From the NCBI GenBank assembly GCA_029268515.1, contig JAQWNP010000016.1, forward strand, positions 1 to 64,000: a stretch of 64,000 nt of DNA, in the 5' to 3' direction. The translations under genes were made by a program, and so were the position numbers. The stretch comes from Phycisphaerales bacterium. GTDB lineage: Bacteria; Planctomycetota; Phycisphaerae; Phycisphaerales; SM1A02. Under the pieces are notes generated by a model. It saw only the letters and a list, made by a program, of their open reading frames with translations, ran no database searches and was not told the origin of the DNA. Numbering within the stretch: position 1 is the first letter of the stretch; each line of letters starts with the position of its first letter. Below, one piece after another: positions 1-64,000 of the stretch.

Positions 1-56
1 CTAGACAGCGCTAAAACGCCAGCTGCACCAATAGTGGTAACGATAGTCTTATTCAT
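1..56 (-). CDS. N-terminus of an exported protein (cut by window edge)
   Basis: Only the first 18 codons are inside the window, reading MNKTIVTTIGAAGVLALS from the ATG at 56-54. This is a Lys-containing n-region followed by a hydrophobic stretch, so it looks like the start of a signal peptide. A purine-rich AGGGGAAAT lies about seven bases upstream of the ATG. The gene points the same way as the four sorting-signal proteins that follow and could belong to the same family, but its C-terminus, where such a tail would be, is outside the window. Confidence 0.5.
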   Translation of the reverse strand, partial: MNKTIVTTIGAAGVLALS

Positions 57-282
57 TTCTTGATTTCCCCTAGAAATTCTCTTCAAAGTTCCCCCCAGGC
101 TATTCCAACCTTCTAGTTGGCCCCAGGCACAGCCACCAAGGTAACCGACTGCCGTAACCAATTCAAGGACTTAGCCAAAGCATTTTGGCGTCAAAAGAAT
201 TGATAAATCGATCATATAGATCCAAAAATGAGCATTTTGGCTATTTTTGACACATGAGAGAGGATGAACTTTATTAAAAATA

Positions 283-342
283 GCGCCGTTTCTGCGCGTG
301 CTGTCTAAGTCACTTTTTATAAACCACTTAGACGCTTTTTTT
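283..342 (+). ncRNA. Candidate short untranslated transcript (about 60 nt)
   Basis: A possible promoter (TTGACA at 247-252, 17-base spacer, TTTATT at 270-275) is followed about 60 bases later by a perfect 8-bp hairpin and a run of seven T. No plus-strand gene lies upstream for this terminator to serve. The simplest reading is a short independent RNA, or an antisense transcript over the 5' region of the left-edge gene. The -10 element is poor, so this is a hypothesis only. Confidence 0.22.
303..342 (+). terminator. Rho-independent terminator-like hairpin (plus strand)
   Basis: GTCTAAGT (303-310) pairs perfectly with ACTTAGAC (326-333) around a 15-base loop, followed directly by GC and seven T (336-342). 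The geometry is that of an intrinsic terminator for plus-strand transcription, although no plus-strand gene precedes it in the window. Confidence 0.5.
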
Positions 343-458
343 GTGCCCCCGCAGCAGTGCTGTTGTCCGATAAATAAGAACCCTCATCGCGATCGCGAAA
401 AAGCTTAACTATGGCAATCACGAGCACTTTCATAGGAATCTCTAAAAACTGACCTGAA

Positions 459-503
459 TAAAAAAGCCAGGGGCATGCGGTCATCCGCAAGTTCCCCTGG
501 CTT
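459..503 (-). terminator. Rho-independent terminator of the 532-1308 gene
   Basis: On the minus strand, AAGCCAGGGG (503-494) pairs with CCCCTGGCTT (473-464), a 10-bp stem. It is followed by a T-rich tract (the complement of the A-run at about 460-465). It lies about 30 bases beyond the stop codon of the secreted protein gene at 532. Confidence 0.85.
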
Positions 504-531
504 CATTCGTCTAATGAGCGATTTAGATTGA

Positions 532-1308
532 TTAAGCGTCAGTGCGACGGCGGCGTCTACGACTGAGGCCAAGTCCACTTAAACCCGCGAGACCATACAT
601 AGCTGCCGCAGGCATTGGCACCAGGTAAGAAGTCACGAACTCAAGTTCGTATGAGCTCTCGCCAAAGTGTCCATGACCGTGCTTTGAACCACCAAGCGCT
701 GAAGCAAACAACTGGTATTCATGACCTGCCACCAGCATTCCAGACTCCGTTAGAGAGCCCATACCGCCACTAGTGGCAGCACTCCAATCGACAATGATCG
801 TACCGGTCGTTACATCTTCCAGGTAGCCAAAAGAATTTTCTGGGCCCATTGAGGTGTGACCAAGAGTTGATTGATAGGCAACGTTTAGTTCGAAGTTTGC
901 AGCCTCTACTGCCGTAAACGTCGTTTTCATTTGTGATCGTCCATCGGCTTCCCAGAAACCTTCATTGTCATCAGGTGATGATTCACCGCCATCAGCCCAG
1001 TAACTAAACCCACCAGCACCCAGGCCAGCTGATTCGATACCGAAACCATCCCATCCAGTCTCCTGAATCCCTACAGCATGACTGTGGCCTATGAAACCTG
1101 GATCTTGCGATTCTACAAATGACAGCCATGGATTATTACTCTCATCACCGTCGTCCCAATGGTATTGATGGCCCCAGCTACCCAACGCCGCCCATGCATC
1201 GGTAAACATATCTGCATTGGACACATGAATATTGTCCGCCAATGCAACAGAACTTAACCCGAGCATGGAAGCAGCTACGACTAACTTCACTCTCTTCTTC
1301 AGTTTCAT
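532..1308 (-). CDS. Secreted protein with VPLPA/PEP-CTERM-type sorting tail
   Basis: A 258-residue exported protein of unknown function. Residues 1-24 form a signal peptide (Lys/Arg-rich n-region, hydrophobic core, probable cleavage after ALA-24). The mature part is rich in Gly, Trp, His and acidic residues and has no cysteine. The C-terminus carries the three-part sorting signal of the PEP-CTERM/VPLPA-CTERM class: a VPMP motif near residue 230, a Gly/Leu-rich membrane stretch, and six consecutive arginines just before the end. In known systems an exosortase/archaeosortase-type transpeptidase processes such tails; none is encoded in this window. A GGGGGATC ribosome-binding-like site precedes the ATG, and a strong terminator follows, so it is probably monocistronic. 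The body matches no domain I recognise. Confidence 0.88.
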   Translation of the reverse strand: MKLKKRVKLVVAASMLGLSSVALADNIHVSNADMFTDAWAALGSWGHQYHWDDGDESNNPWLSFVESQDPGFIGHSHAVGIQETGWDGFGIESAGLGAGGFSYWADGGESSPDDNEGFWEADGRSQMKTTFTAVEAANFELNVAYQSTLGHTSMGPENSFGYLEDVTTGTIIVDWSAATSGGMGSLTESGMLVAGHEYQLFASALGGSKHGHGHFGESSYELEFVTSYLVPMPAAAMYGLAGLSGLGLSRRRRRRTDA

Positions 1309-1658
1309 GTGAGATCCCCCGACATCACTTTTTCTATTTCAACTCTTGAGATCTTTATCACAACAGTCCACATTGACTACTGCAAATGCCAACAAGGCAC
1401 TCGTCTCTTGAGCACTTCAAAAACGGCAACTCTGCTATGAGTCGCTGCCAAAAGATATACCCAAAACCATTGTTAACAAATACTTAGCACAATATTCTAG
1501 GTGCCATGCCTACTTTATTTGCACTCAGTGTCCGATAGCACAATTCACGACTGATAACCGATGTCAGTTCATTGCAATCGCTAGCAATGCGACGATCGCG
1601 CAGTAGAAAAAACGCGCCATACCGCGAGCATCAACTTTGAATTAGTTTTATAACTGGT
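1309..1658. other. Intergenic region
   Basis: This 350-base stretch separates two minus-strand secreted-protein genes. It must hold the promoter of the 532-1308 gene. Near its right end is a weak terminator-like hairpin for the 1659-2387 gene. I see no coding or RNA gene in it. Confidence 0.5.
1607..1626 (-). terminator. Weak terminator-like hairpin after the 1659 gene
   Basis: On the minus strand a 4-bp CGCG/CGCG stem (1626-1623 with 1616-1613) with a six-base loop is followed directly by six T. The stem is short, so it is only a candidate terminator for the secreted-protein gene ending at 1659. Confidence 0.35.
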
Positions 1659-2387
1659 TCAGCCTCTTCGACGGCGTGAGGATCGGAAGAACCCACCTAC
1701 GCACAGAAGACTCAATGCACCAGGCCCCGGAATAGCAGTAACGGAAAAGTCCACATTGAAACCCGTTGCGTTCAACTCACTAGAAAGACCAGCGATACCC
1801 TCAGAAAGAGCGGCGGAATTAGCTTGTAATCGATAGTTGACGCCGGCAACAAGCGATCCACTCGCAGCAAAGGGACTTAAAGCTGAATCTGAACTGTATG
1901 CTTCAATTTCTACGCCCGTATCGAGATTCTCTAACAGGACGTTGGCGAAATTACCGTTGGCTCCTTGTACAGATCCCGACAGGTCAAACAACACATTCTC
2001 GGTTGCAGTGAACTCAATGTAAAAATTGGTCAATGAGTTGCTATTCCAGGTAACAGAGCCTGTAGAGCCTACCGAAAGACCAGCAAGGGAAGCGCCCATA
2101 GAAGTAATGGAACTTCCATTCCAAGCGGTCAGCTGACTCGCAGAGGCCGACGTCTGGAAACCGCCGAGCGATGCACTGGTACTCACCATGAGGTCAAATG
2201 GATTGGTACTCAGATCGCCCGACTGACTGTCAGTATCAATAGATTGGTCCGGCCCAATTTCGGAGCTGGCGGAGATTTCGAAGGCTCCTTCGTGAAAGTT
2301 CAGAAGATCTGCAGATGTAACAGTGCTGGCCATACCCAGAACAAGCAGCCCAGTTAAACCCGATATTGTCTTTACTGATCTTCGCAA
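1659..2387 (-). CDS. Secreted protein with variant PEP-CTERM-like tail
   Basis: A 242-residue exported protein. The start is a TTG (2387-2385); it gives an Arg/Lys n-region and a signal peptide ending about TSA-26, and no ATG downstream would keep the whole signal. The mature protein is Ser/Ala/Asn-rich and low in charge. The tail (residues 219-242) begins IPGPGA, followed by a hydrophobic stretch and RRRR-G. It is therefore closer to the classic P-x-P PEP-CTERM form than to the VPLPA form of its neighbours, and it contains one Cys in the membrane stretch. The predicted body looks like a beta-rich surface protein, but I recognise no named domain. It is flanked by genes of the same type and direction. 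Confidence 0.85.
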   Translation of the reverse strand: MRRSVKTISGLTGLLVLGMASTVTSADLLNFHEGAFEISASSEIGPDQSIDTDSQSGDLSTNPFDLMVSTSASLGGFQTSASASQLTAWNGSSITSMGASLAGLSVGSTGSVTWNSNSLTNFYIEFTATENVLFDLSGSVQGANGNFANVLLENLDTGVEIEAYSSDSALSPFAASGSLVAGVNYRLQANSAALSEGIAGLSSELNATGFNVDFSVTAIPGPGALSLLCVGGFFRSSRRRRG

Positions 2388-2584
2388 CGGTCTCTTTCTC
2401 TCTCACCAAAATTGTTGGACTCCCCTGAGACCACCAATCTCTACTCCTCAGTAAACGCTGTTATTGCGCTACTCGCCCCTGTAAACAAGTGCTAAAGGCT
2501 ACCACAGTCCTCGACTAATGCGTAATTGATTACCAAAATACCGCCGGAAAAAGACGCCTTTACTAAATCTGCACATCTGGTACC

Positions 2585-2611
2585 AAATGCCCTAAATGCC
2601 CTAAATGCCCT
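2585..2611. repeat. Three tandem copies of a 9-bp unit
   Basis: AAATGCCCT occurs three times head to tail at 2585, 2594 and 2603. It lies about 200 bases upstream of the 1659-2387 gene's start and just beyond the terminator of the next gene. It could be simple slippage or a clustered protein-binding site. Confidence 0.85.
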
Positions 2612-2664
2612 ATTTTGACGTCATAAGGACCCATATGAACTTCTAAGACCTTTCTTTGGGCCAC

Positions 2665-2689
2665 AAAAAACCCAGGCCATAGGCCTGGG
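2665..2689 (-). terminator. Rho-independent terminator of the 2730 gene
   Basis: CCCAGGCC (2671-2678) and GGCCTGGG (2682-2689) form a perfect 8-bp stem with a 3-base loop. On the minus strand it is followed by six T (2670-2665). It lies about 40 bases past the stop codon of the gene ending at 2730. Confidence 0.9.
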
Positions 2690-2729
2690 GAAGATTGGGC
2701 TGGGATTTTTCTAAGTCTCAATAGCGTTT

Positions 2730-3479
2730 TTACCGGCGGCGGCGGCTGATCATCAATCCACCTAGACCTGCGAGACCCATAAAACCTGCTGCTGGCAGTG
2801 GGATCACCGTGCCTGCTACAAAGCTCAAGTCAAACGATGCGAGGCCAGTTGTCGTCGAGTTGCCAGCAAAGGCATCAGTACCAGAACTATTGAGAAGACT
2901 CGAAGCTGAGGTCGTGAGAACAAAAGAGTCACCAGCGGTGATTGATCCAGTAAACGTGAAGGTTGCAGATCCGGCAGCTTGGGAGCCGGACCATTCATGA
3001 AGGATCGCACCTGTCGATTGAAGACTAAAGTTGCCGCTGACCTGATCAGTACTAACAATATAATTTAGAGCAGTAATAGCAATGGTCAGTTGGTAGCTGG
3101 TCGTTTCCAAAGCCGTAAAAACTGCAGACACCGTTGATTTAGCGTCAGCATTGAACTCTTCTTTGATATCGTTTGAAACGCTTGTATTGTTTGTATACGA
3201 AGATTGGAAACTGTTTCCATTCCATGAGGTATTGCCTGTACCCATGGCTTGGACTGCACCCGAACTATTACTTAGCTCTGCGTTAGCGCTCCCTGACCAT
3301 GGGTTGTTACCCACATCGCCGGTTGCATCAGCATCAGTATTGAAAGGGTCCAAATATGCCAAGGCATCAATGCTGTTACTGACTGTCGTAATATCAATTG
3401 CATCCGCTTGAACAAAGCTACAGACTGCTATAGGTGTCGCAGCGGCGATGACCAATAAGTTATTGTGAAACACGCTCAT
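2730..3479 (-). CDS. Secreted protein with VPLPA-CTERM-type sorting tail
   Basis: A 249-residue exported protein. I start it at the ATG at 3479 because GGGGAG lies eight bases upstream; a longer reading from 3509 adds an unlikely Arg-rich leader. The signal peptide ends near VQA-25. The mature part is Ser/Thr/Asn-rich and almost free of basic residues, as in exported beta-sandwich proteins. Residues 225-249 are the sorting tail: VIPLPAAGF, a Gly/Leu-rich membrane segment, then RRRR at the very end. A strong terminator follows, so it is probably transcribed alone. The function of the body is unknown; the tail resembles that of the genes at 532 and 3823. Confidence 0.88.
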   Translation of the reverse strand: MSVFHNNLLVIAAATPIAVCSFVQADAIDITTVSNSIDALAYLDPFNTDADATGDVGNNPWSGSANAELSNSSGAVQAMGTGNTSWNGNSFQSSYTNNTSVSNDIKEEFNADAKSTVSAVFTALETTSYQLTIAITALNYIVSTDQVSGNFSLQSTGAILHEWSGSQAAGSATFTFTGSITAGDSFVLTTSASSLLNSSGTDAFAGNSTTTGLASFDLSFVAGTVIPLPAAGFMGLAGLGGLMISRRRR

Positions 3480-3822
3480 CTTTCTAACTCCCCGGGTTAA
3501 GGACCTCACCCTACGTCAGTTAAAGACGGATATCGGGTGAGGACCAAGGGAGCTAGTCTAGTAGAACTGTGGACAGAACCACAAGCCTCTAGGTAACAAT
3601 GATTTACTCAAAGACAGTTAAGGTTGTTGTTATCGGACAATCCCTTGCCCTTGAACTACGTATATCACCTAGAACGGCAACGTCTAGATCCTCACAATGA
3701 GATCTATAAGGGCTGTTTTTCTGTTAAAAAAGGACGCCTGGACCCCCCAAAGAACGGCCCAGGCGTTGATGCGAGGCAATTGATTTGTCTCGTATTTTTG
3801 TCTGTCCCCAAGTGGGTTTGAA
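3480..3822. other. Intergenic region
   Basis: This 343-base gap holds the upstream region of the 2730-3479 gene and, at 3726-3766, the terminator of the gene at 3823. I found no convincing coding sequence in it. Confidence 0.5.
3726..3766 (-). terminator. Rho-independent terminator of the 3823 gene
   Basis: On the minus strand ACGCCTGG (3766-3759) pairs with CCAGGCGT (3741-3734) across a C/G-rich 17-base loop. It is followed by CC and a run of six T (3731-3726). It lies about 55 bases past the stop codon of the secreted protein gene. Confidence 0.8.
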
Positions 3823-4578
3823 TCAGGCCAAGCGGCGCCGGCGTGGGCAGCCAATAACCCCTCCAAGACCCAAGAGACCAGCCAGTGCCGCTGAGGGCAG
3901 TGGAACCATCGTCGAATAGGCTTCGAGGCCGAAAATGTAGTCTGCCTTTCCGACGATATTTTCACGGCGATCGTTACCGAACGTAGCGCCAGCTCCAGCT
4001 GTTAGTTCAATCGCAATTTCATCACCTGCTTGAAAGCTCCAAGTGTTTTGGTAACTACTACCATCACTTGCATAAGACCAGCTCGCTAGGCTAGCGCCAT
4101 TGAGGTCAATATCGCCAGTCACAGAATTGGAAATTCCAGTATCTCCACTGGTCGCAAACATCGACATACTGATCGATATAGACATATTTGAAGCAGCTGT
4201 AAACGTAAATAAACTTCCGGTAGAGGCGTAGGCAAAACCAGGCGCTTCGCCACCTTCTGAGAAGAGCATTTCACCCTTCACAGCGCTACTCTGGTTGTAA
4301 TAATTCGAACCCCATTCAGCACCCAGTTCGTACTGAGCACGCGCTTCACTGCTCCCTTGTTGGTCTTCACCGCCATTACTGAAACTAAATGGATTGTCGG
4401 GGGGGTTGTTGTTCGTAACCCCACCTTGCGGATTGTCGCCGATTTGCCACTCCGCTACACCGTTACCGTCATACGAATCAAAAGTGATTGGATCGGCATG
4501 AACAAAGCCAACAACCGTGAATGTCAGACCAGTCACTAGCGCCACCGCGGTCTTGTTAATATTTTTTATCCTAGACAT
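3823..4578 (-). CDS. Secreted protein with VPLPA-CTERM-type sorting tail
   Basis: A 251-residue exported protein. The ATG at 4578 is chosen because GGGGAGG lies about ten bases upstream and the resulting n-region (SRIKNINK) opens a good signal peptide ending at VHA-28. The longer in-frame reading to 4695 would bury the signal. The body is rich in Gly, Asn, Ser and Gln and strongly acidic. The tail at 225-251 reads VPLPSAALAG, a Gly/Leu membrane stretch with one Cys, then RRRRLA. It is the most upstream member of a same-strand row of proteins sharing this tail. I recognise no catalytic domain. Confidence 0.88.
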   Translation of the reverse strand: MSRIKNINKTAVALVTGLTFTVVGFVHADPITFDSYDGNGVAEWQIGDNPQGGVTNNNPPDNPFSFSNGGEDQQGSSEARAQYELGAEWGSNYYNQSSAVKGEMLFSEGGEAPGFAYASTGSLFTFTAASNMSISISMSMFATSGDTGISNSVTGDIDLNGASLASWSYASDGSSYQNTWSFQAGDEIAIELTAGAGATFGNDRRENIVGKADYIFGLEAYSTMVPLPSAALAGLLGLGGVIGCPRRRRLA

Positions 4579-5059
4579 ACAGACACAACCTCCCCTTCGC
4601 GAGTTTTTCAAGAAACACACTCTTCTCATTTTGGCGCCCCCGCCATTAATAAGAGTTTTCAAATGCAAACTAGTGATGTTGGTAATCCGTTTCAATACTT
4701 ATGTTTGCATAAAGAGCAATCCAATATTCTTCGCTACCTGAAGACAATTCCTGAATCTCTAACGGAGTGTTTTATCGGCTGGTCTAAAGAACGATGCGCC
4801 TGCGGAAGTAGGTCACCCGAAGTAGAGAATTGTTGTTGCTTACAGTCTCAAACCAAGCGTATGAAAACGACTGTTCCTTCAACTTAACCTACTGGTCAGC
4901 AGGCTATCGAGACCACTGCTATGACAGAATCTGAACGCAGAGCAAACATAGAAAGCATAGAAAACATAGAAGTGGCCTTTCTCTGCCTCTCACAAGGCTC
5001 CGACGCTGAATACGTCGACATAGACCACTTCAACTTAGCAACACTGCTATTCTCAATAA
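4579..5059. other. Divergent intergenic region
   Basis: This 481-base region separates the minus-strand secreted-protein gene from the plus-strand lipoprotein gene and should hold both promoters. It contains a short tandem repeat at 4947-4973. A 79-codon open frame (4921-5160) overlaps the lipoprotein start, but I do not accept it as a gene. Confidence 0.5.
4947..4973. repeat. Three near-identical 9-bp units
   Basis: CATAGAAAG, CATAGAAAA and CATAGAAGT follow each other directly, about 90 bases upstream of the lipoprotein start at 5060. This may be slippage or a clustered binding site. Confidence 0.6.
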
Positions 5060-6151
5060 ATGCGAATGCACGGGCCAATCTCTGCCTTGATGACCTTGCT
5101 CATGCTCACCGCTCTATTGGGGTGCAGCGGTCGAGTTCAACAACAGCAAGTGGCTATTAACCCTGTCATGACTACTGATCCTGCCTTTGACAGTGCCGGC
5201 AATCTGGGGGTTGGTTTTGATTTAGCCCCAGATGAACGAATTGGCTGGGCTCCGGGCGATCAGGCACTCTATGGCTTACTTCTTAAGACGCCAACACGGA
5301 CACATTGTTGGTACATGCGCGTCACGGTCATGGGCCCTGATACGTTTATAGAGGGCATTCGGACCACCGAGTTGCCGCTATCGCCAACCCACTGGTTTCG
5401 TCCGGTACGGGTTGTTAAAGATGATGGAGAAGAGATAGACCATACCGTTTACCTTGATGAATTCACGCAAGTCTGGCCTCTACAGTTCGAGCTTTTTAAT
5501 GACCAAGCCACCCTGCTCGAAACATCAGTGACGCTCACGACACCCGAGTATCTGATGCGCGATCTGCATCAATACGCCATCCCTGATGGCCCCATCGCAC
5601 CGCAACGGCAATTGCAATGGTCACAAAATGGACGAACCATGACAGATCTCGATGCAGAGATTCGCCAACAGATGCGTCAGGTCAGTCAAGTCATCGCATC
5701 ACTTCATACCATCGCCATGACGTACGTGAGCGCTGAAGCGATTAAGGATGTGCGAAAAAAAGCAGGTGCGGCCGTCATAAAAGGTCCGGGCATTCTGGAT
5801 TTACCTTGGATCACTACGATCATGCGCGAAGGTGCAGCCATGCTGATTGAGCCAGACTTTGAAAATGCCCAACCCGTCGAGATTGATTGGTTGGAACCAA
5901 TCGGAGAAACACATGGGTTTGCCATTGACGTCAACGTGGAAGTCCAAGAACGCCAAGTCATGCGATTGAATGTGGTGGTCGTTCCGCCTGTGCGACCGCT
6001 GGAAGGAACCGCTGGTATTGCTGAGCTGCGTGCTTGGCATCTTGAGAACCCCAACCGTATCTTCCTTATGCAGCTACTGGGTGCTCAATCTGCGGAAGAC
6101 AAACCGATTGAATTGGCTCCTCCAGGGAACTTGGATCAAACCACCAATTAA
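5060..6151 (+). CDS. Lipoprotein of unknown function
   Basis: A 363-residue protein with a lipoprotein signal peptide: hydrophobic core then LTALLGC, so Cys-22 would be lipidated and the protein anchored in a membrane. The mature part is soluble, without further membrane segments, and contains beta-rich stretches followed by a helical region around residues 195-240. I recognise no domain. It lies 96 bases upstream of, and on the same strand as, a lipoprotein of the M1 metallopeptidase family, so the two may be co-transcribed and work at the same membrane surface. That link is inferred from position only. A second in-frame ATG two codons downstream is also possible. Confidence 0.82.
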   Translation: MRMHGPISALMTLLMLTALLGCSGRVQQQQVAINPVMTTDPAFDSAGNLGVGFDLAPDERIGWAPGDQALYGLLLKTPTRTHCWYMRVTVMGPDTFIEGIRTTELPLSPTHWFRPVRVVKDDGEEIDHTVYLDEFTQVWPLQFELFNDQATLLETSVTLTTPEYLMRDLHQYAIPDGPIAPQRQLQWSQNGRTMTDLDAEIRQQMRQVSQVIASLHTIAMTYVSAEAIKDVRKKAGAAVIKGPGILDLPWITTIMREGAAMLIEPDFENAQPVEIDWLEPIGETHGFAIDVNVEVQERQVMRLNVVVVPPVRPLEGTAGIAELRAWHLENPNRIFLMQLLGAQSAEDKPIELAPPGNLDQTTN

Positions 6152-6247
6152 TTCATGTCCAAGATCGTGAACAATTGAGTTCTCCGGGTATGCTGTTTTC
6201 TCGATTGAACAGCTTCATATTGACGCCCTCTCATAGGAGACTGACTC

Positions 6248-8179
6248 TTGAAGTCACTGCTTGCCTTCATACTCATCGGAATAACACTGGCCGCTCCACT
6301 TGCATGCAGCCCAAAACCACCGATGCGGCAACCAGCCGCTCGTCCAACCACGACGATTTTTACAGAGCTCGATCTTCCGACACCCAATGCCATTCGAACC
6401 ATGACCGGCCATCCTGGTCCTGCTTACTGGCAACAGCAAGTCGATTACATCATTGATGTAGAACTCGAGCCAGAAACCAACATGATTACTGGGCATGCCC
6501 AGATCACATACGTCAATAATTCACCGCAACAACTGAAATATCTTTGGATACATCTTGAGCAAAATCTAATGCGCCAAGACAGCCTTGGAGTTCGATCAGG
6601 GCGCCGTCGGGTGCAGGACTTCACCGAGGGGATTGTCATCGACTCACTCTCTCAAAACGGCGAAGCGCTGCAATATGCTGTGCATGACACATTGGGCCGG
6701 GTGGAACTACCTACTCCCGTAAAAGCAAATGGTGGCCGAATCACATTTGACGTGCATTGGCACTTTGAAGTTCTTGATGGAGACACTCCGCGATTCGGTC
6801 TTGAAAAAGTGGAACAAGGGAAGGTCTATGAAATCGCCCAGTGGTTCCCCGCTGTTGCAGTCTTCAATGATGTCTATGGCTGGAATACGTTGCCTTATAT
6901 CGGTGGCGGTGAGTTTTATACCGACTTCGGAGATTACAAAGTAAGCATTACAGCACCGCGCGAATATATTGTGGTCGCCACTGGTGTACTTCAAAATGAA
7001 GATGAAGTTTTTACGCCACAGCAAATTGAACGTCTGGCCAAAGCGCGCAGTTCAAGTGAAACCATCATGATCCGCTCTGAGGAAGAAGTCAGCGATCCAG
7101 CTTCTCGACCGAGTGGCGAAGGCGACCTGACATGGCACTTTAAAGCCGATGATGTACGTACCTTTGCATGGGCTGCCTCAGATGCATTTATCTACGACGC
7201 ATGCAGTCTCGACGAGACTTTTATCTCATCGGCCTATCCCAAAGAGGCGCTACCGCTCTGGGAAGACAGCACCCAGATGCTCCGAACGGCTATTGTTGGC
7301 TACAACAAGCAGTGGTACCCCTACCCGTATCCAACCGCTACCAATGTCAGCGGTTCCGAGGGCGGAATGGAGTATCCAATGATCATTTTCTGCCGCGGGC
7401 GCAGCACCGAACGTGGACTTTACGGTGTCACCACGCATGAAATTGGGCACAACTGGTTCCCAATGATTGTCAATACTGATGAGCGACGTCATGCATGGAT
7501 GGATGAAGGCTTCAACACGTTTATTAACTACTACTCCTTTGGGGACTGGTTCGAGGGCAAGGAAGGCCGCCGAGGTAATGCCGACTCTTTTGCACGCAAG
7601 ATGGTGCGAACTGAAATGGTTCCATTGGCGACCTATCCAGATCGAAGTCCCGGGCGAATCCGCGGCACGCTGTTCTATGAAAAGCCATCAGTTGGACTTG
7701 TGATGTTGCGTGAACACATTCTCGGTCCAGATCGCTTTGATCCCGCATTTCGAGAGTACATAGAGACGTGGGCATTCAAGTCACCACAGCCAGCAGATTT
7801 TTATCGCATCATGGAAAATAGCTCTGGCGAAGATCTTGCCTGGTTCTGGCGTGGCTGGTTTATGGAAACCAGCATGCTCGATCAGGAACTTGTTGATGTC
7901 AGCTCGAAACAACAAGAAGACGGCACGATTTCCACCACGATCACGGTCGATAATTTGAATGAACTGGTGATGCCCGCCGATCTCAAGATGACCTTTGCGG
8001 ATGGCACCACCATGATCAGACGCATTCCAGTTCAAGCTTGGTATCTTTCAGACAGAAACACCCAAAAGGTGAATCATAAGAGCCGTCTGATTTCCGTCGA
8101 ACTTGATGCCGAAAAGGACTTCCCAGACATCGACCGCAGTAACAACCGTTGGAATGCCTCACATCTTCCCGTGAAATGA
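6248..8179 (+). CDS. M1-family zinc metallopeptidase, lipoprotein
   Basis: A 643-residue membrane-anchored aminopeptidase-like protein. Residues 1-20 form a lipoprotein signal (APLAC, Cys-20). The M1 family removes N-terminal amino acids from peptides using one zinc ion. Visible family marks are the substrate-binding exopeptidase motif EGGMEYP, the zinc motif HEIGH (His-397, Glu-398, His-401) and the third ligand Glu-420 in WMDEGFN, with the canonical 18 residues between His-401 and Glu-420. An N-terminal beta-sandwich domain precedes the catalytic part. The length is typical of bacterial M1 proteins lacking the large C-terminal helical domain. The enzyme probably trims peptides outside the cytoplasm. 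The preceding gene also encodes a lipoprotein. Confidence 0.93.
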   Translation: MKSLLAFILIGITLAAPLACSPKPPMRQPAARPTTTIFTELDLPTPNAIRTMTGHPGPAYWQQQVDYIIDVELEPETNMITGHAQITYVNNSPQQLKYLWIHLEQNLMRQDSLGVRSGRRRVQDFTEGIVIDSLSQNGEALQYAVHDTLGRVELPTPVKANGGRITFDVHWHFEVLDGDTPRFGLEKVEQGKVYEIAQWFPAVAVFNDVYGWNTLPYIGGGEFYTDFGDYKVSITAPREYIVVATGVLQNEDEVFTPQQIERLAKARSSSETIMIRSEEEVSDPASRPSGEGDLTWHFKADDVRTFAWAASDAFIYDACSLDETFISSAYPKEALPLWEDSTQMLRTAIVGYNKQWYPYPYPTATNVSGSEGGMEYPMIIFCRGRSTERGLYGVTTHEIGHNWFPMIVNTDERRHAWMDEGFNTFINYYSFGDWFEGKEGRRGNADSFARKMVRTEMVPLATYPDRSPGRIRGTLFYEKPSVGLVMLREHILGPDRFDPAFREYIETWAFKSPQPADFYRIMENSSGEDLAWFWRGWFMETSMLDQELVDVSSKQQEDGTISTTITVDNLNELVMPADLKMTFADGTTMIRRIPVQAWYLSDRNTQKVNHKSRLISVELDAEKDFPDIDRSNNRWNASHLPVK

Positions 8180-8420
8180 CCCTTCGATCGAAAACTTGCT
8201 TTTAGATAGCTTCGCATCGATGGAACGGCCGAAGATCATAGGCGATCGATAATCGCTTACGTCACCAGGAATAAAGCACAATTTCAACATCGCTTACCAA
8301 GAAGCCGATAGCACACAATGCAATCGGTTCGATCAATGTTTTTCCAAACAGATATCGAAGTTCGATCCGAATCTCGTATTGACTCCTTGCCTCTGACCCA
8401 AGCACGAGAGGATAACCTCA

Positions 8421-8861
8421 ATGTCTAATGATCGATTCACCATGACGCTGATGCGTATTGCTGTAACACTCATATTTCTACTGACATTTCTACTTGCAGC
8501 GATCGGCAAGTGGATCGATGGTGGCGCGCCAGAGTGGTTTATCGATCAGTTTTCAGAGACTTGGATGGGATCGTTTCCACAGACACCTATGTATCTAAGC
8601 ATTGCTCTTCTTGAGTCTCTCATTGCCATTGGAGCAATCATCAGTCTGTGTCTTGGTGAGTGGTTCAAAACTGAAGCAACGGTCCTCAAGTACACGCTCG
8701 TCGCATCACTCTTTATGTTTATCATTTTGGGATTTGGTGCTCGAACTGCCGGCGATTTCGATGCAGCCGCCAGCCATTTCTTTTACTTCAGTGGAACTTT
8801 GTTAGCACTCGTTGTGATCGACCGAGACGAACGACTAGCCGCTGTGGCATCGACTGCCTAA
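8421..8861 (+). CDS. Small four-helix membrane protein, DoxX-like
   Basis: A 146-residue integral membrane protein with four predicted membrane helices (about residues 10-32, 55-78, 88-105 and 117-133). The layout and the 'IGKW' after helix 1 resemble the DoxX/DoxD superfamily, whose members are often linked to quinone-dependent redox reactions, but the match is weak. The start ATG follows GAGGATAACCTC, in which the ribosome-binding GAGG can pair with CCTC, so the site may sit in a small hairpin. It stands alone, 241 bases from the previous gene and convergent with the next. Confidence 0.75.
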   Translation: MSNDRFTMTLMRIAVTLIFLLTFLLAAIGKWIDGGAPEWFIDQFSETWMGSFPQTPMYLSIALLESLIAIGAIISLCLGEWFKTEATVLKYTLVASLFMFIILGFGARTAGDFDAAASHFFYFSGTLLALVVIDRDERLAAVASTA

Positions 8862-8922
8862 ACAAGGCAACGCGCACTCTTTTTAAATAAAAGGCAGTGC
8901 GGATCACAAACAACGCTGTTCT

Positions 8923-9672
8923 CTATCCCCGACCAAGAAACGGCATACTCAGTGGGAGCAAGGTGCTCTCAACCATGTTGACATCAGGCGGCAGTGTGGC
9001 CATCAACATTGCTACACGAGCGATGTCGGAAGGGTCCATGGCACCCTCCTCTTGCATAATCTTTTGCCCGTTTGGATTTCTTTCCCAAAATGGAGTGTGT
9101 ACGTTTCCCGGTTCAATCACACCAACTGAGATGCCATAATCGCGCCCTTCAAGCGCCATTCCGTGCGTCATACCCTTTAAGGCGAATTTCGATGTGGTAT
9201 ATGGAAGCGCATTTGATCTTGGCACCATTGCCGAAACGCTACCAATATTAATAATACGACCACCGCCCTGTGGCTTCATCACGCGGAATGCTTCCCGACC
9301 ACATAGAAAGGCGCCTGTGACATTTGTATTGATGACATTCTGCCAGGCAGAGAGTTCGAGTTCTTCACACAACCCACCAAGAGCAATGCCTGCATTGTTC
9401 ACAAGAATGTCAATTCGGTTATACGCGGCAATAACATTCTTAAAGAGATCAATAACATCATCTTCCGAAGAGATATCTGCCGCAAGAACCAAAGGCTCAT
9501 GGATCTCAGACTCAGATTTCATCAGACGTTCTCTCACGGCTTTTAATTTTTCTAAGCTGCGTGAAACCAAAACAACACGACACCCTGCAACGGCAAAGGC
9601 GTGCGCAATCGCTTCTCCAATACCAGAACTCGCACCTGTAATGATGGCTACCTTTTCATCTAGTTGTTTCAT
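8923..9672 (-). CDS. Short-chain dehydrogenase/reductase
   Basis: A 249-residue NAD(P)-dependent oxidoreductase of the classical SDR family. The cofactor-binding motif TGASSGIG is at residues 12-19, NNAG at 92-95, and the catalytic residues are Ser-145, Tyr-158 and Lys-162 (in YTTSK). The length is the family standard. The residue after beta-strand 2 region (VSRS) with an Arg suggests NADPH preference, but that is weak. The substrate cannot be read from the sequence. It is transcribed alone, convergent with the DoxX-like gene and divergent from the FGE-type gene. Confidence 0.93.
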   Translation of the reverse strand: MKQLDEKVAIITGASSGIGEAIAHAFAVAGCRVVLVSRSLEKLKAVRERLMKSESEIHEPLVLAADISSEDDVIDLFKNVIAAYNRIDILVNNAGIALGGLCEELELSAWQNVINTNVTGAFLCGREAFRVMKPQGGGRIINIGSVSAMVPRSNALPYTTSKFALKGMTHGMALEGRDYGISVGVIEPGNVHTPFWERNPNGQKIMQEEGAMDPSDIARVAMLMATLPPDVNMVESTLLPLSMPFLGRG

Positions 9673-9921
9673 GAATTGAGCATACCAAAACCAATGAAAA
9701 TTCTACATCTTTGCCCACTTGAAACGCAGCAGTCTTCGATTCGAACTTCTAAACGGAAAATACAACATTGCTTCGATGTATTTTCTGAATGCCATAAAAA
9801 ACGTCACCTGCAAAACCTACTCACCTGCAGTTGGATCTGGCTCATCGGAACGGCTTGAGGCGTTCATTGATGGATCACTTTGATCGCCTTGCATCAACAC
9901 TTCGCCTAGAATAATCAATAC

Positions 9922-10980
9922 ATGATTTCGATAACATTTTTTATCTTGAAAATCGCGTTCAGCTTCACCACGATATCGCTACAACACCAGGATGCTGGCC
10001 CCGTTCCGACTGGAATGGTCTGGGTTCCTGCTGGCGAATTTACGATGGGCAGCAATGCAAATGATGCAAGACCCGATGAAAGTCCTGCACATCAAATAAC
10101 AATGAATGGTTTTTGGATTGATGCTACCGAAGTAACAAATGCTCAGTTCAAGCGTTTTGTTGAAGCCACCCAATATAAAACAACCGCAGAGAAGCCTGTT
10201 GATTGGGAAGAGCTTAAGAAGCAAGTACCACCAAACACTCCCAAGCCTCCTGAAGAGATGATGGGGCCCGGATCACTTGTTTTCATTCCACCGCCGCAAG
10301 AAACCGCGCAGAGTCCGCATCTGCAATGGTGGTCTTGGGTACCACACGCCAGTTGGCATCGCCCGGGCGGCCCAGGCACCTCCATTGAAGGAATGGATAA
10401 CTACCCGGTTGTTCATATCTCATGGGAAGACGCAAACGCCTATGCGCAATGGGCGGGCAAGAAGCTTCCAACAGAAGCGCAATGGGAACGTGCCGCTCGC
10501 TATAACGCAGACGATCAGCGCTACAGCTGGGGCCATGAGCTGGAGCCAAATGGTGTTCACATGGCCAATATTTGGCAAGGCGAGTTCCCTTCAGTAGATA
10601 CCGCATCGGATGGTTTTGCCGGCATTGCACCCGTTAAGCAATTCGCTCCCAATGCCTTGCACATCTATGACATGGCAGGCAATGTATGGGAATGGACCGC
10701 TGATCGTTATCAACATGACCTCTATGCCATCCGTAAGAGCGCAGCACCAGAAGGTCAGTCGACGAATAATCCCATTGGACCTGATCAGTCGCTGGACCCA
10801 CGCAATCCGCACGCTTTAGAATCTCGGGTACAAAAAGGGGGCTCATTTCTCTGCCATGCCAACTATTGCAGCAGCTATCGTCCGAGTGCCCGCATGAGCA
10901 CCACCCCAGACACAAGCTTGAGTCATAGTGGGTTTCGGTGTGTGCTGATTCCTGAGCCAACGCCCCCCAAAACAGATTGA
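9922..10980 (+). CDS. Formylglycine-generating enzyme (sulfatase-modifying factor family), exported
   Basis: A 352-residue FGE/SUMF1-family protein with an N-terminal hydrophobic export signal (about residues 1-22). Family enzymes oxidise a cysteine in sulfatases to the catalytic formylglycine using oxygen and copper. Many relatives lack the active-site cysteines, but this one keeps the pair Cys-311 and Cys-316 in GGSFLCHANYC, followed by the conserved SSYRPSAR and SGFRC. Other family marks are MVWVPAGEFTMGS near the N-terminus, EVTNAQF, LPTEAQWERAAR and NVWEWTADRY. It therefore looks catalytically competent. No sulfatase gene is in the window; planctomycetes usually carry many elsewhere. I see no clear ribosome-binding site. 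Confidence 0.92.
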   Translation: MISITFFILKIAFSFTTISLQHQDAGPVPTGMVWVPAGEFTMGSNANDARPDESPAHQITMNGFWIDATEVTNAQFKRFVEATQYKTTAEKPVDWEELKKQVPPNTPKPPEEMMGPGSLVFIPPPQETAQSPHLQWWSWVPHASWHRPGGPGTSIEGMDNYPVVHISWEDANAYAQWAGKKLPTEAQWERAARYNADDQRYSWGHELEPNGVHMANIWQGEFPSVDTASDGFAGIAPVKQFAPNALHIYDMAGNVWEWTADRYQHDLYAIRKSAAPEGQSTNNPIGPDQSLDPRNPHALESRVQKGGSFLCHANYCSSYRPSARMSTTPDTSLSHSGFRCVLIPEPTPPKTD

Positions 10981-11204
10981 CCGAACCACAACCGACAATC
11001 GTCATTGAAAAGACGCGCAGGCGATCTCGCATATTGACATGCAGTGAATGCCAAGATGATGTTGTGCCTTGGAATGCAAATCTCAAGCAAATCTAAAGAA
11101 CAGATTTTGGCAATAGCACGATCTTCCCCAAACGATTGGCACGGTCGATTCTCATCACACATGAGTCGACATGCCGATCAATGAAGGTCACAAGGAGACG
11201 CCCA

Positions 11205-11606
11205 ATGCAAGCTTTAGTTTTATTGCTCGCCCGCATTCTCATCTGTATTATCTTCGCCCTTTCAGGCATTCAAAAAATCTTAGACTTCCCCGAAAGTGCT
11301 CAGATGCTTCAAGACAAAGGCATCAAGCCAGGCTGGTTCTTCTTGGCAGGTTGTATCGCCCTGCTGTTAGTGGGAAGTCTCTTTATCGTCCTCGGCCTTT
11401 GGGCTAGATATGGCGCAGTGCTTCTACTTATATTCCTAATCCCGGTGAGCTTTATTATGCATCCACCTCTCAGCCATGATTCGATGGACCAAATACAATT
11501 CTTGAAGAATCTCTCCATGATGGGCGGCCTGTTATTTATTGTGGTTCATGGCAGCGGAAGCATGTCGATTGATAGCCTCAGATCAAAAAGCCAAAAGAGC
11601 CGCTAG
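11205..11606 (+). CDS. DoxX family membrane protein
   Basis: A 133-residue membrane protein with four helices and the DoxX family opening: ARILICIIFALSGIQKI, then a loop with a PESAQMLQDKGI segment. The start is placed at the ATG at 11205 because AAGGAG lies seven bases upstream; a longer frame from 11136 lacks such a site and adds a charged leader. DoxX proteins occur widely and are thought to act with quinones or thiol redox partners, but the role here is unknown. It lies upstream of tRNA-Pro with no visible terminator between. Confidence 0.85.
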   Translation: MQALVLLLARILICIIFALSGIQKILDFPESAQMLQDKGIKPGWFFLAGCIALLLVGSLFIVLGLWARYGAVLLLIFLIPVSFIMHPPLSHDSMDQIQFLKNLSMMGGLLFIVVHGSGSMSIDSLRSKSQKSR

Positions 11607-11692
11607 GCCCGCTGCAACCATGTGTATTGACTAGCTTTCCCCGAACTCCTTGTGCGTGTATCCTCCCCCGCTCTTGTCTACCGCCAAGAACA

Positions 11693-11766
11693 CGGGGTGT
11701 AGCTCAGCTTGGTAGAGCGCGTCGTTCGGGGCGACGAGGCCGCAGGTTCAAGTCCTGTCACCCCGA
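11693..11766 (+). tRNA. tRNA-Pro (CGG)
   Basis: A 74-nt cloverleaf: acceptor CGGGGTG (11693-11699) pairs with CACCCCG (11759-11765), discriminator A. The D-arm is GCTC/GAGC. The anticodon stem CGTCG/CGACG encloses TTCGGGG, giving anticodon CGG. The T-arm is GCAGG/CCTGT with loop TTCAAGT. The 3' CCA is not encoded. Confidence 0.96.
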
Positions 11767-12002
11767 CTCTGACAACCATGCCACTCTACTTATCATGTAA
11801 ATTTTGTTTTAGATCCAAGACGAGGACCAACTACATCCCAGATAAATGCTCTGGAAACAATGTTTTCTAGTTCTTCTAGGGTTTATGATTGCGACGGAAA
11901 ACAGTTTGGCCCTGGCGACATTCATGCAATAAATGCTGAGTCTAGACGTTCGAATAGAGACCTATAGACCCACCATTATCAAATCTATCTAGGAGACTGA
12001 TC

Positions 12003-12587
12003 ATGCTCTATCGATCATTTGCAAGCTTCTTACTGGTGATCATGGCACTCTATTTAGGCGCCTGTTCAAGCGTTGTTTTTAAACAACCTGTTGGCAACGC
12101 TGTTGAAGACGAAGAGCAAGTACAAAAGCTTGCAGGCGTCTGGAGTACGGGACCATCTGAGGAAGTTATCTTTGTTCAGCCATTGGAAAGTGGAAACATT
12201 GTGATAGGCGGACTCTCATGGAAGGCTGATCAGAAAAAGTTTGTTGTGAAACAGGCAACCGGCGTTGTTACCGAACTCGACGGTGACTACTACATTAATC
12301 TGCTCGATTCAGAGGACCCTAAAGTTAAGGATAAGTACTTCGTCATTCGAGCAAAAACTAGTGAATCTAAAGGCCATCACTTGGTGCTCTTTCCGCTCGA
12401 TTACACGACGTTCAAACAAGCTGTTGAAAATGGCAACCTTGAGGGCGACATCAGCAGCGGCGGTGGCAACTCAGTAACACTCACTGGATCTAAGAATCAG
12501 ATCGACGACTTCATGAAACAACAAATGAATCACAAGTTCGACCTCGACGATACGATTGTCGTCGAACGAGTTGGTGAGATTGATTAG
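12003..12587 (+). CDS. Small lipoprotein of unknown function
   Basis: A 194-residue protein with a lipoprotein signal ending LGAC, Cys-21 being the likely lipidation site. TAGGAG lies about eight bases before the ATG. The mature part is mostly beta-strand-like and charged, with WSTGPSEEVIF and later hydrophilic segments, and has no further membrane helix. I recognise no family. The gene stands alone between tRNA-Pro and the terminator of the opposite-strand tRNA operon. Confidence 0.8.
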   Translation: MLYRSFASFLLVIMALYLGACSSVVFKQPVGNAVEDEEQVQKLAGVWSTGPSEEVIFVQPLESGNIVIGGLSWKADQKKFVVKQATGVVTELDGDYYINLLDSEDPKVKDKYFVIRAKTSESKGHHLVLFPLDYTTFKQAVENGNLEGDISSGGGNSVTLTGSKNQIDDFMKQQMNHKFDLDDTIVVERVGEID

Positions 12588-12642
12588 CAACACGACCTTG
12601 TAAAAGACTGCCCATCAGTCCAGTCCGTTTTCTGACAACACC

Positions 12643-12673
12643 AAAATACAAAGGGCCCCTTTTGAGGGGCCCT
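12643..12673 (-). terminator. Rho-independent terminator of the tRNA/mnmG operon
   Basis: AGGGCCCC (12652-12659) and GGGGCCCT (12666-12673) form a perfect 8-bp GC-rich stem with a six-base loop. On the minus strand it is followed by the T-rich TTTGTATTTT. It lies just beyond tRNA-Tyr and probably ends transcripts coming from korAB-mnmG and the two tRNA genes. Confidence 0.85.
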
Positions 12674-12680
12674 CGGTGAG

Positions 12681-12763
12681 TGGGCGAGACAGGATTCGAA
12701 CCTGTGAAGGCGTACGCCAGCAGATTTACAGTCTGCCCCCTTTGTCCACTTGGGTACTCGCCC
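12681..12763 (-). tRNA. tRNA-Tyr (GTA)
   Basis: An 83-nt class II tRNA with the long variable arm expected of bacterial tRNA-Tyr. On the minus strand, acceptor GGGCGAG (from 12763) pairs with CTCGCCC, discriminator A at 12681. The anticodon arm CAGACTGTAAATCTG has loop CTGTAAA and anticodon GTA (12729-12727). The T-arm is ACAGG-TTCGAAT-CCTGT. CCA is not encoded. Confidence 0.96.
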
Positions 12764-12844
12764 TAATTGTGTCGCTCATATCGCTTGATGGGTCGCTACT
12801 GTATCGCCCGACCATTTCCTGGGCAAGATCAATGCTCCCCTAAA

Positions 12845-12917
12845 AGCCACCGGGGGGACTTGAACCCCCAACCTCATGATTACAAATCAAGTGCTCTACC
12901 AATTGAGCTACAGTGGC
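12845..12917 (-). tRNA. tRNA-Thr (TGT)
   Basis: A 73-nt cloverleaf on the minus strand: acceptor GCCACTG (from 12917) with CGGTGGC, discriminator T at 12845. The D-arm is GCTC/GAGC. The anticodon stem CTTGA/TCATG has a U28-U42 mismatch and the loop TTTGTAA, anticodon TGT (12884-12882). The T-arm is GGGGG/CCCCC. It lies 37 bases downstream of mnmG with no visible terminator between. Confidence 0.95.
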
Positions 12918-12954
12918 GTTGAGAAGGACAGCCTAGACACCCTAAACCCAGTCT

Positions 12955-14886
12955 TCAACCTGTCCCAGTCGAAGCAGCCCGGCCACGACGGATCGCAACC
13001 GCTAAAAGTGTCACATCTGCTGGGCCAACACCCGCAAGTCGCGCAGCCTGACCAAGCGTAGCTGGCTGAAAACGAGCAATCGCCTCAGCGGCCTCTCCAC
13101 GCAGTCCTTTCACTGTGTGGGCCTCCAGCCAGGCTGGAATGGCTCGCCTCTCGCCATCCTCGCGGCGGCGGATCTCTGCCGCCTGCCGTTTGAGATAGCC
13201 ATCATATCTTGCCTCAGTGACGACACGCTGGACGATGTCTGAGGATGGCGGGTCAATTCCAGCATTGACTAGGTACCCCCGAAACTGCTCTGGCTTCAAA
13301 TCAGGCCGACGAGCCCAAGCCATGAGTGACTTACCCTCAATAAAATTGCTTTCCATTTGTAAATGTAATGCCGTCTGAGCCTCAGCCCGTTGCTGAAAAG
13401 AATGCCATCGTCGATCGCAGACAAGACCGAACTCTCGCCCCAGCGGGGTCAGACGCTGATCTGAATTATCCGCCCGGAGGAGTAGGCGGTGTTCAGCACG
13501 ACTGGTAAACATGCGATACGGCTCTCGCGGCGTCTTGGTGACAAGATCATCAAGCATCACTCCGATATAGGCTTGGTCACGACCCAAACGTATCATTGCT
13601 TCGTGCCCACCAACGACCCAGCGAGCTGAATTGAGACCTGCAACAAGCCCTTGTCCAGCAGCTTCCTCATAACCACTTGTACCGTTAATTTGACCTGCTA
13701 AAAAAAGACCGTCGACTTTTTTTGTCATTGTGGTCGAGTCAATTTGATGTGGCCAGACCATGTCGTACTCAACCGCATAACCATAACGAAGTACACGTGC
13801 ATGCTCACAGCCCGGCATCATGGAAAGGAATTGCGCCTGCACTTCCTTCGGCAATGAAGTACTGATGCCATTACAGTACACCTCGTTCGTTGAAAGAGAC
13901 TCCGGCTCTAAAAAGATATGGTGCTCTTCTCGATCAGCAAAACGCACCACTTTGTCTTCAATAGACGGGCAGTATCGCGGACCGGCAGAAGCATCAATCT
14001 GACCGGAATACATAGGTGCCTTATCTAGATTTTCCCGGATCAAATCGTGCATCTGGGCTGTCGTTGAAGTGATGCGACATTCCGTCTGCTCAATAGCAGG
14101 GAAACGGCCCCCAGGCAAAGACGCTGGAGAGAGATCCGAAAACGGTATGGGGTTTTCATCGCCGCGCTGACCAACCAAACCTTCCCAATCAATCGTGGCT
14201 CGATCAAGACGCGGTGGTGTACCAGTCTTGAGGCGGCCCAGCTCAAAACCTAATTGAGCAAGCGTATGCGCAATACCGACTGCACTGCCCTCGCCAACAC
14301 GACCTCCTGGTGTCGACTGCTGACCCGTATGCATCAATGCACGCATGAATGTGCCTGTTGTTAAAACAACGGCATCTGTGATCACTTGTGCGGATCGCTG
14401 ATTCGCCAACTCAAGCTGAACCCCAACAATCTTATTTTTCTCAACAAGAAGCTCGTCAACACAAGCCGCAATGATGTCGATGTTGGAGCGTCCTGCGATC
14501 AGACGCTGAACTTCGCGTGCATATTCATATTTGTCGTTCTGACATCGCGGCCCACGTACAGCAGCGCCCTTTGAGGTATTCAGCATCTTGAACATGATGC
14601 CCGTGGCATCCGCCGCTCTGCCCATCACACCGCCAAGAGCATCAATTTCACGGACGATTTGCCCTTTACCAAGACCACCAATTGCCGGGTTACAGCTCAT
14701 GACACCAATTTTTGAAGGGTCCATCGTAACCAGCGCAACGCGACCCTCAGGCCCGATCGCTGAAGCGGCTGCCCAACATGCTTCAACACCAGCATGACCG
14801 CCACCAATCACAACAACGTCATAAGCCTCTAATGGTTCGGCGACCACTGACGACATGTTGCCAAATGGACCAACAGCGTCACTCAT
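12955..14886 (-). CDS. mnmG: tRNA uridine-34 carboxymethylaminomethyl modification enzyme MnmG (GidA)
   Basis: The large FAD-dependent subunit that, with MnmE, installs (carboxymethyl)aminomethyl groups on wobble uridine of certain tRNAs. The protein opens with the FAD dinucleotide fold VVVIGGGHAGVEAC, followed by the family signatures SCNPAIGGLGKGQIVREIDALGG and AVRGPRCQNDK. Further marks are GRLKTGTPPRLDR, GTSGYEEAAGQGL and the C-terminal LGQAARLAGVGPADV segment. With the ATG at 14886 it has 643 residues, near the family norm. This start overlaps the korB stop by eight bases (ATGAGTGA), which suggests translational coupling. A longer reading to 14916 is less likely. Two tRNA genes follow directly. 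Confidence 0.97.
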   Translation of the reverse strand: MSDAVGPFGNMSSVVAEPLEAYDVVVIGGGHAGVEACWAAASAIGPEGRVALVTMDPSKIGVMSCNPAIGGLGKGQIVREIDALGGVMGRAADATGIMFKMLNTSKGAAVRGPRCQNDKYEYAREVQRLIAGRSNIDIIAACVDELLVEKNKIVGVQLELANQRSAQVITDAVVLTTGTFMRALMHTGQQSTPGGRVGEGSAVGIAHTLAQLGFELGRLKTGTPPRLDRATIDWEGLVGQRGDENPIPFSDLSPASLPGGRFPAIEQTECRITSTTAQMHDLIRENLDKAPMYSGQIDASAGPRYCPSIEDKVVRFADREEHHIFLEPESLSTNEVYCNGISTSLPKEVQAQFLSMMPGCEHARVLRYGYAVEYDMVWPHQIDSTTMTKKVDGLFLAGQINGTSGYEEAAGQGLVAGLNSARWVVGGHEAMIRLGRDQAYIGVMLDDLVTKTPREPYRMFTSRAEHRLLLRADNSDQRLTPLGREFGLVCDRRWHSFQQRAEAQTALHLQMESNFIEGKSLMAWARRPDLKPEQFRGYLVNAGIDPPSSDIVQRVVTEARYDGYLKRQAAEIRRREDGERRAIPAWLEAHTVKGLRGEAAEAIARFQPATLGQAARLAGVGPADVTLLAVAIRRGRAASTGTG

Positions 14887-15913
14887 TGCCTTGACCACTG
14901 ACTTCCCACGTCTCACGACCGCGAATCAGCGACTGAAGATCAGTCGCTCCTTGTTTTTTCGCCTGACTGACCTGATCAGCTAAGACGTATTCGACTGGTT
15001 TATTTGATTCGTCCTCAGCATCACGATAGAGCACGCCCATTGGTTCTGGAAAATCAGGATAGGCCAGCTGCGCCAGTAAGAATGCTTGCGTTCGATTGGA
15101 TTCATCATGAATCAGCAGGTCTTTTTCACTTACATCGCCATCAATGTCTACGACCTCAAGCGCAAGACCGACAAGACGAATCCCCTTAGAGCCATCAGCA
15201 AATACCATTGCCTTGCCATGCTCCAACTGAATGGTGTTGTGCGATTTCGTATCTTTTTGCGAGGCATAGAACCAGGCCTCGTGGTTGAAGATGTTGCAAT
15301 CTTGATAGATCTCCAAGAACGACGTACCGCAATGGGCTGCACATCGCTTCATCATTGCATCCATATGCTTAAGATCCACGTCAATTGAACGCGCGACAAA
15401 GGTTGCACCAGCTCCCAACGCCAGTGTGAGTGGATTCATTGGACGATCAGGCGATCCAACAGGTGTCGATTTTGTCACTTTGCCTCGCTCACTTGTGGGC
15501 GAGGCCTGGCCCTTTGTTAATCCATAAATCCGGTTGTTGAGCAACAAGACATTAATATCAATATTGCGACGCAGCATATGTACCGTGTGATTACCACCGA
15601 TGGAGAGAAGGTCGCCATCACCGGAGACCAACCAGACTTGTAACTCAGGATTGGTAATCTTGATACCTGTCGCGAAGGCCGGAGCTCTTCCATGAATAGA
15701 GTGCAAACCATACGTTTCCATGTAATACGGGAAACGCGCTGCACAACCAATACCGCTCACAAAGACGTATTCTTCCTTTTTATGACCCAGCGTTGGCAAA
15801 CACTTACGGACTGCTGCTAGCACCGCATAGTCACCACAGCCAGGACACCATCGAACATCCTGGTCGGTCGTAAAGTCTTTCGCCTTCAGTGTGGGAAGCT
15901 CAGTCGTCGTCAT
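14879..15913 (-). CDS. korB: 2-oxoacid:ferredoxin oxidoreductase, beta subunit (2-oxoglutarate type)
   Basis: A 344-residue thiamine-diphosphate-binding subunit. It works with the alpha subunit to decarboxylate a 2-oxoacid oxidatively, making acyl-CoA and reducing ferredoxin. Visible marks are VRWCPGCGDYAVL at the N-terminus and the thiamine diphosphate motif GDGDLLSIGGNH, followed by NNRIYGLTKGQASPTS. Its ATG overlaps the korA stop (ATGA) and its own stop overlaps the mnmG start. KorAB pairs of this layout are usually 2-oxoglutarate oxidoreductases of the TCA cycle in aerobic or microaerobic bacteria; the exact substrate is inferred. Confidence 0.93.
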   Translation of the reverse strand: MTTTELPTLKAKDFTTDQDVRWCPGCGDYAVLAAVRKCLPTLGHKKEEYVFVSGIGCAARFPYYMETYGLHSIHGRAPAFATGIKITNPELQVWLVSGDGDLLSIGGNHTVHMLRRNIDINVLLLNNRIYGLTKGQASPTSERGKVTKSTPVGSPDRPMNPLTLALGAGATFVARSIDVDLKHMDAMMKRCAAHCGTSFLEIYQDCNIFNHEAWFYASQKDTKSHNTIQLEHGKAMVFADGSKGIRLVGLALEVVDIDGDVSEKDLLIHDESNRTQAFLLAQLAYPDFPEPMGVLYRDAEDESNKPVEYVLADQVSQAKKQGATDLQSLIRGRETWEVSGQGNE

Positions 15914-17823
15914 GATGTTTTCACCTGACCATCGTTCTTGAGAAGTCCTTTGATCTCATCAACAAGTTCGCCTACCTGAAAGCTCCGTCCACGGATGTGA
16001 TTGATTGATGCCACATCGACCAGATACCGAGCTCGCAAAAGCATCGCCAGCTGGCCTGTATTAATTTCAGGCACGATGATCTGATCATATTGACGTAACA
16101 CCTGCTCGATATTGGCTGGCATGGGATTGAGATAACGTAAGTGTGCCCTGGCAACATGGATGCCCTGCTGCTCAAGCCGCTGTGCAGCGGTCGCAATTGA
16201 GCCGTAGGTACCGCCCCATCCCAAGATCAGCGTTTTAGCGTCGGCAGCACCTTCGACGACAAGCGGTGGAATAACAGAAGCTGCCCGAGCAACTTTCTCT
16301 GCTCGCAAGCGAATCATATTGTCATGATTTTCGGGATCATAGGAGACATTACCTGTTTGCTCATCCTTCTCTAAACCACCAAGCCGATGCTCTAAACCAA
16401 CTTGACCAGGAATCGCCCAAGGTCGAGCAAGTGTCTCGGCATCACGAGCATATGGTTCAAATTTTTCACCTTCAACAGCCGTGGGGTGTTCAATTTTAAT
16501 GGCTGGAATTGAATCAAGATCAGGAATGAGCCAGGGCTCAGCGCCCGTTGCGAGCGATGCGTCGGAAAGATAAACCACTGGGCACATGCAATGAACGGCT
16601 AAGCGAACTGCCTCAATAGCCATCGCAAAACAGTCAGCAGGACTCTGAGGTGCCACCACAACAACCGGCGCTTCACCTGGGCGTCCATACATCGCTGTAA
16701 GCAAATCCGCTTGCTCTGTCTTGGTTGGCATACCTGTAGAGGGTCCAGCTCGTTGCACGTCAACAACGACAAGTGGCAGTTCAAGAATAACTGCAAGTGC
16801 CATTGCCTCCGCCTTCAGAGCCATACCTGGCCCCGACGTACCTGACATTCCCAGTGCACCAGCGAAGCTCGCCCCAATGGCACAACAGACTGCTCCGATT
16901 TCATCTTCAGCCTGCATCATCTTCACATCGAACTGCTTGTAGCGCGCAAGTGCATGCATGAGATCTGAAGCCGGCGTAATCGGATATCCCGCGTATACCA
17001 GCTGCTTGCCTGCCTTTTGCGCTGCGGTCACAAATCCAATCGCAGCTGCTTCATTACCCGCAATCTTGCGATATGTACCTGGAGGCATCTTGGCTGGTGC
17101 TACGTCATAGCGGGTAGCAAACAGTTCAGCAGTCTCACCAAAGTAATAACCAGCTTTTAACGCTTTTTCATTCAAAGCCGCCAGATCAGGTCGTTTTTTT
17201 TGCTTGTTTAGATAGTGATCAAAGAAGTCCAATGTTGCATCAAGCGGCCTGTGATAAAGCCAGTAAGCAATTCCAAGTGCATACATATTTCGACAACGAT
17301 CAATATCACGGACTGATTCTTCTCCACCGGCCAACGACTCTCGCGTCATTCTCGACATTGGTATCTGGAATAGTCTGTACTGACTCACGAGATCTTCGTC
17401 TTCGAGTGGGTTATAGCCAGCTTCGTACCCAGCTTTTTTTAAATTTCCCTTCGTGAATTCATCACTATTGACAATGACAATCCCACCTGGTTCAACATCA
17501 ACAATGTGCACCTTGAAGGCAGCAGGATTCATTGCAACTAACGCATTGACGATATCACCTGGTGTGTGAATATTCTCATTGGCAAAATGAACCTGAAAAC
17601 CTGACACGCCAAAAGTAGTTCCTCTTGGCGCTCGAATCTCTGCTGGAAAGTCAGGGAACGTCGCAAAGTCATTACCGAGCAATGCAGATGTGTTGGTGAA
17701 TTGGCCCCCAGTTAATTGCATCCCATCTCCCGAGTCACCCGCAAAGCGGATAGCGACTCGAGGAATCGTTTCACTGGGCACCTCGGTATGGGGCGGCATG
17801 GTTGTCGTCTCTGCTGTGGACAC
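15910..17823 (-). CDS. korA: 2-oxoacid:ferredoxin oxidoreductase, fused gamma-alpha subunit
   Basis: A 637-residue subunit. The gamma domain comes first (about residues 24-210, with IRFAGDSGDGMQLTGGQF and FPDFPAEIRAPRGTTFGVSG). The pyrimidine-binding alpha domain follows (from about 255, with GYPITPASDLMH, MQAEDEIGAVCCAIGASFAGA and TSGPGMALKAEAM). The C-terminal part carries GGTYGSIATAAQRL. This gamma-alpha fusion is typical of KorA. The start is a GTG at 17823 without a clear ribosome-binding site; an ATG eight codons downstream is an alternative. It is the first gene of the korA-korB-mnmG-tRNA unit and overlaps korB by four bases. Confidence 0.93.
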   Translation of the reverse strand: MSTAETTTMPPHTEVPSETIPRVAIRFAGDSGDGMQLTGGQFTNTSALLGNDFATFPDFPAEIRAPRGTTFGVSGFQVHFANENIHTPGDIVNALVAMNPAAFKVHIVDVEPGGIVIVNSDEFTKGNLKKAGYEAGYNPLEDEDLVSQYRLFQIPMSRMTRESLAGGEESVRDIDRCRNMYALGIAYWLYHRPLDATLDFFDHYLNKQKKRPDLAALNEKALKAGYYFGETAELFATRYDVAPAKMPPGTYRKIAGNEAAAIGFVTAAQKAGKQLVYAGYPITPASDLMHALARYKQFDVKMMQAEDEIGAVCCAIGASFAGALGMSGTSGPGMALKAEAMALAVILELPLVVVDVQRAGPSTGMPTKTEQADLLTAMYGRPGEAPVVVVAPQSPADCFAMAIEAVRLAVHCMCPVVYLSDASLATGAEPWLIPDLDSIPAIKIEHPTAVEGEKFEPYARDAETLARPWAIPGQVGLEHRLGGLEKDEQTGNVSYDPENHDNMIRLRAEKVARAASVIPPLVVEGAADAKTLILGWGGTYGSIATAAQRLEQQGIHVARAHLRYLNPMPANIEQVLRQYDQIIVPEINTGQLAMLLRARYLVDVASINHIRGRSFQVGELVDEIKGLLKNDGQVKTS

Positions 17824-18077
17824 GAAGGTGATCCAAGTAAGGTTTTGTAAGGTTGCTCTAGTCTGGTCTTAAGGACGATATGATATCAAAACAGAGCTAT
17901 CTGTTGCCCGCAAACCTTGTTTATGACCATTGAAGCTGGCTTTAGCGGCTCTCTTGTTACCAGCAGTCCAGAAAACAATATGGCTGCTAAAAACAATGCA
18001 GGGCAGCTCCTCGAGCAGGGCGAAAGCCAAGCCTCTTAGAACGACCTTGCGATCGCAGGTTCGCTTGAACCACTTGT

Positions 18078-19448
18078 TTATGGTGTTCTGCAGTTGCCAA
18101 TATCCTCAAGCAGCTGCTCAACGTCTTGTTGATTCACTTCTCCATCGTGATTGATGTCAGAAATGAAGAAGTCAGGACAAATTGCTTGTGCGTCACGGCA
18201 AGATGAATCAGAACCAGTCCAAGTACCACCAGCCTTTTCACAGGCCTTCTCTGTAACCTCGAGACAGCTTGAACCAATACAACATGCGCCCAACACAAAT
18301 ACTGAATCGGCCATCCAGTGACCAGAGCCGGCAATATCATCATTGGGCGTCAAGAATATGCAGTTCTGTATTGAGGCTCGGCTTTGTAAACCACGGTACA
18401 TGCCACCACCGTTGTAGTGAGCCGCATTCTGACTAAAAGTACAATCAGACACTGATGAGTGGCTGGCATAGTCGTAAATTGCACCACCGTTGTAAGCCGC
18501 TGAGTTATTGCGAAATTGACAAGAAGAGACCAGCGTTCGTGTGTCATTACTGTTGTACATAGCTCCGCCACCATACGCAGCAACGTTGGAGCTAAATGAA
18601 CAATTAGTTACTTCAATAGAACTGTTTGAACTATAAATACCAGCACCCTTTTCCGCACGGTTGTTGACAAAATCGCAACCGGCGAGCGTAGGACGACTCT
18701 GGTAACCGTTGTACATGCCACCGCCATTGTAGGTAGCCCGGTTGCCTCTGAATTTACAGTCGATAATACGTGGCGAGCTATCAATATTGAGCATGCCGCC
18801 ACCAACCGTAACGCCCAACCCGAACAGCGTTGGATCACCTGTTCCGCCGGTCACTGTAAAGCCTTCGATGACAGTTGTTGGACCTTCGCCACTAATGCAC
18901 TTAATCACACTATCGTTAAGATCAGTGCCGTCGATAATCGTAAGGTCAGCACCTGCATCACTTCGCACTCTGACGGCGCGACCGTTCAGGTTCAACACCT
19001 CGTTATAACGACCTGGGGCGACCACAATCTCATCACCTGAGATAGAGGCATTGATTGCAGTTTGAATCGTATCGAACTGACTAGGTACATGGAGGTAGGT
19101 TGCCACCGTTCTTACCACGATCTCGCTGGAGATCGATGCAACTGGATGCATTCGCTTTGACGCAGCGGTTTCAATGTCGCGAACGACATTCCAGGAGAGA
19201 TCGGTCTCACTGAGAGCCAGCTGAAGGTCCTGATAGACGGCTTGCCTACGCATCTGCCCCGAAGCGCCAGCCTGCAGAGCACCCACATTGCCGACCGTCG
19301 CGTCAATCACCACATCAATAATCTGACGGTCCTGATTTTTTAAGGGCGAAGCGATGACCACCGAGCCAATAACGATTGCGGTTACTGCTGCCAGAACAAC
19401 AAATAAGGGAGCTAGACTATGACGACTCAGTCGTACCAATCCACTCAT
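18078..19448 (-). CDS. Membrane-anchored or exported beta-helix protein with dockerin-like C-terminus
   Basis: A 456-residue protein with one hydrophobic segment (about residues 12-33), a signal peptide or anchor. Residues about 115-375 form a right-handed parallel beta-helix: five imperfect repeats of the type N-x-A-x-Y-N-G-G-G-M-Y-N each mark a turn, as in polymorphic outer-membrane and pectate-lyase-like proteins. A Cys-rich module follows (GACCIGSSCLEVTEKACEKAGGTW), which I know from many planctomycete surface proteins. The last 26 residues (DINHDGEVNQQDVEQLLEDIG) resemble one calcium-binding dockerin/EF-hand repeat. It is probably an extracellular structural or carbohydrate-interacting protein. 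It is transcribed alone and divergent from the GspE-like gene. Confidence 0.82.
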   Translation of the reverse strand: MSGLVRLSRHSLAPLFVVLAAVTAIVIGSVVIASPLKNQDRQIIDVVIDATVGNVGALQAGASGQMRRQAVYQDLQLALSETDLSWNVVRDIETAASKRMHPVASISSEIVVRTVATYLHVPSQFDTIQTAINASISGDEIVVAPGRYNEVLNLNGRAVRVRSDAGADLTIIDGTDLNDSVIKCISGEGPTTVIEGFTVTGGTGDPTLFGLGVTVGGGMLNIDSSPRIIDCKFRGNRATYNGGGMYNGYQSRPTLAGCDFVNNRAEKGAGIYSSNSSIEVTNCSFSSNVAAYGGGAMYNSNDTRTLVSSCQFRNNSAAYNGGAIYDYASHSSVSDCTFSQNAAHYNGGGMYRGLQSRASIQNCIFLTPNDDIAGSGHWMADSVFVLGACCIGSSCLEVTEKACEKAGGTWTGSDSSCRDAQAICPDFFISDINHDGEVNQQDVEQLLEDIGNCRTP

Positions 19449-19888
19449 TGGAGACCACGCATTCTCCGCCCCTGTTCACCTTCTCAGAGACCAGCAGACT
19501 GGGCATTGACAAATCAGGCAGACCCCGAAACAACTGCCAAAACAAGATGCTGCAACTACCGGATTCTCTCTTTCCTCTCTCATACATCACCATTCGTGGA
19601 CAATGTATGACTCCTCACGCCTCTTCACCGTCTATTCTACCTCCACTATCAGGCCCGAGCGAATGAAGTCAGCCGAAATCGCCTTTTTAGCCCTTTTCTC
19701 GAACCAAAAACATTGATATTGGGTGGCAAACGGGCCCCCGGAGATCTGGTATCGAGTACGACTTTGGCCGATAGAGGCATCTATGGCCTTTAAACGACCC
19801 TACCCTCATAAGAAGTAGCCGTCCTGAGATACACTGGCACACACATGTGAATTCAATTCGACCCGCGAACGGGAGGAGCGCAGCCCAG
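19449..19888. other. Divergent intergenic region
   Basis: This 440-base region lies between the beta-helix gene (minus) and the FHA-GspE gene (plus) and should hold both promoters. It contains a near-perfect inverted repeat at 19766-19788. No coding sequence stands out. Confidence 0.5.
19766..19788. repeat. Inverted repeat upstream of the FHA-GspE gene
   Basis: GGCCGATAGA and TCTATGGCC, separated by GGCA, form a hairpin of about nine pairs with one mismatch. It ends about 100 bases before the start of the ATPase gene and could be an operator or a weak hairpin; there is no T-run typical of a terminator. Confidence 0.45.
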
Positions 19889-21598
19889 ATGGCCTATCTT
19901 GAGGTCAAAACGAAATCCGGCACCCAAAGATTAGCACTTGATGGTAGCCCCCTGACGATCGGCCGCCATGCTGATAACAAGCTTACTTTGGAAGATGATC
20001 AGACCAGCCGACGCCATTGTGTTATCGAGCCAACAGATGATGGTTATTGCATCAAGGACTTGAAATCACGCAATGGCACCAAGCTCAATGAAGATCGTGT
20101 TGAAAGAGATATGCTCGATAACGGCGACGTAGTTCGTATTGGATCGAGCGAATTGCGTTTCATTGATCCCGAGCAAAGACATCCAAATAAACGACCTGAT
20201 GTACCAGATTTCGAGGTCGCGATCGAGGAAGCACCAGCATTCAGCGAACCAGTTGCCACCATTGATCTTTCCGACGAAGTCACTGATGCCCAAACTGACT
20301 ATGAAGTAAAATTGCGAGAGATCATTGCTGCTGGGCACGACAAATCATTTGATGAAAATGATATTAGCCTCGTTGATAATCGCGGGGTCACGATGCATCA
20401 GGCAGAAGCATCAGGTCTTGAAAGTGGTTCAGATGAAGGCGCCGGCGAGGGTGTTCGCGTCTTTCGTTTGATGCTGCTTGCATGCTTCCGCTCTCGTGCA
20501 ACAGACCTTCATGTTGAACCACGTAGAGAAGGCGCCACAATTCGACTCCGGGTTGATGGATACATGCTCTCAGCCGTACATATGAGCGCCACGCTCTTTA
20601 AGCGTGTCCTTGGAATTGTTAAAATTCTCTGTGAAATTGATACGAGCCAGAAAAATACTGTCCAAGACGGACACTTCTCTGTTGCAGTTGGCGGAAGGCG
20701 CGTGGACTATCGTGTCAGCCTGACCCCTTCAATGCATGGCCAGAAGCTCGTCATTCGGGTTCTTGACTCGAGCAATGCACCCAGTCGCTTACATGAGCTT
20801 GGCATGGTGCCCTGGATGTACGAAAAACTCCGCGTTATGGCGACAAAGGATGCCGGACTTTTGCTCGCTTGCGGGCCAACCGGATCTGGAAAGACCACAA
20901 GCCTTTACTCTTGCCTACGTGAAGTCGATGTAGACCAACGTAATGCGATCACGATTGAAGATCCCGTGGAGTACTACCTAGATGGTTGTACGCAGATCCC
21001 AATCGACCACAAACAAGGCAACACTTTCGCCACTATTCTGCGATCAGTATTACGTCAGGATCCAGATGTCATCTTTGTTGGCGAGATTCGGGACATTGAA
21101 ACAGCAACGGTCGCAATGCAAGCATCAATGACTGGCCACCTGGTCTACACGACCGTGCATGCAAAAGACTCCATTGGTGCAATTTTCCGACTTCTTGATC
21201 TTGGTATGGAATCTTATCTGGTGGCAAATGCTCTGAATCTGATCGTTGCCCAGCGGCTGGTCCGGTTGCTTTGCCCAGCTTGCAAAAAGAAAGTAGCAGC
21301 GACTCCAGCTCAGAATCTACGTATGGGCAAAGCACTTGAAGGTGTGGGTGAAATCTATTCTCCCCGCGGCTGTAAGCGATGCCTTCTCACAGGGTTTACC
21401 GGCCGCCGAGCTTTGTTTGAGCTCCTTGATATCAATGACCAGATGCGGGATCAAATTCTCAAGACCCCCACGATCCAGGGAATCAGGCAGCTGGCTGAGC
21501 AGGGCCACTTTATGTCACTGGAGGCCTACGGCTTTGGGCTGGTTGCTCAGGGATTGACCAACTTTGATGAGATCGAGCGTGTCTCCGGGTCAAACTAG
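19889..21598 (+). CDS. GspE/PilB-type secretion ATPase with N-terminal FHA domain
   Basis: A 569-residue fusion. Residues about 1-95 are a forkhead-associated domain (ILTIGR-like LTIGRHADNKL, then TSRRHCVI and SRNGTKLN), a fold that binds phosphothreonine peptides. From about 195 onward it is a type II secretion/type IV pilus hexameric ATPase: HVEPRREGATIRLRVDG, Walker A GPTGSGKT (Gly-329 to Thr-336), EDPVEY, the Asp box with DPDVIFVGEIRD, the His box HLVYTTVHAKDS, and the zinc-type cysteines CPAC and CKRC. The GspE N1 domain is replaced by the FHA domain and an acidic linker. The ATG at 19889 is preferred to one 14 codons upstream because GGGAGGAG lies before it. No pilus genes adjoin it. 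Confidence 0.93.
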   Translation: MAYLEVKTKSGTQRLALDGSPLTIGRHADNKLTLEDDQTSRRHCVIEPTDDGYCIKDLKSRNGTKLNEDRVERDMLDNGDVVRIGSSELRFIDPEQRHPNKRPDVPDFEVAIEEAPAFSEPVATIDLSDEVTDAQTDYEVKLREIIAAGHDKSFDENDISLVDNRGVTMHQAEASGLESGSDEGAGEGVRVFRLMLLACFRSRATDLHVEPRREGATIRLRVDGYMLSAVHMSATLFKRVLGIVKILCEIDTSQKNTVQDGHFSVAVGGRRVDYRVSLTPSMHGQKLVIRVLDSSNAPSRLHELGMVPWMYEKLRVMATKDAGLLLACGPTGSGKTTSLYSCLREVDVDQRNAITIEDPVEYYLDGCTQIPIDHKQGNTFATILRSVLRQDPDVIFVGEIRDIETATVAMQASMTGHLVYTTVHAKDSIGAIFRLLDLGMESYLVANALNLIVAQRLVRLLCPACKKKVAATPAQNLRMGKALEGVGEIYSPRGCKRCLLTGFTGRRALFELLDINDQMRDQILKTPTIQGIRQLAEQGHFMSLEAYGFGLVAQGLTNFDEIERVSGSN

Positions 21599-21687
21599 AG
21601 GATTCTCTTGCCCTTGGCGCCGCACCTGTTAGGATGCTCCGCCATCAAGAACCGGCCCCCAGAGGCGATGTAACGGATTTGAAGACT

Positions 21688-22008
21688 ATGACTGATACCT
21701 ACACATCTAATCAAACGGTGACCTTCACCATTACTTCCGGACACATGCCCACGAAGGCCAAGAAAACGCTTGAGCGGTTGGTTGGCATGCAGACGGAGGT
21801 ACAAGGGGCACGAAAAGCACTGGCAAAACGCCGGCGACTCGTGACCAACAACACCTATATCCGTGCAGGTAAGCGTTGGACCGCTCGAGCAAAAGCGACC
21901 CGTCTCGCAGACACCAAAGAAGGCTCATCATTCACGCTTCACGTGTCTCCTCAGATCCTGTCGGATCTCAAGAGTGTCGAAAAATACCTGGATGCGAAGG
22001 TCAACTAA
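21688..22008 (+). CDS. Small basic protein of unknown function
   Basis: About 106 residues from the ATG at 21688 (an in-frame ATG at 21634 would give 124). The middle is strongly basic: AKKTLERLVGMQTEV, ARKALAKRRRLV and RAGKRWTARAKATR. The N- and C-terminal parts read like short beta strands and an amphipathic helix. It contains no cysteine and no membrane segment. The charge suggests binding to nucleic acid or the ribosome, but I recognise no family. It follows the FHA-GspE gene on the same strand and converges with the Nudix gene. Confidence 0.55.
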   Translation: MTDTYTSNQTVTFTITSGHMPTKAKKTLERLVGMQTEVQGARKALAKRRRLVTNNTYIRAGKRWTARAKATRLADTKEGSSFTLHVSPQILSDLKSVEKYLDAKVN

Positions 22009-22019
22009 CTTTCGTTTCG

Positions 22020-22712
22020 CTAAGTACGCTCATCTGACTTTTTCTCATCAAGCTTTGCAACTGCGTTGCCCTTGTTCCATTGCCCCAACTTCGCAATAAG
22101 TTGAGCGGCAAAAGGACTCAATGGATGCGGCAGATCAGATGCAAGATCAACCCATCGAACATCTGTGTACTCCCCACTTGTACCAGGTGAGTCTTCATTC
22201 ACCTGAACCTCATAGACCAATTCCCAAGTGCGAAGCCGCTGGTCACGAAGTAATGCCCTTGCAACCGGAAGGCCTCTCATCTTCAACCCTACTTCTTCAG
22301 TGATCTCCTCTGCGAGACTCTGCACCACACCCTTTTCAGGTTCGACCCCACCACTGGGACCAAATTCCCACATGCCCTGATAGTGAGCGACATGCTCACT
22401 GCGCTGCCCCATCAGCAGGCAACCTCCTCGAGCCACAAGACCAGTCACACCTAAAGCACGCACGCCAAGATCAAACCCGGCCCCTTGAACTGCATGGAAC
22501 CGGTATGGGCATGGCTGCACGTGAAGCGTGGCGCCCCCACATCCACTTCGATGGACGGCTGCGACATGGGTGATCAGCCCATCAAAAGCGCTGGGGTGCC
22601 GCTCACAGAAGCTGGCCCAGCGGGTCGCTGCTTGGTCCAGATAATCAGAATCTGGCTCATAGCTGGCCTTTGACCAGACCAGCTCAGGGGGCTTACGCAA
22701 TACGGTGACCAT
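22020..22712 (-). CDS. Nudix hydrolase
   Basis: A 230-residue protein with a Nudix fold in the middle (about residues 85-190). Family members hydrolyse nucleoside diphosphates linked to another moiety. The Nudix box reads GGVEPEKGVVQSLAEEITEEVGL. The three acidic metal-binding residues (EE..EE) are kept, but the usual Glu at the seventh box position is Lys and the usual Arg is Glu. About 80 residues precede the domain, with a conserved-looking HRSGCGG stretch and a CPYRFHAVQG segment. The substrate cannot be predicted. The start at 22712 is taken as the first plausible codon and is not certain. The gene is convergent with the small basic protein. Confidence 0.87.
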   Translation of the reverse strand: MVTVLRKPPELVWSKASYEPDSDYLDQAATRWASFCERHPSAFDGLITHVAAVHRSGCGGATLHVQPCPYRFHAVQGAGFDLGVRALGVTGLVARGGCLLMGQRSEHVAHYQGMWEFGPSGGVEPEKGVVQSLAEEITEEVGLKMRGLPVARALLRDQRLRTWELVYEVQVNEDSPGTSGEYTDVRWVDLASDLPHPLSPFAAQLIAKLGQWNKGNAVAKLDEKKSDERT

Positions 22713-22800
22713 TCCTAGATTCTAGGGACAGGAGCCCGGTCTGATAAGCCCGTCGGCCGGCCAACCTACGCAGCACCGCAGGCCGAGCTACAATGCCGGA

Positions 22801-24348
22801 ATGAGCCAAGAACTACTTCAATCTGCCGATCTTTACCGTCACCCACTCGTCGTCGATGCTGCCACAGCTGGTGACGACTGTGTAATCTCCTCCAACCCAG
22901 CAACCGATGAACCAATTGCCGCTGTCCGCTTGCAAAACAAACAGGCGTACAACGAAACTGTTCAACGAGCCATCAAGGCACAGCTTCATTGGCGGCGCAT
23001 TCCAGCGCCCAAGCGAGGTGAACTTGTGCGTCGCATGGGTAATGCATTCCGCGATCAGTGCGATCCACTGGGCGAGCTTGTGACTCTTGAGATGGGCAAA
23101 ATCAAGGCAGAGGGCATTGGCGAAGTCATTGAGTGCATCGACATTGCAGATTTTGCCGTCGGTCTTTCTCGTCAACTGTATGGACTTACTATCCAGTCCG
23201 AGCGACCTCAACACAGAATGTTCGAGCAATGGCAACCACTCGGAACAATTGGCATCATCACAGCCTTTAATTTTCCAGTAGCTGTGTGGGCATGGAACGC
23301 AATGCTTGCAGCAGTTTGCGGAGATGCGATGATTTGGAAACCAAGTCTCGCCACACCATTAACTGCAATTGCGATGACAAACATTGCACATGATGTCATG
23401 CGTAACCAAGACATTTTCAATCCACCAGATTGCGACCCTGCCGATATCTTTGGCCTTGTCATTGGTACCGATCCAGAGGTTGGCGAGACAATGGTGGATG
23501 ACCGACGCCTACCACTTATTAGCGCAACAGGGTCATGCCGCATGGGGCGCATCGTTGGCGAACGTGTTGCTGCCAGACTCGGCCGATCCCTCCTTGAGTT
23601 GGGAGGCAACAATGCCATCATCGTCATGAACGATGTAGACATGGATATGCTGCTACCGGGCGTACTTTTTGGTGCCGTCGGAACCGCCGGGCAACGATGT
23701 ACGTCGACCCGACGCCTGATCTGCCACAGTGATATTGTTGACGAGGTCGCCACACGGCTCGTGCCCGCTTACAAGAGTGTGCCAATTGGCAACCCTCTCG
23801 ATAAAGGCACCTTGATGGGGCCGCTCATCAATAACCAATCTGTCGTCGCGATGCGTGATGCCATTGAGCGAGCTGTTGCAGAAGGATGCCAGGTTCTCAC
23901 TGGCGGTGTTGAGGGTGTTGATCGCTTTAAGGATGCACCCGGCAACTTTGTTGAGCCCACGATTGTACGCGTACCCAAAGGCGTGCACCCCACCATTACA
24001 AAAGAAGAGACCTTCGCCCCGCTGCTCTACATCTTTGAGTTTGATGATCTCGATACTGCGATCGAAATGCACAATGATGTTGACCAAGGACTCTCAAGTG
24101 CCATCTTCACCTCATCGCTTCGCTCTGCTGAGCGATTCCTTTCTCCTGATGGCTCTGATTGTGGCATTGCCAATGTCAACATCGGCACCAGTGGAGCCGA
24201 AATCGGTGGCGCGTTCGGAGGTGAAAAAGACACCGGCGGTGGCCGCGAATCGGGTTCCGATTCCTGGAAGGCCTACATGCGTCGACAGACCTGTACGGTC
24301 AACTACGGTGCAGACATGCCGCTCGCGCAAGGCATTGAATTCGGGTAA
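22801..24348 (+). CDS. Aldehyde dehydrogenase of the antiquitin type (probable alpha-aminoadipic semialdehyde / piperideine-6-carboxylate dehydrogenase)
   Basis: A 515-residue NAD-dependent aldehyde dehydrogenase of the ALDH7 (antiquitin, AmaB) family. In lysine degradation these oxidise 2-aminoadipate semialdehyde, which is in equilibrium with piperideine-6-carboxylate. Visible marks are the cofactor-binding TAFNFPVAVW, the general-base region LLELGGNN, the catalytic Cys-300 in GTAGQRCTSTRR, and the ALDH7-specific C-terminal NIGTSGAEIGGAFGGEKDTG with GRESGSDSWKAYMRRQT. The length fits. The rest of a lysine pathway is not visible nearby; the gene ends 16 bases from the convergent fliA stop. 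Confidence 0.93.
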   Translation: MSQELLQSADLYRHPLVVDAATAGDDCVISSNPATDEPIAAVRLQNKQAYNETVQRAIKAQLHWRRIPAPKRGELVRRMGNAFRDQCDPLGELVTLEMGKIKAEGIGEVIECIDIADFAVGLSRQLYGLTIQSERPQHRMFEQWQPLGTIGIITAFNFPVAVWAWNAMLAAVCGDAMIWKPSLATPLTAIAMTNIAHDVMRNQDIFNPPDCDPADIFGLVIGTDPEVGETMVDDRRLPLISATGSCRMGRIVGERVAARLGRSLLELGGNNAIIVMNDVDMDMLLPGVLFGAVGTAGQRCTSTRRLICHSDIVDEVATRLVPAYKSVPIGNPLDKGTLMGPLINNQSVVAMRDAIERAVAEGCQVLTGGVEGVDRFKDAPGNFVEPTIVRVPKGVHPTITKEETFAPLLYIFEFDDLDTAIEMHNDVDQGLSSAIFTSSLRSAERFLSPDGSDCGIANVNIGTSGAEIGGAFGGEKDTGGGRESGSDSWKAYMRRQTCTVNYGADMPLAQGIEFG

Positions 24349-24364
24349 ACCAAGAAAAACCGAA

Positions 24365-25234
24365 TTACAGGTCTTTGTCTCTGTGTTGCATCTGCGCTTT
24401 AAGTCTTGCCAGAATTGATGAGTGCATTTGGCTTACACGTGACTCAGAGAGATCCAGTGTTGTGCCAATCTCTTTCATCGTCATTTCTTCGTAGTAGTAC
24501 AAGACAACAATCAAACGCTCGGCTCGGGAGAGCCCTTTGGTGAGCAGCAATTTCAGATCGCCCCGCTGTAATTCTGACAGCGGATTATTTTGCCGCTTGT
24601 CCTTGATCACATCGATCTCACGAACGTCTTTACTGGAATCCGTCTCAAACCATTTGCGGTTCAGTGACACCACACCAACTGGCGACGAGTCTCGAGAGAG
24701 CTTCTGAAATTCGTTTTGATCAATCTCCATCGACCCACAGATTTCGTCTTCGGTTGGCTTGCGGCCCAGCCTCATCTCCAGCGACTTGCGGGCTCGATCA
24801 ACTTTTGCGGTACGAGATCGAACCAATCGGGGTACCCAATCCATAGCGCGTAGCTCATCAAAGATGGCGCCGCGAATACGTTGGGCACAATAGGTCTCGA
24901 ATTTCACTCCGCGTTCAAGATCGTAGGCGTCAATTGCATCCATCAAACCAAAAACGCCAGAAGACATCAGGTCATCGACGTCTACTTCTGCAGGCAAGCG
25001 CATATGCATACGCTCAGCTGTATAGCGCACAATCTCAAGATAGTTCTGTATGAGAAAAGAACGAATCTCGGTTGCATTGGTTTTCTTGTATTCACGCCAT
25101 ACGTCTTGTATGGGTTGTTCCGAAAGCGATGTACCAGATACACCAGTACGTTTTGCTCTCGACTTTTTATTGCGTCGAGCGTTGCTTGCAGCGCCGCTTG
25201 ATCGCCTTGCCTCTGGGGGCTTCGTCTTCGGCAT
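24365..25234 (-). CDS. fliA: Flagellar RNA polymerase sigma factor FliA (sigma-28 type)
   Basis: A 289-residue sigma factor. The start at 25234 is chosen because AAGGAGA lies about seven bases upstream; a longer frame to 25282 has no such site. The N-terminus is an unusual Lys/Arg-rich extension (PKTKPPEARRSSGAASNARRNKKSRAKRTG). Region 2 follows (YLEIVRYTAERMHMRLPAEVDVDDLMSSG, FETYCAQRIRGAIFDELR), then region 3 and region 4 (LSRAERLIVVLYYYEEMTMKEIG, DLSESRVSQMHSSIL). FliA directs RNA polymerase to late flagellar promoters. It is the last gene of the flagellar cluster. Confidence 0.93.
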   Translation of the reverse strand: MPKTKPPEARRSSGAASNARRNKKSRAKRTGVSGTSLSEQPIQDVWREYKKTNATEIRSFLIQNYLEIVRYTAERMHMRLPAEVDVDDLMSSGVFGLMDAIDAYDLERGVKFETYCAQRIRGAIFDELRAMDWVPRLVRSRTAKVDRARKSLEMRLGRKPTEDEICGSMEIDQNEFQKLSRDSSPVGVVSLNRKWFETDSSKDVREIDVIKDKRQNNPLSELQRGDLKLLLTKGLSRAERLIVVLYYYEEMTMKEIGTTLDLSESRVSQMHSSILARLKAQMQHRDKDL

Positions 25235-25379
25235 TGGCCGTCTCCTTGACCACTGGCAGTCCTTGCCAACCCGTCGATCCATGACGGGCGTGTGTTAGTG
25301 ACTATACCGCAATTGTAACACTTCGCTCAAGTAGAAAGCCACTCACGTCAGATTGACGGGCTTCCAAATAGTTCGTTTG

Positions 25380-25697
25380 TCACAATGGCGCGGGGATCTT
25401 TTCGTCCTCAGCCACCCCTGAAGACACCTGAATTTCCTCCTTTGAAGACGCTTCTGAAGAGTCGCCAAAATGCTCCTGATCAATATCAGCAGGTGCGTCA
25501 CTATCGCTACTCAATAGCATCGTTCGCGCAACCCCACTGCCAACAAGCCAACCTAATCCATAACAGACAATCAATACGATCAAAGACCTAACAAGCACTG
25601 TTAATGGTGGATTATCAACGATCAAGCCGGATACCATTGCAACTGCAAACGCCGTTAAGGCAAAGCATGTGGCAACAACTTGGGAAATACCGCTCAC
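25380..25697 (-). CDS. Small two-helix membrane protein between flhG and fliA
   Basis: A 105-residue protein with two predicted membrane helices (about residues 5-27 and 33-58) and an acidic, Ser/Glu-rich tail of about 45 residues likely to face the cytoplasm. It is encoded in line with the flagellar genes, with gaps of about 100 bases to flhG and 145 to fliA. I recognise no family. Its place in the cluster suggests a role in flagellar assembly, placement or sigma control, but nothing in the sequence proves that. Confidence 0.65.
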   Translation of the reverse strand: MSGISQVVATCFALTAFAVAMVSGLIVDNPPLTVLVRSLIVLIVCYGLGWLVGSGVARTMLLSSDSDAPADIDQEHFGDSSEASSKEEIQVSSGVAEDEKIPAPL

Positions 25698-25801
25698 GCT
25701 GAACTTTCTCCGCTAAAGGGCAGAGGCCCCACCCTAGTAATGCCAGAAACGCGCTGACAGAGGCCCAGAAAGTCAAACAATGACTCTTTTTTCCTCGCCA
25801 C

Positions 25802-26851
25802 CTAATCTGATCGAGCCGCTGACCGCCACTTCTGGAATTTTCTTTTTTCTCGACTGGAACCCATTCGGCCTGCCAGTCGAGAAAAGAACCCCCCCTCAAC
25901 CTCGAATGCCGCAGAACGATCGAGTCCAATCAAACCTCGACCGACCGCCACGATGGCCCGTGCGGCAAGTCCATCTGGTTCCGTAAGCATAAAAGGGACA
26001 CGCTCTTTGACTGCATTGATCACTGCTGTATCACGTGGAATCACACCACCCAATGCAATTTCTCGCCGCAAGAAGGTCCGGCAGACACGATTGATTCGCT
26101 CATAGACATCTCGGCCCTCCTCCCATGAGTCGGCCATATTCACTGCCAATTCAATCTGCGCATTTGGCATGGATTCACAAAGTGATTTGATCATGCCGTA
26201 CGCATCAGTGATTGCTGTCGGCTCAGGTGTTGTCACGACGAGCGTGGTATGCGCCGCAGCAGCGAAGTCAACTACGTTGGCACCAATACCAGCGCCAATA
26301 TCAATAAGTAATACATCAGCTGAGCGGTCTAACACCGATAACTGTTCCAACAAACGATGACGCGCCATTGGCCCCAGATCAGCAACGCCTGCCACACCAG
26401 ACGCACCAGGGATGAGTCGAAAACCGCCTGGCGCCGCAACCATTGCATCAACCAGACGTGCTCGACCAGAAATCACATGTTCCAATGTCACGTTTGGTGT
26501 GAGGTTACAAAGCACATCCGCATTTGCCATACCGAGATCTGCATCAAGTACACAGACTCTTAATCCAAACTGGCTGAGCGCAACAGCAAGATTAATAGAG
26601 ATGTTGCTTTTACCAACACCACCTTTACCAGAACAGACGGCCACTGCATGGGCCAGACGAATCGATTGCTTTTGCTGTTTGACTGCAGACGGGCCCAAAC
26701 TGACAAAGGCAGCGCTTTCCCGCCTTGCTGCTGAGCCGCTATCTTCAGTAGACCGCTCTAGCACACGAACCCCTCCCATAGTGCCGACAGCACCGCCAGT
26801 TTCACCGGCGGACTGTACGAGCGAACGTAGGTTCGATGCTTGATCATGCAT
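25802..26851 (-). CDS. flhG: Flagellar number/placement ATPase FlhG (MinD-like)
   Basis: A 349-residue SIMIBI ATPase of the MinD/ParA branch. The deviant Walker A reads SGKGGVGKS (residues 74-82), followed by VLDADLGMANADVL (switch region) and LLIDIGAGIGANVVDF. An extra 65 residues precede the P-loop; in FlhG/FleN relatives the short N-terminal motif activates the partner GTPase FlhF. It usually limits flagellar number. The first codon overlaps the flhF stop by eight bases (ATGCATGA). The C-terminal part ends in a basic stretch rather than a clear amphipathic MinD-type membrane helix. Confidence 0.93.
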   Translation of the reverse strand: MHDQASNLRSLVQSAGETGGAVGTMGGVRVLERSTEDSGSAARRESAAFVSLGPSAVKQQKQSIRLAHAVAVCSGKGGVGKSNISINLAVALSQFGLRVCVLDADLGMANADVLCNLTPNVTLEHVISGRARLVDAMVAAPGGFRLIPGASGVAGVADLGPMARHRLLEQLSVLDRSADVLLIDIGAGIGANVVDFAAAAHTTLVVTTPEPTAITDAYGMIKSLCESMPNAQIELAVNMADSWEEGRDVYERINRVCRTFLRREIALGGVIPRDTAVINAVKERVPFMLTEPDGLAARAIVAVGRGLIGLDRSAAFEVEGGFFSRLAGRMGSSREKRKFQKWRSAARSD

Positions 26852-28322
26852 TGACGAGAGAACCCTCCATTACAAGTTCAGCTAAGCGGCTCGCAGATCC
26901 CGGTTCGATGTGATCCGGAACCTCCTGGCCAGTAGTCATAAAGCTCAGAGTAGCACCAACCTGGCGAATTACATTCACTAACATGCCAAAACTCACCGCC
27001 TCATCGAGCTTTGTGAGCACAATTCGGTCAATACCAACTGGGGAGAAGGCCTCAGCCTCCCGCATCAGGACGCGCTGCCCTGCTGTACCGGATAGAACCA
27101 GATGCACTTCATCTGGATCTGCTGCTGTAATCATCTCTCGAAGCTCAGCCAATTTATCCTTGTCGTTTTGGCTTCTCCCAGCCGTATCCACCAAGATCAG
27201 CTCGCATCCGCGGAGGGCGTGAATTGCTTGCTTCATATCAGCAGGCGTCAATGCGACCTCTAACGGCAGACCAATGATATTGGCATAGGTTCGCAGCTGG
27301 TCAACGGCGGCGATTCGATAGGTATCAGCAGTGATGAGGCCAACAGAATGCCTTCCGTGAAGCTTGCAAGCGGCGGCGAGCTTGGCCACCGTTGTTGTTT
27401 TTCCGACACCTGTGGGACCAACCAAGACAATCACCCGAGGCTCACCCGGCCGGCCAACCTGGAGCCTCACATCCTCACCGACTGGGATTAAGGCTGCGAG
27501 ATGCTCCTGAATCGATGCCCGCACAACTTCTTCTTGACCGATCTCATCTCCGCTGAGTTCACCAGCAACTGTCATTAAAACTTCCTCAGCAAGCTGATCC
27601 GATAGATCCTGCGAGACGAGGTGAAGGTAGTGCTCAAAGAGTTCTTCAGGTAGTTTCGTCGGTGCCGCATGAATATTCTCTTGGCGATCCAGCACTGTTG
27701 AAACCATTGACTTTATTGACTCAAGCTCTTGCTGCATCGAGTGGCTCACTCTGTCTGCCGCATCATCGACTGAATCTTCCACCGAGTTCGCGTCACCAGC
27801 AGCCTTGCTCGTTACCCCTGATAACTCCTGTTGGGGCTGGAGCATGAAACGCTGCGGTGATCCAGGCAAACGAGACTGCTGCCGACAAGCAACTGCTTGT
27901 ACAACCTGACTAGAACTTTTTTGCTGAAGACCGATCACAGGCGCCTCTGCACCTCGCTGAGGCGGCGTAGCAAGAGACTCCGGGACCGGCATCGTATTTG
28001 GCGTCATTGCGATTGAGAGTCGCTCACGAGCCTTGCCTGGCTCTCTACTGGCCGAATAGGCGCGCCCCGCCATGGACTGAGACACAGTCGCTGTCTTAGC
28101 CGCCGGTGGCTTTGGCGAGGGAGTTGGCTTGGGTCGCTCTTTGGAAGCCGCTGGAGTCTTGGGCAACTGGGCAGTGACCTCAACCACTTGACGCCCACCG
28201 ATACCCATAAATCCACCGCGTCGATAGCTTCGCGTTGTGGTAATGACTGCCTTTCCACCGAGATCAGCTTGCACTGCGGCAAGTGCCTGGGTCATTGAAT
28301 AGGCTCTATAGATCTTCTTCAC
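26844..28322 (-). CDS. flhF: Flagellar placement GTPase FlhF (SRP family)
   Basis: A GTPase of the signal-recognition-particle family that marks where flagella are built. I put the start at the GTG at 28322, giving about 492 residues and an N-terminus MKKIYRAYSMTQALAAVQ like other FlhF proteins, with CAGGAG about nine bases upstream. Longer readings reach 28346 or 28382. The N-terminal B domain (to about residue 180, Pro/Ala/Gln-rich) is followed by the NG domain with P-loop VGPTGVGKTTTVAKLAA, DTYRIAAVDQLRTYA, VDTAGRSQNDK and LTKLDEAVSFG. Together with FlhG it sits between flhA and fliA, the usual order. Confidence 0.93.
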   Translation of the reverse strand: MKKIYRAYSMTQALAAVQADLGGKAVITTTRSYRRGGFMGIGGRQVVEVTAQLPKTPAASKERPKPTPSPKPPAAKTATVSQSMAGRAYSASREPGKARERLSIAMTPNTMPVPESLATPPQRGAEAPVIGLQQKSSSQVVQAVACRQQSRLPGSPQRFMLQPQQELSGVTSKAAGDANSVEDSVDDAADRVSHSMQQELESIKSMVSTVLDRQENIHAAPTKLPEELFEHYLHLVSQDLSDQLAEEVLMTVAGELSGDEIGQEEVVRASIQEHLAALIPVGEDVRLQVGRPGEPRVIVLVGPTGVGKTTTVAKLAAACKLHGRHSVGLITADTYRIAAVDQLRTYANIIGLPLEVALTPADMKQAIHALRGCELILVDTAGRSQNDKDKLAELREMITAADPDEVHLVLSGTAGQRVLMREAEAFSPVGIDRIVLTKLDEAVSFGMLVNVIRQVGATLSFMTTGQEVPDHIEPGSASRLAELVMEGSLVNA

Positions 28323-28374
28323 TACATCGATCTCCTGATTTTCCATGGGGCTGCACTGGAACAGCCCATCCAAT

Positions 28375-30549
28375 CTACGCAACGTCTACAGCTGCTCCCG
28401 CCTGGTTGGGCGTAGCCGTTTCAGCGGCTGCCACTTGAACGAGACCAAATGATTCAACATCAAGTCCTTTAACAATTTCGTTGTACGCTAAAACTGATGA
28501 CCCGGGAAGGTGGGCATCAAGTATTTGCTTGACCTGTGCGCGAACAGCTGGTGATGCCAACACAATTAATTGGTGTCCATCTCGCACAAGGGACTCACTG
28601 GCTTCATAAACACTTCGAGCAATCGCAGCCGCAAGTGCAGGCGGCATATTGAGCGATGTGCCCGCATTACTTCGATCTATATACCCACCGATTTGCTCTT
28701 CAAGGGAAGGATCCATCGTGACCACAAACAAACGAGCCTTTCCTTCTGCATCAACTTCTGCCCATTGAGCGGAGATCGTGCGCCGCAGTGCATGGCGGGC
28801 ATACTCTGTGAGGACCACAATATCCTTGGTTTGGGGCGCCCAGTCTGCCAGGGTCTCCACAATTGTCTCAAGGTCGCGTATTGGAACGCGCTCTTGCAAC
28901 AATCCTTGAAGCACTTTCTGAAGCTGACTGGTTGTGACAACCGCTGGCACCGCCTCTTCAACGAGCTTTGGAGTTCTTTTCCGTAGCTGATCTAAAAGAT
29001 GATTAACTTCTTCTCGACTCAGTAGTTCATCCGCATGTGCCTTCACCAACTCCGTGACATGGGTTGCCATGACACTGGTGGGATCAACAACGGTGTAGCC
29101 AAGCATCTCTGCCCGCGGCTTGGCTTGTGGCTCAATCCAAATCGCAGGCAAACCAAATGCTGGCTCGCGTTCACTGATGCCGTCAATGGCGCCAGTTGTG
29201 ACACCAGAATCCATCGCCATCAAGAGATTGGGATACGCTGTCCCTTCTCCAATCTCCGCACCACGAAGTTTCACTCGGTACAGATTTGGTCCCAACTGCA
29301 TATTGTCCCGAATACGAATCGGCGGCATAACAATGCCAAGTTCAACCGCCAACTGACGCCGTACCATTGAGATACGGTCGAGCAAATCTCCGCCAGAAGC
29401 CGCATCAACCATCGGAACAAGTCCATAGCCAATTTCAACTTCAAGCGGATCGACATCCAGCAGCATCTCCACTTTTTCCTCAGTCGCACTCTGATCGGAG
29501 ACGGCCTCAGAAACATTGGCCTCAATTTCTTGTTGTTTGGTACCACGCCACTGCAGATAACCAATGCTCGCAAGCAATCCAGATGCCACCAGCAATGGGA
29601 ACGATGGCAAAGGAGTAAACGCAAGCAACGCAAGAAAGCCCGACACCATGAACAGTGCCACCGGCTGACTCGTCAGCTGCTCGGGAATCGCATCACCAAG
29701 ACGCTGACGCTCGCCACTTCGGGCAACAATCAGTCCAGCAGCAACTGCGATAATGAAAGATGGTATTTGGCTCGCCAAGCCATCACCAATGGTCAATTTC
29801 GTGAAAACATCAACAGAGGCGCCAAAGGACCAGCCCTTGTAAAACATTCCAATTGCAAAACCACCCAGAATATTAACCAGCGTGATGATGATGCCCGCAA
29901 TTGCGTCACCACGAACAAACTTACTGGCACCATCCATCGCACCATAGAAGTCTGCTTCACGCATGATTGTCGTACGCCGCAAACGTGCTTCTTTCTCATC
30001 GATCAACCCAGCTGAAAGATCTGCGTCAATAGCCATTTGTTTGCCAGGCATTGCATCGAGCGTGAACCTTGCGGCGACTTCACTCATGCGCGTCGCACCT
30101 TTGGTAATGACCACAAACTGCACAATGATCAGTATCAGGAAAATAATGACACCAACCACCAAAGAAGATCCAGCAACAAACGTGCCGAAAGCCTCAATCA
30201 CTTCACCTGCAACGCCAGCTGCTTCGGCTGGCGTCGTGGCGTCCGCAGAAAGAATGAGTCGCGTTGAAGCAATGTTGAGCACTAACCTGAAGAGCGTTGT
30301 GCCGAGTAAAAGAGCGGGAAAGACACTGAATTCGAGCGGCTCGCTCATGTAGACCGTAGTCAGCAAGATAATGGCCGCCAATGAGATATTGAATGACAGA
30401 AGGACATCGAGCATGAACGGCGGCATTGGTACTACCAAAACCGCCACTAAACCAAGAATGGCCAATGGAACTAAGAAGTGCTTGTATTGAATCACCACAG
30501 CCAGAAAAACTGTCAGCGGAGATGATGATTTACGAACTAGATCCTGCAT
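28375..30549 (-). CDS. flhA: Flagellar biosynthesis protein FlhA
   Basis: A 724-residue core export-gate subunit. The N-terminal half holds about eight membrane helices and the FHIPEP signature (TKGATRMSEVAARFTLDAMPGKQMAIDADLSAG). The C-terminal half is the cytoplasmic ring domain that receives chaperone-substrate complexes (VDPTSVMATHVTELV, LSREEVNHLLDQL, LEQIGGYIDRS). The length matches the family. It lies 21 bases downstream of flhB. Confidence 0.97.
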   Translation of the reverse strand: MQDLVRKSSSPLTVFLAVVIQYKHFLVPLAILGLVAVLVVPMPPFMLDVLLSFNISLAAIILLTTVYMSEPLEFSVFPALLLGTTLFRLVLNIASTRLILSADATTPAEAAGVAGEVIEAFGTFVAGSSLVVGVIIFLILIIVQFVVITKGATRMSEVAARFTLDAMPGKQMAIDADLSAGLIDEKEARLRRTTIMREADFYGAMDGASKFVRGDAIAGIIITLVNILGGFAIGMFYKGWSFGASVDVFTKLTIGDGLASQIPSFIIAVAAGLIVARSGERQRLGDAIPEQLTSQPVALFMVSGFLALLAFTPLPSFPLLVASGLLASIGYLQWRGTKQQEIEANVSEAVSDQSATEEKVEMLLDVDPLEVEIGYGLVPMVDAASGGDLLDRISMVRRQLAVELGIVMPPIRIRDNMQLGPNLYRVKLRGAEIGEGTAYPNLLMAMDSGVTTGAIDGISEREPAFGLPAIWIEPQAKPRAEMLGYTVVDPTSVMATHVTELVKAHADELLSREEVNHLLDQLRKRTPKLVEEAVPAVVTTSQLQKVLQGLLQERVPIRDLETIVETLADWAPQTKDIVVLTEYARHALRRTISAQWAEVDAEGKARLFVVTMDPSLEEQIGGYIDRSNAGTSLNMPPALAAAIARSVYEASESLVRDGHQLIVLASPAVRAQVKQILDAHLPGSSVLAYNEIVKGLDVESFGLVQVAAAETATPNQAGAAVDVA

Positions 30550-30570
30550 GTTGACTTGTTACGCGCCTTG

Positions 30571-31641
30571 CTATCCCGCCATTCGTCCCTGTAATCGATA
30601 GACATAGGCCAGAATCTCGGCCACAGTCTGAAAAAATGATTCTGGTATTTCCTCACCAACCTCAACCTCGCGATACAGCGCTCTTGCCAGTGGCTTACGC
30701 TCCACAATGGGGATGTTGTGCTCGGTCGCAATTGCTCGAATTCGCATGGCCATAAAATCAGCACCTTTAGCGAGCACCCGTGGCGCCTCCATGTTGGTGC
30801 TGTCATATGACAAGGCAATCGAAATGTGTTCTGGATTCGTGACAATGACATCCGCTTTTGGAACCGCTGCACTGATTCGATGCATTGCAATCTGCTGTTG
30901 TATTCTCATTCGTCGGCGCTTTGTCTCAGGATCACCGTCAGTTTGCTTAAGCTCATCTTTGACCTGTTGTTTGGTCATTCGCAGATCACGGCGGTTCTTC
31001 CATCGCTGATAGATAAAGTCCAGAATTCCCAACAGAAAAAGTACTGCCAACATACGCAATGCCGTATCAAGCAGTAACCAACCGGTCGCCGCAGCTGCTA
31101 CGAGAACGCCATGCTGAGGCAATGCCAAAATCTCTGGTGCATGATCCCATGCAGCCCAAATGGCGACCAGCATCACGAATAGCACCTTGAATGAATCAAG
31201 GCCTGCTTTTACGATCGCATTGATGCCATAAATTCGTTTGGCACCACTGATTGGATTAAGCTTTTCTATCTTTGGGACCAGCGCTTTACTCGAAAAGATA
31301 AAACCAAATTGACCGATATGAGAAACAAGTGCTGCCACGACTGCCACGACTAATACAGGGACCAAAACTTTGACAGTTGCCTGCCCCATCGCAGCCACAA
31401 GATGACTCGTTTGCTTCGAATCAATCATGATGCCTAAGGTTTCAGGTGATAGTGCATGCCTAATCATGACTCCAGCTGTTTCTAGCATTGGCATTGCTGC
31501 CAATGCCAACGCCAAAGTCATGGCTGCTAAGAGCACCGCGCTAGAAAAATCTTGGCTTCGGGCAACCTGGCCTTCTTTCCTTGCTTCACTCAGCCGACGC
31601 GCCGTTGGCTGTTCTGTTTTTTCGCCTAGATCTTCCGACAT
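30571..31641 (-). CDS. flhB: Flagellar export switch protein FlhB
   Basis: A 356-residue protein with four membrane helices and a cytoplasmic C-terminal domain that self-cleaves to switch export specificity. The cleavage motif reads NPEH with Asn-269 and Pro-270; the standard motif is NPTH, so Glu replaces Thr at the third place. Other family marks are EKTEQPTARRLSEARKEGQVARS at the N-terminus and the RDLRMTKQQVKDELKQTDGDP linker. It is flanked by fliR and flhA with 6- and 21-base gaps. Confidence 0.96.
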   Translation of the reverse strand: MSEDLGEKTEQPTARRLSEARKEGQVARSQDFSSAVLLAAMTLALALAAMPMLETAGVMIRHALSPETLGIMIDSKQTSHLVAAMGQATVKVLVPVLVVAVVAALVSHIGQFGFIFSSKALVPKIEKLNPISGAKRIYGINAIVKAGLDSFKVLFVMLVAIWAAWDHAPEILALPQHGVLVAAAATGWLLLDTALRMLAVLFLLGILDFIYQRWKNRRDLRMTKQQVKDELKQTDGDPETKRRRMRIQQQIAMHRISAAVPKADVIVTNPEHISIALSYDSTNMEAPRVLAKGADFMAMRIRAIATEHNIPIVERKPLARALYREVEVGEEIPESFFQTVAEILAYVYRLQGRMAG

Positions 31642-31647
31642 TCGAAG

Positions 31648-32424
31648 CTACTGTCCCTTCACCCAAGTCATAAGCGTACCCAACATGGAGTTCATCCCAT
31701 CAAGGATGACCTCATCAATCACAACAAGACCTGCAATCAGAATGACGAGACCAATCAGAATTCTTAATGGAAATCCCAGGCTCAAAATGTTCAGTTGCGG
31801 CACCGTCTTGGCCACAAATCCCATGGCGATACTCTGTAGAAAGATGATCGCCAGAACCGGCGCCGCAATCCTGAGAGCCATTTCGCACGCTGCCAATAAG
31901 AGTGACAGGATCACGGCGATCGTCTCCTCGCCGAGCGTGAAGGTGCCAATTGGAATGTGCTGAAAGGTCTGTAATAGACAGTACACAATCGCGTCGAGCC
32001 CACCGATCATGAGGAAGCCTGCGAGCGCCATAAAGAACAAAATCTGGCCCAATAGATCGGCGTCCGAATCTGAGGCTGGATTGTAAAAACTCACGAAGCC
32101 CAGCCCCATCTGTTGCCCCATGAGTAATCCGCCCATCTGCACTCCGACAAATGGCAGGCTTGCAAAAAACCCAATCAGCAGACCAATCATCATCTCCAGT
32201 GCGATCAGGGGTGCCAGCGACCAAAGGTTCAACTGGAAGGCGCCCATACTGACCGGACCCGTGCTCACAATCCCGTAAATGGCGAGCCCTAGAACCACTG
32301 CAAGCAGCGCCTTGAACTTCACTGGAATGAGGTTCGAACCAAGAACTGGCGCAAACATCATGAGTCCTCCGATTCGGAAGATCACAAGAAGTGCGGCGGG
32401 AATGTGCGGTGCAATCGCTTGCAA
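31648..32424 (-). CDS. fliR: Flagellar biosynthetic protein FliR
   Basis: A 258-residue export-gate membrane protein with about six helices. It shows the FliR segment GLLMGQQMGLGFVSFYNPASDSDADLLGQ. The start is a TTG at 32424, with AAGGA about eight bases upstream. It follows fliQ by 42 bases and precedes flhB by six. Confidence 0.93.
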   Translation of the reverse strand: MQAIAPHIPAALLVIFRIGGLMMFAPVLGSNLIPVKFKALLAVVLGLAIYGIVSTGPVSMGAFQLNLWSLAPLIALEMMIGLLIGFFASLPFVGVQMGGLLMGQQMGLGFVSFYNPASDSDADLLGQILFFMALAGFLMIGGLDAIVYCLLQTFQHIPIGTFTLGEETIAVILSLLLAACEMALRIAAPVLAIIFLQSIAMGFVAKTVPQLNILSLGFPLRILIGLVILIAGLVVIDEVILDGMNSMLGTLMTWVKGQ

Positions 32425-32466
32425 TGAAATCAGTCCTTAAGCTCGACATCGTTAAACCCTCTCATG

Positions 32467-32718
32467 TCAAAACCACACAAACATGTCAATTGCGAAGTCA
32501 GTCATTTTCACAGTCAACCAACCAAGAATCGCCACCGCCACCAAGACCATGGCAACAATTTTGGGCACGAAGCTCAGAGTCTGCTCCTGCACTTGTGTCA
32601 CGGCCTGCAACAAACTAATTATTAAGCCAACAATCAAACCAGCCCCAAGAATTGGCGCAGCGATCAGTAGCGAAAGCATGAATGCTTGCCTGACAATATC
32701 AACTGCATCAGCTTCCAT
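32467..32718 (-). CDS. fliQ: Flagellar biosynthetic protein FliQ
   Basis: An 83-residue two-helix export-gate protein (family length about 89). I start it at the ATG at 32718 because AGGAGGT lies seven bases upstream; a longer frame to 32790 would overlap fliP and add a basic leader. The sequence reads MEADAVDIVRQAFMLSLLIAAP and then LLQAVTQVQEQTLSFVPKIV, the family signature. It lies ten bases downstream of fliP. Confidence 0.96.
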   Translation of the reverse strand: MEADAVDIVRQAFMLSLLIAAPILGAGLIVGLIISLLQAVTQVQEQTLSFVPKIVAMVLVAVAILGWLTVKMTDFAIDMFVWF

Positions 32719-32728
32719 ACGAAACCTC

Positions 32729-33625
32729 CTACGGGCCACTACCAAAGATCTGCCCGGTGACATCCACAGGACCTTCACCCTGAGCCACACTTGCCAACAG
32801 TGAACCAGCTACAAGCGCCCATCCATCGACCAACACAAACAACAACAACTTAAACGGCAATGAAATCAAAACTGGGGGCAACATCAACATGCCCATGGAG
32901 ATCAAAATGCTCGCAATGACCATGTCAATGACAAGGAACGGCAGAAAAACTCGAAATCCAATCAAGAACGCCGTCTTCAACTCACTAAGCACATAAGCAG
33001 GTATCAACGCGATCATGTCTACATCACTGCGCTTCAGTTCTTCTGGCGAAGAAGTATCTACACCGCGGTAGTTGAGAATCATGTAGAGACTTGACCAGTT
33101 CCCGGTCGCTTCTAATTGTCCAAACATGAAGTCTCGAAGCGGTTGCTTGGTTCGATTCCATGCAACCTCATAATTTGTTTCTTTGCCTTCTGCATAAGGC
33201 TGAATACCTTCAACGTACATCCGCTCAAGTGTCGGAGTCATGATCACCAAGGTGAGAAAGAGACTCAGACCAACCACCACCTGACTTGGTGGCATCCCTT
33301 GTGTCCCCAATGCCTGACGCAGCAATCCAAAAACAATGACGAGACGAATAAAACAAGTACAGAGAATCAATATTGACGGAACTAACGCAAGAACCGTTAA
33401 CAACAACATGATGTTAAGTACGGCACTCAGTCGCCCATCTGTACCTGGAATGGCGTTTGCAACATCCTGCAAAACAGTCAGTGGGTTGGGATTATTTAGT
33501 GCACCGGGATCTGTTTGTGAGATCTGAACGACATTGGCTTGTTGTGCTGTAAGTGAGGATGTAAATAATGCAATCGCACCACAGCAGATAAGCAATGAAA
33601 GAAAATGCCATCGACGAAGGGTCAT
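32729..33625 (-). CDS. fliP: Flagellar biosynthetic protein FliP
   Basis: A 298-residue export-gate protein with a cleavable signal peptide (to about residue 30) and four membrane helices. Family marks are FIRLVIVFGLLRQALGTQGMPPSQVVVGLSLFLTL and LIPAYVLSELKTAFLIGFRVFLPFLVIDMVIASILISMGM. Its start overlaps the fliO stop by four bases (ATGA). With FliQ and FliR it forms the membrane pore for flagellar protein export. Confidence 0.97.
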   Translation of the reverse strand: MTLRRWHFLSLLICCGAIALFTSSLTAQQANVVQISQTDPGALNNPNPLTVLQDVANAIPGTDGRLSAVLNIMLLLTVLALVPSILILCTCFIRLVIVFGLLRQALGTQGMPPSQVVVGLSLFLTLVIMTPTLERMYVEGIQPYAEGKETNYEVAWNRTKQPLRDFMFGQLEATGNWSSLYMILNYRGVDTSSPEELKRSDVDMIALIPAYVLSELKTAFLIGFRVFLPFLVIDMVIASILISMGMLMLPPVLISLPFKLLLFVLVDGWALVAGSLLASVAQGEGPVDVTGQIFGSGP

Positions 33626-34539
33626 CTTCTAGCCTCCCCACCACGAGAAGAACCAGCGGACCCGCCCTTTTTAAGATTGATCTTTGCGGCGCGGGTCAAG
33701 TCAACTAACTCACTACCATCCACACCCGTCTCACGGCGTGGCGCGCGTGATAAAACCGACTGGACATCCTGACCGCTTGCCACGACATCTCCAGAATTCG
33801 CCGCTTCAACAGCGTCCCAGGGATCATCTTGCATCTCCTTTAAGACGCTTGAGAACTGATCGCCTGATGTATTGGATCGCTTGGCGGAGAATATTCGCTT
33901 CAGCGCGGCCCCCGGCTTTTTTCCACCCCGAACACCATGCCCTGCCTCAACACGAGTCAGCAATGACGCGACTTCATCAGGATCAACTACCTCAGCTAAT
34001 GATTGCATGCCCATGGGCGTCTGATGCACCAAAACGATACGACGCCCGAGTTTCAGGAGCACCATCGATTGTTTTCGCCCTGTCGGGAAACGCCCTAAGA
34101 CCTCAAGTACACCAGACGGCCGTCGACCACCCAACGATCCAACTCCAGATGCAGCGCCCATGCGACGTAAAACGGCACGCAAAAGCAGGATCAGAGCCAG
34201 TACACCACCGAGCGCAAGAAGAACGCGGACCACCTCATTTTGAGTTGGATCGTAAGAGTCAACAGCAGGCGTATCGCCATCAGCACCAGAAGCAATACCA
34301 AGTGCCCTACTTTTCTGAGGATGCCCTAATGGAAGTTGCTCAATTTTGGCCACTGGCAACGCTGTTGCTTGTGCAACCTCAGCCTCGGGCACTGATAGCT
34401 GGACCGGCACCGAAACAGGATTATTGGCTTCTAGAAGTGGAGGCTGCTGAACGCCCAAGGCCAGACCACTTAACGAGCAGATGCCCGCAATTGCGAGCAT
34501 TACAGCGCCCAAATGTCCTCTGACCCGTGCGGTCATCAT
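33622..34539 (-). CDS. fliO: FliO-like flagellar assembly protein
   Basis: A 305-residue protein, longer than typical FliO (about 120-230). An N-terminal signal/membrane segment (residues 10-30) is followed by about 65 periplasm-facing residues, a single membrane helix (VVRVLLALGGVLALILLLRAVLRRM, near 105-130) and the cytoplasmic FliO domain (LEVLGRFPTGRKQSMVLLKLGRRIVLVHQTP). A long Ser/Gly/Lys-rich tail follows. FliO helps assemble the FliP ring. Its position directly before fliP supports the call. Confidence 0.85.
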   Translation of the reverse strand: MMTARVRGHLGAVMLAIAGICSLSGLALGVQQPPLLEANNPVSVPVQLSVPEAEVAQATALPVAKIEQLPLGHPQKSRALGIASGADGDTPAVDSYDPTQNEVVRVLLALGGVLALILLLRAVLRRMGAASGVGSLGGRRPSGVLEVLGRFPTGRKQSMVLLKLGRRIVLVHQTPMGMQSLAEVVDPDEVASLLTRVEAGHGVRGGKKPGAALKRIFSAKRSNTSGDQFSSVLKEMQDDPWDAVEAANSGDVVASGQDVQSVLSRAPRRETGVDGSELVDLTRAAKINLKKGGSAGSSRGGEARR

Positions 34540-34629
34540 GCCGTCCCTGGCTATTTCGGTTCCGAATCCATCCGGAACCAGTACTGACTTCTACGCTGAT
34601 GCCTAAAAAACACCAGTCCATCTCACTTC

Positions 34630-35160
34630 TTACCTGTTGCTATGGCCTTCCTCGACAATCTCGCCAATTCTCACACAAAGCGTCTCATCAACTACTAATA
34701 CTTCACCACGGGCAACCAGCTGTCCATTGACTCGAATATCAACAGGGTCACCAGCTGGCCTTTCTAGCTCTATCACTGAGTCCGCGTTAAGACGAAGCAC
34801 GTCCTGCACGTACATTCGCGTCCGACCAAGTTCGATTCGAACATCAAGCTCAACGTCATCGAGCCGATCAAGTCCAGCACCCGAAGTTCCATTGAACTGA
34901 GACCCGCCATTGAGGGCTGTCTTAGGGTGCGATGAATGTTCGAATTCTGGCATGTCTAACCCCGTCGGCACCGCTGAAGAATTGAGCGGATCCTGTGAGG
35001 TCGATGCCACCTTTTCTGCTGCTTTCGACACCTGCTTTAGCGCATCATCAGCATCCGGAACCGTAGGTGGCATCTCGGCAGACGGAATTGGTGGTGTCTT
35101 GGGTTGCTCGTGCGGCTGATGTGACTGCGGCGTGAAGCCCTGATCTGCTTGGTCGGCCAT
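34630..35160 (-). CDS. fliN: Flagellar motor switch protein FliN
   Basis: A C-ring protein of about 176 residues. The start at 35160 is preferred because GGAG lies about eight bases upstream; a reading to 35268 has no ribosome-binding site. The first 90 residues are Pro/Gln/Ser-rich and disordered. The C-terminal 80 form the SpoA domain (VELDVRIELGRTRMYVQDVL, then DPVDIRVNGQLVARGEVLVVDETLCVRIGEI). FliM and FliG are not in the window. Confidence 0.93.
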   Translation of the reverse strand: MADQADQGFTPQSHQPHEQPKTPPIPSAEMPPTVPDADDALKQVSKAAEKVASTSQDPLNSSAVPTGLDMPEFEHSSHPKTALNGGSQFNGTSGAGLDRLDDVELDVRIELGRTRMYVQDVLRLNADSVIELERPAGDPVDIRVNGQLVARGEVLVVDETLCVRIGEIVEEGHSNR

Positions 35161-35380
35161 CCTTGGCGTCTCCGAAGGGGGAGGTTTCGAGATCTCAGCT
35201 GCCACATGCCATGAGGGCGCGCGGCAACCATACCTGGCACTCCAGTGCCAACCTGCTTCATCGGTCATGAGGGGCAGAAAACTGAATATCTTCGATCTGG
35301 TGACTTAAGTTGAGTGGTTCGAACCAGCTATTGGGATGATACGGAGGCCAGCAAAGGGCTGAGAATCCTCCTCATAAGCC

Positions 35381-35917
35381 TTAGAGCCGGAAGCCAGTAC
35401 CCATCACAATCACACATTTCTCAACAAATGGCTTGCCAGTCTCTGGATCGATCCCGAAGTGCTGGTTGAGTAACACCCGCAGTTTTCGCGTAAGTGTCTC
35501 CAACCGAACCTCTTGAAAGTGACTGGGATCAGCCGCCTTCCAAATCGCTGATATCTCTGACTTAATCTCATTACCGAATTGATCCAGATGGTCAGTGACT
35601 CGGCCCTGGTGCTTCTTTCGCACCTGAACATAAATCTCAGTTTCATAAAGATAGGTCACGCCAACTTTGGCATTTGGAAGGCGAGCACCGAGTACCTGTA
35701 CCTCGACAATACGTTCTTCCGCAAGGTCAAGCATTGCCAAGGGGCTGTCATCTGCCAGAGCCTCGCTGGGACCACCAGTGAGATCAACCACAAACAAGAT
35801 AGCCGCGGCTTCCACCACCAGGATGACCGCCACAATGATAATCATTCGTAAGTTCAAACGCCGGGCTGAATGTTCGGGCCCTGCTGCGTTGGGATCAATA
35901 TTTGACTTCTGGACCAT
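35381..35917 (-). CDS. fliL: FliL-like flagellar basal-body-associated protein
   Basis: A 178-residue single-pass protein: a short cytoplasmic N-terminus, one membrane helix (about residues 25-46), then a periplasmic domain with an ETLTRKLRVLLNQHFG helix near the C-terminus, as in FliL, which supports the stator at the motor. The similarity is modest but the position directly after motB, whose stop abuts this start, fits. It ends in KCVIVMGTGFRL, resembling the family's last beta strand. Confidence 0.82.
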   Translation of the reverse strand: MVQKSNIDPNAAGPEHSARRLNLRMIIIVAVILVVEAAAILFVVDLTGGPSEALADDSPLAMLDLAEERIVEVQVLGARLPNAKVGVTYLYETEIYVQVRKKHQGRVTDHLDQFGNEIKSEISAIWKAADPSHFQEVRLETLTRKLRVLLNQHFGIDPETGKPFVEKCVIVMGTGFRL

Positions 35918-36679
35918 CTAAGATTCCCCTCGTACCAGACTTGGTGATGAAAAGTCTGCGTCTTGATTGAATTCGTGAATCGTCTGCTCAGTGAGAATGA
36001 TCTCGACACGACGGTTTTCCGCCACATCATTGTGGTTTAGTGCACGCGGGTTGACCGGTTCACGCATACCAACGGCCTCCAAGCGAAACACTCGATCCTC
36101 AATACCAAGATCAACCAGCACTGATTTCACATTGCGCGCTCGATGAAAACTGAGATCGTCTAAATCATCCCAAGAACTTCCAGGATCGAGGTACTTTGCC
36201 GCTGCATGCCCACGAACGATTACTTTATTAGAGCGGCCTGCCAACAGAGTGGCTAACTGCTCAAGCTCCGCTCGCCCTTGGGTACTAATTGTGGCCGAGC
36301 CCTCCTTAAAGGTCGTCGGCCCACCAATCGTAAAGACAATACCCTCACGTACACGTGTGACCCGTAAGTGCGGGCCATCGAGGCCTTGGGCGTCATTCTG
36401 ACTCTCAAGCTGCTGGGCATCATTCTCAATGGCAATTTCCTCAAGAACTTCGACCATTGAATTAAGTGGGACATCATCAATTGGCATCACGCCAACGCCC
36501 CCGGAATAACCAAAAGCATCTTTGATCGCTGTAATAACACGTTGATATTCGTGATCCTTCTTGAGCTCAGAAAACATCTGAAGCAAAATAAAGAAGCACA
36601 AGAGCAAGGCCATCATGTCACCAAAGGTGACCACCCATCCAGGTGTCTCACGAGACTTTTTTGCTCTACGAGGCGACAT
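35918..36679 (-). CDS. motB: Flagellar motor protein MotB
   Basis: A 253-residue stator protein with one membrane helix near the N-terminus. It contains the proton/sodium-path aspartate Asp-21 in TFGDMMALLLCFF. The C-terminal half is the OmpA-like peptidoglycan-binding domain (GSATISTQGRAELEQLA, VRGHAA, NRRVEIILTE). It lies three bases downstream of motA. The ion used cannot be told from the sequence. Confidence 0.95.
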   Translation of the reverse strand: MSPRRAKKSRETPGWVVTFGDMMALLLCFFILLQMFSELKKDHEYQRVITAIKDAFGYSGGVGVMPIDDVPLNSMVEVLEEIAIENDAQQLESQNDAQGLDGPHLRVTRVREGIVFTIGGPTTFKEGSATISTQGRAELEQLATLLAGRSNKVIVRGHAAAKYLDPGSSWDDLDDLSFHRARNVKSVLVDLGIEDRVFRLEAVGMREPVNPRALNHNDVAENRRVEIILTEQTIHEFNQDADFSSPSLVRGES

Positions 36680-36682
36680 AGA

Positions 36683-37462
36683 TCAAGCTGCCTCTCGTCG
36701 TTGCTGTTGGGTAATACGACTTGTTGGCGGCAAGAATGTCAATAACTTAGATTCGACATTGCGTGGATTGTCACCAGACTGAATTGACATCACTCCTTGA
36801 ATGATCATTGTCTTAAGCAATGTCTCTTCCGATGTCCGCGCTCCCAATTTGTCGGCCATTGGAAGGAAGACAACATTGGCAATGAGCGCTCCATAGAGCG
36901 TTGTCAACAATGCTGCAGCCATACCTGCGCCAATCGCTTTGGGATCGTCCATACCCGAGAGCATTGCGACAAGGCCAATAAGCGTTCCGATCATGCCGAA
37001 GGCTGGCGCATACCGACCCAGCGACTCAAGCATGCTCTTGCCACTTTCATGTCGCTCAATCAGATTCTCAAGATCAGCTTCCATGACGTGCTCAATGACG
37101 TCAGGATCGGTTCCGTCAACGGCCATCTGAATACCACTGATTAGGAAGGGATCTTCAATTTCAGCTAATGAGCTTTCCAATGCCAAGATGCCATCGCGTC
37201 GAGCAACCTCTGCCAACCCAACGATTGAATCAACCATTTCAGCTGGATCCATTGATTTGTGAAATAGCGCACGGGCACTAATCCTGGGCAGCTTCATGAA
37301 GCGGGCGAGCGGGAACGCTGTAAGCGTTGCAGCTGTACCGCCACCAAGCACAATCATGAGCGACGCGGGATCCACGTAGCTGATAAATGATCCGCCAATA
37401 ACCAGCGCCGCAAGAACGCAAGCTATACCTAATACAAGTCCGACTATCGTTGCAAGATCCAC
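36683..37462 (-). CDS. motA: Flagellar motor protein MotA
   Basis: A stator protein of about 259 residues with four membrane helices. The start is a GTG at 37462, with AGGGGG five bases upstream; a longer frame to 37513 adds a Cys-rich leader that does not look native. Family marks are VLGGGTAATLTAFPL, LESLGRYAPAFGMIGTLIGLVAMLSGMDDP, and IGAGMAAALLTTLYGALIANVVFLPMADKL. It is the first gene of the flagellar cluster; the upstream 110 bases to the lipid kinase may hold its promoter. Confidence 0.95.
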   Translation of the reverse strand: MDLATIVGLVLGIACVLAALVIGGSFISYVDPASLMIVLGGGTAATLTAFPLARFMKLPRISARALFHKSMDPAEMVDSIVGLAEVARRDGILALESSLAEIEDPFLISGIQMAVDGTDPDVIEHVMEADLENLIERHESGKSMLESLGRYAPAFGMIGTLIGLVAMLSGMDDPKAIGAGMAAALLTTLYGALIANVVFLPMADKLGARTSEETLLKTMIIQGVMSIQSGDNPRNVESKLLTFLPPTSRITQQQRREAA

Positions 37463-37572
37463 GGCGACCCCCTGGTGGTTTCCGAAGAGAAAGCTGCACG
37501 CGCAGCCATGCACTCATCGGAGACGCCTGATGGCAACTTGAGATGACCTGTTCGATTCATCAAAATCGCTTG

Positions 37573-38574
37573 CTAAATTGGCAACGTATCAGCCTCTAAT
37601 GGCACAACGACCGATAATGCCCCCGCTTCGACGCTCACATTCAGCTGCCAAGCATGCTGGTTTCCTTGATTCTTTCCAGAGTCTGTTTCAGTCGCTGGAT
37701 CACCATCAAGCTGCACATGTTGCGAGCATGTTGCGCACACCTGTATGCACCGCCCCTTTCCCACACAAACTCGAGAAGACCGGTGTAGACAACCCAACAT
37801 TCCCAGTAAGAGAAACCATAAGACAGACCAGGATCGTTTCACTGGCACAAAGATCACGTCGAGCTGACCATCAATCATTGATGCACTCGGGGCTGGATTG
37901 AGACCCAATGCGTAGCACCGGCTATTGGCCACAATCACAAATCCACGCCTTCCCGTGACCGAGAGCGGAGAGCCCTGCTCATTGGTTTGTCCATTCTCTT
38001 GGCCACCACAATCAGCGATGGATTCCGCCAGCAGGTCCTGCCCATCAATAACAACGCTTAGTCGCGGCGGCTTCCACTTGAAGAACTGCCTCAGCATTGG
38101 CCCCACATAACTCAAATGGGAGATGGGACCCCTGCGTCTTGCTGCCAGATCATGAACCACTTCAGCATCGAAACCCAAGGAAGCCATCAGCAAGAATCGC
38201 TGCCCATTGGCTTTTCCGACATCCATTTTCACTTGCTTAAAACGACTGACTGCTGCAGCAACCCGCTCTGGATTCGCAGACATTCCAAAACCACGTGCAA
38301 ACAGATTCTCGGTACCCTCCGGCACGTGAAAGATAGGCACCCCGGCATCGAGCACCGCATCGAGGACCAGAAGCACTGTTCCATCACCCCCAAAGACCAA
38401 CAAGAGGTCACAATCTGCCAACTTCGGCAGTAACCATATTTTGGCATCTGATGGCTCGGTTTCTACAACGCGAATGCGATGGCTCGTTGCTTCAAGTGCT
38501 TCAGCGATCAGCTTTACATTCTCTCGGGCATGGCCTTTTCCAGAAGTCGGGTTGAAAGTGAGAACGATCTGCAT
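37573..38574 (-). CDS. Diacylglycerol/lipid kinase family protein
   Basis: A protein of about 333 residues of the DAGK catalytic family, which phosphorylates lipid hydroxyls with ATP. The start at 38574 begins MQIVLTFNPTSGKG, the usual family opening; a frame to 38637 adds an Arg-rich leader. The nucleotide motif VFGGDGT is at residues 61-66, with NLFARGFGM and LGFDAEVVHD further on and the LDGDPA motif near the C-terminus. The substrate is unknown. It is divergent from the BamD-like gene by only 69 bases and may share a transcript with the flagellar genes downstream. Confidence 0.88.
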   Translation of the reverse strand: MQIVLTFNPTSGKGHARENVKLIAEALEATSHRIRVVETEPSDAKIWLLPKLADCDLLLVFGGDGTVLLVLDAVLDAGVPIFHVPEGTENLFARGFGMSANPERVAAAVSRFKQVKMDVGKANGQRFLLMASLGFDAEVVHDLAARRRGPISHLSYVGPMLRQFFKWKPPRLSVVIDGQDLLAESIADCGGQENGQTNEQGSPLSVTGRRGFVIVANSRCYALGLNPAPSASMIDGQLDVIFVPVKRSWSVLWFLLLGMLGCLHRSSRVCVGKGRCIQVCATCSQHVQLDGDPATETDSGKNQGNQHAWQLNVSVEAGALSVVVPLEADTLPI

Positions 38575-38643
38575 CAGTCGCTTCAGAAGCCTCCTTGCCC
38601 ACCGTACATTGTGGGGCGGCCCTCTGCACCGTAACATCCACCC

Positions 38644-39948
38644 ATGCCCTTGTCAGGAAGAATACATTCCCGTCCTGATAGCCCATGCCGACGCAGTTTG
38701 CGGATAGCACTGCTGGCGACCTCCATTTTTGTGTTGGCCCCTGCTGCCTTAGGCCAGGACACCTATACCCTCACTGATGAGGACCAATGGAAAGCAACCC
38801 AAACGGCCCAGACTGGAACACCAGCAGGACAACTCGCTGCAGCCCGTAAAGCACTGGCTGCAGGCGAACTACTTCGCGCCATGAACCTGGTCACACGATG
38901 GATTGAGAAATTTCCATACGATCCACTTATTCCTGAGGCGTACATGATCCGCGGCGACACTCTGGTCGCACAGCACAGTTACTACGAGGCCCTCTACGAC
39001 TACGAGTTCGTTGCTCGAAGTCACCCAAGCTCTGCTGCATTCGTGCAGGCGGTCACGCGGGAATATGAAATTGCCAAGCTATTCGCCAATGGCGTCCGCC
39101 GAAAATTTCTTGGACTACGAATCCTGCTGGCCTATGACGAAGCTCAGGAAATTTTCATTCGGGTACAAGAACGCTTACCGGGTAGCCAGATTGCTGAACA
39201 AGCTGGCTTGGCACTAGGCGACTTCTACTACCGTCGTCGTGAGATGCAATTAGCTGCTGATACCTATGCCGTCTTTATTGAGAACTATCCTCACTCAGAC
39301 AATATTCCGCTGGCTCGACGCCGACTCATCTTCGCAAATATCGCTTCCTATAAGGGACCAGAGTTTGATGCTGTAGGCATTTTTGAGGCCCGTGCTCAAC
39401 TTGAACAACTCGATGTTGTTTCACCAGCTCAAGCCCAACGAATTGGTTCAGAAGCATTGGTCTTGCGAATCAATGAATCAGAAGCAGAGAAGATGCTGAC
39501 AACGGCTGAGTGGTACCTGGCTATTGGCGATCCCATTTCTGCTGAGTACACCATTCGTATCATGATCTTCGAGCACCCCAATACAGTGGCTGCGGCTCGT
39601 GCACTTCGCCTCATTCCATCAATCGTGCCCAATCTGCCACCTTCCGTGATTTCACAAATGCCGGATTATTCCATTTATCAAGAAGCCCTGTTAGACGCAC
39701 CAGGTCAAGATCAAATGCTGGCCGAAGAGACCGTCACCGACGAAGCCAAGGCCGCCAATATGGAAGATCTCGATGCCGTCCAGCAGGAACAATCTGAGAA
39801 GGCGGAAAAAGCCCTCAAAGAAAAACAAGCCGAAGATGATTCCATCAACAAGGCATTTGAGGATGCGGAAAACAAAAAGAAACAAGAGGATGAGTCATCA
39901 CCAGCAGGTGTGGGCGATCATCCACCAAATAGTGAGCCAACCCCATGA
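38644..39948 (+). CDS. BamD-like outer-membrane assembly protein (TPR)
   Basis: A 434-residue exported protein. The signal peptide ends near ALG-36 and, unlike classical BamD, has no lipobox cysteine. Residues about 60-240 contain TPR helical repeats (LAAARKALAAGELLRAMNLV, YPHSDNIPLARRRLIFANIA) of the YfiO/BamD kind, which help insert outer-membrane proteins. After about residue 360 the chain becomes a charged Glu/Lys/Gln-rich coil. Its stop overlaps the next gene's start by four bases (ATGA). With LptE it suggests a Gram-negative-type outer membrane. It could also be another TPR scaffold. Confidence 0.78.
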   Translation: MPLSGRIHSRPDSPCRRSLRIALLATSIFVLAPAALGQDTYTLTDEDQWKATQTAQTGTPAGQLAAARKALAAGELLRAMNLVTRWIEKFPYDPLIPEAYMIRGDTLVAQHSYYEALYDYEFVARSHPSSAAFVQAVTREYEIAKLFANGVRRKFLGLRILLAYDEAQEIFIRVQERLPGSQIAEQAGLALGDFYYRRREMQLAADTYAVFIENYPHSDNIPLARRRLIFANIASYKGPEFDAVGIFEARAQLEQLDVVSPAQAQRIGSEALVLRINESEAEKMLTTAEWYLAIGDPISAEYTIRIMIFEHPNTVAAARALRLIPSIVPNLPPSVISQMPDYSIYQEALLDAPGQDQMLAEETVTDEAKAANMEDLDAVQQEQSEKAEKALKEKQAEDDSINKAFEDAENKKKQEDESSPAGVGDHPPNSEPTP

Positions 39949-40502
39949 GGCTCCTACCTAAGCTACATCGTTGGTTGCCAAAAATATTTTTCCTATCCGC
40001 AAGCTGTTTGATAGCGAATGGTTGCGCCCAGGATCCGACTCAGGGCTACAGCATCAATAGCTCGACCTATACCACCAATATCAACACGATCGCTGTGCCG
40101 ATATTCACCAATGACACCTACATGCGGAATATTAGTTTTTGGATTACAGATGCCGTAATCAAGGAAATTGAGGCCCGAACACCATATAAAGTCGCCTCTC
40201 AAGCCACTGCCGATAGCCTTTTAGAAGGCACCGTCGCTGGTGTGGAGCTCAGGACAATCTCTAAATCCCGCGAAACGGGCCTCAATCAAGAAGTTCTGGT
40301 CGTGGTGCAGATTGACTTCTCCTGGCGTGACCTACGGAGTGGCGAGCCTATGATGGAACGAACCGGTTTTTCAGCCGACGCCGTATTTACACCTTCTGGG
40401 ACCACCAACCAAAAGCCTGGGGAGCCATTGGAACTGGGAGAATTCGCAGTCGTACAACAGATAGCAGAAGATATCGTCGATGAAATGCGTAATGACTGGT
40501 AA
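39945..40502 (+). CDS. lptE: LptE-like LPS-assembly lipoprotein
   Basis: A 185-residue lipoprotein (lipobox IANGC, Cys-27). The family mark IAVPIFTNDTYMRN is at about residues 49-62, followed by EIEARTPYKVAS and the ADSLLEGTV segment. LptE plugs the LptD barrel that delivers lipopolysaccharide to the outer membrane. Its start overlaps the BamD-like gene by four bases, so translation is probably coupled. FtsH follows after 65 bases. The call rests on the family motif and context. Confidence 0.85.
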   Translation: MRLLPKLHRWLPKIFFLSASCLIANGCAQDPTQGYSINSSTYTTNINTIAVPIFTNDTYMRNISFWITDAVIKEIEARTPYKVASQATADSLLEGTVAGVELRTISKSRETGLNQEVLVVVQIDFSWRDLRSGEPMMERTGFSADAVFTPSGTTNQKPGEPLELGEFAVVQQIAEDIVDEMRNDW

Positions 40503-40567
40503 GGCACCCGCCTTCTTCTAATCCCTTAAAGAACGACGCCCAGTACTCTAAAACTCAATCAACACCA

Positions 40568-42649
40568 ATGAGCCAACAAGACAAAAACCAAGACCCCCTT
40601 CCTCCCAAGGGCGACGCCAACGATCAAAAGCCTTCTGCCGAAAACGAAGGCGGTCCTAATCGGGGCACCCCGCCAACACCACCGCCTGCCAATCGCATGG
40701 GACGGGGCCTCATGACATGGGTGTTTCTCATTGGTCTCATGATCATTCTGTTTGCATTCTTGTCGAGTGGCGAGAAAGGCAAACAGATTGAAACGTGGAG
40801 CAGCTTCCTTAATACGGTCAGCACGCCCAATAAGATTGTGGACAATCGAGTCGACATTGGCCCCAATCGAATAACCGCACGTATTGCAGAAGGATCAATA
40901 GGCTATAGCGATGGTGAGCTGATCTACTTCAATTACCATCTGGGCGATTCTTCTGATTACATCGAAAAGCTCGAGGAAAAAGGCGTCACCTACGCGAACA
41001 TAGATACGGAAACAAAAATCTGGAAACAGATCTTGTTTTCCTTTGGCCCAATCATCCTAGTGATCCTCCTGATTTGGTTCTTTATTAGCCGCTCAATGCG
41101 AAATGCCGGAGGAGGACCTGGTGGCATGCTGGGCAACTTTGGAAAGTCGAAACACCGACTCTCCAACAAGGACGCTATCGAAGTTACTTTTAATGACGTT
41201 GCAGGAATTGATGAGGCAAAGGAAGAAGTCACTGAGATTGTCGAATTCCTTAAAAACCCCAAGAGGTTCCAGCGACTTGGCGGTCGCATCCCACGGGGCG
41301 TCCTCCTGGTAGGCCCTCCCGGTTGCGGCAAAACGCTCCTCGCACGAGCAATTGCTGGTGAAGCCGACGTGCCCTTCTTCTCCATCTCTGGTTCTGACTT
41401 TGTAGAGATGTTTGTCGGCGTTGGCGCCAGCCGCGTCCGCGACTTATTCAAACAAGCCAAAGACAATTCACCATGCATCATCTTCCTTGATGAGATTGAT
41501 GCAGTCGGACGCCGACGTGGTGGTGGGTTTACGACTGGCGGCCATGACGAACGAGAACAGACACTCAATGCAATTCTTGTTGAAATGGATGGTTTCAACG
41601 CGACAGACCAAATCATCGTGATTGCAGCAACCAACCGCTCAGACGTCCTCGATCCAGCGCTCACACGTCCAGGTCGTTTCGACCGCCAGGTACAGGTGCC
41701 ACTACCCGACCTGTTTGGCCGAAGTCAGATTCTGGAAGTCCACTCTAAAAAGGTCAAGACTGGTCCTGATGTCAACCTAGAGCGACTCGGCCGTGGCACG
41801 CCTATGTTCTCAGGCGCAGACTTGGCAGCGGTCATTAATGAAGCCGCCATCATTGCAACACTGGCACATAAAGATCATGTTGAGATGGAAGACTTAGAAG
41901 AAGCTCGCGATAAGATTCGCTTTGGTCGCGCTCGCAAGAGCCGTCGAATTGAAGAGCTTGAACGAGTCGCCACTGCCTATCACGAAGCTGGCCATACCGT
42001 CGTACAAGCTCTGATGGAACATGCCGATCCAGTCCACAAGGTGACCATTATTCCACGTGGCCAATCACTCGGTGCCACTTTTAGCCTTCCCGAAAAGGAC
42101 CGCTACGGATTCGGCACCCGATATCTCCGAGACACACTTCGTGTCCTCTGCGGTGGACGCATTGCTGAGCAGCGCAAGACTGGCGAGATCTCCTCTGGCG
42201 CATCGATGGACATCCAAATGGCTACACAATACGCCCGTAGCATGGTCATCGAGTGGGGCATGTCTGACAAATTGGGATTCGTTAACTACTCGGGTTCTGA
42301 TACCAGTGAAATGTACATCCCAGAAAAGGACTACTCACCAGAGACAGCGCATATGATCGACAACGAAGTGCGACGAATCATTGATACCGCCTTCTCCGAA
42401 ACTGAAAAGATCGTGGATGAACAATGGGATAAAATCGTGGCTGTCGCTGAGGCGCTCTTAAAGTTTGAAACGCTCTTAGCAGAAGAAGTCGACTCGCTTA
42501 TGCAAGGCCAGCGGCTAGATAAGCCAACCGTTGCCGAACTGCTTGACGCAGAATCAGCAAAGAACAAATCATCAGATTCTGGATCTGCAGAATCACGTAA
42601 AGATCCTGATGATGAACCGGCTGCTGGTACGCTTCCCAGCCCGGCATGA
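40568..42649 (+). CDS. ftsH: ATP-dependent zinc metalloprotease FtsH
   Basis: A 693-residue membrane protease that removes damaged or regulated membrane proteins. A hydrophilic Pro-rich N-terminus of about 48 residues precedes helix 1 (49-66), a short periplasmic loop and helix 2 (152-175). The AAA domain has Walker A GPPGCGKT (Gly-249 to Thr-256; Cys stands where Thr is usual), Walker [10 protein letters not shown] and the second-region-of-homology [11 protein letters not shown]. The zinc site HEAGH is at 472-476. The acidic, Ser-rich tail may be a recognition or stability element. It follows lptE in the same direction. Confidence 0.97.
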
Positions 42650-42707
42650 GGACCATAAATCACTTGGCTCGCCAACGCTGCTTGTGGCGCTTAGTCCACT
42701 AGCTCAA

Positions 42708-44057
42708 TTAGCGATCAATCACTCTTTTATGCCGCAGCAGGTGGTGATAATGCTGTGCAAAACGGTGTGCTTCATCTCGAATTGCTTGACAGAGCTTCAG
42801 CCCAACATTCTCTCTGCCGAGTCGAATGGGCTCACTCCGCCCCTCAAGATGAATCAGCTCCTCTCGCTTTGCAAGACTAATAAGCGCCTGTGGTCTTATT
42901 TCACCAAGCGCTGTACCAGCTGCTGAAAGTTGCCCTCGTCCACCGTCAATCAAAATGACGTCAGGCAAGAGCTCCTTACCTTCACGGGCGTTGCGATAAC
43001 AGCGACTCACCACTTCGCCGATCGATGCATAATCATCATTTGAGGCCGTTCGCACACGAAACCGCCGGTATTGTTCTCGGAAAGGTCGACCATCAATAAA
43101 ACAAACCTTTGAGCCAACCGTCTCATCTCCTTGTAGATGAGCAATATCAATGGCCTCAAGCCAGCGAATAGGTGCGTCCAATCCAAGTATTCGCTGCAGA
43201 CTCCGCAGACCTTGGCTCGGATCAGACGCAAAAGCCATGACCTCTGGCTGCCATGCTGCCATCGTATGACGGTCTTTTTCACGTTCATCTAATTTCTCAA
43301 TGGCTCGCAGTTGATCGCGAAGAATTGCTGCGTGTTCATACTCACGTCCCCGCGATGCTTGTTCCATCTCCGTTCGCAATTCTTTAATCATGACAGTGCG
43401 CTTAGAGCCAAGAAAACGAATGAAGCGATCAATGTCCTTGCGATATGCTTCTTGCGAAATTTTATTACCACAAGGCCCAGAGCATTGATTGATGGCATAC
43501 AACAAGCATGGACGAAAATGTGCGTTACGGGGATCATCTGGATTGATATCAAGATGACATGTTCGATACTTGAAAACACGCTGCAACAATTGAAGTGCAT
43601 CGCGTAAGGCACCTGACGAAGTAAATGGGCCAAAGATACGTCCCTGACGAAACTGATCATCACCAGGCGTGCGGGTGATATAAACACCAGGGAAGGCTTC
43701 GCGGGTTGTGATAACAAGATATGGATACGTCTTGTCATCCGTCATCAACTCATTGAACCGAGGCCGCGTATCTTTTATTAATCTCGATTCCACCAACAGT
43801 GCTTGCCACTCGCCATCACATTCGATGATATCGAGTGACTCAACATCACTGAGCATCAACTGTTTTTTCGGTCCCAGATCCACTGAGCGCGTAAAATAGG
43901 AGCCAACGCGGCTACGAAGGCTGGCGGCTTTCCCGACATAGAGAATGTGGTCGGCGTGATCCTTGAGCAAATAGACGCCAGGCTGATCTGGCAAGCTTCG
44001 GGCCTCTGCCGCCAGTCGAACGCGCACTTCCTCTCGATCAGTTGGAAATCCAGTCAT
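42708..44057 (-). CDS. uvrC: Compact excinuclease ABC subunit C (UvrC)
   Basis: A 449-residue UvrC, against about 600 in most bacteria. Residues about 20-100 form the GIY-YIG nuclease (PGVYLLKDHADHILYVGKA), a Cys-rich segment follows (RTCHLDI..RPCLLYAINQCSGPCG), then the UVR helix pair near 200-240. The RNase H-like 5' nuclease domain (IDIAHLQGDETV, RFRVRTASNDDYASIGEVV, PDVILIDGGRGQLSAA, RDEAHRFAQHYH) ends the protein. The C-terminal helix-hairpin-helix pair is absent. It may still incise DNA with altered binding, or its role may be narrowed. Confidence 0.9.
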   Translation of the reverse strand: MTGFPTDREEVRVRLAAEARSLPDQPGVYLLKDHADHILYVGKAASLRSRVGSYFTRSVDLGPKKQLMLSDVESLDIIECDGEWQALLVESRLIKDTRPRFNELMTDDKTYPYLVITTREAFPGVYITRTPGDDQFRQGRIFGPFTSSGALRDALQLLQRVFKYRTCHLDINPDDPRNAHFRPCLLYAINQCSGPCGNKISQEAYRKDIDRFIRFLGSKRTVMIKELRTEMEQASRGREYEHAAILRDQLRAIEKLDEREKDRHTMAAWQPEVMAFASDPSQGLRSLQRILGLDAPIRWLEAIDIAHLQGDETVGSKVCFIDGRPFREQYRRFRVRTASNDDYASIGEVVSRCYRNAREGKELLPDVILIDGGRGQLSAAGTALGEIRPQALISLAKREELIHLEGRSEPIRLGRENVGLKLCQAIRDEAHRFAQHYHHLLRHKRVIDR

Positions 44058-44157
44058 GTCCCATGATTCTACGGATCTTTGATGAGCTGCAGAAAAATTC
44101 CCTGACAGCCATATTCACCACCACCAATCGAATCTGGCCAACCTCAAGTACAATCCA

Positions 44158-45555
44158 GTGATGGATCATCAAAAGCCAGAAACGGTGCTTCGTGGCGGTC
44201 GAGTCATCAATCCAGAAAGTGGATTTGACCAGACTGCTGATGTGCTGATTGAGAATGGCCTTGTCACAGCCATCGAGACCACGCCAGGCAAGATCTCGTC
44301 AAAAAGCAAGCGTGACACCCTGGTACTAGATGTAGAGGGATGCCTGGTGACACCAGGACTGATCGATCCGCATGTCCACTTCCGCGAGCCATCAATTAAC
44401 CAGCTCCATACTGAGACGATTGCCACCGGCAGCAGAGGTGCTGTCTGTGGCGGCTTTACCACCGTCTGTTGTATGCCCAACACATCACCAGCATTGGATT
44501 GCATTGATGTTCTGGCCTTAGTCCAGCAACAGGCTACGAAAGCGCTCGCCGCTGACGGAAGTCAGGTTTTTGCTGTGGTCTGCGCCACGCTTGGTCGAAA
44601 AGGCAGTGAACTAGTCAATTTTCAAGGATTGGCTGAGGCAGGTGCTGTTGGTTTTTCAGATGACGGCGATGCCGTTGCTCGTGACGATGTCATGGCGATG
44701 GTATTGAAGAATGTCAAAGATGTTGGCAGCGTCTTTATGCAACATTGTCAGGATCCAGCGATGACCGTTGGATCTGTCATGAATACCAGTCCGACAGCTA
44801 CACGACTGGGTCTTATTGGTTGGCCACCAGTTGCAGAATCATCTATTCTCAAGCGTGATCTAAAACTCAATGCCGACATCGGTGCCAAATACCATGCTCA
44901 ACATCTTTCTGCTCGTGAATCAATCAACGCGCTTCGTGATGCCCAAAACGCTGGCCAACAAGCAAGCGGTGAGGCATCGCCACACCACCTGCTACTCACA
45001 GACGAATTCTGTGATAACTACAACACTCAAGCGAAGATCAATCCTCCCTTACGCAGTGCTGAAGATGTGGAAGCACTTCGAAATGCGATTGCGGAAGGCG
45101 TTGTTACTGTGCTTGCGACCGATCATGCGCCGCATCCAGCACAAACCAAGAACACTGATTTTGCCTCCGCTGCTTTTGGAACAATTGGTTTGGAATGCGC
45201 CTTGCCGCTTTATGCAAAGGCCTTGATCGAAACCGGTGTACTCGACTGGCCAGCGATGCTCTCCATGCTGACAATCAACCCCGCTCGCCTCGTTGGCCTT
45301 GATCAGCATGGCTATGGAAGCCTGAAGATCGGTCATCGAGCCGATATCACGGTCATTGATCCTGAGATGAAATGGACGGTCAACCCCGCTGATTTTCAAT
45401 CACCGTGCACAAACTCAATGTTTGCCGGCTTTTCGGTCACCAGCAAAGCTGTGGCCACCATCGTTGGGGGGCGGCTTGTCCATGCTGAAAAAGCGTTTTC
45501 GCCCACGAATCGCCCCCCTCACCATCCTGAATCACGACCGACTGCTATTTCTTGA
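44158..45555 (+). CDS. pyrC: Dihydroorotase
   Basis: A 465-residue class I amidohydrolase closing the ring of carbamoyl-aspartate in pyrimidine synthesis. The zinc motif is HVHFREP with His-72 and His-74; further ligands are His in FMQHCQD, His in AQHLSARES and Asp-322 in ATDHAPH. The 5' end offers two ATGs one codon apart. Divergent from uvrC by 100 bases, it is followed by a terminator. No other pyrimidine gene adjoins it. Confidence 0.94.
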   Translation: MMDHQKPETVLRGGRVINPESGFDQTADVLIENGLVTAIETTPGKISSKSKRDTLVLDVEGCLVTPGLIDPHVHFREPSINQLHTETIATGSRGAVCGGFTTVCCMPNTSPALDCIDVLALVQQQATKALAADGSQVFAVVCATLGRKGSELVNFQGLAEAGAVGFSDDGDAVARDDVMAMVLKNVKDVGSVFMQHCQDPAMTVGSVMNTSPTATRLGLIGWPPVAESSILKRDLKLNADIGAKYHAQHLSARESINALRDAQNAGQQASGEASPHHLLLTDEFCDNYNTQAKINPPLRSAEDVEALRNAIAEGVVTVLATDHAPHPAQTKNTDFASAAFGTIGLECALPLYAKALIETGVLDWPAMLSMLTINPARLVGLDQHGYGSLKIGHRADITVIDPEMKWTVNPADFQSPCTNSMFAGFSVTSKAVATIVGGRLVHAEKAFSPTNRPPHHPESRPTAIS

Positions 45556-45624
45556 GCCTTAAGGGATTGAAGCGAGATGGCTAGTTGGTTAGAATCCGCC
45601 CCTCTTGAGCCATTTGCTGCTCAC

Positions 45625-45665
45625 AGCTAAAGAGGATCGGTGGTCCTTCTTTTAGCTGCTTTTTA
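45625..45665 (+). terminator. Probable terminator after pyrC
   Basis: AGCTAAAGAGGA (45625-45636) pairs with TCCTTCTTTTAGCT (45644-45657) with two bulged T, followed by GC and a run of five T (45660-45664). It lies about 70 bases past the pyrC stop and about 140 before rpsB, separating the two units. Confidence 0.55.
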
Positions 45666-45807
45666 CCCCTGGTCCGATCGACGTGGCCTCAGGATTCCGA
45701 TCCCGACAAAACGTCACATCAAGCGCCCAAGCGCGGATCTCGGGCAGTGTAAAGCTGCCAACCACCGCATGCTCCGCCGGTCGCGCTGAACGAGGTACGG
45801 TCTCAGT

Positions 45808-46683
45808 ATGCCTTCATCTGAAATGGTCAAAGACCTAATCGAAGCGGGTATTCACTTTGGGCAACGCAAAAGTGGATGGAACCCGAAAATGGCACCTTAT
45901 ATTTATGGTGCTCGTAACAAAATCCATATCATCGATATTCGCGAGACAATCAAGGGATTGCTGCTTGCTCGTAAGTTCATTACGAGAACTGTCGCTTCAG
46001 GCAAAGACATTTGCTACGTCGGCACCAAGCGTCAGGCTCGCGGTGCCGTCGAGGCAAGGGCAATTGAAGTTGGCATGCCTTATGTCATCGAAAGATGGCT
46101 TGGTGGCACACTGACAAACTTCAAAACCATCCGCGAACGTCTTAAGCGGCTTGTTGAGCTTGAGAAACTCGTTGATTCTGGTGAGATCGAAACATATTCG
46201 AAAAAGATGGCATCACAGTTGATGCGAGAAAAGCGCAAGATTACGCGAAACCTCCAGGGTATTCGCGACATGAAGAAATTGCCCGGCGCACTCTTTATCA
46301 TTGACGTGCAACGAGAAACCAATGCGCTCAGAGAGGCTCGGACACTTGGAATCCCGACCATCGCGCTCATTGATACTGATGGAGATCCTGGCATGGCGGA
46401 CATCCCCATTCCAGGAAATGATGACTCCATGCGATCGATTGATGTTGTATTGCGTGAGCTCAATGAGGCTGTTACTGAAGGCAAGTTGTCTCGTGGCCCT
46501 GAAAAGGGTTCAACTGAAGAGCCCAATGAGCAGCCTGCTCCAGCGCGGCGGTCATCGAGGTCCCGCTTCCGAGCAGATGAACCAGCGGCGCCCGCCGAAG
46601 ATTCAGCGAGTAAAGCCCCAGCCGCTACTGAATCTGTTGCCGTTGCTGACCCTCCTTCTGAGATGCCCCCAACCGCAACATAA
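45808..46683 (+). CDS. rpsB: 30S ribosomal protein S2
   Basis: A 291-residue S2 protein. The core (to about residue 225) is standard: DLIEAGIHFGQRKSGWNPKM, YIYGARNKIHIIDI, FVGTKRQ-like YVGTKRQARGAV, RWLGGTLTNFKTI, and IPTIALIDTDGDPGMADIPIPGNDDSMRSI. About 65 extra residues at the C-terminus are Ala/Pro/Ser/Glu-rich and disordered. The upstream 140 bases probably hold the promoter, and tsf follows. Confidence 0.97.
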   Translation: MPSSEMVKDLIEAGIHFGQRKSGWNPKMAPYIYGARNKIHIIDIRETIKGLLLARKFITRTVASGKDICYVGTKRQARGAVEARAIEVGMPYVIERWLGGTLTNFKTIRERLKRLVELEKLVDSGEIETYSKKMASQLMREKRKITRNLQGIRDMKKLPGALFIIDVQRETNALREARTLGIPTIALIDTDGDPGMADIPIPGNDDSMRSIDVVLRELNEAVTEGKLSRGPEKGSTEEPNEQPAPARRSSRSRFRADEPAAPAEDSASKAPAATESVAVADPPSEMPPTAT

Positions 46684-46784
46684 ATGAACTCCAATTCTAA
46701 GCAGCAGCTTCAGCAATAATGGCCGTTGATCAGTCTGACTTAAAAACACCTTTCGTGAATCTCAACTCTATGGGAGCTTGTGAC

Positions 46785-47573
46785 GTGACTTTTACCGCCA
46801 AGGATGTGATGGATCTCCGCCAGAAGACTGGCCTAGGCATGATGGACTGCAAGAAAGCCCTCAACGAAAAGGCCGGCGACCTTGCGGCAGCCGAAGAGTG
46901 GCTGCGAGAAACGCGAAAAGACAAAATGTCGACACGTACAGAACGGGCGACTGCAGAGGGTCGAATCGGAATTGTTGTTGATGGTTCGCAAGCGGTTATT
47001 GTTGAGGTCCTCACCGAAACTGACTTCACCGCTCGTAATGATAAGTTTGTAGAAATGGTCGAAGGTGTTGCTCAAGCAGCAATCAGTCAACCTGCAGGTG
47101 ATGTCGCTCCTGACGCTGCAATGACGGCGCTCATTGATGACCAGCGAATTACGACAGGTGAAAATGTTAACTTCGGACGAGGCCAGAAGATTGAAGGTGG
47201 CTCGTTTGGATCCTATCTACATCACGATGGCAAGCGTGCCTGCTTAATTCAGGTTGAAGGTGATATAGACGACTCAACCCTCAAGGGCATATGCCAGCAC
47301 ATCGTATTTCATGACCCGATGGGTATCGGCCCTGAAGATGTACCTGCTGACAAGATCGAGCAGATCCGTACCGATGCCCAAGCTGAGGCCGAAGCAACGG
47401 GTAAGCCTGCAGAGATTGCTCAGAAGATGGCTGACGGGAAGGTTCGCAAGTTCTTGCAAGAATGCACCCTACTTGCACAGAAATATGTTCTTGACGAATC
47501 GAAAAGAGTTGAAGATATGCTTCCAGATGGCGCCAAGATAAAAGCGTTTGTGCGTTATACGCTGGGCGGCTAG
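46785..47573 (+). CDS. tsf: Translation elongation factor Ts
   Basis: The guanine-nucleotide exchange factor for EF-Tu. I start it at the GTG at 46785, which has GGGAG eight bases upstream and gives VTFTAKDVMDLRQKTGLGMMDCKKAL at the N-terminus like other EF-Ts. A longer ATG start at 46719 is possible and would make it 284 residues. Other marks are AVIVEVLTETDFTARND and the C-terminal dimerisation part. It follows rpsB as in most bacteria and ends 19 bases from the convergent CpcT-like gene. Confidence 0.95.
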   Translation: MTFTAKDVMDLRQKTGLGMMDCKKALNEKAGDLAAAEEWLRETRKDKMSTRTERATAEGRIGIVVDGSQAVIVEVLTETDFTARNDKFVEMVEGVAQAAISQPAGDVAPDAAMTALIDDQRITTGENVNFGRGQKIEGGSFGSYLHHDGKRACLIQVEGDIDDSTLKGICQHIVFHDPMGIGPEDVPADKIEQIRTDAQAEAEATGKPAEIAQKMADGKVRKFLQECTLLAQKYVLDESKRVEDMLPDGAKIKAFVRYTLGG

Positions 47574-47592
47574 AGATCATTCAACAACTCAG

Positions 47593-48309
47593 CTAGGGGC
47601 TACTTTGGATCATCACCAAAGGCTCATCGAGTGACTCGGGAATCTTCGTCAAGCGATTAAAAACCTCTGGTGTGTCGGGCGAGCCCCAGAGCAGTACCCC
47701 ATCATCTGTGAATCCGCGCACCCAGCGCGTCATACTCAGGGCACCAATTTGCTGATGAATGGTCATGAATGCGCCGTTCAGGTATTGATCTGGACAGCCA
47801 TCACCATTGGTCGAACCGACATAAACATCTTGTCCATTGAGATGCATATCAATTGTGCATCCGGACCGATAGTCACACTGTTGTGGCGAGATTGAACTGA
47901 GTACATCTGGCTCATTCCAGGCGTTTGCGTAAACAGCCCGATCATCAGGTAGATCATAGACCTCACATTGAACCTGCCCGTGGTATCCAAGACGGATATT
48001 CATAACCAACTGACTTATTGGTTCATCAGGCTGCGTAGCTTTGGCCTCTTCAACATAGAGCCAGGGACCATCCCGTCGATCCAACCAAATAGGCACCACA
48101 ACACGCTGAAGATCCTCTGACGTTGAATCACTTTCTGCAACAATCAGAGTCGTAAAGTGGCCGACCATCCAACGAGCCGCACGTTTCGCTTGAGGCTGTT
48201 GGTACGGTGCAAGTTGCTCCATTGAAACAACACATCCCGCCGGCATGGTGCCTAAGAAGAAAGCGAATATGAACAACCGCATACTCGTTAGATCACGAAG
48301 AAATGACAT
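47593..48309 (-). CDS. CpcT/CpeT-like lipoprotein
   Basis: A lipoprotein of about 238 residues. The signal ends GTMPAGC (Cys-26 from the 48309 start; an ATG at 48282 is also possible). The mature part resembles the CpcT/CpeT chromophore lyase family (DUF1001): ARWMVGHFTTL, VPIWLDRRDGPWLYVEEAKA, a GCTIDMHLNGQDVYVG segment and RWVRGFTDDGVLLWG. In cyanobacteria such proteins attach bilins to phycobiliproteins; here no phycobilisome exists to our knowledge, so the role is likely lipocalin-like ligand binding. The start overlaps the preceding gene's stop by 17 bases. Confidence 0.78.
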   Translation of the reverse strand: MSFLRDLTSMRLFIFAFFLGTMPAGCVVSMEQLAPYQQPQAKRAARWMVGHFTTLIVAESDSTSEDLQRVVVPIWLDRRDGPWLYVEEAKATQPDEPISQLVMNIRLGYHGQVQCEVYDLPDDRAVYANAWNEPDVLSSISPQQCDYRSGCTIDMHLNGQDVYVGSTNGDGCPDQYLNGAFMTIHQQIGALSMTRWVRGFTDDGVLLWGSPDTPEVFNRLTKIPESLDEPLVMIQSSP

Positions 48310-48583
48310 CCGGGCCCTTTCCTGATTTCTTCTCATAGTTGCCATCACCAGCTCGTTCATATTTCGTAAAGCCAAGGCGATCAAGATTCTTATTACTCAA
48401 TTTACTTTTGGTTGCACCGTCCGACCAAGTCGCTGGCAAGTTTGGTGCGGTTGGTACGCGTTGAATCTTCTCACCGGTCTCTGGGTGCTTCGTCAATGCA
48501 TCAGCCGTCATTGGTTGCATAATTTCATAACGCTCCCCCGGAGAGTCATCCTCTGTCACAACTTCATAGACGTAAATTGGCAT
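48293..48583 (-). CDS. FmdB-like small protein without zinc-ribbon cysteines
   Basis: A 96-residue protein. Its opening MPIYVYEVV and the pattern ALTKHPETGEKIQRV follow the FmdB-family zinc ribbon (usually PxYEYxCxxCG and LTxCPxCGG-K-xRx). All four zinc-binding cysteines are missing: the second knuckle reads HPETG where CPxCG is normal. It may keep the fold without zinc. The rest is charged and flexible. It lies 23 bases downstream of the gamma-glutamyltransferase gene and overlaps the CpcT-like gene, so the four genes probably form one operon. Its function is unknown. Confidence 0.78.
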   Translation of the reverse strand: MPIYVYEVVTEDDSPGERYEIMQPMTADALTKHPETGEKIQRVPTAPNLPATWSDGATKSKLSNKNLDRLGFTKYERAGDGNYEKKSGKGPDVISS

Positions 48584-48606
48584 CTCAGAATTCTCCGCTT
48601 GTCCGA

Positions 48607-50484
48607 CTACTTAAAAGAACTTGGTTTGGCCTTCTTAATGATGGGGTCCCCAGCGGGGCGGCCTTCTTTACGTGGATCGCTTGCCGCAGATAATCCATCC
48701 TCATCAACCACCACAATCTGCACAATACCAACTGTCCTGATCTCACTAATGGTATGCCCACGAGCCTCCATTGCCTGAACCAGGCCATCATTGGACCAAC
48801 TTTCATCAAATCGCAACTCATCGGGGTACCACTGGTGGTGAAAACGTGGCGAAGCCACTGCCTCCCATGGTGTCATACCGAAGAGCATGACATCAAGAAT
48901 GACCTGCAGCGTACCAGTGATGATTCGGGGCCCACCCGAAGCCCCCGCCACAATCACTGGGCGCCCATCCGAAAGCACGATCGTCGGTGACATGCTACTC
49001 AACGGCCGCTTCCCTGACTCCGGCAAATTCCAGTCAGATTGCCGAAGTTCAAAGAGATTGGAGCCACCCGAGACCGTCGTAAAATCATCCATCTCATTGT
49101 TAAGAACAATGCCAGTGTTTTCGTCGAATACAAGTGACCCAAAGTACCCATTGATTGTTTCTGTACAAGCAACAGCCATGCCTTGCTGATCAACAACGGA
49201 GATATGGCTGGTACCACGATCATCAGGAAGTGCCCGTCGCATTCCATAAGCACTTGGCTCACGCGTCTTAACCCGCTCAACCTGATCAGCTAATCGACGG
49301 TGGTAAGCACTGTCTGTCAAGCGATCAACAGGTACCGGCGCAAACTCGGGATCCGCCAACCATCTCGATCGATCCGCAAATGCATGTTTCATTGCCTCAG
49401 TCATGGTATGCACGTAACGAGGTGACCTGCGTGGCGGTAATCCATGACGCTCTACATACATATCCAGAATACTGAGAATCTGTTGCATAGCGATGCCCCC
49501 ACTACTGGGCGGCGGCATTGACAACATCGTATATTTTTGAAACACAACGCGGGAAACAAGCGGTTCGACAATGGACACTCGATAGTTCTTCAAATCCTCA
49601 AGTGTCATGGTGCCGCCAAATTTACTAATTGTCTCTACCAGTGAGATCCCGATTGGACCATCGTAAAAAGCATCTCGACCATCTTTTACAATCATCTTGA
49701 GTGTTTGAGCAAGTGATGGCTGTCGAATCTGAGTGCCACGACGTAGCTGACCATTGTTCGCTAAGTCTTGCCACAATTGACTGCTGATCAGCATGAGATC
49801 TGGATCTTTCGCTCGCTGTTTCGCAGTCTCCTGCACAGCAAGCGCAAGATGTTTATCCGCTGAGAAACCTTTTTCAGCTGCTGTGATGGCAGGCTGTAGT
49901 ACCTCACTTAGTGGCAGCTGACCAAAAGCCTCATGCGCCAAGAGCAATCCTGCCACAGTACCCGGCACTCCAATAGCATGGGGCCCGTACCGACTTGGGT
50001 GCTCTATCTGGCTCTCCAAATCAGAGTAGTAGGCTGGGTGCAACGCACCCGGAGCACGCTCACGATAATTAAGACCAACAAAAGTCGTACCTGTATCTGT
50101 TTGAAGCAGTGCATCTTCAAAACCCGCTTGCAGCAATACCTTCCTTGCTCTATCGCGCCGATCGGCCGCAAAATCAGGTGCTGCAATTAACATGAAACCA
50201 CCGCCACCTAAACCGCATGATTGAGGTCTGGTGACGGCCAGACAGAAACTCGCTGCAACTGCTGCATCCACCGCGTTTCCGCCTTGCTTGAGGATTGCCA
50301 AGCCAGCATCTGAAGCAATTGGCGAGTCTGTGGCAATGGCCATCGACTCATAACGACCTCCATGACTGGGAATCGACCCACAGGAGACTGCATGTACAAG
50401 ACATACGATGATCAGTAGCCAATGCAACCACTGAAAAGAATCTTTCATCTTGCTTTGTATTCTCTGTCGCGTGCCTAGGTTCAC
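48607..50484 (-). CDS. ggt: Gamma-glutamyltransferase (lipoprotein)
   Basis: A 625-residue glutathione hydrolase/transpeptidase. The start is a GTG at 50484, overlapping the previous stop by four bases (GTGA), with AGGAG seven bases upstream. A lipoprotein signal ends HAVSC (Cys-35). The precursor normally self-cleaves before the catalytic threonine; here Thr-425 in DRGTSHISVVD fits. Other marks are GNAVDAAVAASFCLAV and SSMSPTIVLSDGRP. It probably salvages glutathione or gamma-glutamyl peptides outside the cytoplasm. Confidence 0.94.
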   Translation of the reverse strand: MNLGTRQRIQSKMKDSFQWLHWLLIIVCLVHAVSCGSIPSHGGRYESMAIATDSPIASDAGLAILKQGGNAVDAAVAASFCLAVTRPQSCGLGGGGFMLIAAPDFAADRRDRARKVLLQAGFEDALLQTDTGTTFVGLNYRERAPGALHPAYYSDLESQIEHPSRYGPHAIGVPGTVAGLLLAHEAFGQLPLSEVLQPAITAAEKGFSADKHLALAVQETAKQRAKDPDLMLISSQLWQDLANNGQLRRGTQIRQPSLAQTLKMIVKDGRDAFYDGPIGISLVETISKFGGTMTLEDLKNYRVSIVEPLVSRVVFQKYTMLSMPPPSSGGIAMQQILSILDMYVERHGLPPRRSPRYVHTMTEAMKHAFADRSRWLADPEFAPVPVDRLTDSAYHRRLADQVERVKTREPSAYGMRRALPDDRGTSHISVVDQQGMAVACTETINGYFGSLVFDENTGIVLNNEMDDFTTVSGGSNLFELRQSDWNLPESGKRPLSSMSPTIVLSDGRPVIVAGASGGPRIITGTLQVILDVMLFGMTPWEAVASPRFHHQWYPDELRFDESWSNDGLVQAMEARGHTISEIRTVGIVQIVVVDEDGLSAASDPRKEGRPAGDPIIKKAKPSSFK

Positions 50485-51350
50485 GATACAACTCCTGGCT
50501 TAGCTAACCGATATGCCTCAATCACTGATAGCGCCTTAAGAATGTCTTCAAGGCGATGACTTCCAGCTTCACGCTCTATCACCATATTGACCACTTTTGG
50601 AAGATGAGAAACCGCCCCAAGGAACTGATTCCAATCGACCGCCCCGCTACCCACAGGAACCTCACTCCCCCATCTTCCTGGAACTTCGGTAGGCATCGCA
50701 TCTTTGATATGGACCTGAAGGATATGTGGTGAAAGTATCCTGATCGCCTCAATAGGATCACCCATGTTGTAGAGAATCATGTTGGCAGGATCAAAGTTCA
50801 CACCGACATTTGGGCTGGCGAGCTCTTCGAGCAGTTCAAGCAGAGTCACTGCTGATTCCTGACCAGTCTCTAAGCCAAGCTGAATGCCATGGGAATCAAA
50901 GATGCTTGCCAATTCAGAAAGTCGTCCCAAAATCACACTTCGTTCAGGATCAGCTCGATCTTCTGGAATAAATCCAGCATGGAGAGTGACCAGTTTCAGG
51001 CTCATCTGATGTGCAAGCTCAGCCGTTTTTTTGGCCATCAAAAGATTCGCGTCCCACGTTTCATCTGGACGCAGCCCTCCTGTCGCACGAATAGACTCTA
51101 AAGTGGAATAATCTTCACCGACGGTCGCCATCATGCCGCTCAATAGCTGAATTCCGGCATGCGACAGCACTTCCTTGGTCTTATCACCCCCCTGACCCCA
51201 ATTGTTCTCATCTTCAAGCACAGGCCCTAAAGCCAGCTGAACGCCCTCCACACCTGTTTTTGAAAGCTGAGAGCCCAGGATCTGAGGATTATTAGGTGAT
51301 AAAGACCAGCTGCATACTCCGATAAGACCCATCGACATAGTAATCTCCAT
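50481..51350 (-). CDS. Sugar-phosphate isomerase/epimerase family protein (xylose-isomerase-like TIM barrel)
   Basis: A 289-residue AP-endonuclease-2-like TIM barrel. It shows LVTLHAGFIPED, GIQLGLETGQES, VGVNFDPANMILYNMGDP, and HILQVHIKDAMPTEVPGRWGSEVPVGSGAVDW, the family's metal-binding strands (His, Glu, Asp, His). The substrate is unknown, probably a sugar or polyol. It is the first gene of the run leading to ggt, the FmdB-like and CpcT-like genes. The ATG at 51350 has a usable AGG-like site but an in-frame ATG four codons later is possible. Confidence 0.9.
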   Translation of the reverse strand: MEITMSMGLIGVCSWSLSPNNPQILGSQLSKTGVEGVQLALGPVLEDENNWGQGGDKTKEVLSHAGIQLLSGMMATVGEDYSTLESIRATGGLRPDETWDANLLMAKKTAELAHQMSLKLVTLHAGFIPEDRADPERSVILGRLSELASIFDSHGIQLGLETGQESAVTLLELLEELASPNVGVNFDPANMILYNMGDPIEAIRILSPHILQVHIKDAMPTEVPGRWGSEVPVGSGAVDWNQFLGAVSHLPKVVNMVIEREAGSHRLEDILKALSVIEAYRLAKPGVVS

Positions 51351-51639
51351 GAACTATTGAGCACCAGACTCACCGATTGTCGCCCCAGAGTGAAGGTCAT
51401 GCCCTTCTAACGCCTTGGCCCTGGACGCCAATCTCGTCTAGCATATCCGCGACAGATCCTACGCACTCCTAGAGATCCAACAACGTACAGGTTGGAAGAC
51501 CCCCACTAGGTTCCTACAATCCCAGCCCCAAGAGCAGTCTCTTTTTCCATGGACCTTAAGCCCAAGGAGACATCAAGGAACTGTGATATTGCCTTCTTGC
51601 CGGTGACTTTTTCGATCTCTAACAAACAAGGTCTATCCG

Positions 51640-52269
51640 TTGAATAACCTCACAGAAAACGCCAACGAACCGGTCATCACTGAGGTCACAGGTTCTCATG
51701 CAGTCATGAAATCACCATCGCTGCTTCACAGGCTCGAAGCATGTGCGGCTAGCCTTAGTACGCGTCATAACTTTTGGCATCGTCTTTTCTCAATGATCTG
51801 GCTGCCATATGCATTTCGAAGTGGCGTCAGACTTTGGCGGCGAGATGCTGGAACTTTCACTGCAGTACTTCCGTTCAAGCGAGTCAATCGGAACTGGTAC
51901 AACGCGATGGCTGGTGCTGCACTTCTGGGCAACTCGGAAGTAGCCGCTGGAATGTTCGTCTTTGCTGAATGCAAGAGCGACTTTACCGTGGTATGCCGTG
52001 AGATGTCTTATCGATTTCTAAGACCGTGCCTCGGCCCGGCGATTTATGAAGTAGCAGATACCGAACGGGTTCGAAAAGAGATTCATGAGAGCATGAGCAA
52101 AAACACCGAGTTCAATCTTGAGATGACGCTCGATGTAAGACAGATTCTACGAAAGACAAAAGAGAAAGCACCACGAGTCGGACGTTGCTCAATTGTCTTC
52201 CATTGCACGCCGCGTGAGCAAGCAAAAGAAAAAGCTCAAGCAAGACGTCGTAAGGCTAATTCACGCTAG
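51640..52269 (+). CDS. Hotdog-fold-like protein (DUF4442-type, tentative)
   Basis: A protein of about 209 residues if it starts at the TTG at 51640, or about 187 from the ATG at 51706. The centre, RNWYNAMAGAALLGNSEVAAGMFVF, resembles the conserved loop and helix of hotdog-fold thioesterase-like proteins (DUF4442). The C-terminus is Lys/Arg/Gln-rich. It has no membrane segment I am sure of. The identification is tentative. It is followed by a polytopic membrane protein 47 bases on. Confidence 0.65.
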   Translation: MNNLTENANEPVITEVTGSHAVMKSPSLLHRLEACAASLSTRHNFWHRLFSMIWLPYAFRSGVRLWRRDAGTFTAVLPFKRVNRNWYNAMAGAALLGNSEVAAGMFVFAECKSDFTVVCREMSYRFLRPCLGPAIYEVADTERVRKEIHESMSKNTEFNLEMTLDVRQILRKTKEKAPRVGRCSIVFHCTPREQAKEKAQARRRKANSR

Positions 52270-52316
52270 TCTGGTCCGATGATTACTCCTTAGGCGGCCA
52301 TGAGGCCTGTAGTGCG

Positions 52317-53462
52317 ATGCCTGCTTGGATTGCAAACTGTGGCTGGGGCATTTTCTGCACCGTCAGCTGGACCTGGTGCATTGGAATGTGGCTACCAATC
52401 CTCTTGATTCACCGGTTCGGGTGGGCTGGTTTCTGGTTGATTGCAATTCCTAATGTGCTTGGCTGCGCTGGCATGGGCTATGTCCTTCGTTCAAAGGAGG
52501 CTTCTCGCAAAGCAGTGACTCAAGCCGGCTTGAGTGTGACCTGGTTTTCGACTGTCACGATCGCCTACCATCTTTTCTTTCTAAGCATGATCGCCACTTT
52601 CATGACCTGGGCCTTTGCTCCAGATCCTGGACTGGTTTGGCTAAGCCTGTGGATTCCAATTGCAGTTTTTTCCATAGCTTGGTTTGTGAGTTATCTGCCA
52701 ACCATTTTGTGGTTGGTTGTTGCCAGCATCATCTTTGCAGCGACGATTGTGACTTTCTTCATCATTGGCCCCAATAATCTTGATCATGTCAGCGATCTTG
52801 CTGAGCAGGCACCGAGCGGTGCAATTGGCGCCGCCCCGATGTTTGCATTGGGATTTCTCCTTTGCCCGCATCTCGATGCAACACTGCACCGTGCCAGACA
52901 GGCAGTGAATGGACCGCATGCCTTTGGCATCTTTGGCCTTGGGTTTGCCTTCACGATGGTCTTTGTCGCCAGCTATGCGATGTATGCTCCATATGCTCTA
53001 CCATCACTGATAATCGCCTTCTTCGTATACCAGTCAATTTTTACAATCGCCGCACACCTTCGCGAGCTTCGACTGGGAGAACAATTCACATCCCGTGGAG
53101 AAGTGAATCGCGGCGGCAAGCGTTTTTATATGCTCAGCCCATTGGTGGTGCCATTAATATTTTGGCTCGCGTTAATGATTGGTGGCACAGCGTTGGATGA
53201 ACTATCGCTGGAGCGGGGGTATTTTCGATTTCTTGTGATGTATGGGCTCGTCTTCCCTGCAATCATGTTGATTTGGCTGCCGAATCGAACCAAGACTTCG
53301 CTGGTGTGGCTTGTCGTCGTTCTCTGCATCAGCTTGCCAATTGCAGAGTTCGGCATGTTTCGGCCCGCCTACTGGTTGCTTGTGATCCCTGTTTTCTTGA
53401 TTGTTGGCAGCGCGGTCATCCTCAGGCGCAGCAACACACCAAGAGTCAATCACATTAATTAA
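52317..53462 (+). CDS. Polytopic membrane protein of unknown function
   Basis: A 381-residue integral membrane protein with about ten predicted helices. A short Asp/Asn-rich loop (IIGPNNLDHVSDLAEQAPSG) and the segment GFLLCPHLDATLHRARQA lie near the middle. It somewhat resembles solute:sodium symporters in layout but I cannot match it to a named family. It overlaps the opposite-strand aquaporin stop by four bases. Confidence 0.72.
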   Translation: MPAWIANCGWGIFCTVSWTWCIGMWLPILLIHRFGWAGFWLIAIPNVLGCAGMGYVLRSKEASRKAVTQAGLSVTWFSTVTIAYHLFFLSMIATFMTWAFAPDPGLVWLSLWIPIAVFSIAWFVSYLPTILWLVVASIIFAATIVTFFIIGPNNLDHVSDLAEQAPSGAIGAAPMFALGFLLCPHLDATLHRARQAVNGPHAFGIFGLGFAFTMVFVASYAMYAPYALPSLIIAFFVYQSIFTIAAHLRELRLGEQFTSRGEVNRGGKRFYMLSPLVVPLIFWLALMIGGTALDELSLERGYFRFLVMYGLVFPAIMLIWLPNRTKTSLVWLVVVLCISLPIAEFGMFRPAYWLLVIPVFLIVGSAVILRRSNTPRVNHIN

Positions 53463-54244
53463 TCATTCATGCTTTGATGCTTTTGAGCTGCAACTGCCAA
53501 GTGTCCAAATGCCATGCGGTAGAGAATTGCGGCCGCGAGCGCGCCAATGATTGGCCCAACCCAGTAAACCCATTGAATGTGCCAGTAATCCATAGCAATA
53601 GCTGGCCCCAGACTTCGCGCAGGATTCATCGACGCGCCAGTCAGTTTTCCAAAGCACAGTACATCAACAGCCACGACCATACCGACTGGCAATCCCATGA
53701 GTATTGGACTGTCCAAACCACTCCGCTGATCAACCATCACGCCCATAATCACAAACATCAAAAAGAATGTCGCAATGGCCTCAAGAATCAGCACCCGCAC
53801 TGTGCTACCAGCAACATCCATTTGAGCAAGATCGCTAAAGAGCCCCACTGTGAGTCCAATATGCGCAACCGAACCCTCGTCAGCCCGAGTGATGGGTAAC
53901 TGAACACCTACGATTAGCCATTGAAGTAACAACGCTGCCACCGTCGCGCCTGAACACTGCGCAATGATAAATGCAAAGCACCGCCTCCATGATTGCTTAC
54001 CGAGTAGCGTGACTGCAATTGAGACAGCTGGGTTGAACTGTGCACCCGAAATATGAAACACCGCTGCAATGGTCGCTGTAATTGTCAATCCGCTGGCCAA
54101 AGCAATAGCCACAGCATCTTCACCGCCGACCACAATGACGGCCCCGCCCGTGACGAACATCAACATGAAGACTGAAATAAACTCCGCTAACAACCCTCTT
54201 GGCAGATTCATTCCTGCCAGAATTGCCCCATAGCGATCATCCAT
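53459..54244 (-). CDS. Aquaporin / MIP-family channel
   Basis: A channel of about 261 residues with six membrane helices and both family NPA boxes: GAQFNPAVSIAVT and TGASMNPARSLGPAIA. The Arg after the second NPA is conserved. The ATG at 54244 overlaps the secA stop by eight bases (ATGGATGA), so it is probably translated with secA; a longer frame to 54286 is less likely. Water or small neutral solutes are likely substrates. The channel subtype (AqpZ or glycerol facilitator) is not settled. Confidence 0.93.
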   Translation of the reverse strand: MDDRYGAILAGMNLPRGLLAEFISVFMLMFVTGGAVIVVGGEDAVAIALASGLTITATIAAVFHISGAQFNPAVSIAVTLLGKQSWRRCFAFIIAQCSGATVAALLLQWLIVGVQLPITRADEGSVAHIGLTVGLFSDLAQMDVAGSTVRVLILEAIATFFLMFVIMGVMVDQRSGLDSPILMGLPVGMVVAVDVLCFGKLTGASMNPARSLGPAIAMDYWHIQWVYWVGPIIGALAAAILYRMAFGHLAVAAQKHQSMND

Positions 54245-57200
54245 TACGGGCTCCACAGCACTTCTTGTACTTCTGGCCAGATCCACATGGACACGGCTCG
54301 TTGCGCCCCACCGTAACGGCAGCTCGTACTGGCTGCTGCTTCTTCTTCGCTGCGCCGCCAGCCTGATTTGCTGCCTCTAAGTCGCGTTGCTGCTGTTTTG
54401 TACCACGTGCCGCTGCAGTGGCTGCGACTGCAGCAGCTGTTGCAGAAGACGCTGGTGCTGGTGGCGCTGCCTGCTGCCCTCGACCAGTTTGCATCGCCTC
54501 TGGAGCAGGGTCCTGCTGCGAAGGCGACGCTTGCTGCTGACGACCTTGGGGGGGCGCCAATTGAGGTTGCAGCTTCGCTTTGAAAATAAGACCAGTCAGT
54601 TTGTCTCTGACTGACTCATGCATTTCATCAAACAGTCGTGACCCCTCGCGTTTGAATTCAATACGAGGATCACGTTGACTAAACGAACGAAATCCAATTG
54701 ACTCTCGCAATTGGTCCATCTGATACAAATGTTCCTTCCAACTTTGATCAAGTATCTGCAAAAGTATCCAACGCTCAAACTGCGATAGTTCTGCACGCAT
54801 GACAGTCAACATCTTCGCACGAGTCGCTTCCATTATGTCTTGCTCTGCATCAACTCGCTCATCATCGGTCAATGATGCAAACATCTCTTTCTGGAACCAC
54901 TTATCCAATGCATCAACGTCATTGCCAACTGTTTTCAAAGTTCTTTGTGCTCGTGAATCAACTTTTCCATTCTGCCACCCCTGGGCTTGCTCGACTAAAA
55001 GTTCACGAAGTTCTGCTGGCCGATCGGAGGGCAGATTTGAGGGATCCCAATCAAGTTCATAACGAGCATTAACCCAACGACAGAGCTGCTCAATCGCACC
55101 TGGCTGCTCATTCTGCAACGCAGAGGTTGTCATATCCAGTGCAAAGTCAATGGGGTATGTCAGCTCTCGGTTCTGATAGGCCTCTCGAGCCTTATCCGAA
55201 AGTTGGTCAATCGCTTTGTCTCGATCTTCCATCAACGCATATTCTTCTACATCAATTTGAATGCCCATCTTGCTATCGAGCCACTTACCTAACTCTGTAG
55301 AACCATAAGATTTGCTGCTGTACTGATCGACCGGCGAGAGATCCGCCGCATCGATTAAGGTTTCTGCAGCGCTATGAATCGCCGTCACGATCTCTTCTTT
55401 ACTCATCTGCTTAATCTGTGAGATTTTTAGATTCGATTTGAATGTCGAGTTTGCCCAATCGCAAAGCCCTTTGTAGTCACACTGCTCACTGGACTCGTGT
55501 GCCAGAGTGCCTTTACCGAGATCGATCTCTTCAGAAAGGTACTCACCGATCGTGACCCGAATAATGTTTCCGGAATCCTCCTTCGCATCCGTCTTTATCC
55601 GCTTATGCAAATCAACCAGGTCCGTTTCACGAAGACGCTCCGCCCCAATTTGCACACCAAGATTCTCTCGCACCCATTCAGCGATGCACTTTGGGCCGTA
55701 GAGCTTGTCTAAAAATCGGTAGGCTGCGTCTGCCATCGATTCATCAATATTTTCAAAGATCAGACCTTTGATGTCATGACCCACAAGAATGCGCTGACGC
55801 AGACCATAGAAACTGTGACGCTGCAGATCCATCACTTCGTCGTACTCGAGTATATTTTTTCGAATAAGGAAGTTGCGTTCTTCAACTTTTCGTTGTGCCC
55901 GGCCTACGGCCTTATCAAGCATGGCGTGCTCAATAGCATCGCCTTCCTTCATGCCCAACCGGCTCAAAATCTTGAGTGTTGTCGGCCCTGCAAACATTTT
56001 CATCAAATCATCTTCAAGACTCAGATAGAAACGTGTCGAACCTTTGTCACCTTGTCTTCCAGATCGGCCTCTGAGCTGATTGTCGATACGGCGCGACTCA
56101 TGGCGCTCTGTACCAATCACATGAAGTCCACCCAGATCTTCAATACTGTTGAAGAACCGAAGATTTTGCATCAAACAGTTACCCGACTCGTCGAGGGAAT
56201 TCACCAATTCACTTTCTGACTTACCTGAGCTCTTGCCTCGCGCCATCCAGCAATACTCGTCATACCAGTGACGCAACAGAGCCAGGCGAATATCTCTATC
56301 CTCCATCGCATCAACCTGGGCCTTCTTCATTCCCAGTTCCTTCGGCGCCATATGCCGATACACCTGCGAGATAACTTCTTCCTCAGGCTGCTCTGCAGTC
56401 ACCCCCTTGGGACAAATTCCTCGCCGCTTCCAATGTTCAATAATTGCTTCATTCGTAAGTGAAGTCAATTTGATATCCGTACCACGGCCTGCCATGTTGG
56501 TTGCAATCATCACAGCACCCAACTGACCAGCGTTTGTAATGATCTCTGATTCGCGATCATGCTGCTCAGCATTAAGCACTTCATGAGGAATGTTAAAACG
56601 ACGTGACAGTGACTCACTAAGCTCCTTCGACCGCTCTACGCTGGTGGTGCCAACCAACACCGGCCTTCCAGCATCATGAAAGCTTTTAACCTCATCAACA
56701 ATTGCGTTGAGCTTATCTTTCGCGGTCATAAAGATGAGATCATTGCGATCCTCACGAATCACAGGAACATTGGTCGGAATGACAACCACATCTAGCTTGT
56801 AGATCTCATAGAACTCCGTGGCTTCTGTATCAGCTGTTCCTGTCATACCAGCCAGCTTGTCATAAAGCTTGTAGAAGTTTTGAATAGTAATAGTCGCCAT
56901 GGTCTGCGTTTCTTGTTTAATCGGAACGCTTTCCTTGGATTCAATTGCCTGATGCAGTCCATCAGACCACTGTCGGCCAACCATTTTTCGGCCCGTATTC
57001 TGATCAACGATTACGATCGATGCCGTACCATCCTGATCCGCCGCAACGATATAGTCTCGATCCCGTTGATAAACCGTGTGAGCTCGAATGGCCTGCTCAA
57101 GGAGGTGCGGCACATCAACATTTTCACCAACATAAAATGAACCAATATTGGCTTCTCTTTGCGACTCTGAAATACCATCATGCGTCAGGTGAGCGCGTTT

Positions 57201-58403
57201 TTTATCAAGCTCTACTTCGTAGTATTGGGTAAATTTATCTCGGTCTTCTTCCAGTTTTAACAACTCTTTGCGAGCTTGATTGAGCGACTCTCGCATTGCC
57301 GGAAGGCCCTCTTTATCTCGGGCCGTTCGTATATCTCCCTCAAGGCCTGAAACCTTAACCATACATTCCTGTACCTTCAGATCGAGTGCCTCCCACGGCT
57401 TCTGCTTTTCAAGCAGAAAACGAGCCAGACGATCTGCAAGGTCGTAACGCGGCTGATGATCATGCGCTGGCCCTGAGATAATCAATGGCGTTCGAGCTTC
57501 ATCAATCAGCGTCGAATCGACTTCGTCAACAATTGCCATATTACGTTTCTTTTGATACTGCTCTTCAACACTTAATTTCATATTGTCGCGCAGATAATCA
57601 AAACCAAACTCACTGGTCGTTCCATACAACACGTCGCAGTCATAAGCTGACTTCTTCATCTCGTGTGGCTGCATATGCATTGGATGAATCGCACCAACTG
57701 TTAAACCAAGGCTATAAAAGAACGGGAATGTCCAGTCGCGGTCACGCTGAACTAAATAGTCATTCACAGTGACCACATGAACCTGATGATCTTGTATGGC
57801 GTTGAGATAACAAGCAAGTGGTGCCACAATTGTCTTGCCTTCACCAGTTTTCATTTCAGCGATGCGACCTTCATAGAGCACAATGGCCCCAATGATCTGT
57901 ACATCAAACGGACGAGCCCTAAAGGGTGGCTTCGATTCTGGATAAAGTTCACGCACCGCGTCGTACACCACATTGGGTATATCTACCCAAAGCCATGGAT
58001 CCACAGCACTCGAATTTCCCAGCAGTCGCCCTTCTGGGGCCTTCGGCTGAGACGCTGCAATTTCGGCAACCACGCCGTCAAATGCTGCCCTTGCATCTGA
58101 GGCAAGAGCTGACGGATCAAATCCGTGGATCGGATTAAAGATGTTGCGAATACCCACATTTCGATCCATGGCCTCACGGGCAACCGCGAAGACCTCCGGA
58201 ATCATGCTTTGTGGACTCGCACCATCACTGATCTGCTTCCGAAATTCGTCTGTCTTCGCAAGCAACTGCGCATCTGTCATGACGCGCACAGAAGGTTCCT
58301 GGGCGGAGACCTCATCTACGATTCGTAGGTAATGTTTAACCATGCGCTCATTGCGCGTACCAAAGACCTTTTTGAAGGCCTTACCAACAACGGGAATACC
58401 CAT
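54237..58403 (-). CDS. secA: Protein translocase ATPase SecA (enlarged)
   Basis: A motor driving preproteins through SecYEG. At about 1388 residues it is far longer than the 901 of E. coli. The start is the ATG at 58403, with GAGGT six to seven bases upstream. Walker A MKTGEGKT is near residues 185-192, about 83 positions later than usual because of an insert at about 84-165. A coiled-coil insert lies near 325-395 and another of about 100 residues near 645-760, with further length in the C-terminal scaffold. The tail has the zinc-binding SEC-C motif (CPCGSGQKYKKCCG). The next gene (aquaporin) overlaps its stop. Confidence 0.96.
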   Translation of the reverse strand: MGIPVVGKAFKKVFGTRNERMVKHYLRIVDEVSAQEPSVRVMTDAQLLAKTDEFRKQISDGASPQSMIPEVFAVAREAMDRNVGIRNIFNPIHGFDPSALASDARAAFDGVVAEIAASQPKAPEGRLLGNSSAVDPWLWVDIPNVVYDAVRELYPESKPPFRARPFDVQIIGAIVLYEGRIAEMKTGEGKTIVAPLACYLNAIQDHQVHVVTVNDYLVQRDRDWTFPFFYSLGLTVGAIHPMHMQPHEMKKSAYDCDVLYGTTSEFGFDYLRDNMKLSVEEQYQKKRNMAIVDEVDSTLIDEARTPLIISGPAHDHQPRYDLADRLARFLLEKQKPWEALDLKVQECMVKVSGLEGDIRTARDKEGLPAMRESLNQARKELLKLEEDRDKFTQYYEVELDKKRAHLTHDGISESQREANIGSFYVGENVDVPHLLEQAIRAHTVYQRDRDYIVAADQDGTASIVIVDQNTGRKMVGRQWSDGLHQAIESKESVPIKQETQTMATITIQNFYKLYDKLAGMTGTADTEATEFYEIYKLDVVVIPTNVPVIREDRNDLIFMTAKDKLNAIVDEVKSFHDAGRPVLVGTTSVERSKELSESLSRRFNIPHEVLNAEQHDRESEIITNAGQLGAVMIATNMAGRGTDIKLTSLTNEAIIEHWKRRGICPKGVTAEQPEEEVISQVYRHMAPKELGMKKAQVDAMEDRDIRLALLRHWYDEYCWMARGKSSGKSESELVNSLDESGNCLMQNLRFFNSIEDLGGLHVIGTERHESRRIDNQLRGRSGRQGDKGSTRFYLSLEDDLMKMFAGPTTLKILSRLGMKEGDAIEHAMLDKAVGRAQRKVEERNFLIRKNILEYDEVMDLQRHSFYGLRQRILVGHDIKGLIFENIDESMADAAYRFLDKLYGPKCIAEWVRENLGVQIGAERLRETDLVDLHKRIKTDAKEDSGNIIRVTIGEYLSEEIDLGKGTLAHESSEQCDYKGLCDWANSTFKSNLKISQIKQMSKEEIVTAIHSAAETLIDAADLSPVDQYSSKSYGSTELGKWLDSKMGIQIDVEEYALMEDRDKAIDQLSDKAREAYQNRELTYPIDFALDMTTSALQNEQPGAIEQLCRWVNARYELDWDPSNLPSDRPAELRELLVEQAQGWQNGKVDSRAQRTLKTVGNDVDALDKWFQKEMFASLTDDERVDAEQDIMEATRAKMLTVMRAELSQFERWILLQILDQSWKEHLYQMDQLRESIGFRSFSQRDPRIEFKREGSRLFDEMHESVRDKLTGLIFKAKLQPQLAPPQGRQQQASPSQQDPAPEAMQTGRGQQAAPPAPASSATAAAVAATAAARGTKQQQRDLEAANQAGGAAKKKQQPVRAAVTVGRNEPCPCGSGQKYKKCCGARNG

Positions 58404-58517
58404 CACAGGACCTCATTAAATAACTCTATTTTGTTAATAAAAAGTCTCTCCGAAACAACCTGACCCTCATCGCCAAAAAGGCGTATTGAAAGCCACAAGT
58501 CGTTCGAAAGACGCGAT

Positions 58518-58904
58518 TCAGCCAATCTGCAGCAGTGGCGGTGGTATATTCAGCAAAGCAACACGTAAAGGCTGACGCTTGGTCAACTTGTCGCCTGAAA
58601 GAGGCATGGCAATAAGCTGCTGCCCTAGAAACTCGCAAAGCTCAGACGTACTGAGAGCCTTCTCGCCAAAGTTCTGTCGTTCCCGACAACCATCATGAAG
58701 ATCCCAAACCGCTTGAGTCGCTAGTAAGCCTGCAACAATACAGAGCGTTTCCGCTTCTTGAGCTCGCCAACCTAGGTGCCGATGAGCACTTGTCAGGTTT
58801 GACTGACTCGGCTCGCTCGCCATAACGACCACCAAAATCGTAGCTACAAGAGCAATTGACCTCGATGATGATCGGAAACCAGGTTGTGAAGACAAGTGGG
58901 CCAT
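58518..58904 (-). CDS. Small exported protein of unknown function
   Basis: About 128 residues from the ATG at 58904, which has GGAG six bases upstream; a longer frame to 58982 lacks this. The N-terminus is a signal peptide or anchor (RSIALVATILVVVMASEP). The rest has four cysteines and is otherwise featureless to me. It lies 114 bases upstream of secA on the same strand and could share its promoter. It could also be a chance frame, but start site and signal favour a gene. Confidence 0.6.
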   Translation of the reverse strand: MAHLSSQPGFRSSSRSIALVATILVVVMASEPSQSNLTSAHRHLGWRAQEAETLCIVAGLLATQAVWDLHDGCRERQNFGEKALSTSELCEFLGQQLIAMPLSGDKLTKRQPLRVALLNIPPPLLQIG

Positions 58905-59061
58905 TGAATCTCCGCTAGGTAGATCATTATCTACTGTAAAAAGACCCCAGACAAGCCCTGGACTCCAGGTAAGATCATTCAATAATGCCTCGCAGCCTAA
59001 GATAGGTACCCCCAGACCACCGATTCCCTACTTCAAGGACCTTTTCGCGATCAAAGACCCT

Positions 59062-61260
59062 ATGTCACCAGATTCGGTAAATCCAAGCCAGTCAGCTAAC
59101 CAAGTCATCCTCAAGGTGGACGGCATGACCTGCGCCAGCTGCGCACAGTCTATTCAGAGAACCCTTGAAGGTCAGGAGGGCGTTGAAACTGCAGTCGTCA
59201 GCTTACCTCTCAATAGAGCGACGATCTCGGGCCAGGATGTAGACGCCGCAGCGATGGCCAAGGTGATCAAGAAGAGTGGCTTCAACGCAGAACCCTTTTC
59301 AGAGGATCAGACCATTGGTGAACTGCTCACCGACATCGAACAACAACAGCTGCGCAACACAAACCAGTGGAAGTGGCGGGCTGTCCTTGGTCTCAGCGTT
59401 TGGATCCCACTCGAAATTCTACATTGGACCTTCCGTGGACACGATTCCATGGCACTACAGTGGGTCATGTTTGCTGGAGCCACCGCAGTCATTCTCTTCG
59501 TGGGATGGGGGTTCCTCCGATCGGCATTTCTTGCCGCACTGCAGCGCACCACAAACATGGACACCCTCATTACGATCGGTGCTGGAACCGCCTATGTATA
59601 TTCACTGGTGCTCTTTATCCAGCAGCTACTCGGTATCCATGATGGGATGGGGTATTTTGCAGAAGCATCGGGACTACTTGGTCTCATTAGCTTGGGACAT
59701 TGGCTTGAAGCAAGATCATCCGCCAAGGCCGGGTCCGCGGTACGTGACCTGCTTGAACTGCAACCAGATCACGCGGCCCTTCTCGAAGATGATGGAACCA
59801 CGCGGGATGTCAAGAGTGCGGATTTAGTCCCAGGCGATCGCGTCATCATTCGTCCGGGCGATGCCGTTCCCGTTGATGGCATCGTGCTTGAAGGCCATTC
59901 GGAAGTTGATGAAGCCATTGTGACAGGTGAGTCTCGACTCATTGAGAAGAAGCCGGGCGATTCGGTGGTCGCTGCAGCGATCAATACCACTGGCCGGCTC
60001 GTTATCAAAGCCAGCGTCGATGGTCGACACACCACTGTTTCTCGCATTGCAGAATTGGTCAGCGAAGCCCAGGCTAGCAAGGCAGATATTCAGCGCGTCG
60101 CCGACCGCCTTGCTCGCGTTTTTGTCCCCGCTGTCTTGATCATTGCGGCCGTCACCATCGCCACTTGGGGGTCTTTCGGCAATTGGTCGACCGGCGTGAT
60201 TGCAGCGGTCACCGTCTTGATTATTTCATGCCCCTGCGCCCTTGGTCTTGCCACACCAATGGCGGTCATGGTTGGCGCGGGTTCGGCAAGTAAACGGGGT
60301 ATTTTGATCAAGTCAGCAGGCGCGCTTGAAGTTGCTGGACGATCGAAACGAATCATCTTTGATAAAACTGGAACGCTGACCAAGGGCCAAGCAGAACTTA
60401 CCTCGATCGCACCAACTGATTCGCAGATGTCACCTGACGAGCTGCTTGGAATCGCCGCCCAAGCTGAAAGCGCCAGCGAGCACCCGATTGGACAGGCGAT
60501 TGTGGCCGCTGCGGAAAAACGCGGAATCACCGTCTCACAGCCCGATGAATTTAAGTCCACTTCAGGCCACGGTGTTTGGGCGCGTGTCGGAGATCAGGAA
60601 ATTATTGTTCGCCGTGATCCTGAGGCCACTTGTCAGGTACTCGTCAACAATGAGATCAAAGGCACCATCACGCTTGATGATCAGCCTCGTGAGGATGCTG
60701 CAGAGGCCATTCGTGCGTTGGAAGCGCTGGGCATCTCAGTACACATGCTGACAGGTGATCGTCAAAGTGCAGCAGAACGAATTGCGGCAGAGATTGGTAT
60801 TAAGAAAGAGAATATCACTGCAGATGTAACTCCAGAGGAAAAGCATGCATTTGTAAAAGCCAATGCTGATGGTGCAGTCATGGTCGGTGATGGCATCAAT
60901 GATGCAGCTGCGCTGGCCACTGCTGATTTGGGGATTGCGATGGCCTCTGGCACCAATATCGCAATTGAATCCGCGAATGTGGTGATACCCAACAATCGCG
61001 TCTTAGCGGTTCCAGAGACAATCGTGATTGCACGCAAATCACTACGTACCATTCATCAGAATCTCTTCTTTGCTTTTGTCTACAACACTTGCGCGATTCC
61101 TATTGCCGCACTCGGGCTGATGGCTGAATACGGCCCAATGATTGCGGCGCTTGCCATGGGGCTCAGTGATGTCTGTGTCATTGGCAATGCTCTGAGGCTC
61201 CAGTCGCGACTCCGACGCGGACGGCCACTGCTGCCCAAAATTCCAGCAAGATCCAAGTGA
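59062..61260 (+). CDS. copA: Copper-exporting P1B-type ATPase CopA
   Basis: A 732-residue heavy-metal pump with one N-terminal metal-binding domain (GMTCASC, Cys-24 and Cys-27) and eight membrane helices. The transmembrane metal site is CPC (Cys-390, Cys-392), the phosphorylation motif DKTGTLT has Asp-434, the HP motif is SEHPIG with His-474, and the hinge is MVGDGINDAAAL. The CPC site and the NxYG-type end of helix region fit copper(I) export. No copper chaperone or regulator gene adjoins it. Confidence 0.94.
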   Translation: MSPDSVNPSQSANQVILKVDGMTCASCAQSIQRTLEGQEGVETAVVSLPLNRATISGQDVDAAAMAKVIKKSGFNAEPFSEDQTIGELLTDIEQQQLRNTNQWKWRAVLGLSVWIPLEILHWTFRGHDSMALQWVMFAGATAVILFVGWGFLRSAFLAALQRTTNMDTLITIGAGTAYVYSLVLFIQQLLGIHDGMGYFAEASGLLGLISLGHWLEARSSAKAGSAVRDLLELQPDHAALLEDDGTTRDVKSADLVPGDRVIIRPGDAVPVDGIVLEGHSEVDEAIVTGESRLIEKKPGDSVVAAAINTTGRLVIKASVDGRHTTVSRIAELVSEAQASKADIQRVADRLARVFVPAVLIIAAVTIATWGSFGNWSTGVIAAVTVLIISCPCALGLATPMAVMVGAGSASKRGILIKSAGALEVAGRSKRIIFDKTGTLTKGQAELTSIAPTDSQMSPDELLGIAAQAESASEHPIGQAIVAAAEKRGITVSQPDEFKSTSGHGVWARVGDQEIIVRRDPEATCQVLVNNEIKGTITLDDQPREDAAEAIRALEALGISVHMLTGDRQSAAERIAAEIGIKKENITADVTPEEKHAFVKANADGAVMVGDGINDAAALATADLGIAMASGTNIAIESANVVIPNNRVLAVPETIVIARKSLRTIHQNLFFAFVYNTCAIPIAALGLMAEYGPMIAALAMGLSDVCVIGNALRLQSRLRRGRPLLPKIPARSK

Positions 61261-61452
61261 GATCACAAAATACCGCCGCTGAGATGACATTTTCATGTCC
61301 CTAAATCACGACTCAACCGACAATCAAGGAGAGAGTCCCGAGATTTGCTGGCTTAGACAGGCCTTGGGAACGTAGGATTGAGGGGTGTGCCTATTGTGAG
61401 CCGGGCTCACACCACAGGATGGAATGTCCCGGTCTTGACGGGCAAAGGACCA

Positions 61453-62961
61453 ATGATGACGAACACCTCGCTACTTCCCATCAACCCATCCCAGTTTGAT
61501 TACTGGAAAGCGCACCACCTACTGACGCGGGCCGGTTTCGGCGGCACACCCGCTCAAGTGCAACAGTTAGCGAGCCTCGGCTTAAACCAAGCTGTGGACC
61601 TCCTTCTTGATTACCAAGAATTACCCGCGCCGCCTTTAAAAATGAGCCAATTCGATTCAGGCATCATTCGACCCTACAGCCAGCAGGAACGTGCCGTGGT
61701 CACAAAAGCTCGTCGCAATAGTGACGAAGCAGCATTGTCTCGAATTCGACAACAGCGAAACGAGCAGCGTGCGCAAGATCGTGGCCAGATGCGACGTATT
61801 CAGGCTTGGTGGCTGAAACGCATCATCGAAACGAATCGACCAACAGAAGAGAAGATGACACTCTTTTGGCACGGGCATTTTGCATCTAGCTTCCGTGCCG
61901 TCGAAGACAGTTATCACATGCTGATGCAGAACAATCTGTTCCGCCAGCATGCGGTCGGAAACTTTAAAGAACTGGCGCACGCAATCATTCGAGATCCTGC
62001 AATGATTGCTTATCTAAACAATAACCAGAACAGACGGCAGGCTCCCAACGAAAACCTTGCCCGCGAACTGATGGAACTCTTCACCTTAGGTGAAGGGAAT
62101 GCTTACTCTGAAAAAGATATAAAAGAAGGCGCTCGATGCCTGACCGGCTATACCTTTGATGATGACGAATTTGTCTTCAAAGATCGAAATCATGACGATG
62201 AATTTAAAACAGTTTTAGGTTCGCGGGGCCGATTTGATGGACATGACTTCATCGAGCTGATTTTCCGTCGACCAGAAGTTTCTCAATACATCTGCTTCAA
62301 ACTCTATAAATTCTTTGTTCAAGATGTGCCACAGGTCCCTACTCGGGATATCCAAACGCTTATCCAGCGAATGGCAAAAGAACTGCGTAGTAATAATTAT
62401 GAAATTAAGCCGGTCTTAAGAACACTCTTCCGATCACAACACTTCTACGACCAATCCAACCTCGCTGCTCAGATCAAGTCTCCAATACAGCTGACAGTCC
62501 AAGCGGTTCGATCACTCTTAAGAACTGTTCCAGCAGGTGTTCTTCCAGATCTCGCCACGGCCTGCGAAATGATGGGCCAAGGATTGTTCTATCCACCCAC
62601 CGTGCAAGGATGGACCGGGGGACGCAACTGGATTAACACCTCCACGATGTTTGTTCGCCAGAACACATTGATCTATATGCTGACTGGAAGACGTCCTGAC
62701 ATGTACTCATGGGAAACCAGTGGACTTGGAAAATACGATGCCACTCATCTCATTGATCATCTTCGAAAATCAAATGGAACACTTGAACCCAGAGAAGCCA
62801 TTCGCTACCTCCTACGCTTTACGCTTGGTAGTGAGCCTCAAACGGAACGCATAGAAACACTACAGAAGTTCGTTGCTTCACGTGGCAACCGACTTAGCAA
62901 CGATATGATCATTGGCCTTCTTGCGCTTATTGCTGCCATGCCGGAGTACCAACTCTGCTAG
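61453..62961 (+). CDS. DUF1800 family protein
   Basis: About 502 residues from the ATG at 61453 (an adjacent ATG at 61456 is also possible; AAAGGA lies just upstream; a reading from 61378 lacks a clear site). DUF1800 marks are HHLLTRAGFGGTPAQV, MTLFWHGHFASSF, NENLARELMELFTLGEGN and GWTGGRNWINTSTM. The family's role is unknown, but in planctomycetes and others these genes sit beside DUF1501 genes, as here. No signal peptide is clear. The gap to the next gene is 58 bases. Confidence 0.92.
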   Translation: MMTNTSLLPINPSQFDYWKAHHLLTRAGFGGTPAQVQQLASLGLNQAVDLLLDYQELPAPPLKMSQFDSGIIRPYSQQERAVVTKARRNSDEAALSRIRQQRNEQRAQDRGQMRRIQAWWLKRIIETNRPTEEKMTLFWHGHFASSFRAVEDSYHMLMQNNLFRQHAVGNFKELAHAIIRDPAMIAYLNNNQNRRQAPNENLARELMELFTLGEGNAYSEKDIKEGARCLTGYTFDDDEFVFKDRNHDDEFKTVLGSRGRFDGHDFIELIFRRPEVSQYICFKLYKFFVQDVPQVPTRDIQTLIQRMAKELRSNNYEIKPVLRTLFRSQHFYDQSNLAAQIKSPIQLTVQAVRSLLRTVPAGVLPDLATACEMMGQGLFYPPTVQGWTGGRNWINTSTMFVRQNTLIYMLTGRRPDMYSWETSGLGKYDATHLIDHLRKSNGTLEPREAIRYLLRFTLGSEPQTERIETLQKFVASRGNRLSNDMIIGLLALIAAMPEYQLC

Positions 62962-63019
62962 GCACCTTTTACTACTGAAACGAAGCGCGGACTCTGCGTG
63001 ACGCTCAGGAGCTCAGAAC

Positions 63020-64000
63020 ATGAACGAAATCCCACAAGACGCATACAGTCGCCGACTCTTTCTCCAGCAAGGTGTCACGCTGGCCTCGATGATGGCCACG
63101 GTGCCCTTCTTTGTTGAGAGATCAGCCCATGCAATGATGCGACCAATTGGCTCCATGACGAGTAGCCAAGCAGGCGTCCCTGAAGATCGGGTACTTGTTG
63201 TTGTACAACTCGGCGGTGGGAACGATGGGCTCAATACCGTTGTTCCCTATGGCAACGATGAGTATTACCGCCGTCGCCCCTCATTAGGCATAAAAGCACC
63301 TGGCCAAGAAGGTGGCGCCCTGCGTATTGATGGCGCGGATGGAATTGGTCTCCACCCAAATATGACTGGGCTCAAAGAGCTGATGGATGACGGCGTCGCC
63401 TCCATCGTCCAGGGAGTTGGCTATCCAAATCCCAATCGCTCCCACTTCGCGTCGATGGATATCTGGCATACCGCTGATACATCGGGCAAAGGGTTTGGCT
63501 GGATCGGCAAGTACTTCGACAACACATGCAAAGGAACACCTGAACCTCAAGCCGGCGTCGCCATAGGCAATCAAGTCCCTCTTGCAATGAACGGATCTGT
63601 CCAGTCACCAATCAGTTTTGAGTCAGCCGATGCCTTCCGGTGGGCTGGCCAAGATCTACACAGCTCACTCCGTGAACCTTATGACAATATTACCCGCGAG
63701 GGCAGCACACCTGGTGCAACGGGTGGCAGCCAAATGGACTTCCTGATGCGAACGAGCCTCGATGCCCAGTTAGCGTCAGATCGAATTCGAGCAGCAGTTG
63801 CAAAACAAACGCTTGTGCAATACCCAGGCAATCGCCTCGCTCAGCAACTGAAGATTGTTTCAGCAATGATCCGCGATGAAATGCCCACCCGCGTCTATTA
63901 TGTATCACTTGGCGGGTTTGACACACATGCCAACCAGAGTTTCCAGCATGCCAACCTGATGAGTCAATTGAGTCAGTCGTTGAATGCCTTCTACAAGGAC
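63020..64000 (+). CDS. DUF1501 family protein, Tat-exported (cut by window edge)
   Basis: The first 327 codons of a gene that runs off the window. The ATG at 63020 has AGGAG eight bases upstream. The N-terminus carries a twin-arginine signal (SRRLFLQQG followed by a hydrophobic core and SAHA). DUF1501 marks are VVQLGGGNDGLNTVVPYGNDEYY, GIGLHPNMTGL and VSLGGFDTHANQ. These proteins resemble alkaline-phosphatase/sulfatase-fold enzymes, but the activity is not settled. The pairing with the DUF1800 gene is conserved in many bacteria. Confidence 0.92.
   Translation, partial: MNEIPQDAYSRRLFLQQGVTLASMMATVPFFVERSAHAMMRPIGSMTSSQAGVPEDRVLVVVQLGGGNDGLNTVVPYGNDEYYRRRPSLGIKAPGQEGGALRIDGADGIGLHPNMTGLKELMDDGVASIVQGVGYPNPNRSHFASMDIWHTADTSGKGFGWIGKYFDNTCKGTPEPQAGVAIGNQVPLAMNGSVQSPISFESADAFRWAGQDLHSSLREPYDNITREGSTPGATGGSQMDFLMRTSLDAQLASDRIRAAVAKQTLVQYPGNRLAQQLKIVSAMIRDEMPTRVYYVSLGGFDTHANQSFQHANLMSQLSQSLNAFYKD

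Follow-up and report, generated by a model that had tools for sequence, protein, structure and literature searches.

The window, that is, the whole stretch of 64,000 nucleotides analysed here, begins with a tandem family of putatively exported proteins, and we consider it reasonably probable that PLP tails of the kind they carry are cut by one exosortase of the genome (X1) and PAPGA tails by another (X2). Comparison of related genomes suggests that most tails of the array belong to X1 rather than to the universal X2. Our results further suggest that the array belongs to a known kind of system, sorting of the exosortase/PEP-CTERM type, in which it would represent a new form.

In the ORF listing, four complete genes of the array span positions 532-4578, all on the minus strand (4578-3823, 3479-2730, 2387-1659 and 1308-532), as a preliminary description of this DNA had reported. 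The left edge of the window is the end of contig C16, which overlaps the end of contig C17 by 141 bases; because this overlap is exact and occurs nowhere else in the genome, the gene cut at the edge, suspected earlier to be of the same kind, is taken as a real fifth gene with a tail of its own. Each of the five proteins has a signal-peptide-like start, which ends in A|D in the four complete genes, and a C-terminal tail made of a P-x-P motif, a hydrophobic stretch and arginines, the combination that had been noted for the complete genes. Gene 1 (3823-4578, minus strand, 251 aa) has a signal peptide (..VHA|DPI), the most diverged body of the array and the PLP-class tail MVPLPSAALAGLLGLGGVIGCPRRRRLA (scores V 48.1, I 11.7). 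Gene 2 (2730-3479, minus strand) has 249 aa when its start is taken as the ATG at 3479, the listed ORF beginning at the GTG at 3509, and ends in the PLP-class tail VIPLPAAGFMGLAGLGGLMISRRRR (V 53.1, I -2.4). Gene 3 (1659-2387, minus strand, 242 aa, TTG start) combines a body of the array family with the tail AIPGPGALSLLCVGGFFRSSRRRRG, which, unlike those of the other array genes, scores with the PAPGA class (V 0.3, I 23.0). Gene 4 (532-1308, minus strand, 258 aa) ends in LVPMPAAAMYGLAGLSGLGLSRRRRRRTDA, whose motif is PMP and which scores with the PLP class (V 50.9, I 4.9). Gene 5 has its 5' end at 1-57 (minus strand), starts with MNKTIVTTIGAAGVLALS, is completed at C17:86-811 to a full length of 241 aa, and ends in LIPLPAAGFMGLAGIGGLAFTRRRRDDA. 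PLP-class tails are found on four of the five genes, gene 3 being the exception.

Most copies are likely transcribed separately, each with its own terminator. Terminators of the hairpin-plus-T form on the minus strand follow gene 1 (3720-3765, fold -22.5 kcal/mol, z -3.54), gene 2 (2660-2693, -16.4 kcal/mol, z -2.52, also detected by pattern scan) and gene 4 (460-510, -29.3 kcal/mol, z -6.27), and another follows gene 5 (L019:852-888, -11.1 kcal/mol, z -3.34); RNA folding downstream of gene 3 found no terminator hairpin (z 0.17). The intergenic gaps measure 343, 342, 350 and 474 bases. Separate transcription, as the preliminary description proposed, is usual for PEP-CTERM genes, which in the excerpted text of Haft 2006 (PMC1569441) are mostly single-gene units with long upstream gaps, their exosortase (EpsH) lying in an exopolysaccharide locus. 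In a search for a shared upstream motif, no 9-mer or 10-mer was common to three of the six upstream regions; one 8-mer was, and blastn gave no match. Sites resembling the sigma-54 consensus numbered 65 in the window (46.9 by chance; none of 100 shuffles as high) and were spread across it. A single one (2585-2570, two mismatches) sits in the intergenic region upstream of gene 3, and for the remaining array genes the window scan found no upstream site in the matching orientation. Since the sites are scattered and just one precedes an array gene, they are not taken as evidence.

The bodies had been described as unrelated, a view that profile searches overturned. With signal and tail removed, six bodies were compared (the five array genes and C10:370230), and HMMs built on five recovered the sixth in each leave-one-out run, with E values of 1.7e-7 (gene 1), 4.2e-18, 1.6e-14 (gene 3), 2.6e-16 (gene 4), 7.5e-14 and 6.4e-21 (C10:370230); the best control in all six runs, from 200 shuffled bodies and 10 bodies of other tail proteins, reached 0.0069. 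Judged by these profiles, the bodies form a single family of divergent paralogues. This kinship is invisible by eye, as many single-sequence comparisons fell short of significance; gene 1 was the extreme case, its body matching no other body significantly in a single-sequence search. Identity was 15-27% in the pairs shown. In a sister species (G001, contig C86), genes 2, 3 and 4 occur in the same order with identities of 67%, 46% and 57%, the other matches in that search reaching 25-32%. There the gene 3 orthologue has its tail VPGPGALGLLCMAGVFRSRRRRA in another frame, and the gene 4 orthologue, aligned over 203 residues, is cut by the contig end.

The body family is probably a beta-sandwich, according to structure prediction. 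AlphaFold2 gave two low-confidence models (mean pLDDT 54.3 and 49.3, pTM 0.55 and 0.56), both all beta except for a short tail helix in the first. The best structural alignment of this first model was weak (VIA Z 8.8 over 139 residues at 3.9 A, to Bdellovibrio Bd1399); CBM51 and domains from GH31 enzymes came next, with Z about 7, and Foldseek TM was at most 0.3 on the query. With low-confidence models aligning weakly to many sandwich proteins, we claim no fold-family assignment. The body profile matched no sequence of a solved structure at E<=1.

A genome search located two exosortases, both outside the window, where the preliminary description had also placed the enzyme; they score 154.9 and 141.4 bits with PF09721 (cut-off 25.7). 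This search, which the preliminary description had named as a check that could refute it, did not do so. X1 (C16:144282-145151) lies on the contig of the array, 140 kb away, accompanied by an EpsI-like partner of its own and by genes for sugar polymers. X2 is encoded at C1:14680-16497. Both lie in exopolysaccharide loci, and in each the genes for sugar polymers are joined by one for a giant TPR protein. The conserved exosortase Cys, Arg and His residues described in the excerpted text of PMC1569441 were recognised by eye in the translations as EACNGMR, NIIRL and DFHD in X1 and as EACSGMR, NILRV and DFHS in X2. With TIGR02602 (cut-off 105.55 bits), X1 is over at 112.3 and X2 just under at 104.2, but X2 is over the cut-off of TIGR04178. 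Both enzymes score far under the cut-off for XrtD (TIGR04152, 400 bits), the named partner of VPLPA tails, to which X2 (153.9 bits) is nearer than X1 (106.5). Exosortases were found in 61/61 genomes searched.

In the loci read, 16 complete tail proteins and one cut by a contig end share a motif, a hydrophobic helix and a basic cluster, and fall mainly into two tail classes, PLP and PAPGA. Signal-like starts were recognised by a simple home-made rule in 14/16 complete tail proteins and 3/21 control genes; the rule was stricter for the controls, where the first 45 residues were considered, than for the tail proteins, where any Met up to residue 130 was allowed. The earlier view of many cargoes for one sorting enzyme is supported as to exosortase-type cargo and not supported as to the single enzyme, since there are two exosortases and two differently distributed tail classes. 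Among curated profiles, TIGR03370 (VPLPA-CTERM, cut-off 25.35 bits) accepted gene 5 at 26.2, placed gene 2 below at 16.2 and did not list genes 1, 3 and 4. With PF07589 (cut-off 20.7 bits), gene 2 scored 12.0 and gene 5 scored 13.8, no other array protein being listed, and TIGR02595 (PEP-CTERM, cut-off 16 bits) listed none, leaving genes 1-4 under every curated sorting-domain cut-off tried.

The distribution of the tail classes was followed in 37 genomes of the bacterial family. The X2 query and the PAPGA profile each matched in 37/37, PAPGA being the commoner tail class there, while the X1 query gave at least 180 bits in 17 and under 73 bits in 20. The X1 match of G033 is partial (residues 169-290), and that of G004 is split over contigs. 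PLP-type tails occurred in 10/17 genomes with X1 and 1/20 without (Fisher p 6.7e-4), counted at E<=0.01 from only the best locus or loci per genome, the best scoring higher with the PLP than with the PAPGA profile. Under this rule G014 and G030 were dropped for a better PAPGA-profile score; in G007 and G013, PLP tails came to light solely in the neighbourhood of X1, and these two genomes stayed out of the count. The association held when the genome of the window, from which the profile had been derived, was removed (9/16 vs 1/20, p 1.7e-3), and again when its entire genus was (8/15 vs 1/20, p 1.9e-3). The genome-wide search gave no PLP-scored match in 7/17 genomes with X1; G024 has a PLP tail, and X1 was not found in its assembly, which is 93% complete. 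Curated TIGR03370 gave 7/17 vs 2/20 (p 0.052), and one genome without X1, G030, scored over the cut-off, with a tail reading VPAPASVAIL. On the X2 tree, the presence of X1 takes about 10 changes, where shuffling gave a mean of 12.4 (55/500 shuffles as low), so it is not the heritage of one clade; a phylogeny-corrected co-occurrence test had 3 usable pairs only and no power. A broader PLP profile (A6) also matches PAPGA tails and was not used for counts.

Physical linkage pointed the same way. With 5-31 kb covered around X1 and 14-31 kb around X2, an ORF with a P[LVIM]P tail lay within 15 kb of X1 in 17/35 genomes and of X2 in 0/20 loci (p 1.3e-4). Same-genus genomes are not independent (g37 and g39 gave 4 positives each), so linkage was also counted by genus (11/28 vs 0/18, p 0.003); within the family it was 6/17 vs 0/13 (p 0.024). 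The X1 set comprised the 35 genomes with a match of at least 173 bits, G038 (123.5 bits) being left out and G060 entering with one of two matches; the 20 X2 loci represent 20 of the 61 genomes. Seven X1 stretches were first chosen for a known tail match and the remaining genomes with X1 added later, and extra stretches of G013 and G027 were chosen from A6 matches. An earlier count under a looser rule gave 11/20 X1 and 1/20 X2 loci; the rule was then tightened, the X2 match looking like an out-of-frame reading. The G045 match may be spurious. No PAPGA tail was seen in the 17 family X1 loci, and the 30 kb scanned in the window's own genome held no tail gene within 15 kb of X1. With every tail class counted, linkage was 20/35 for X1 and 1/20 for X2, the non-PLP tails near X1 all lying outside the family (PEP in G053 and G057, PTP in G054); in L179, another named X1 locus that did not enter the count, a PAPGA tail lies next to a PLP tail. 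As tails of further classes are also linked to X1 in genomes beyond the family, we hold the reading of X1 cargo slightly weaker.

In an alternative reading, a single promiscuous enzyme (X2, or both exosortases without distinction) handles every tail, PLP and PAPGA differ through drift, and the PLP genes found close to X1 travel as passengers with its polymer locus. The universality of X2 in the family, its closeness to XrtD, the mixed body and tail of gene 3, the PLP tail of G024 and the other tail classes near X1 would all fit it. Such a reading is nevertheless unlikely, since within the family PLP-type tails follow X1, they cluster near X1 and lie near X2 in none of the 20 loci, and the X1 pattern demands repeated change on the X2 tree. 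Much less probable still is that the tails are plain anchors holding the proteins uncut in the inner membrane: the tripartite tail, exosortases here and in every genome searched, the linkage of tails to X1 and the VPLPA-CTERM score of gene 5 speak for a sorting system, even if genes 1-4 stay below the curated cut-offs tried. That unrelated cargoes are united by a shared tail alone, as the low body identities and the isolation of gene 1 in single-sequence search might suggest, is scarcely credible against leave-one-out recovery of every body.

Cleavage, enzyme-tail pairing, final location and body function we infer as follows for the preferred reading, in which X1 cuts PLP and X2 cuts PAPGA tails. 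The array would be an old tandem family of one exported surface or matrix protein. The signal peptide would export each protein, the tail would hold it in the inner membrane, and an exosortase would cut it at or near the P-x-P motif, after which it would be released or attached to the exopolysaccharide layer. X1, a patchy second exosortase of the bacterial family, would read four of the five array tails, and PAPGA tails, the more frequent class, would be read by the ubiquitous X2, to which gene 3 may have been diverted. More tentatively, and with some doubt, one cell may run two orthogonal exosortase pathways that differ in tail code and in polymer locus, and between which the array family moved by tail replacement. 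Like gene 3, another member of the family, found in the sister species (L147), joins an array body to the other pathway's tail. If this were true, tail identity would decide which polymer layer a protein joins. The bacterial family offers a natural test, with X1 carried by 17 of the 37 genomes and missing from 20, a tail class that tracks X1, and one set of paralogues bearing both tails.

Among known systems, the array resembles PEP-CTERM/EpsH, as set out in the excerpted text of PMC1569441, in its signal peptide, P-x-P/hydrophobic/basic tail, single-gene units and exosortase in an exopolysaccharide locus. It differs from that account in its motif (PLP or PAPGA, not PEP), in its two exosortases with differently distributed tail classes, in its tandem paralogous cargoes, and in that no clear sigma-54 site was recognised upstream of the array genes. 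VPLPA-CTERM/XrtD is approached through gene 5, but the array tails go with X1, the less XrtD-like enzyme. This suggests that XrtD is not the only exosortase with which a VPLPA-type tail can be associated, and tail names alone should therefore not be used to deduce the enzyme in these bacteria. In the portions of the literature cited here, which exosortase reads which tail is deduced from co-occurrence. In GlyGly-CTERM/rhombosortase, as far as the excerpts of PMC3237569 describe it, there is precedent for a single protein family bearing interchangeable tails as a suffix and for targets that lie beside the enzyme, but the enzyme is of another superfamily and adjacency is mainly with a single target, whereas in some genomes runs of several PLP-type genes lie 9-15 kb from X1. 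A literature search of titles and abstract openings returned nothing on a pairing of X1 with PLP tails, for 'two exosortase' or for exosortase with VPLPA, and co-mention of exosortase and Phycisphaer was confined to reference lists. The term VPLPA-CTERM turned up in a single paper, a denitrifying reactor study.

The array occupies the left end of the window's contig, C16 (329,648 bases; the genome comprises 3.2 Mb in 20 contigs), and consists of five minus-strand genes: gene 1 (4578-3823), gene 2 (3479-2730), gene 3 (2387-1659), gene 4 (1308-532) and gene 5, which starts at window position 57 and runs off the contig end. The first 141 bases of C16 are the exact reverse complement of the first 141 of contig C17, with no third copy in the genome, and we read this match as an assembly overlap that joins both contigs and completes gene 5 (C17:86-811, 241 aa). 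The intergenic gaps measure 343, 342, 350 and 474 bases. Hairpin terminators were found 3' of genes 1, 2, 4 and 5, and the same analysis of all five genes detected none after gene 3. According to PMC1569441, PEP-CTERM genes are mostly single-gene units with long regions upstream; the array layout agrees with this, so the separate units noted in the preliminary description are expected for such genes.

The protein bodies, previously described as looking unrelated, have elements in common when aligned: NPW/NPF, an invariant-type W position that is conserved, FT, and G-x-L-x-AG. A profile from the four full array proteins matched two further full-length members, gene 5 and C10:370230. After removal of signal and tail, each leave-one-out profile of five bodies recovered the one omitted (E 1.7e-7 to 6.4e-21), compared with a best E of 0.0069 among the controls (10 bodies from other tail proteins and 200 shuffled sequences). 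This body family was found in 4/61 genomes, with six copies in the window's genome, four in its sister species G001 of the same genus and, weakly, two in G013 and one in G024. Orthologues of genes 2, 3 and 4 keep their order in G001, which indicates that the array duplications predate the divergence of these species. Two predicted body models were almost wholly beta, at low confidence, and our most likely guess is that the bodies would be beta-sandwich matrix or adhesion proteins in the polymer layer. The distant members L064 (G024:C144), L065 (G013:C3) and L068 (G013:C9) end in D-x-D-x-D-G repeats and carry no sorting tail; L064 scored 22.4 bits against Dockerin_1, slightly below the 22.9 cut-off.

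In the loci read from the window's genome, tails occur on 16 complete proteins and on one more that a contig end cuts short. Two tail classes, PLP and PAPGA, were separated by scoring with one profile built from each. Array genes 1, 2, 4 and 5 and C10:370230 formed the PLP class (48-53 bits with the PLP profile vs <=12 with PAPGA) and seven proteins the PAPGA class (44-54 vs <=12), rows that built a profile scoring high with it by construction. The cut protein, on C18, also falls in the PAPGA class (49.6 bits with that profile); two LPVPSA tails (C10:302 and 305 kb) and the C8:72b tail fitted both classes poorly. Gene 3, used in neither profile, combines an array body with a tail of 0.3 bits (PLP) and 23.0 bits (PAPGA), and L147, a body-family member in the sister species, resembles it (8.3 and 21.6 bits). 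G001 gene 3 retains a PGPGALGLLC tail in another frame; at about 900-1080 of its locus (L133, G001:C86) the body and conserved tail frames differ, by frameshift or assembly error.

Exosortases were found in 61/61 genomes, and exosortase-type sorting as such is very likely. The window's genome has two, X1 (C16:144282-145151, 290 aa) and X2 (C1:14680-16497, 606 aa), both with Cys, Arg and His motifs visible by eye; neither reached the cut-off of any lettered exosortase type listed. X1 is followed by an EpsI-like DUF3485 protein, an AAA_31 protein, a bacterial sugar transferase, a 1425-aa TPR protein and a sugar epimerase/dehydratase. The C-terminal part of X2 shows weak EpsI likeness (NF045609, 20.8 bits, far under cut-off), and its neighbours are a 1692-aa TPR protein, a family-4 glycosyltransferase, a polysaccharide-export protein and a protein with an AAA_31 match slightly under cut-off. 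An X1 56% identical to that of the window's genome lies in a MAG titled Gammaproteobacteria (L176, SMWF01000135.1), either a mislabelled bin or a transfer.

On balance, we favor the array being mainly X1 cargo and PLP tails being handled chiefly by X1. Among the 37 genomes of the window's family, X2 was present in all and X1 in 17, with no X1 found in the other 20. PLP-type tails (profile matches at E<=0.01, each genome's best locus or loci scored with both profiles) occurred in 10/17 genomes with X1 vs 1/20 without (p 6.7e-4), and in 8/15 vs 1/20 when the window's genus was left out (p 1.9e-3). The curated VPLPA-CTERM profile at E<=0.05 gave 7/17 vs 2/20 (p 0.052); one of the latter two matches is a VPAPA tail and the other is not a C-terminal tail. 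The VPAPA tail over the VPLPA-CTERM cut-off belongs to G030, which lacks a detected X1 and carries a second, distant exosortase-type match (G030:C71, L257; 43.9 bits). PAPGA profile matches occurred in 37/37 family genomes, and X2 would serve this general set; gene 3 may have switched from the X1 side to the X2 side. X1 presence requires about 10 changes on the X2 tree and is thus scattered, and a phylogeny-corrected test had only 3 independent pairs on well-supported branches and no power.

Linkage pointed to the same pairing. A P[LVIM]P-tailed ORF lay <=15 kb from X1 in 17/35 genomes with X1 (strict PLP tails, 15/35), and <=15 kb from X2 in 0/20; counted by genus, the figures were 11/28 and 0/18. 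Within the family, 6/17 X1 loci were linked, and none of the 17 showed a tail of another class; the window's own genome departs from the pattern, its X1 having no tail gene nearby. Outside the family, PEP tails (G053, G057) and PTP/PAP tails (G054) occurred near X1, and PAP (G037, G042) or PEP (G056) alongside PLP, so linkage is no proof of an X1-PLP tie everywhere. What it does show is that X1 loci have cargo genes of their own, PLP-type in most of these loci. Other tandem runs of tail genes lay at distances of 9-18 kb from X1, with three to five PLP/PVP/PIP genes in G027:C25:20280-24206 (L259), G047:C17 (L119), G039:C34 (L271) and G043:C47 (L125, L293), and nine genes with mainly PTP tails in G054:C2:93-102 kb (L118). 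Several such tails in the family (G007, G009, G010, G015, G027) have a QDQLVVVP-like lead-in.

Elsewhere in the window, translations inspected by eye revealed a flagellar block at 24365-37513 (sigma factor, FlhG/FlhF/FlhA/FlhB/FliR/FliP and MotB/MotA-like proteins) and a SecA-like protein (54237-58406) that, at 1389 aa, exceeds the usual length.
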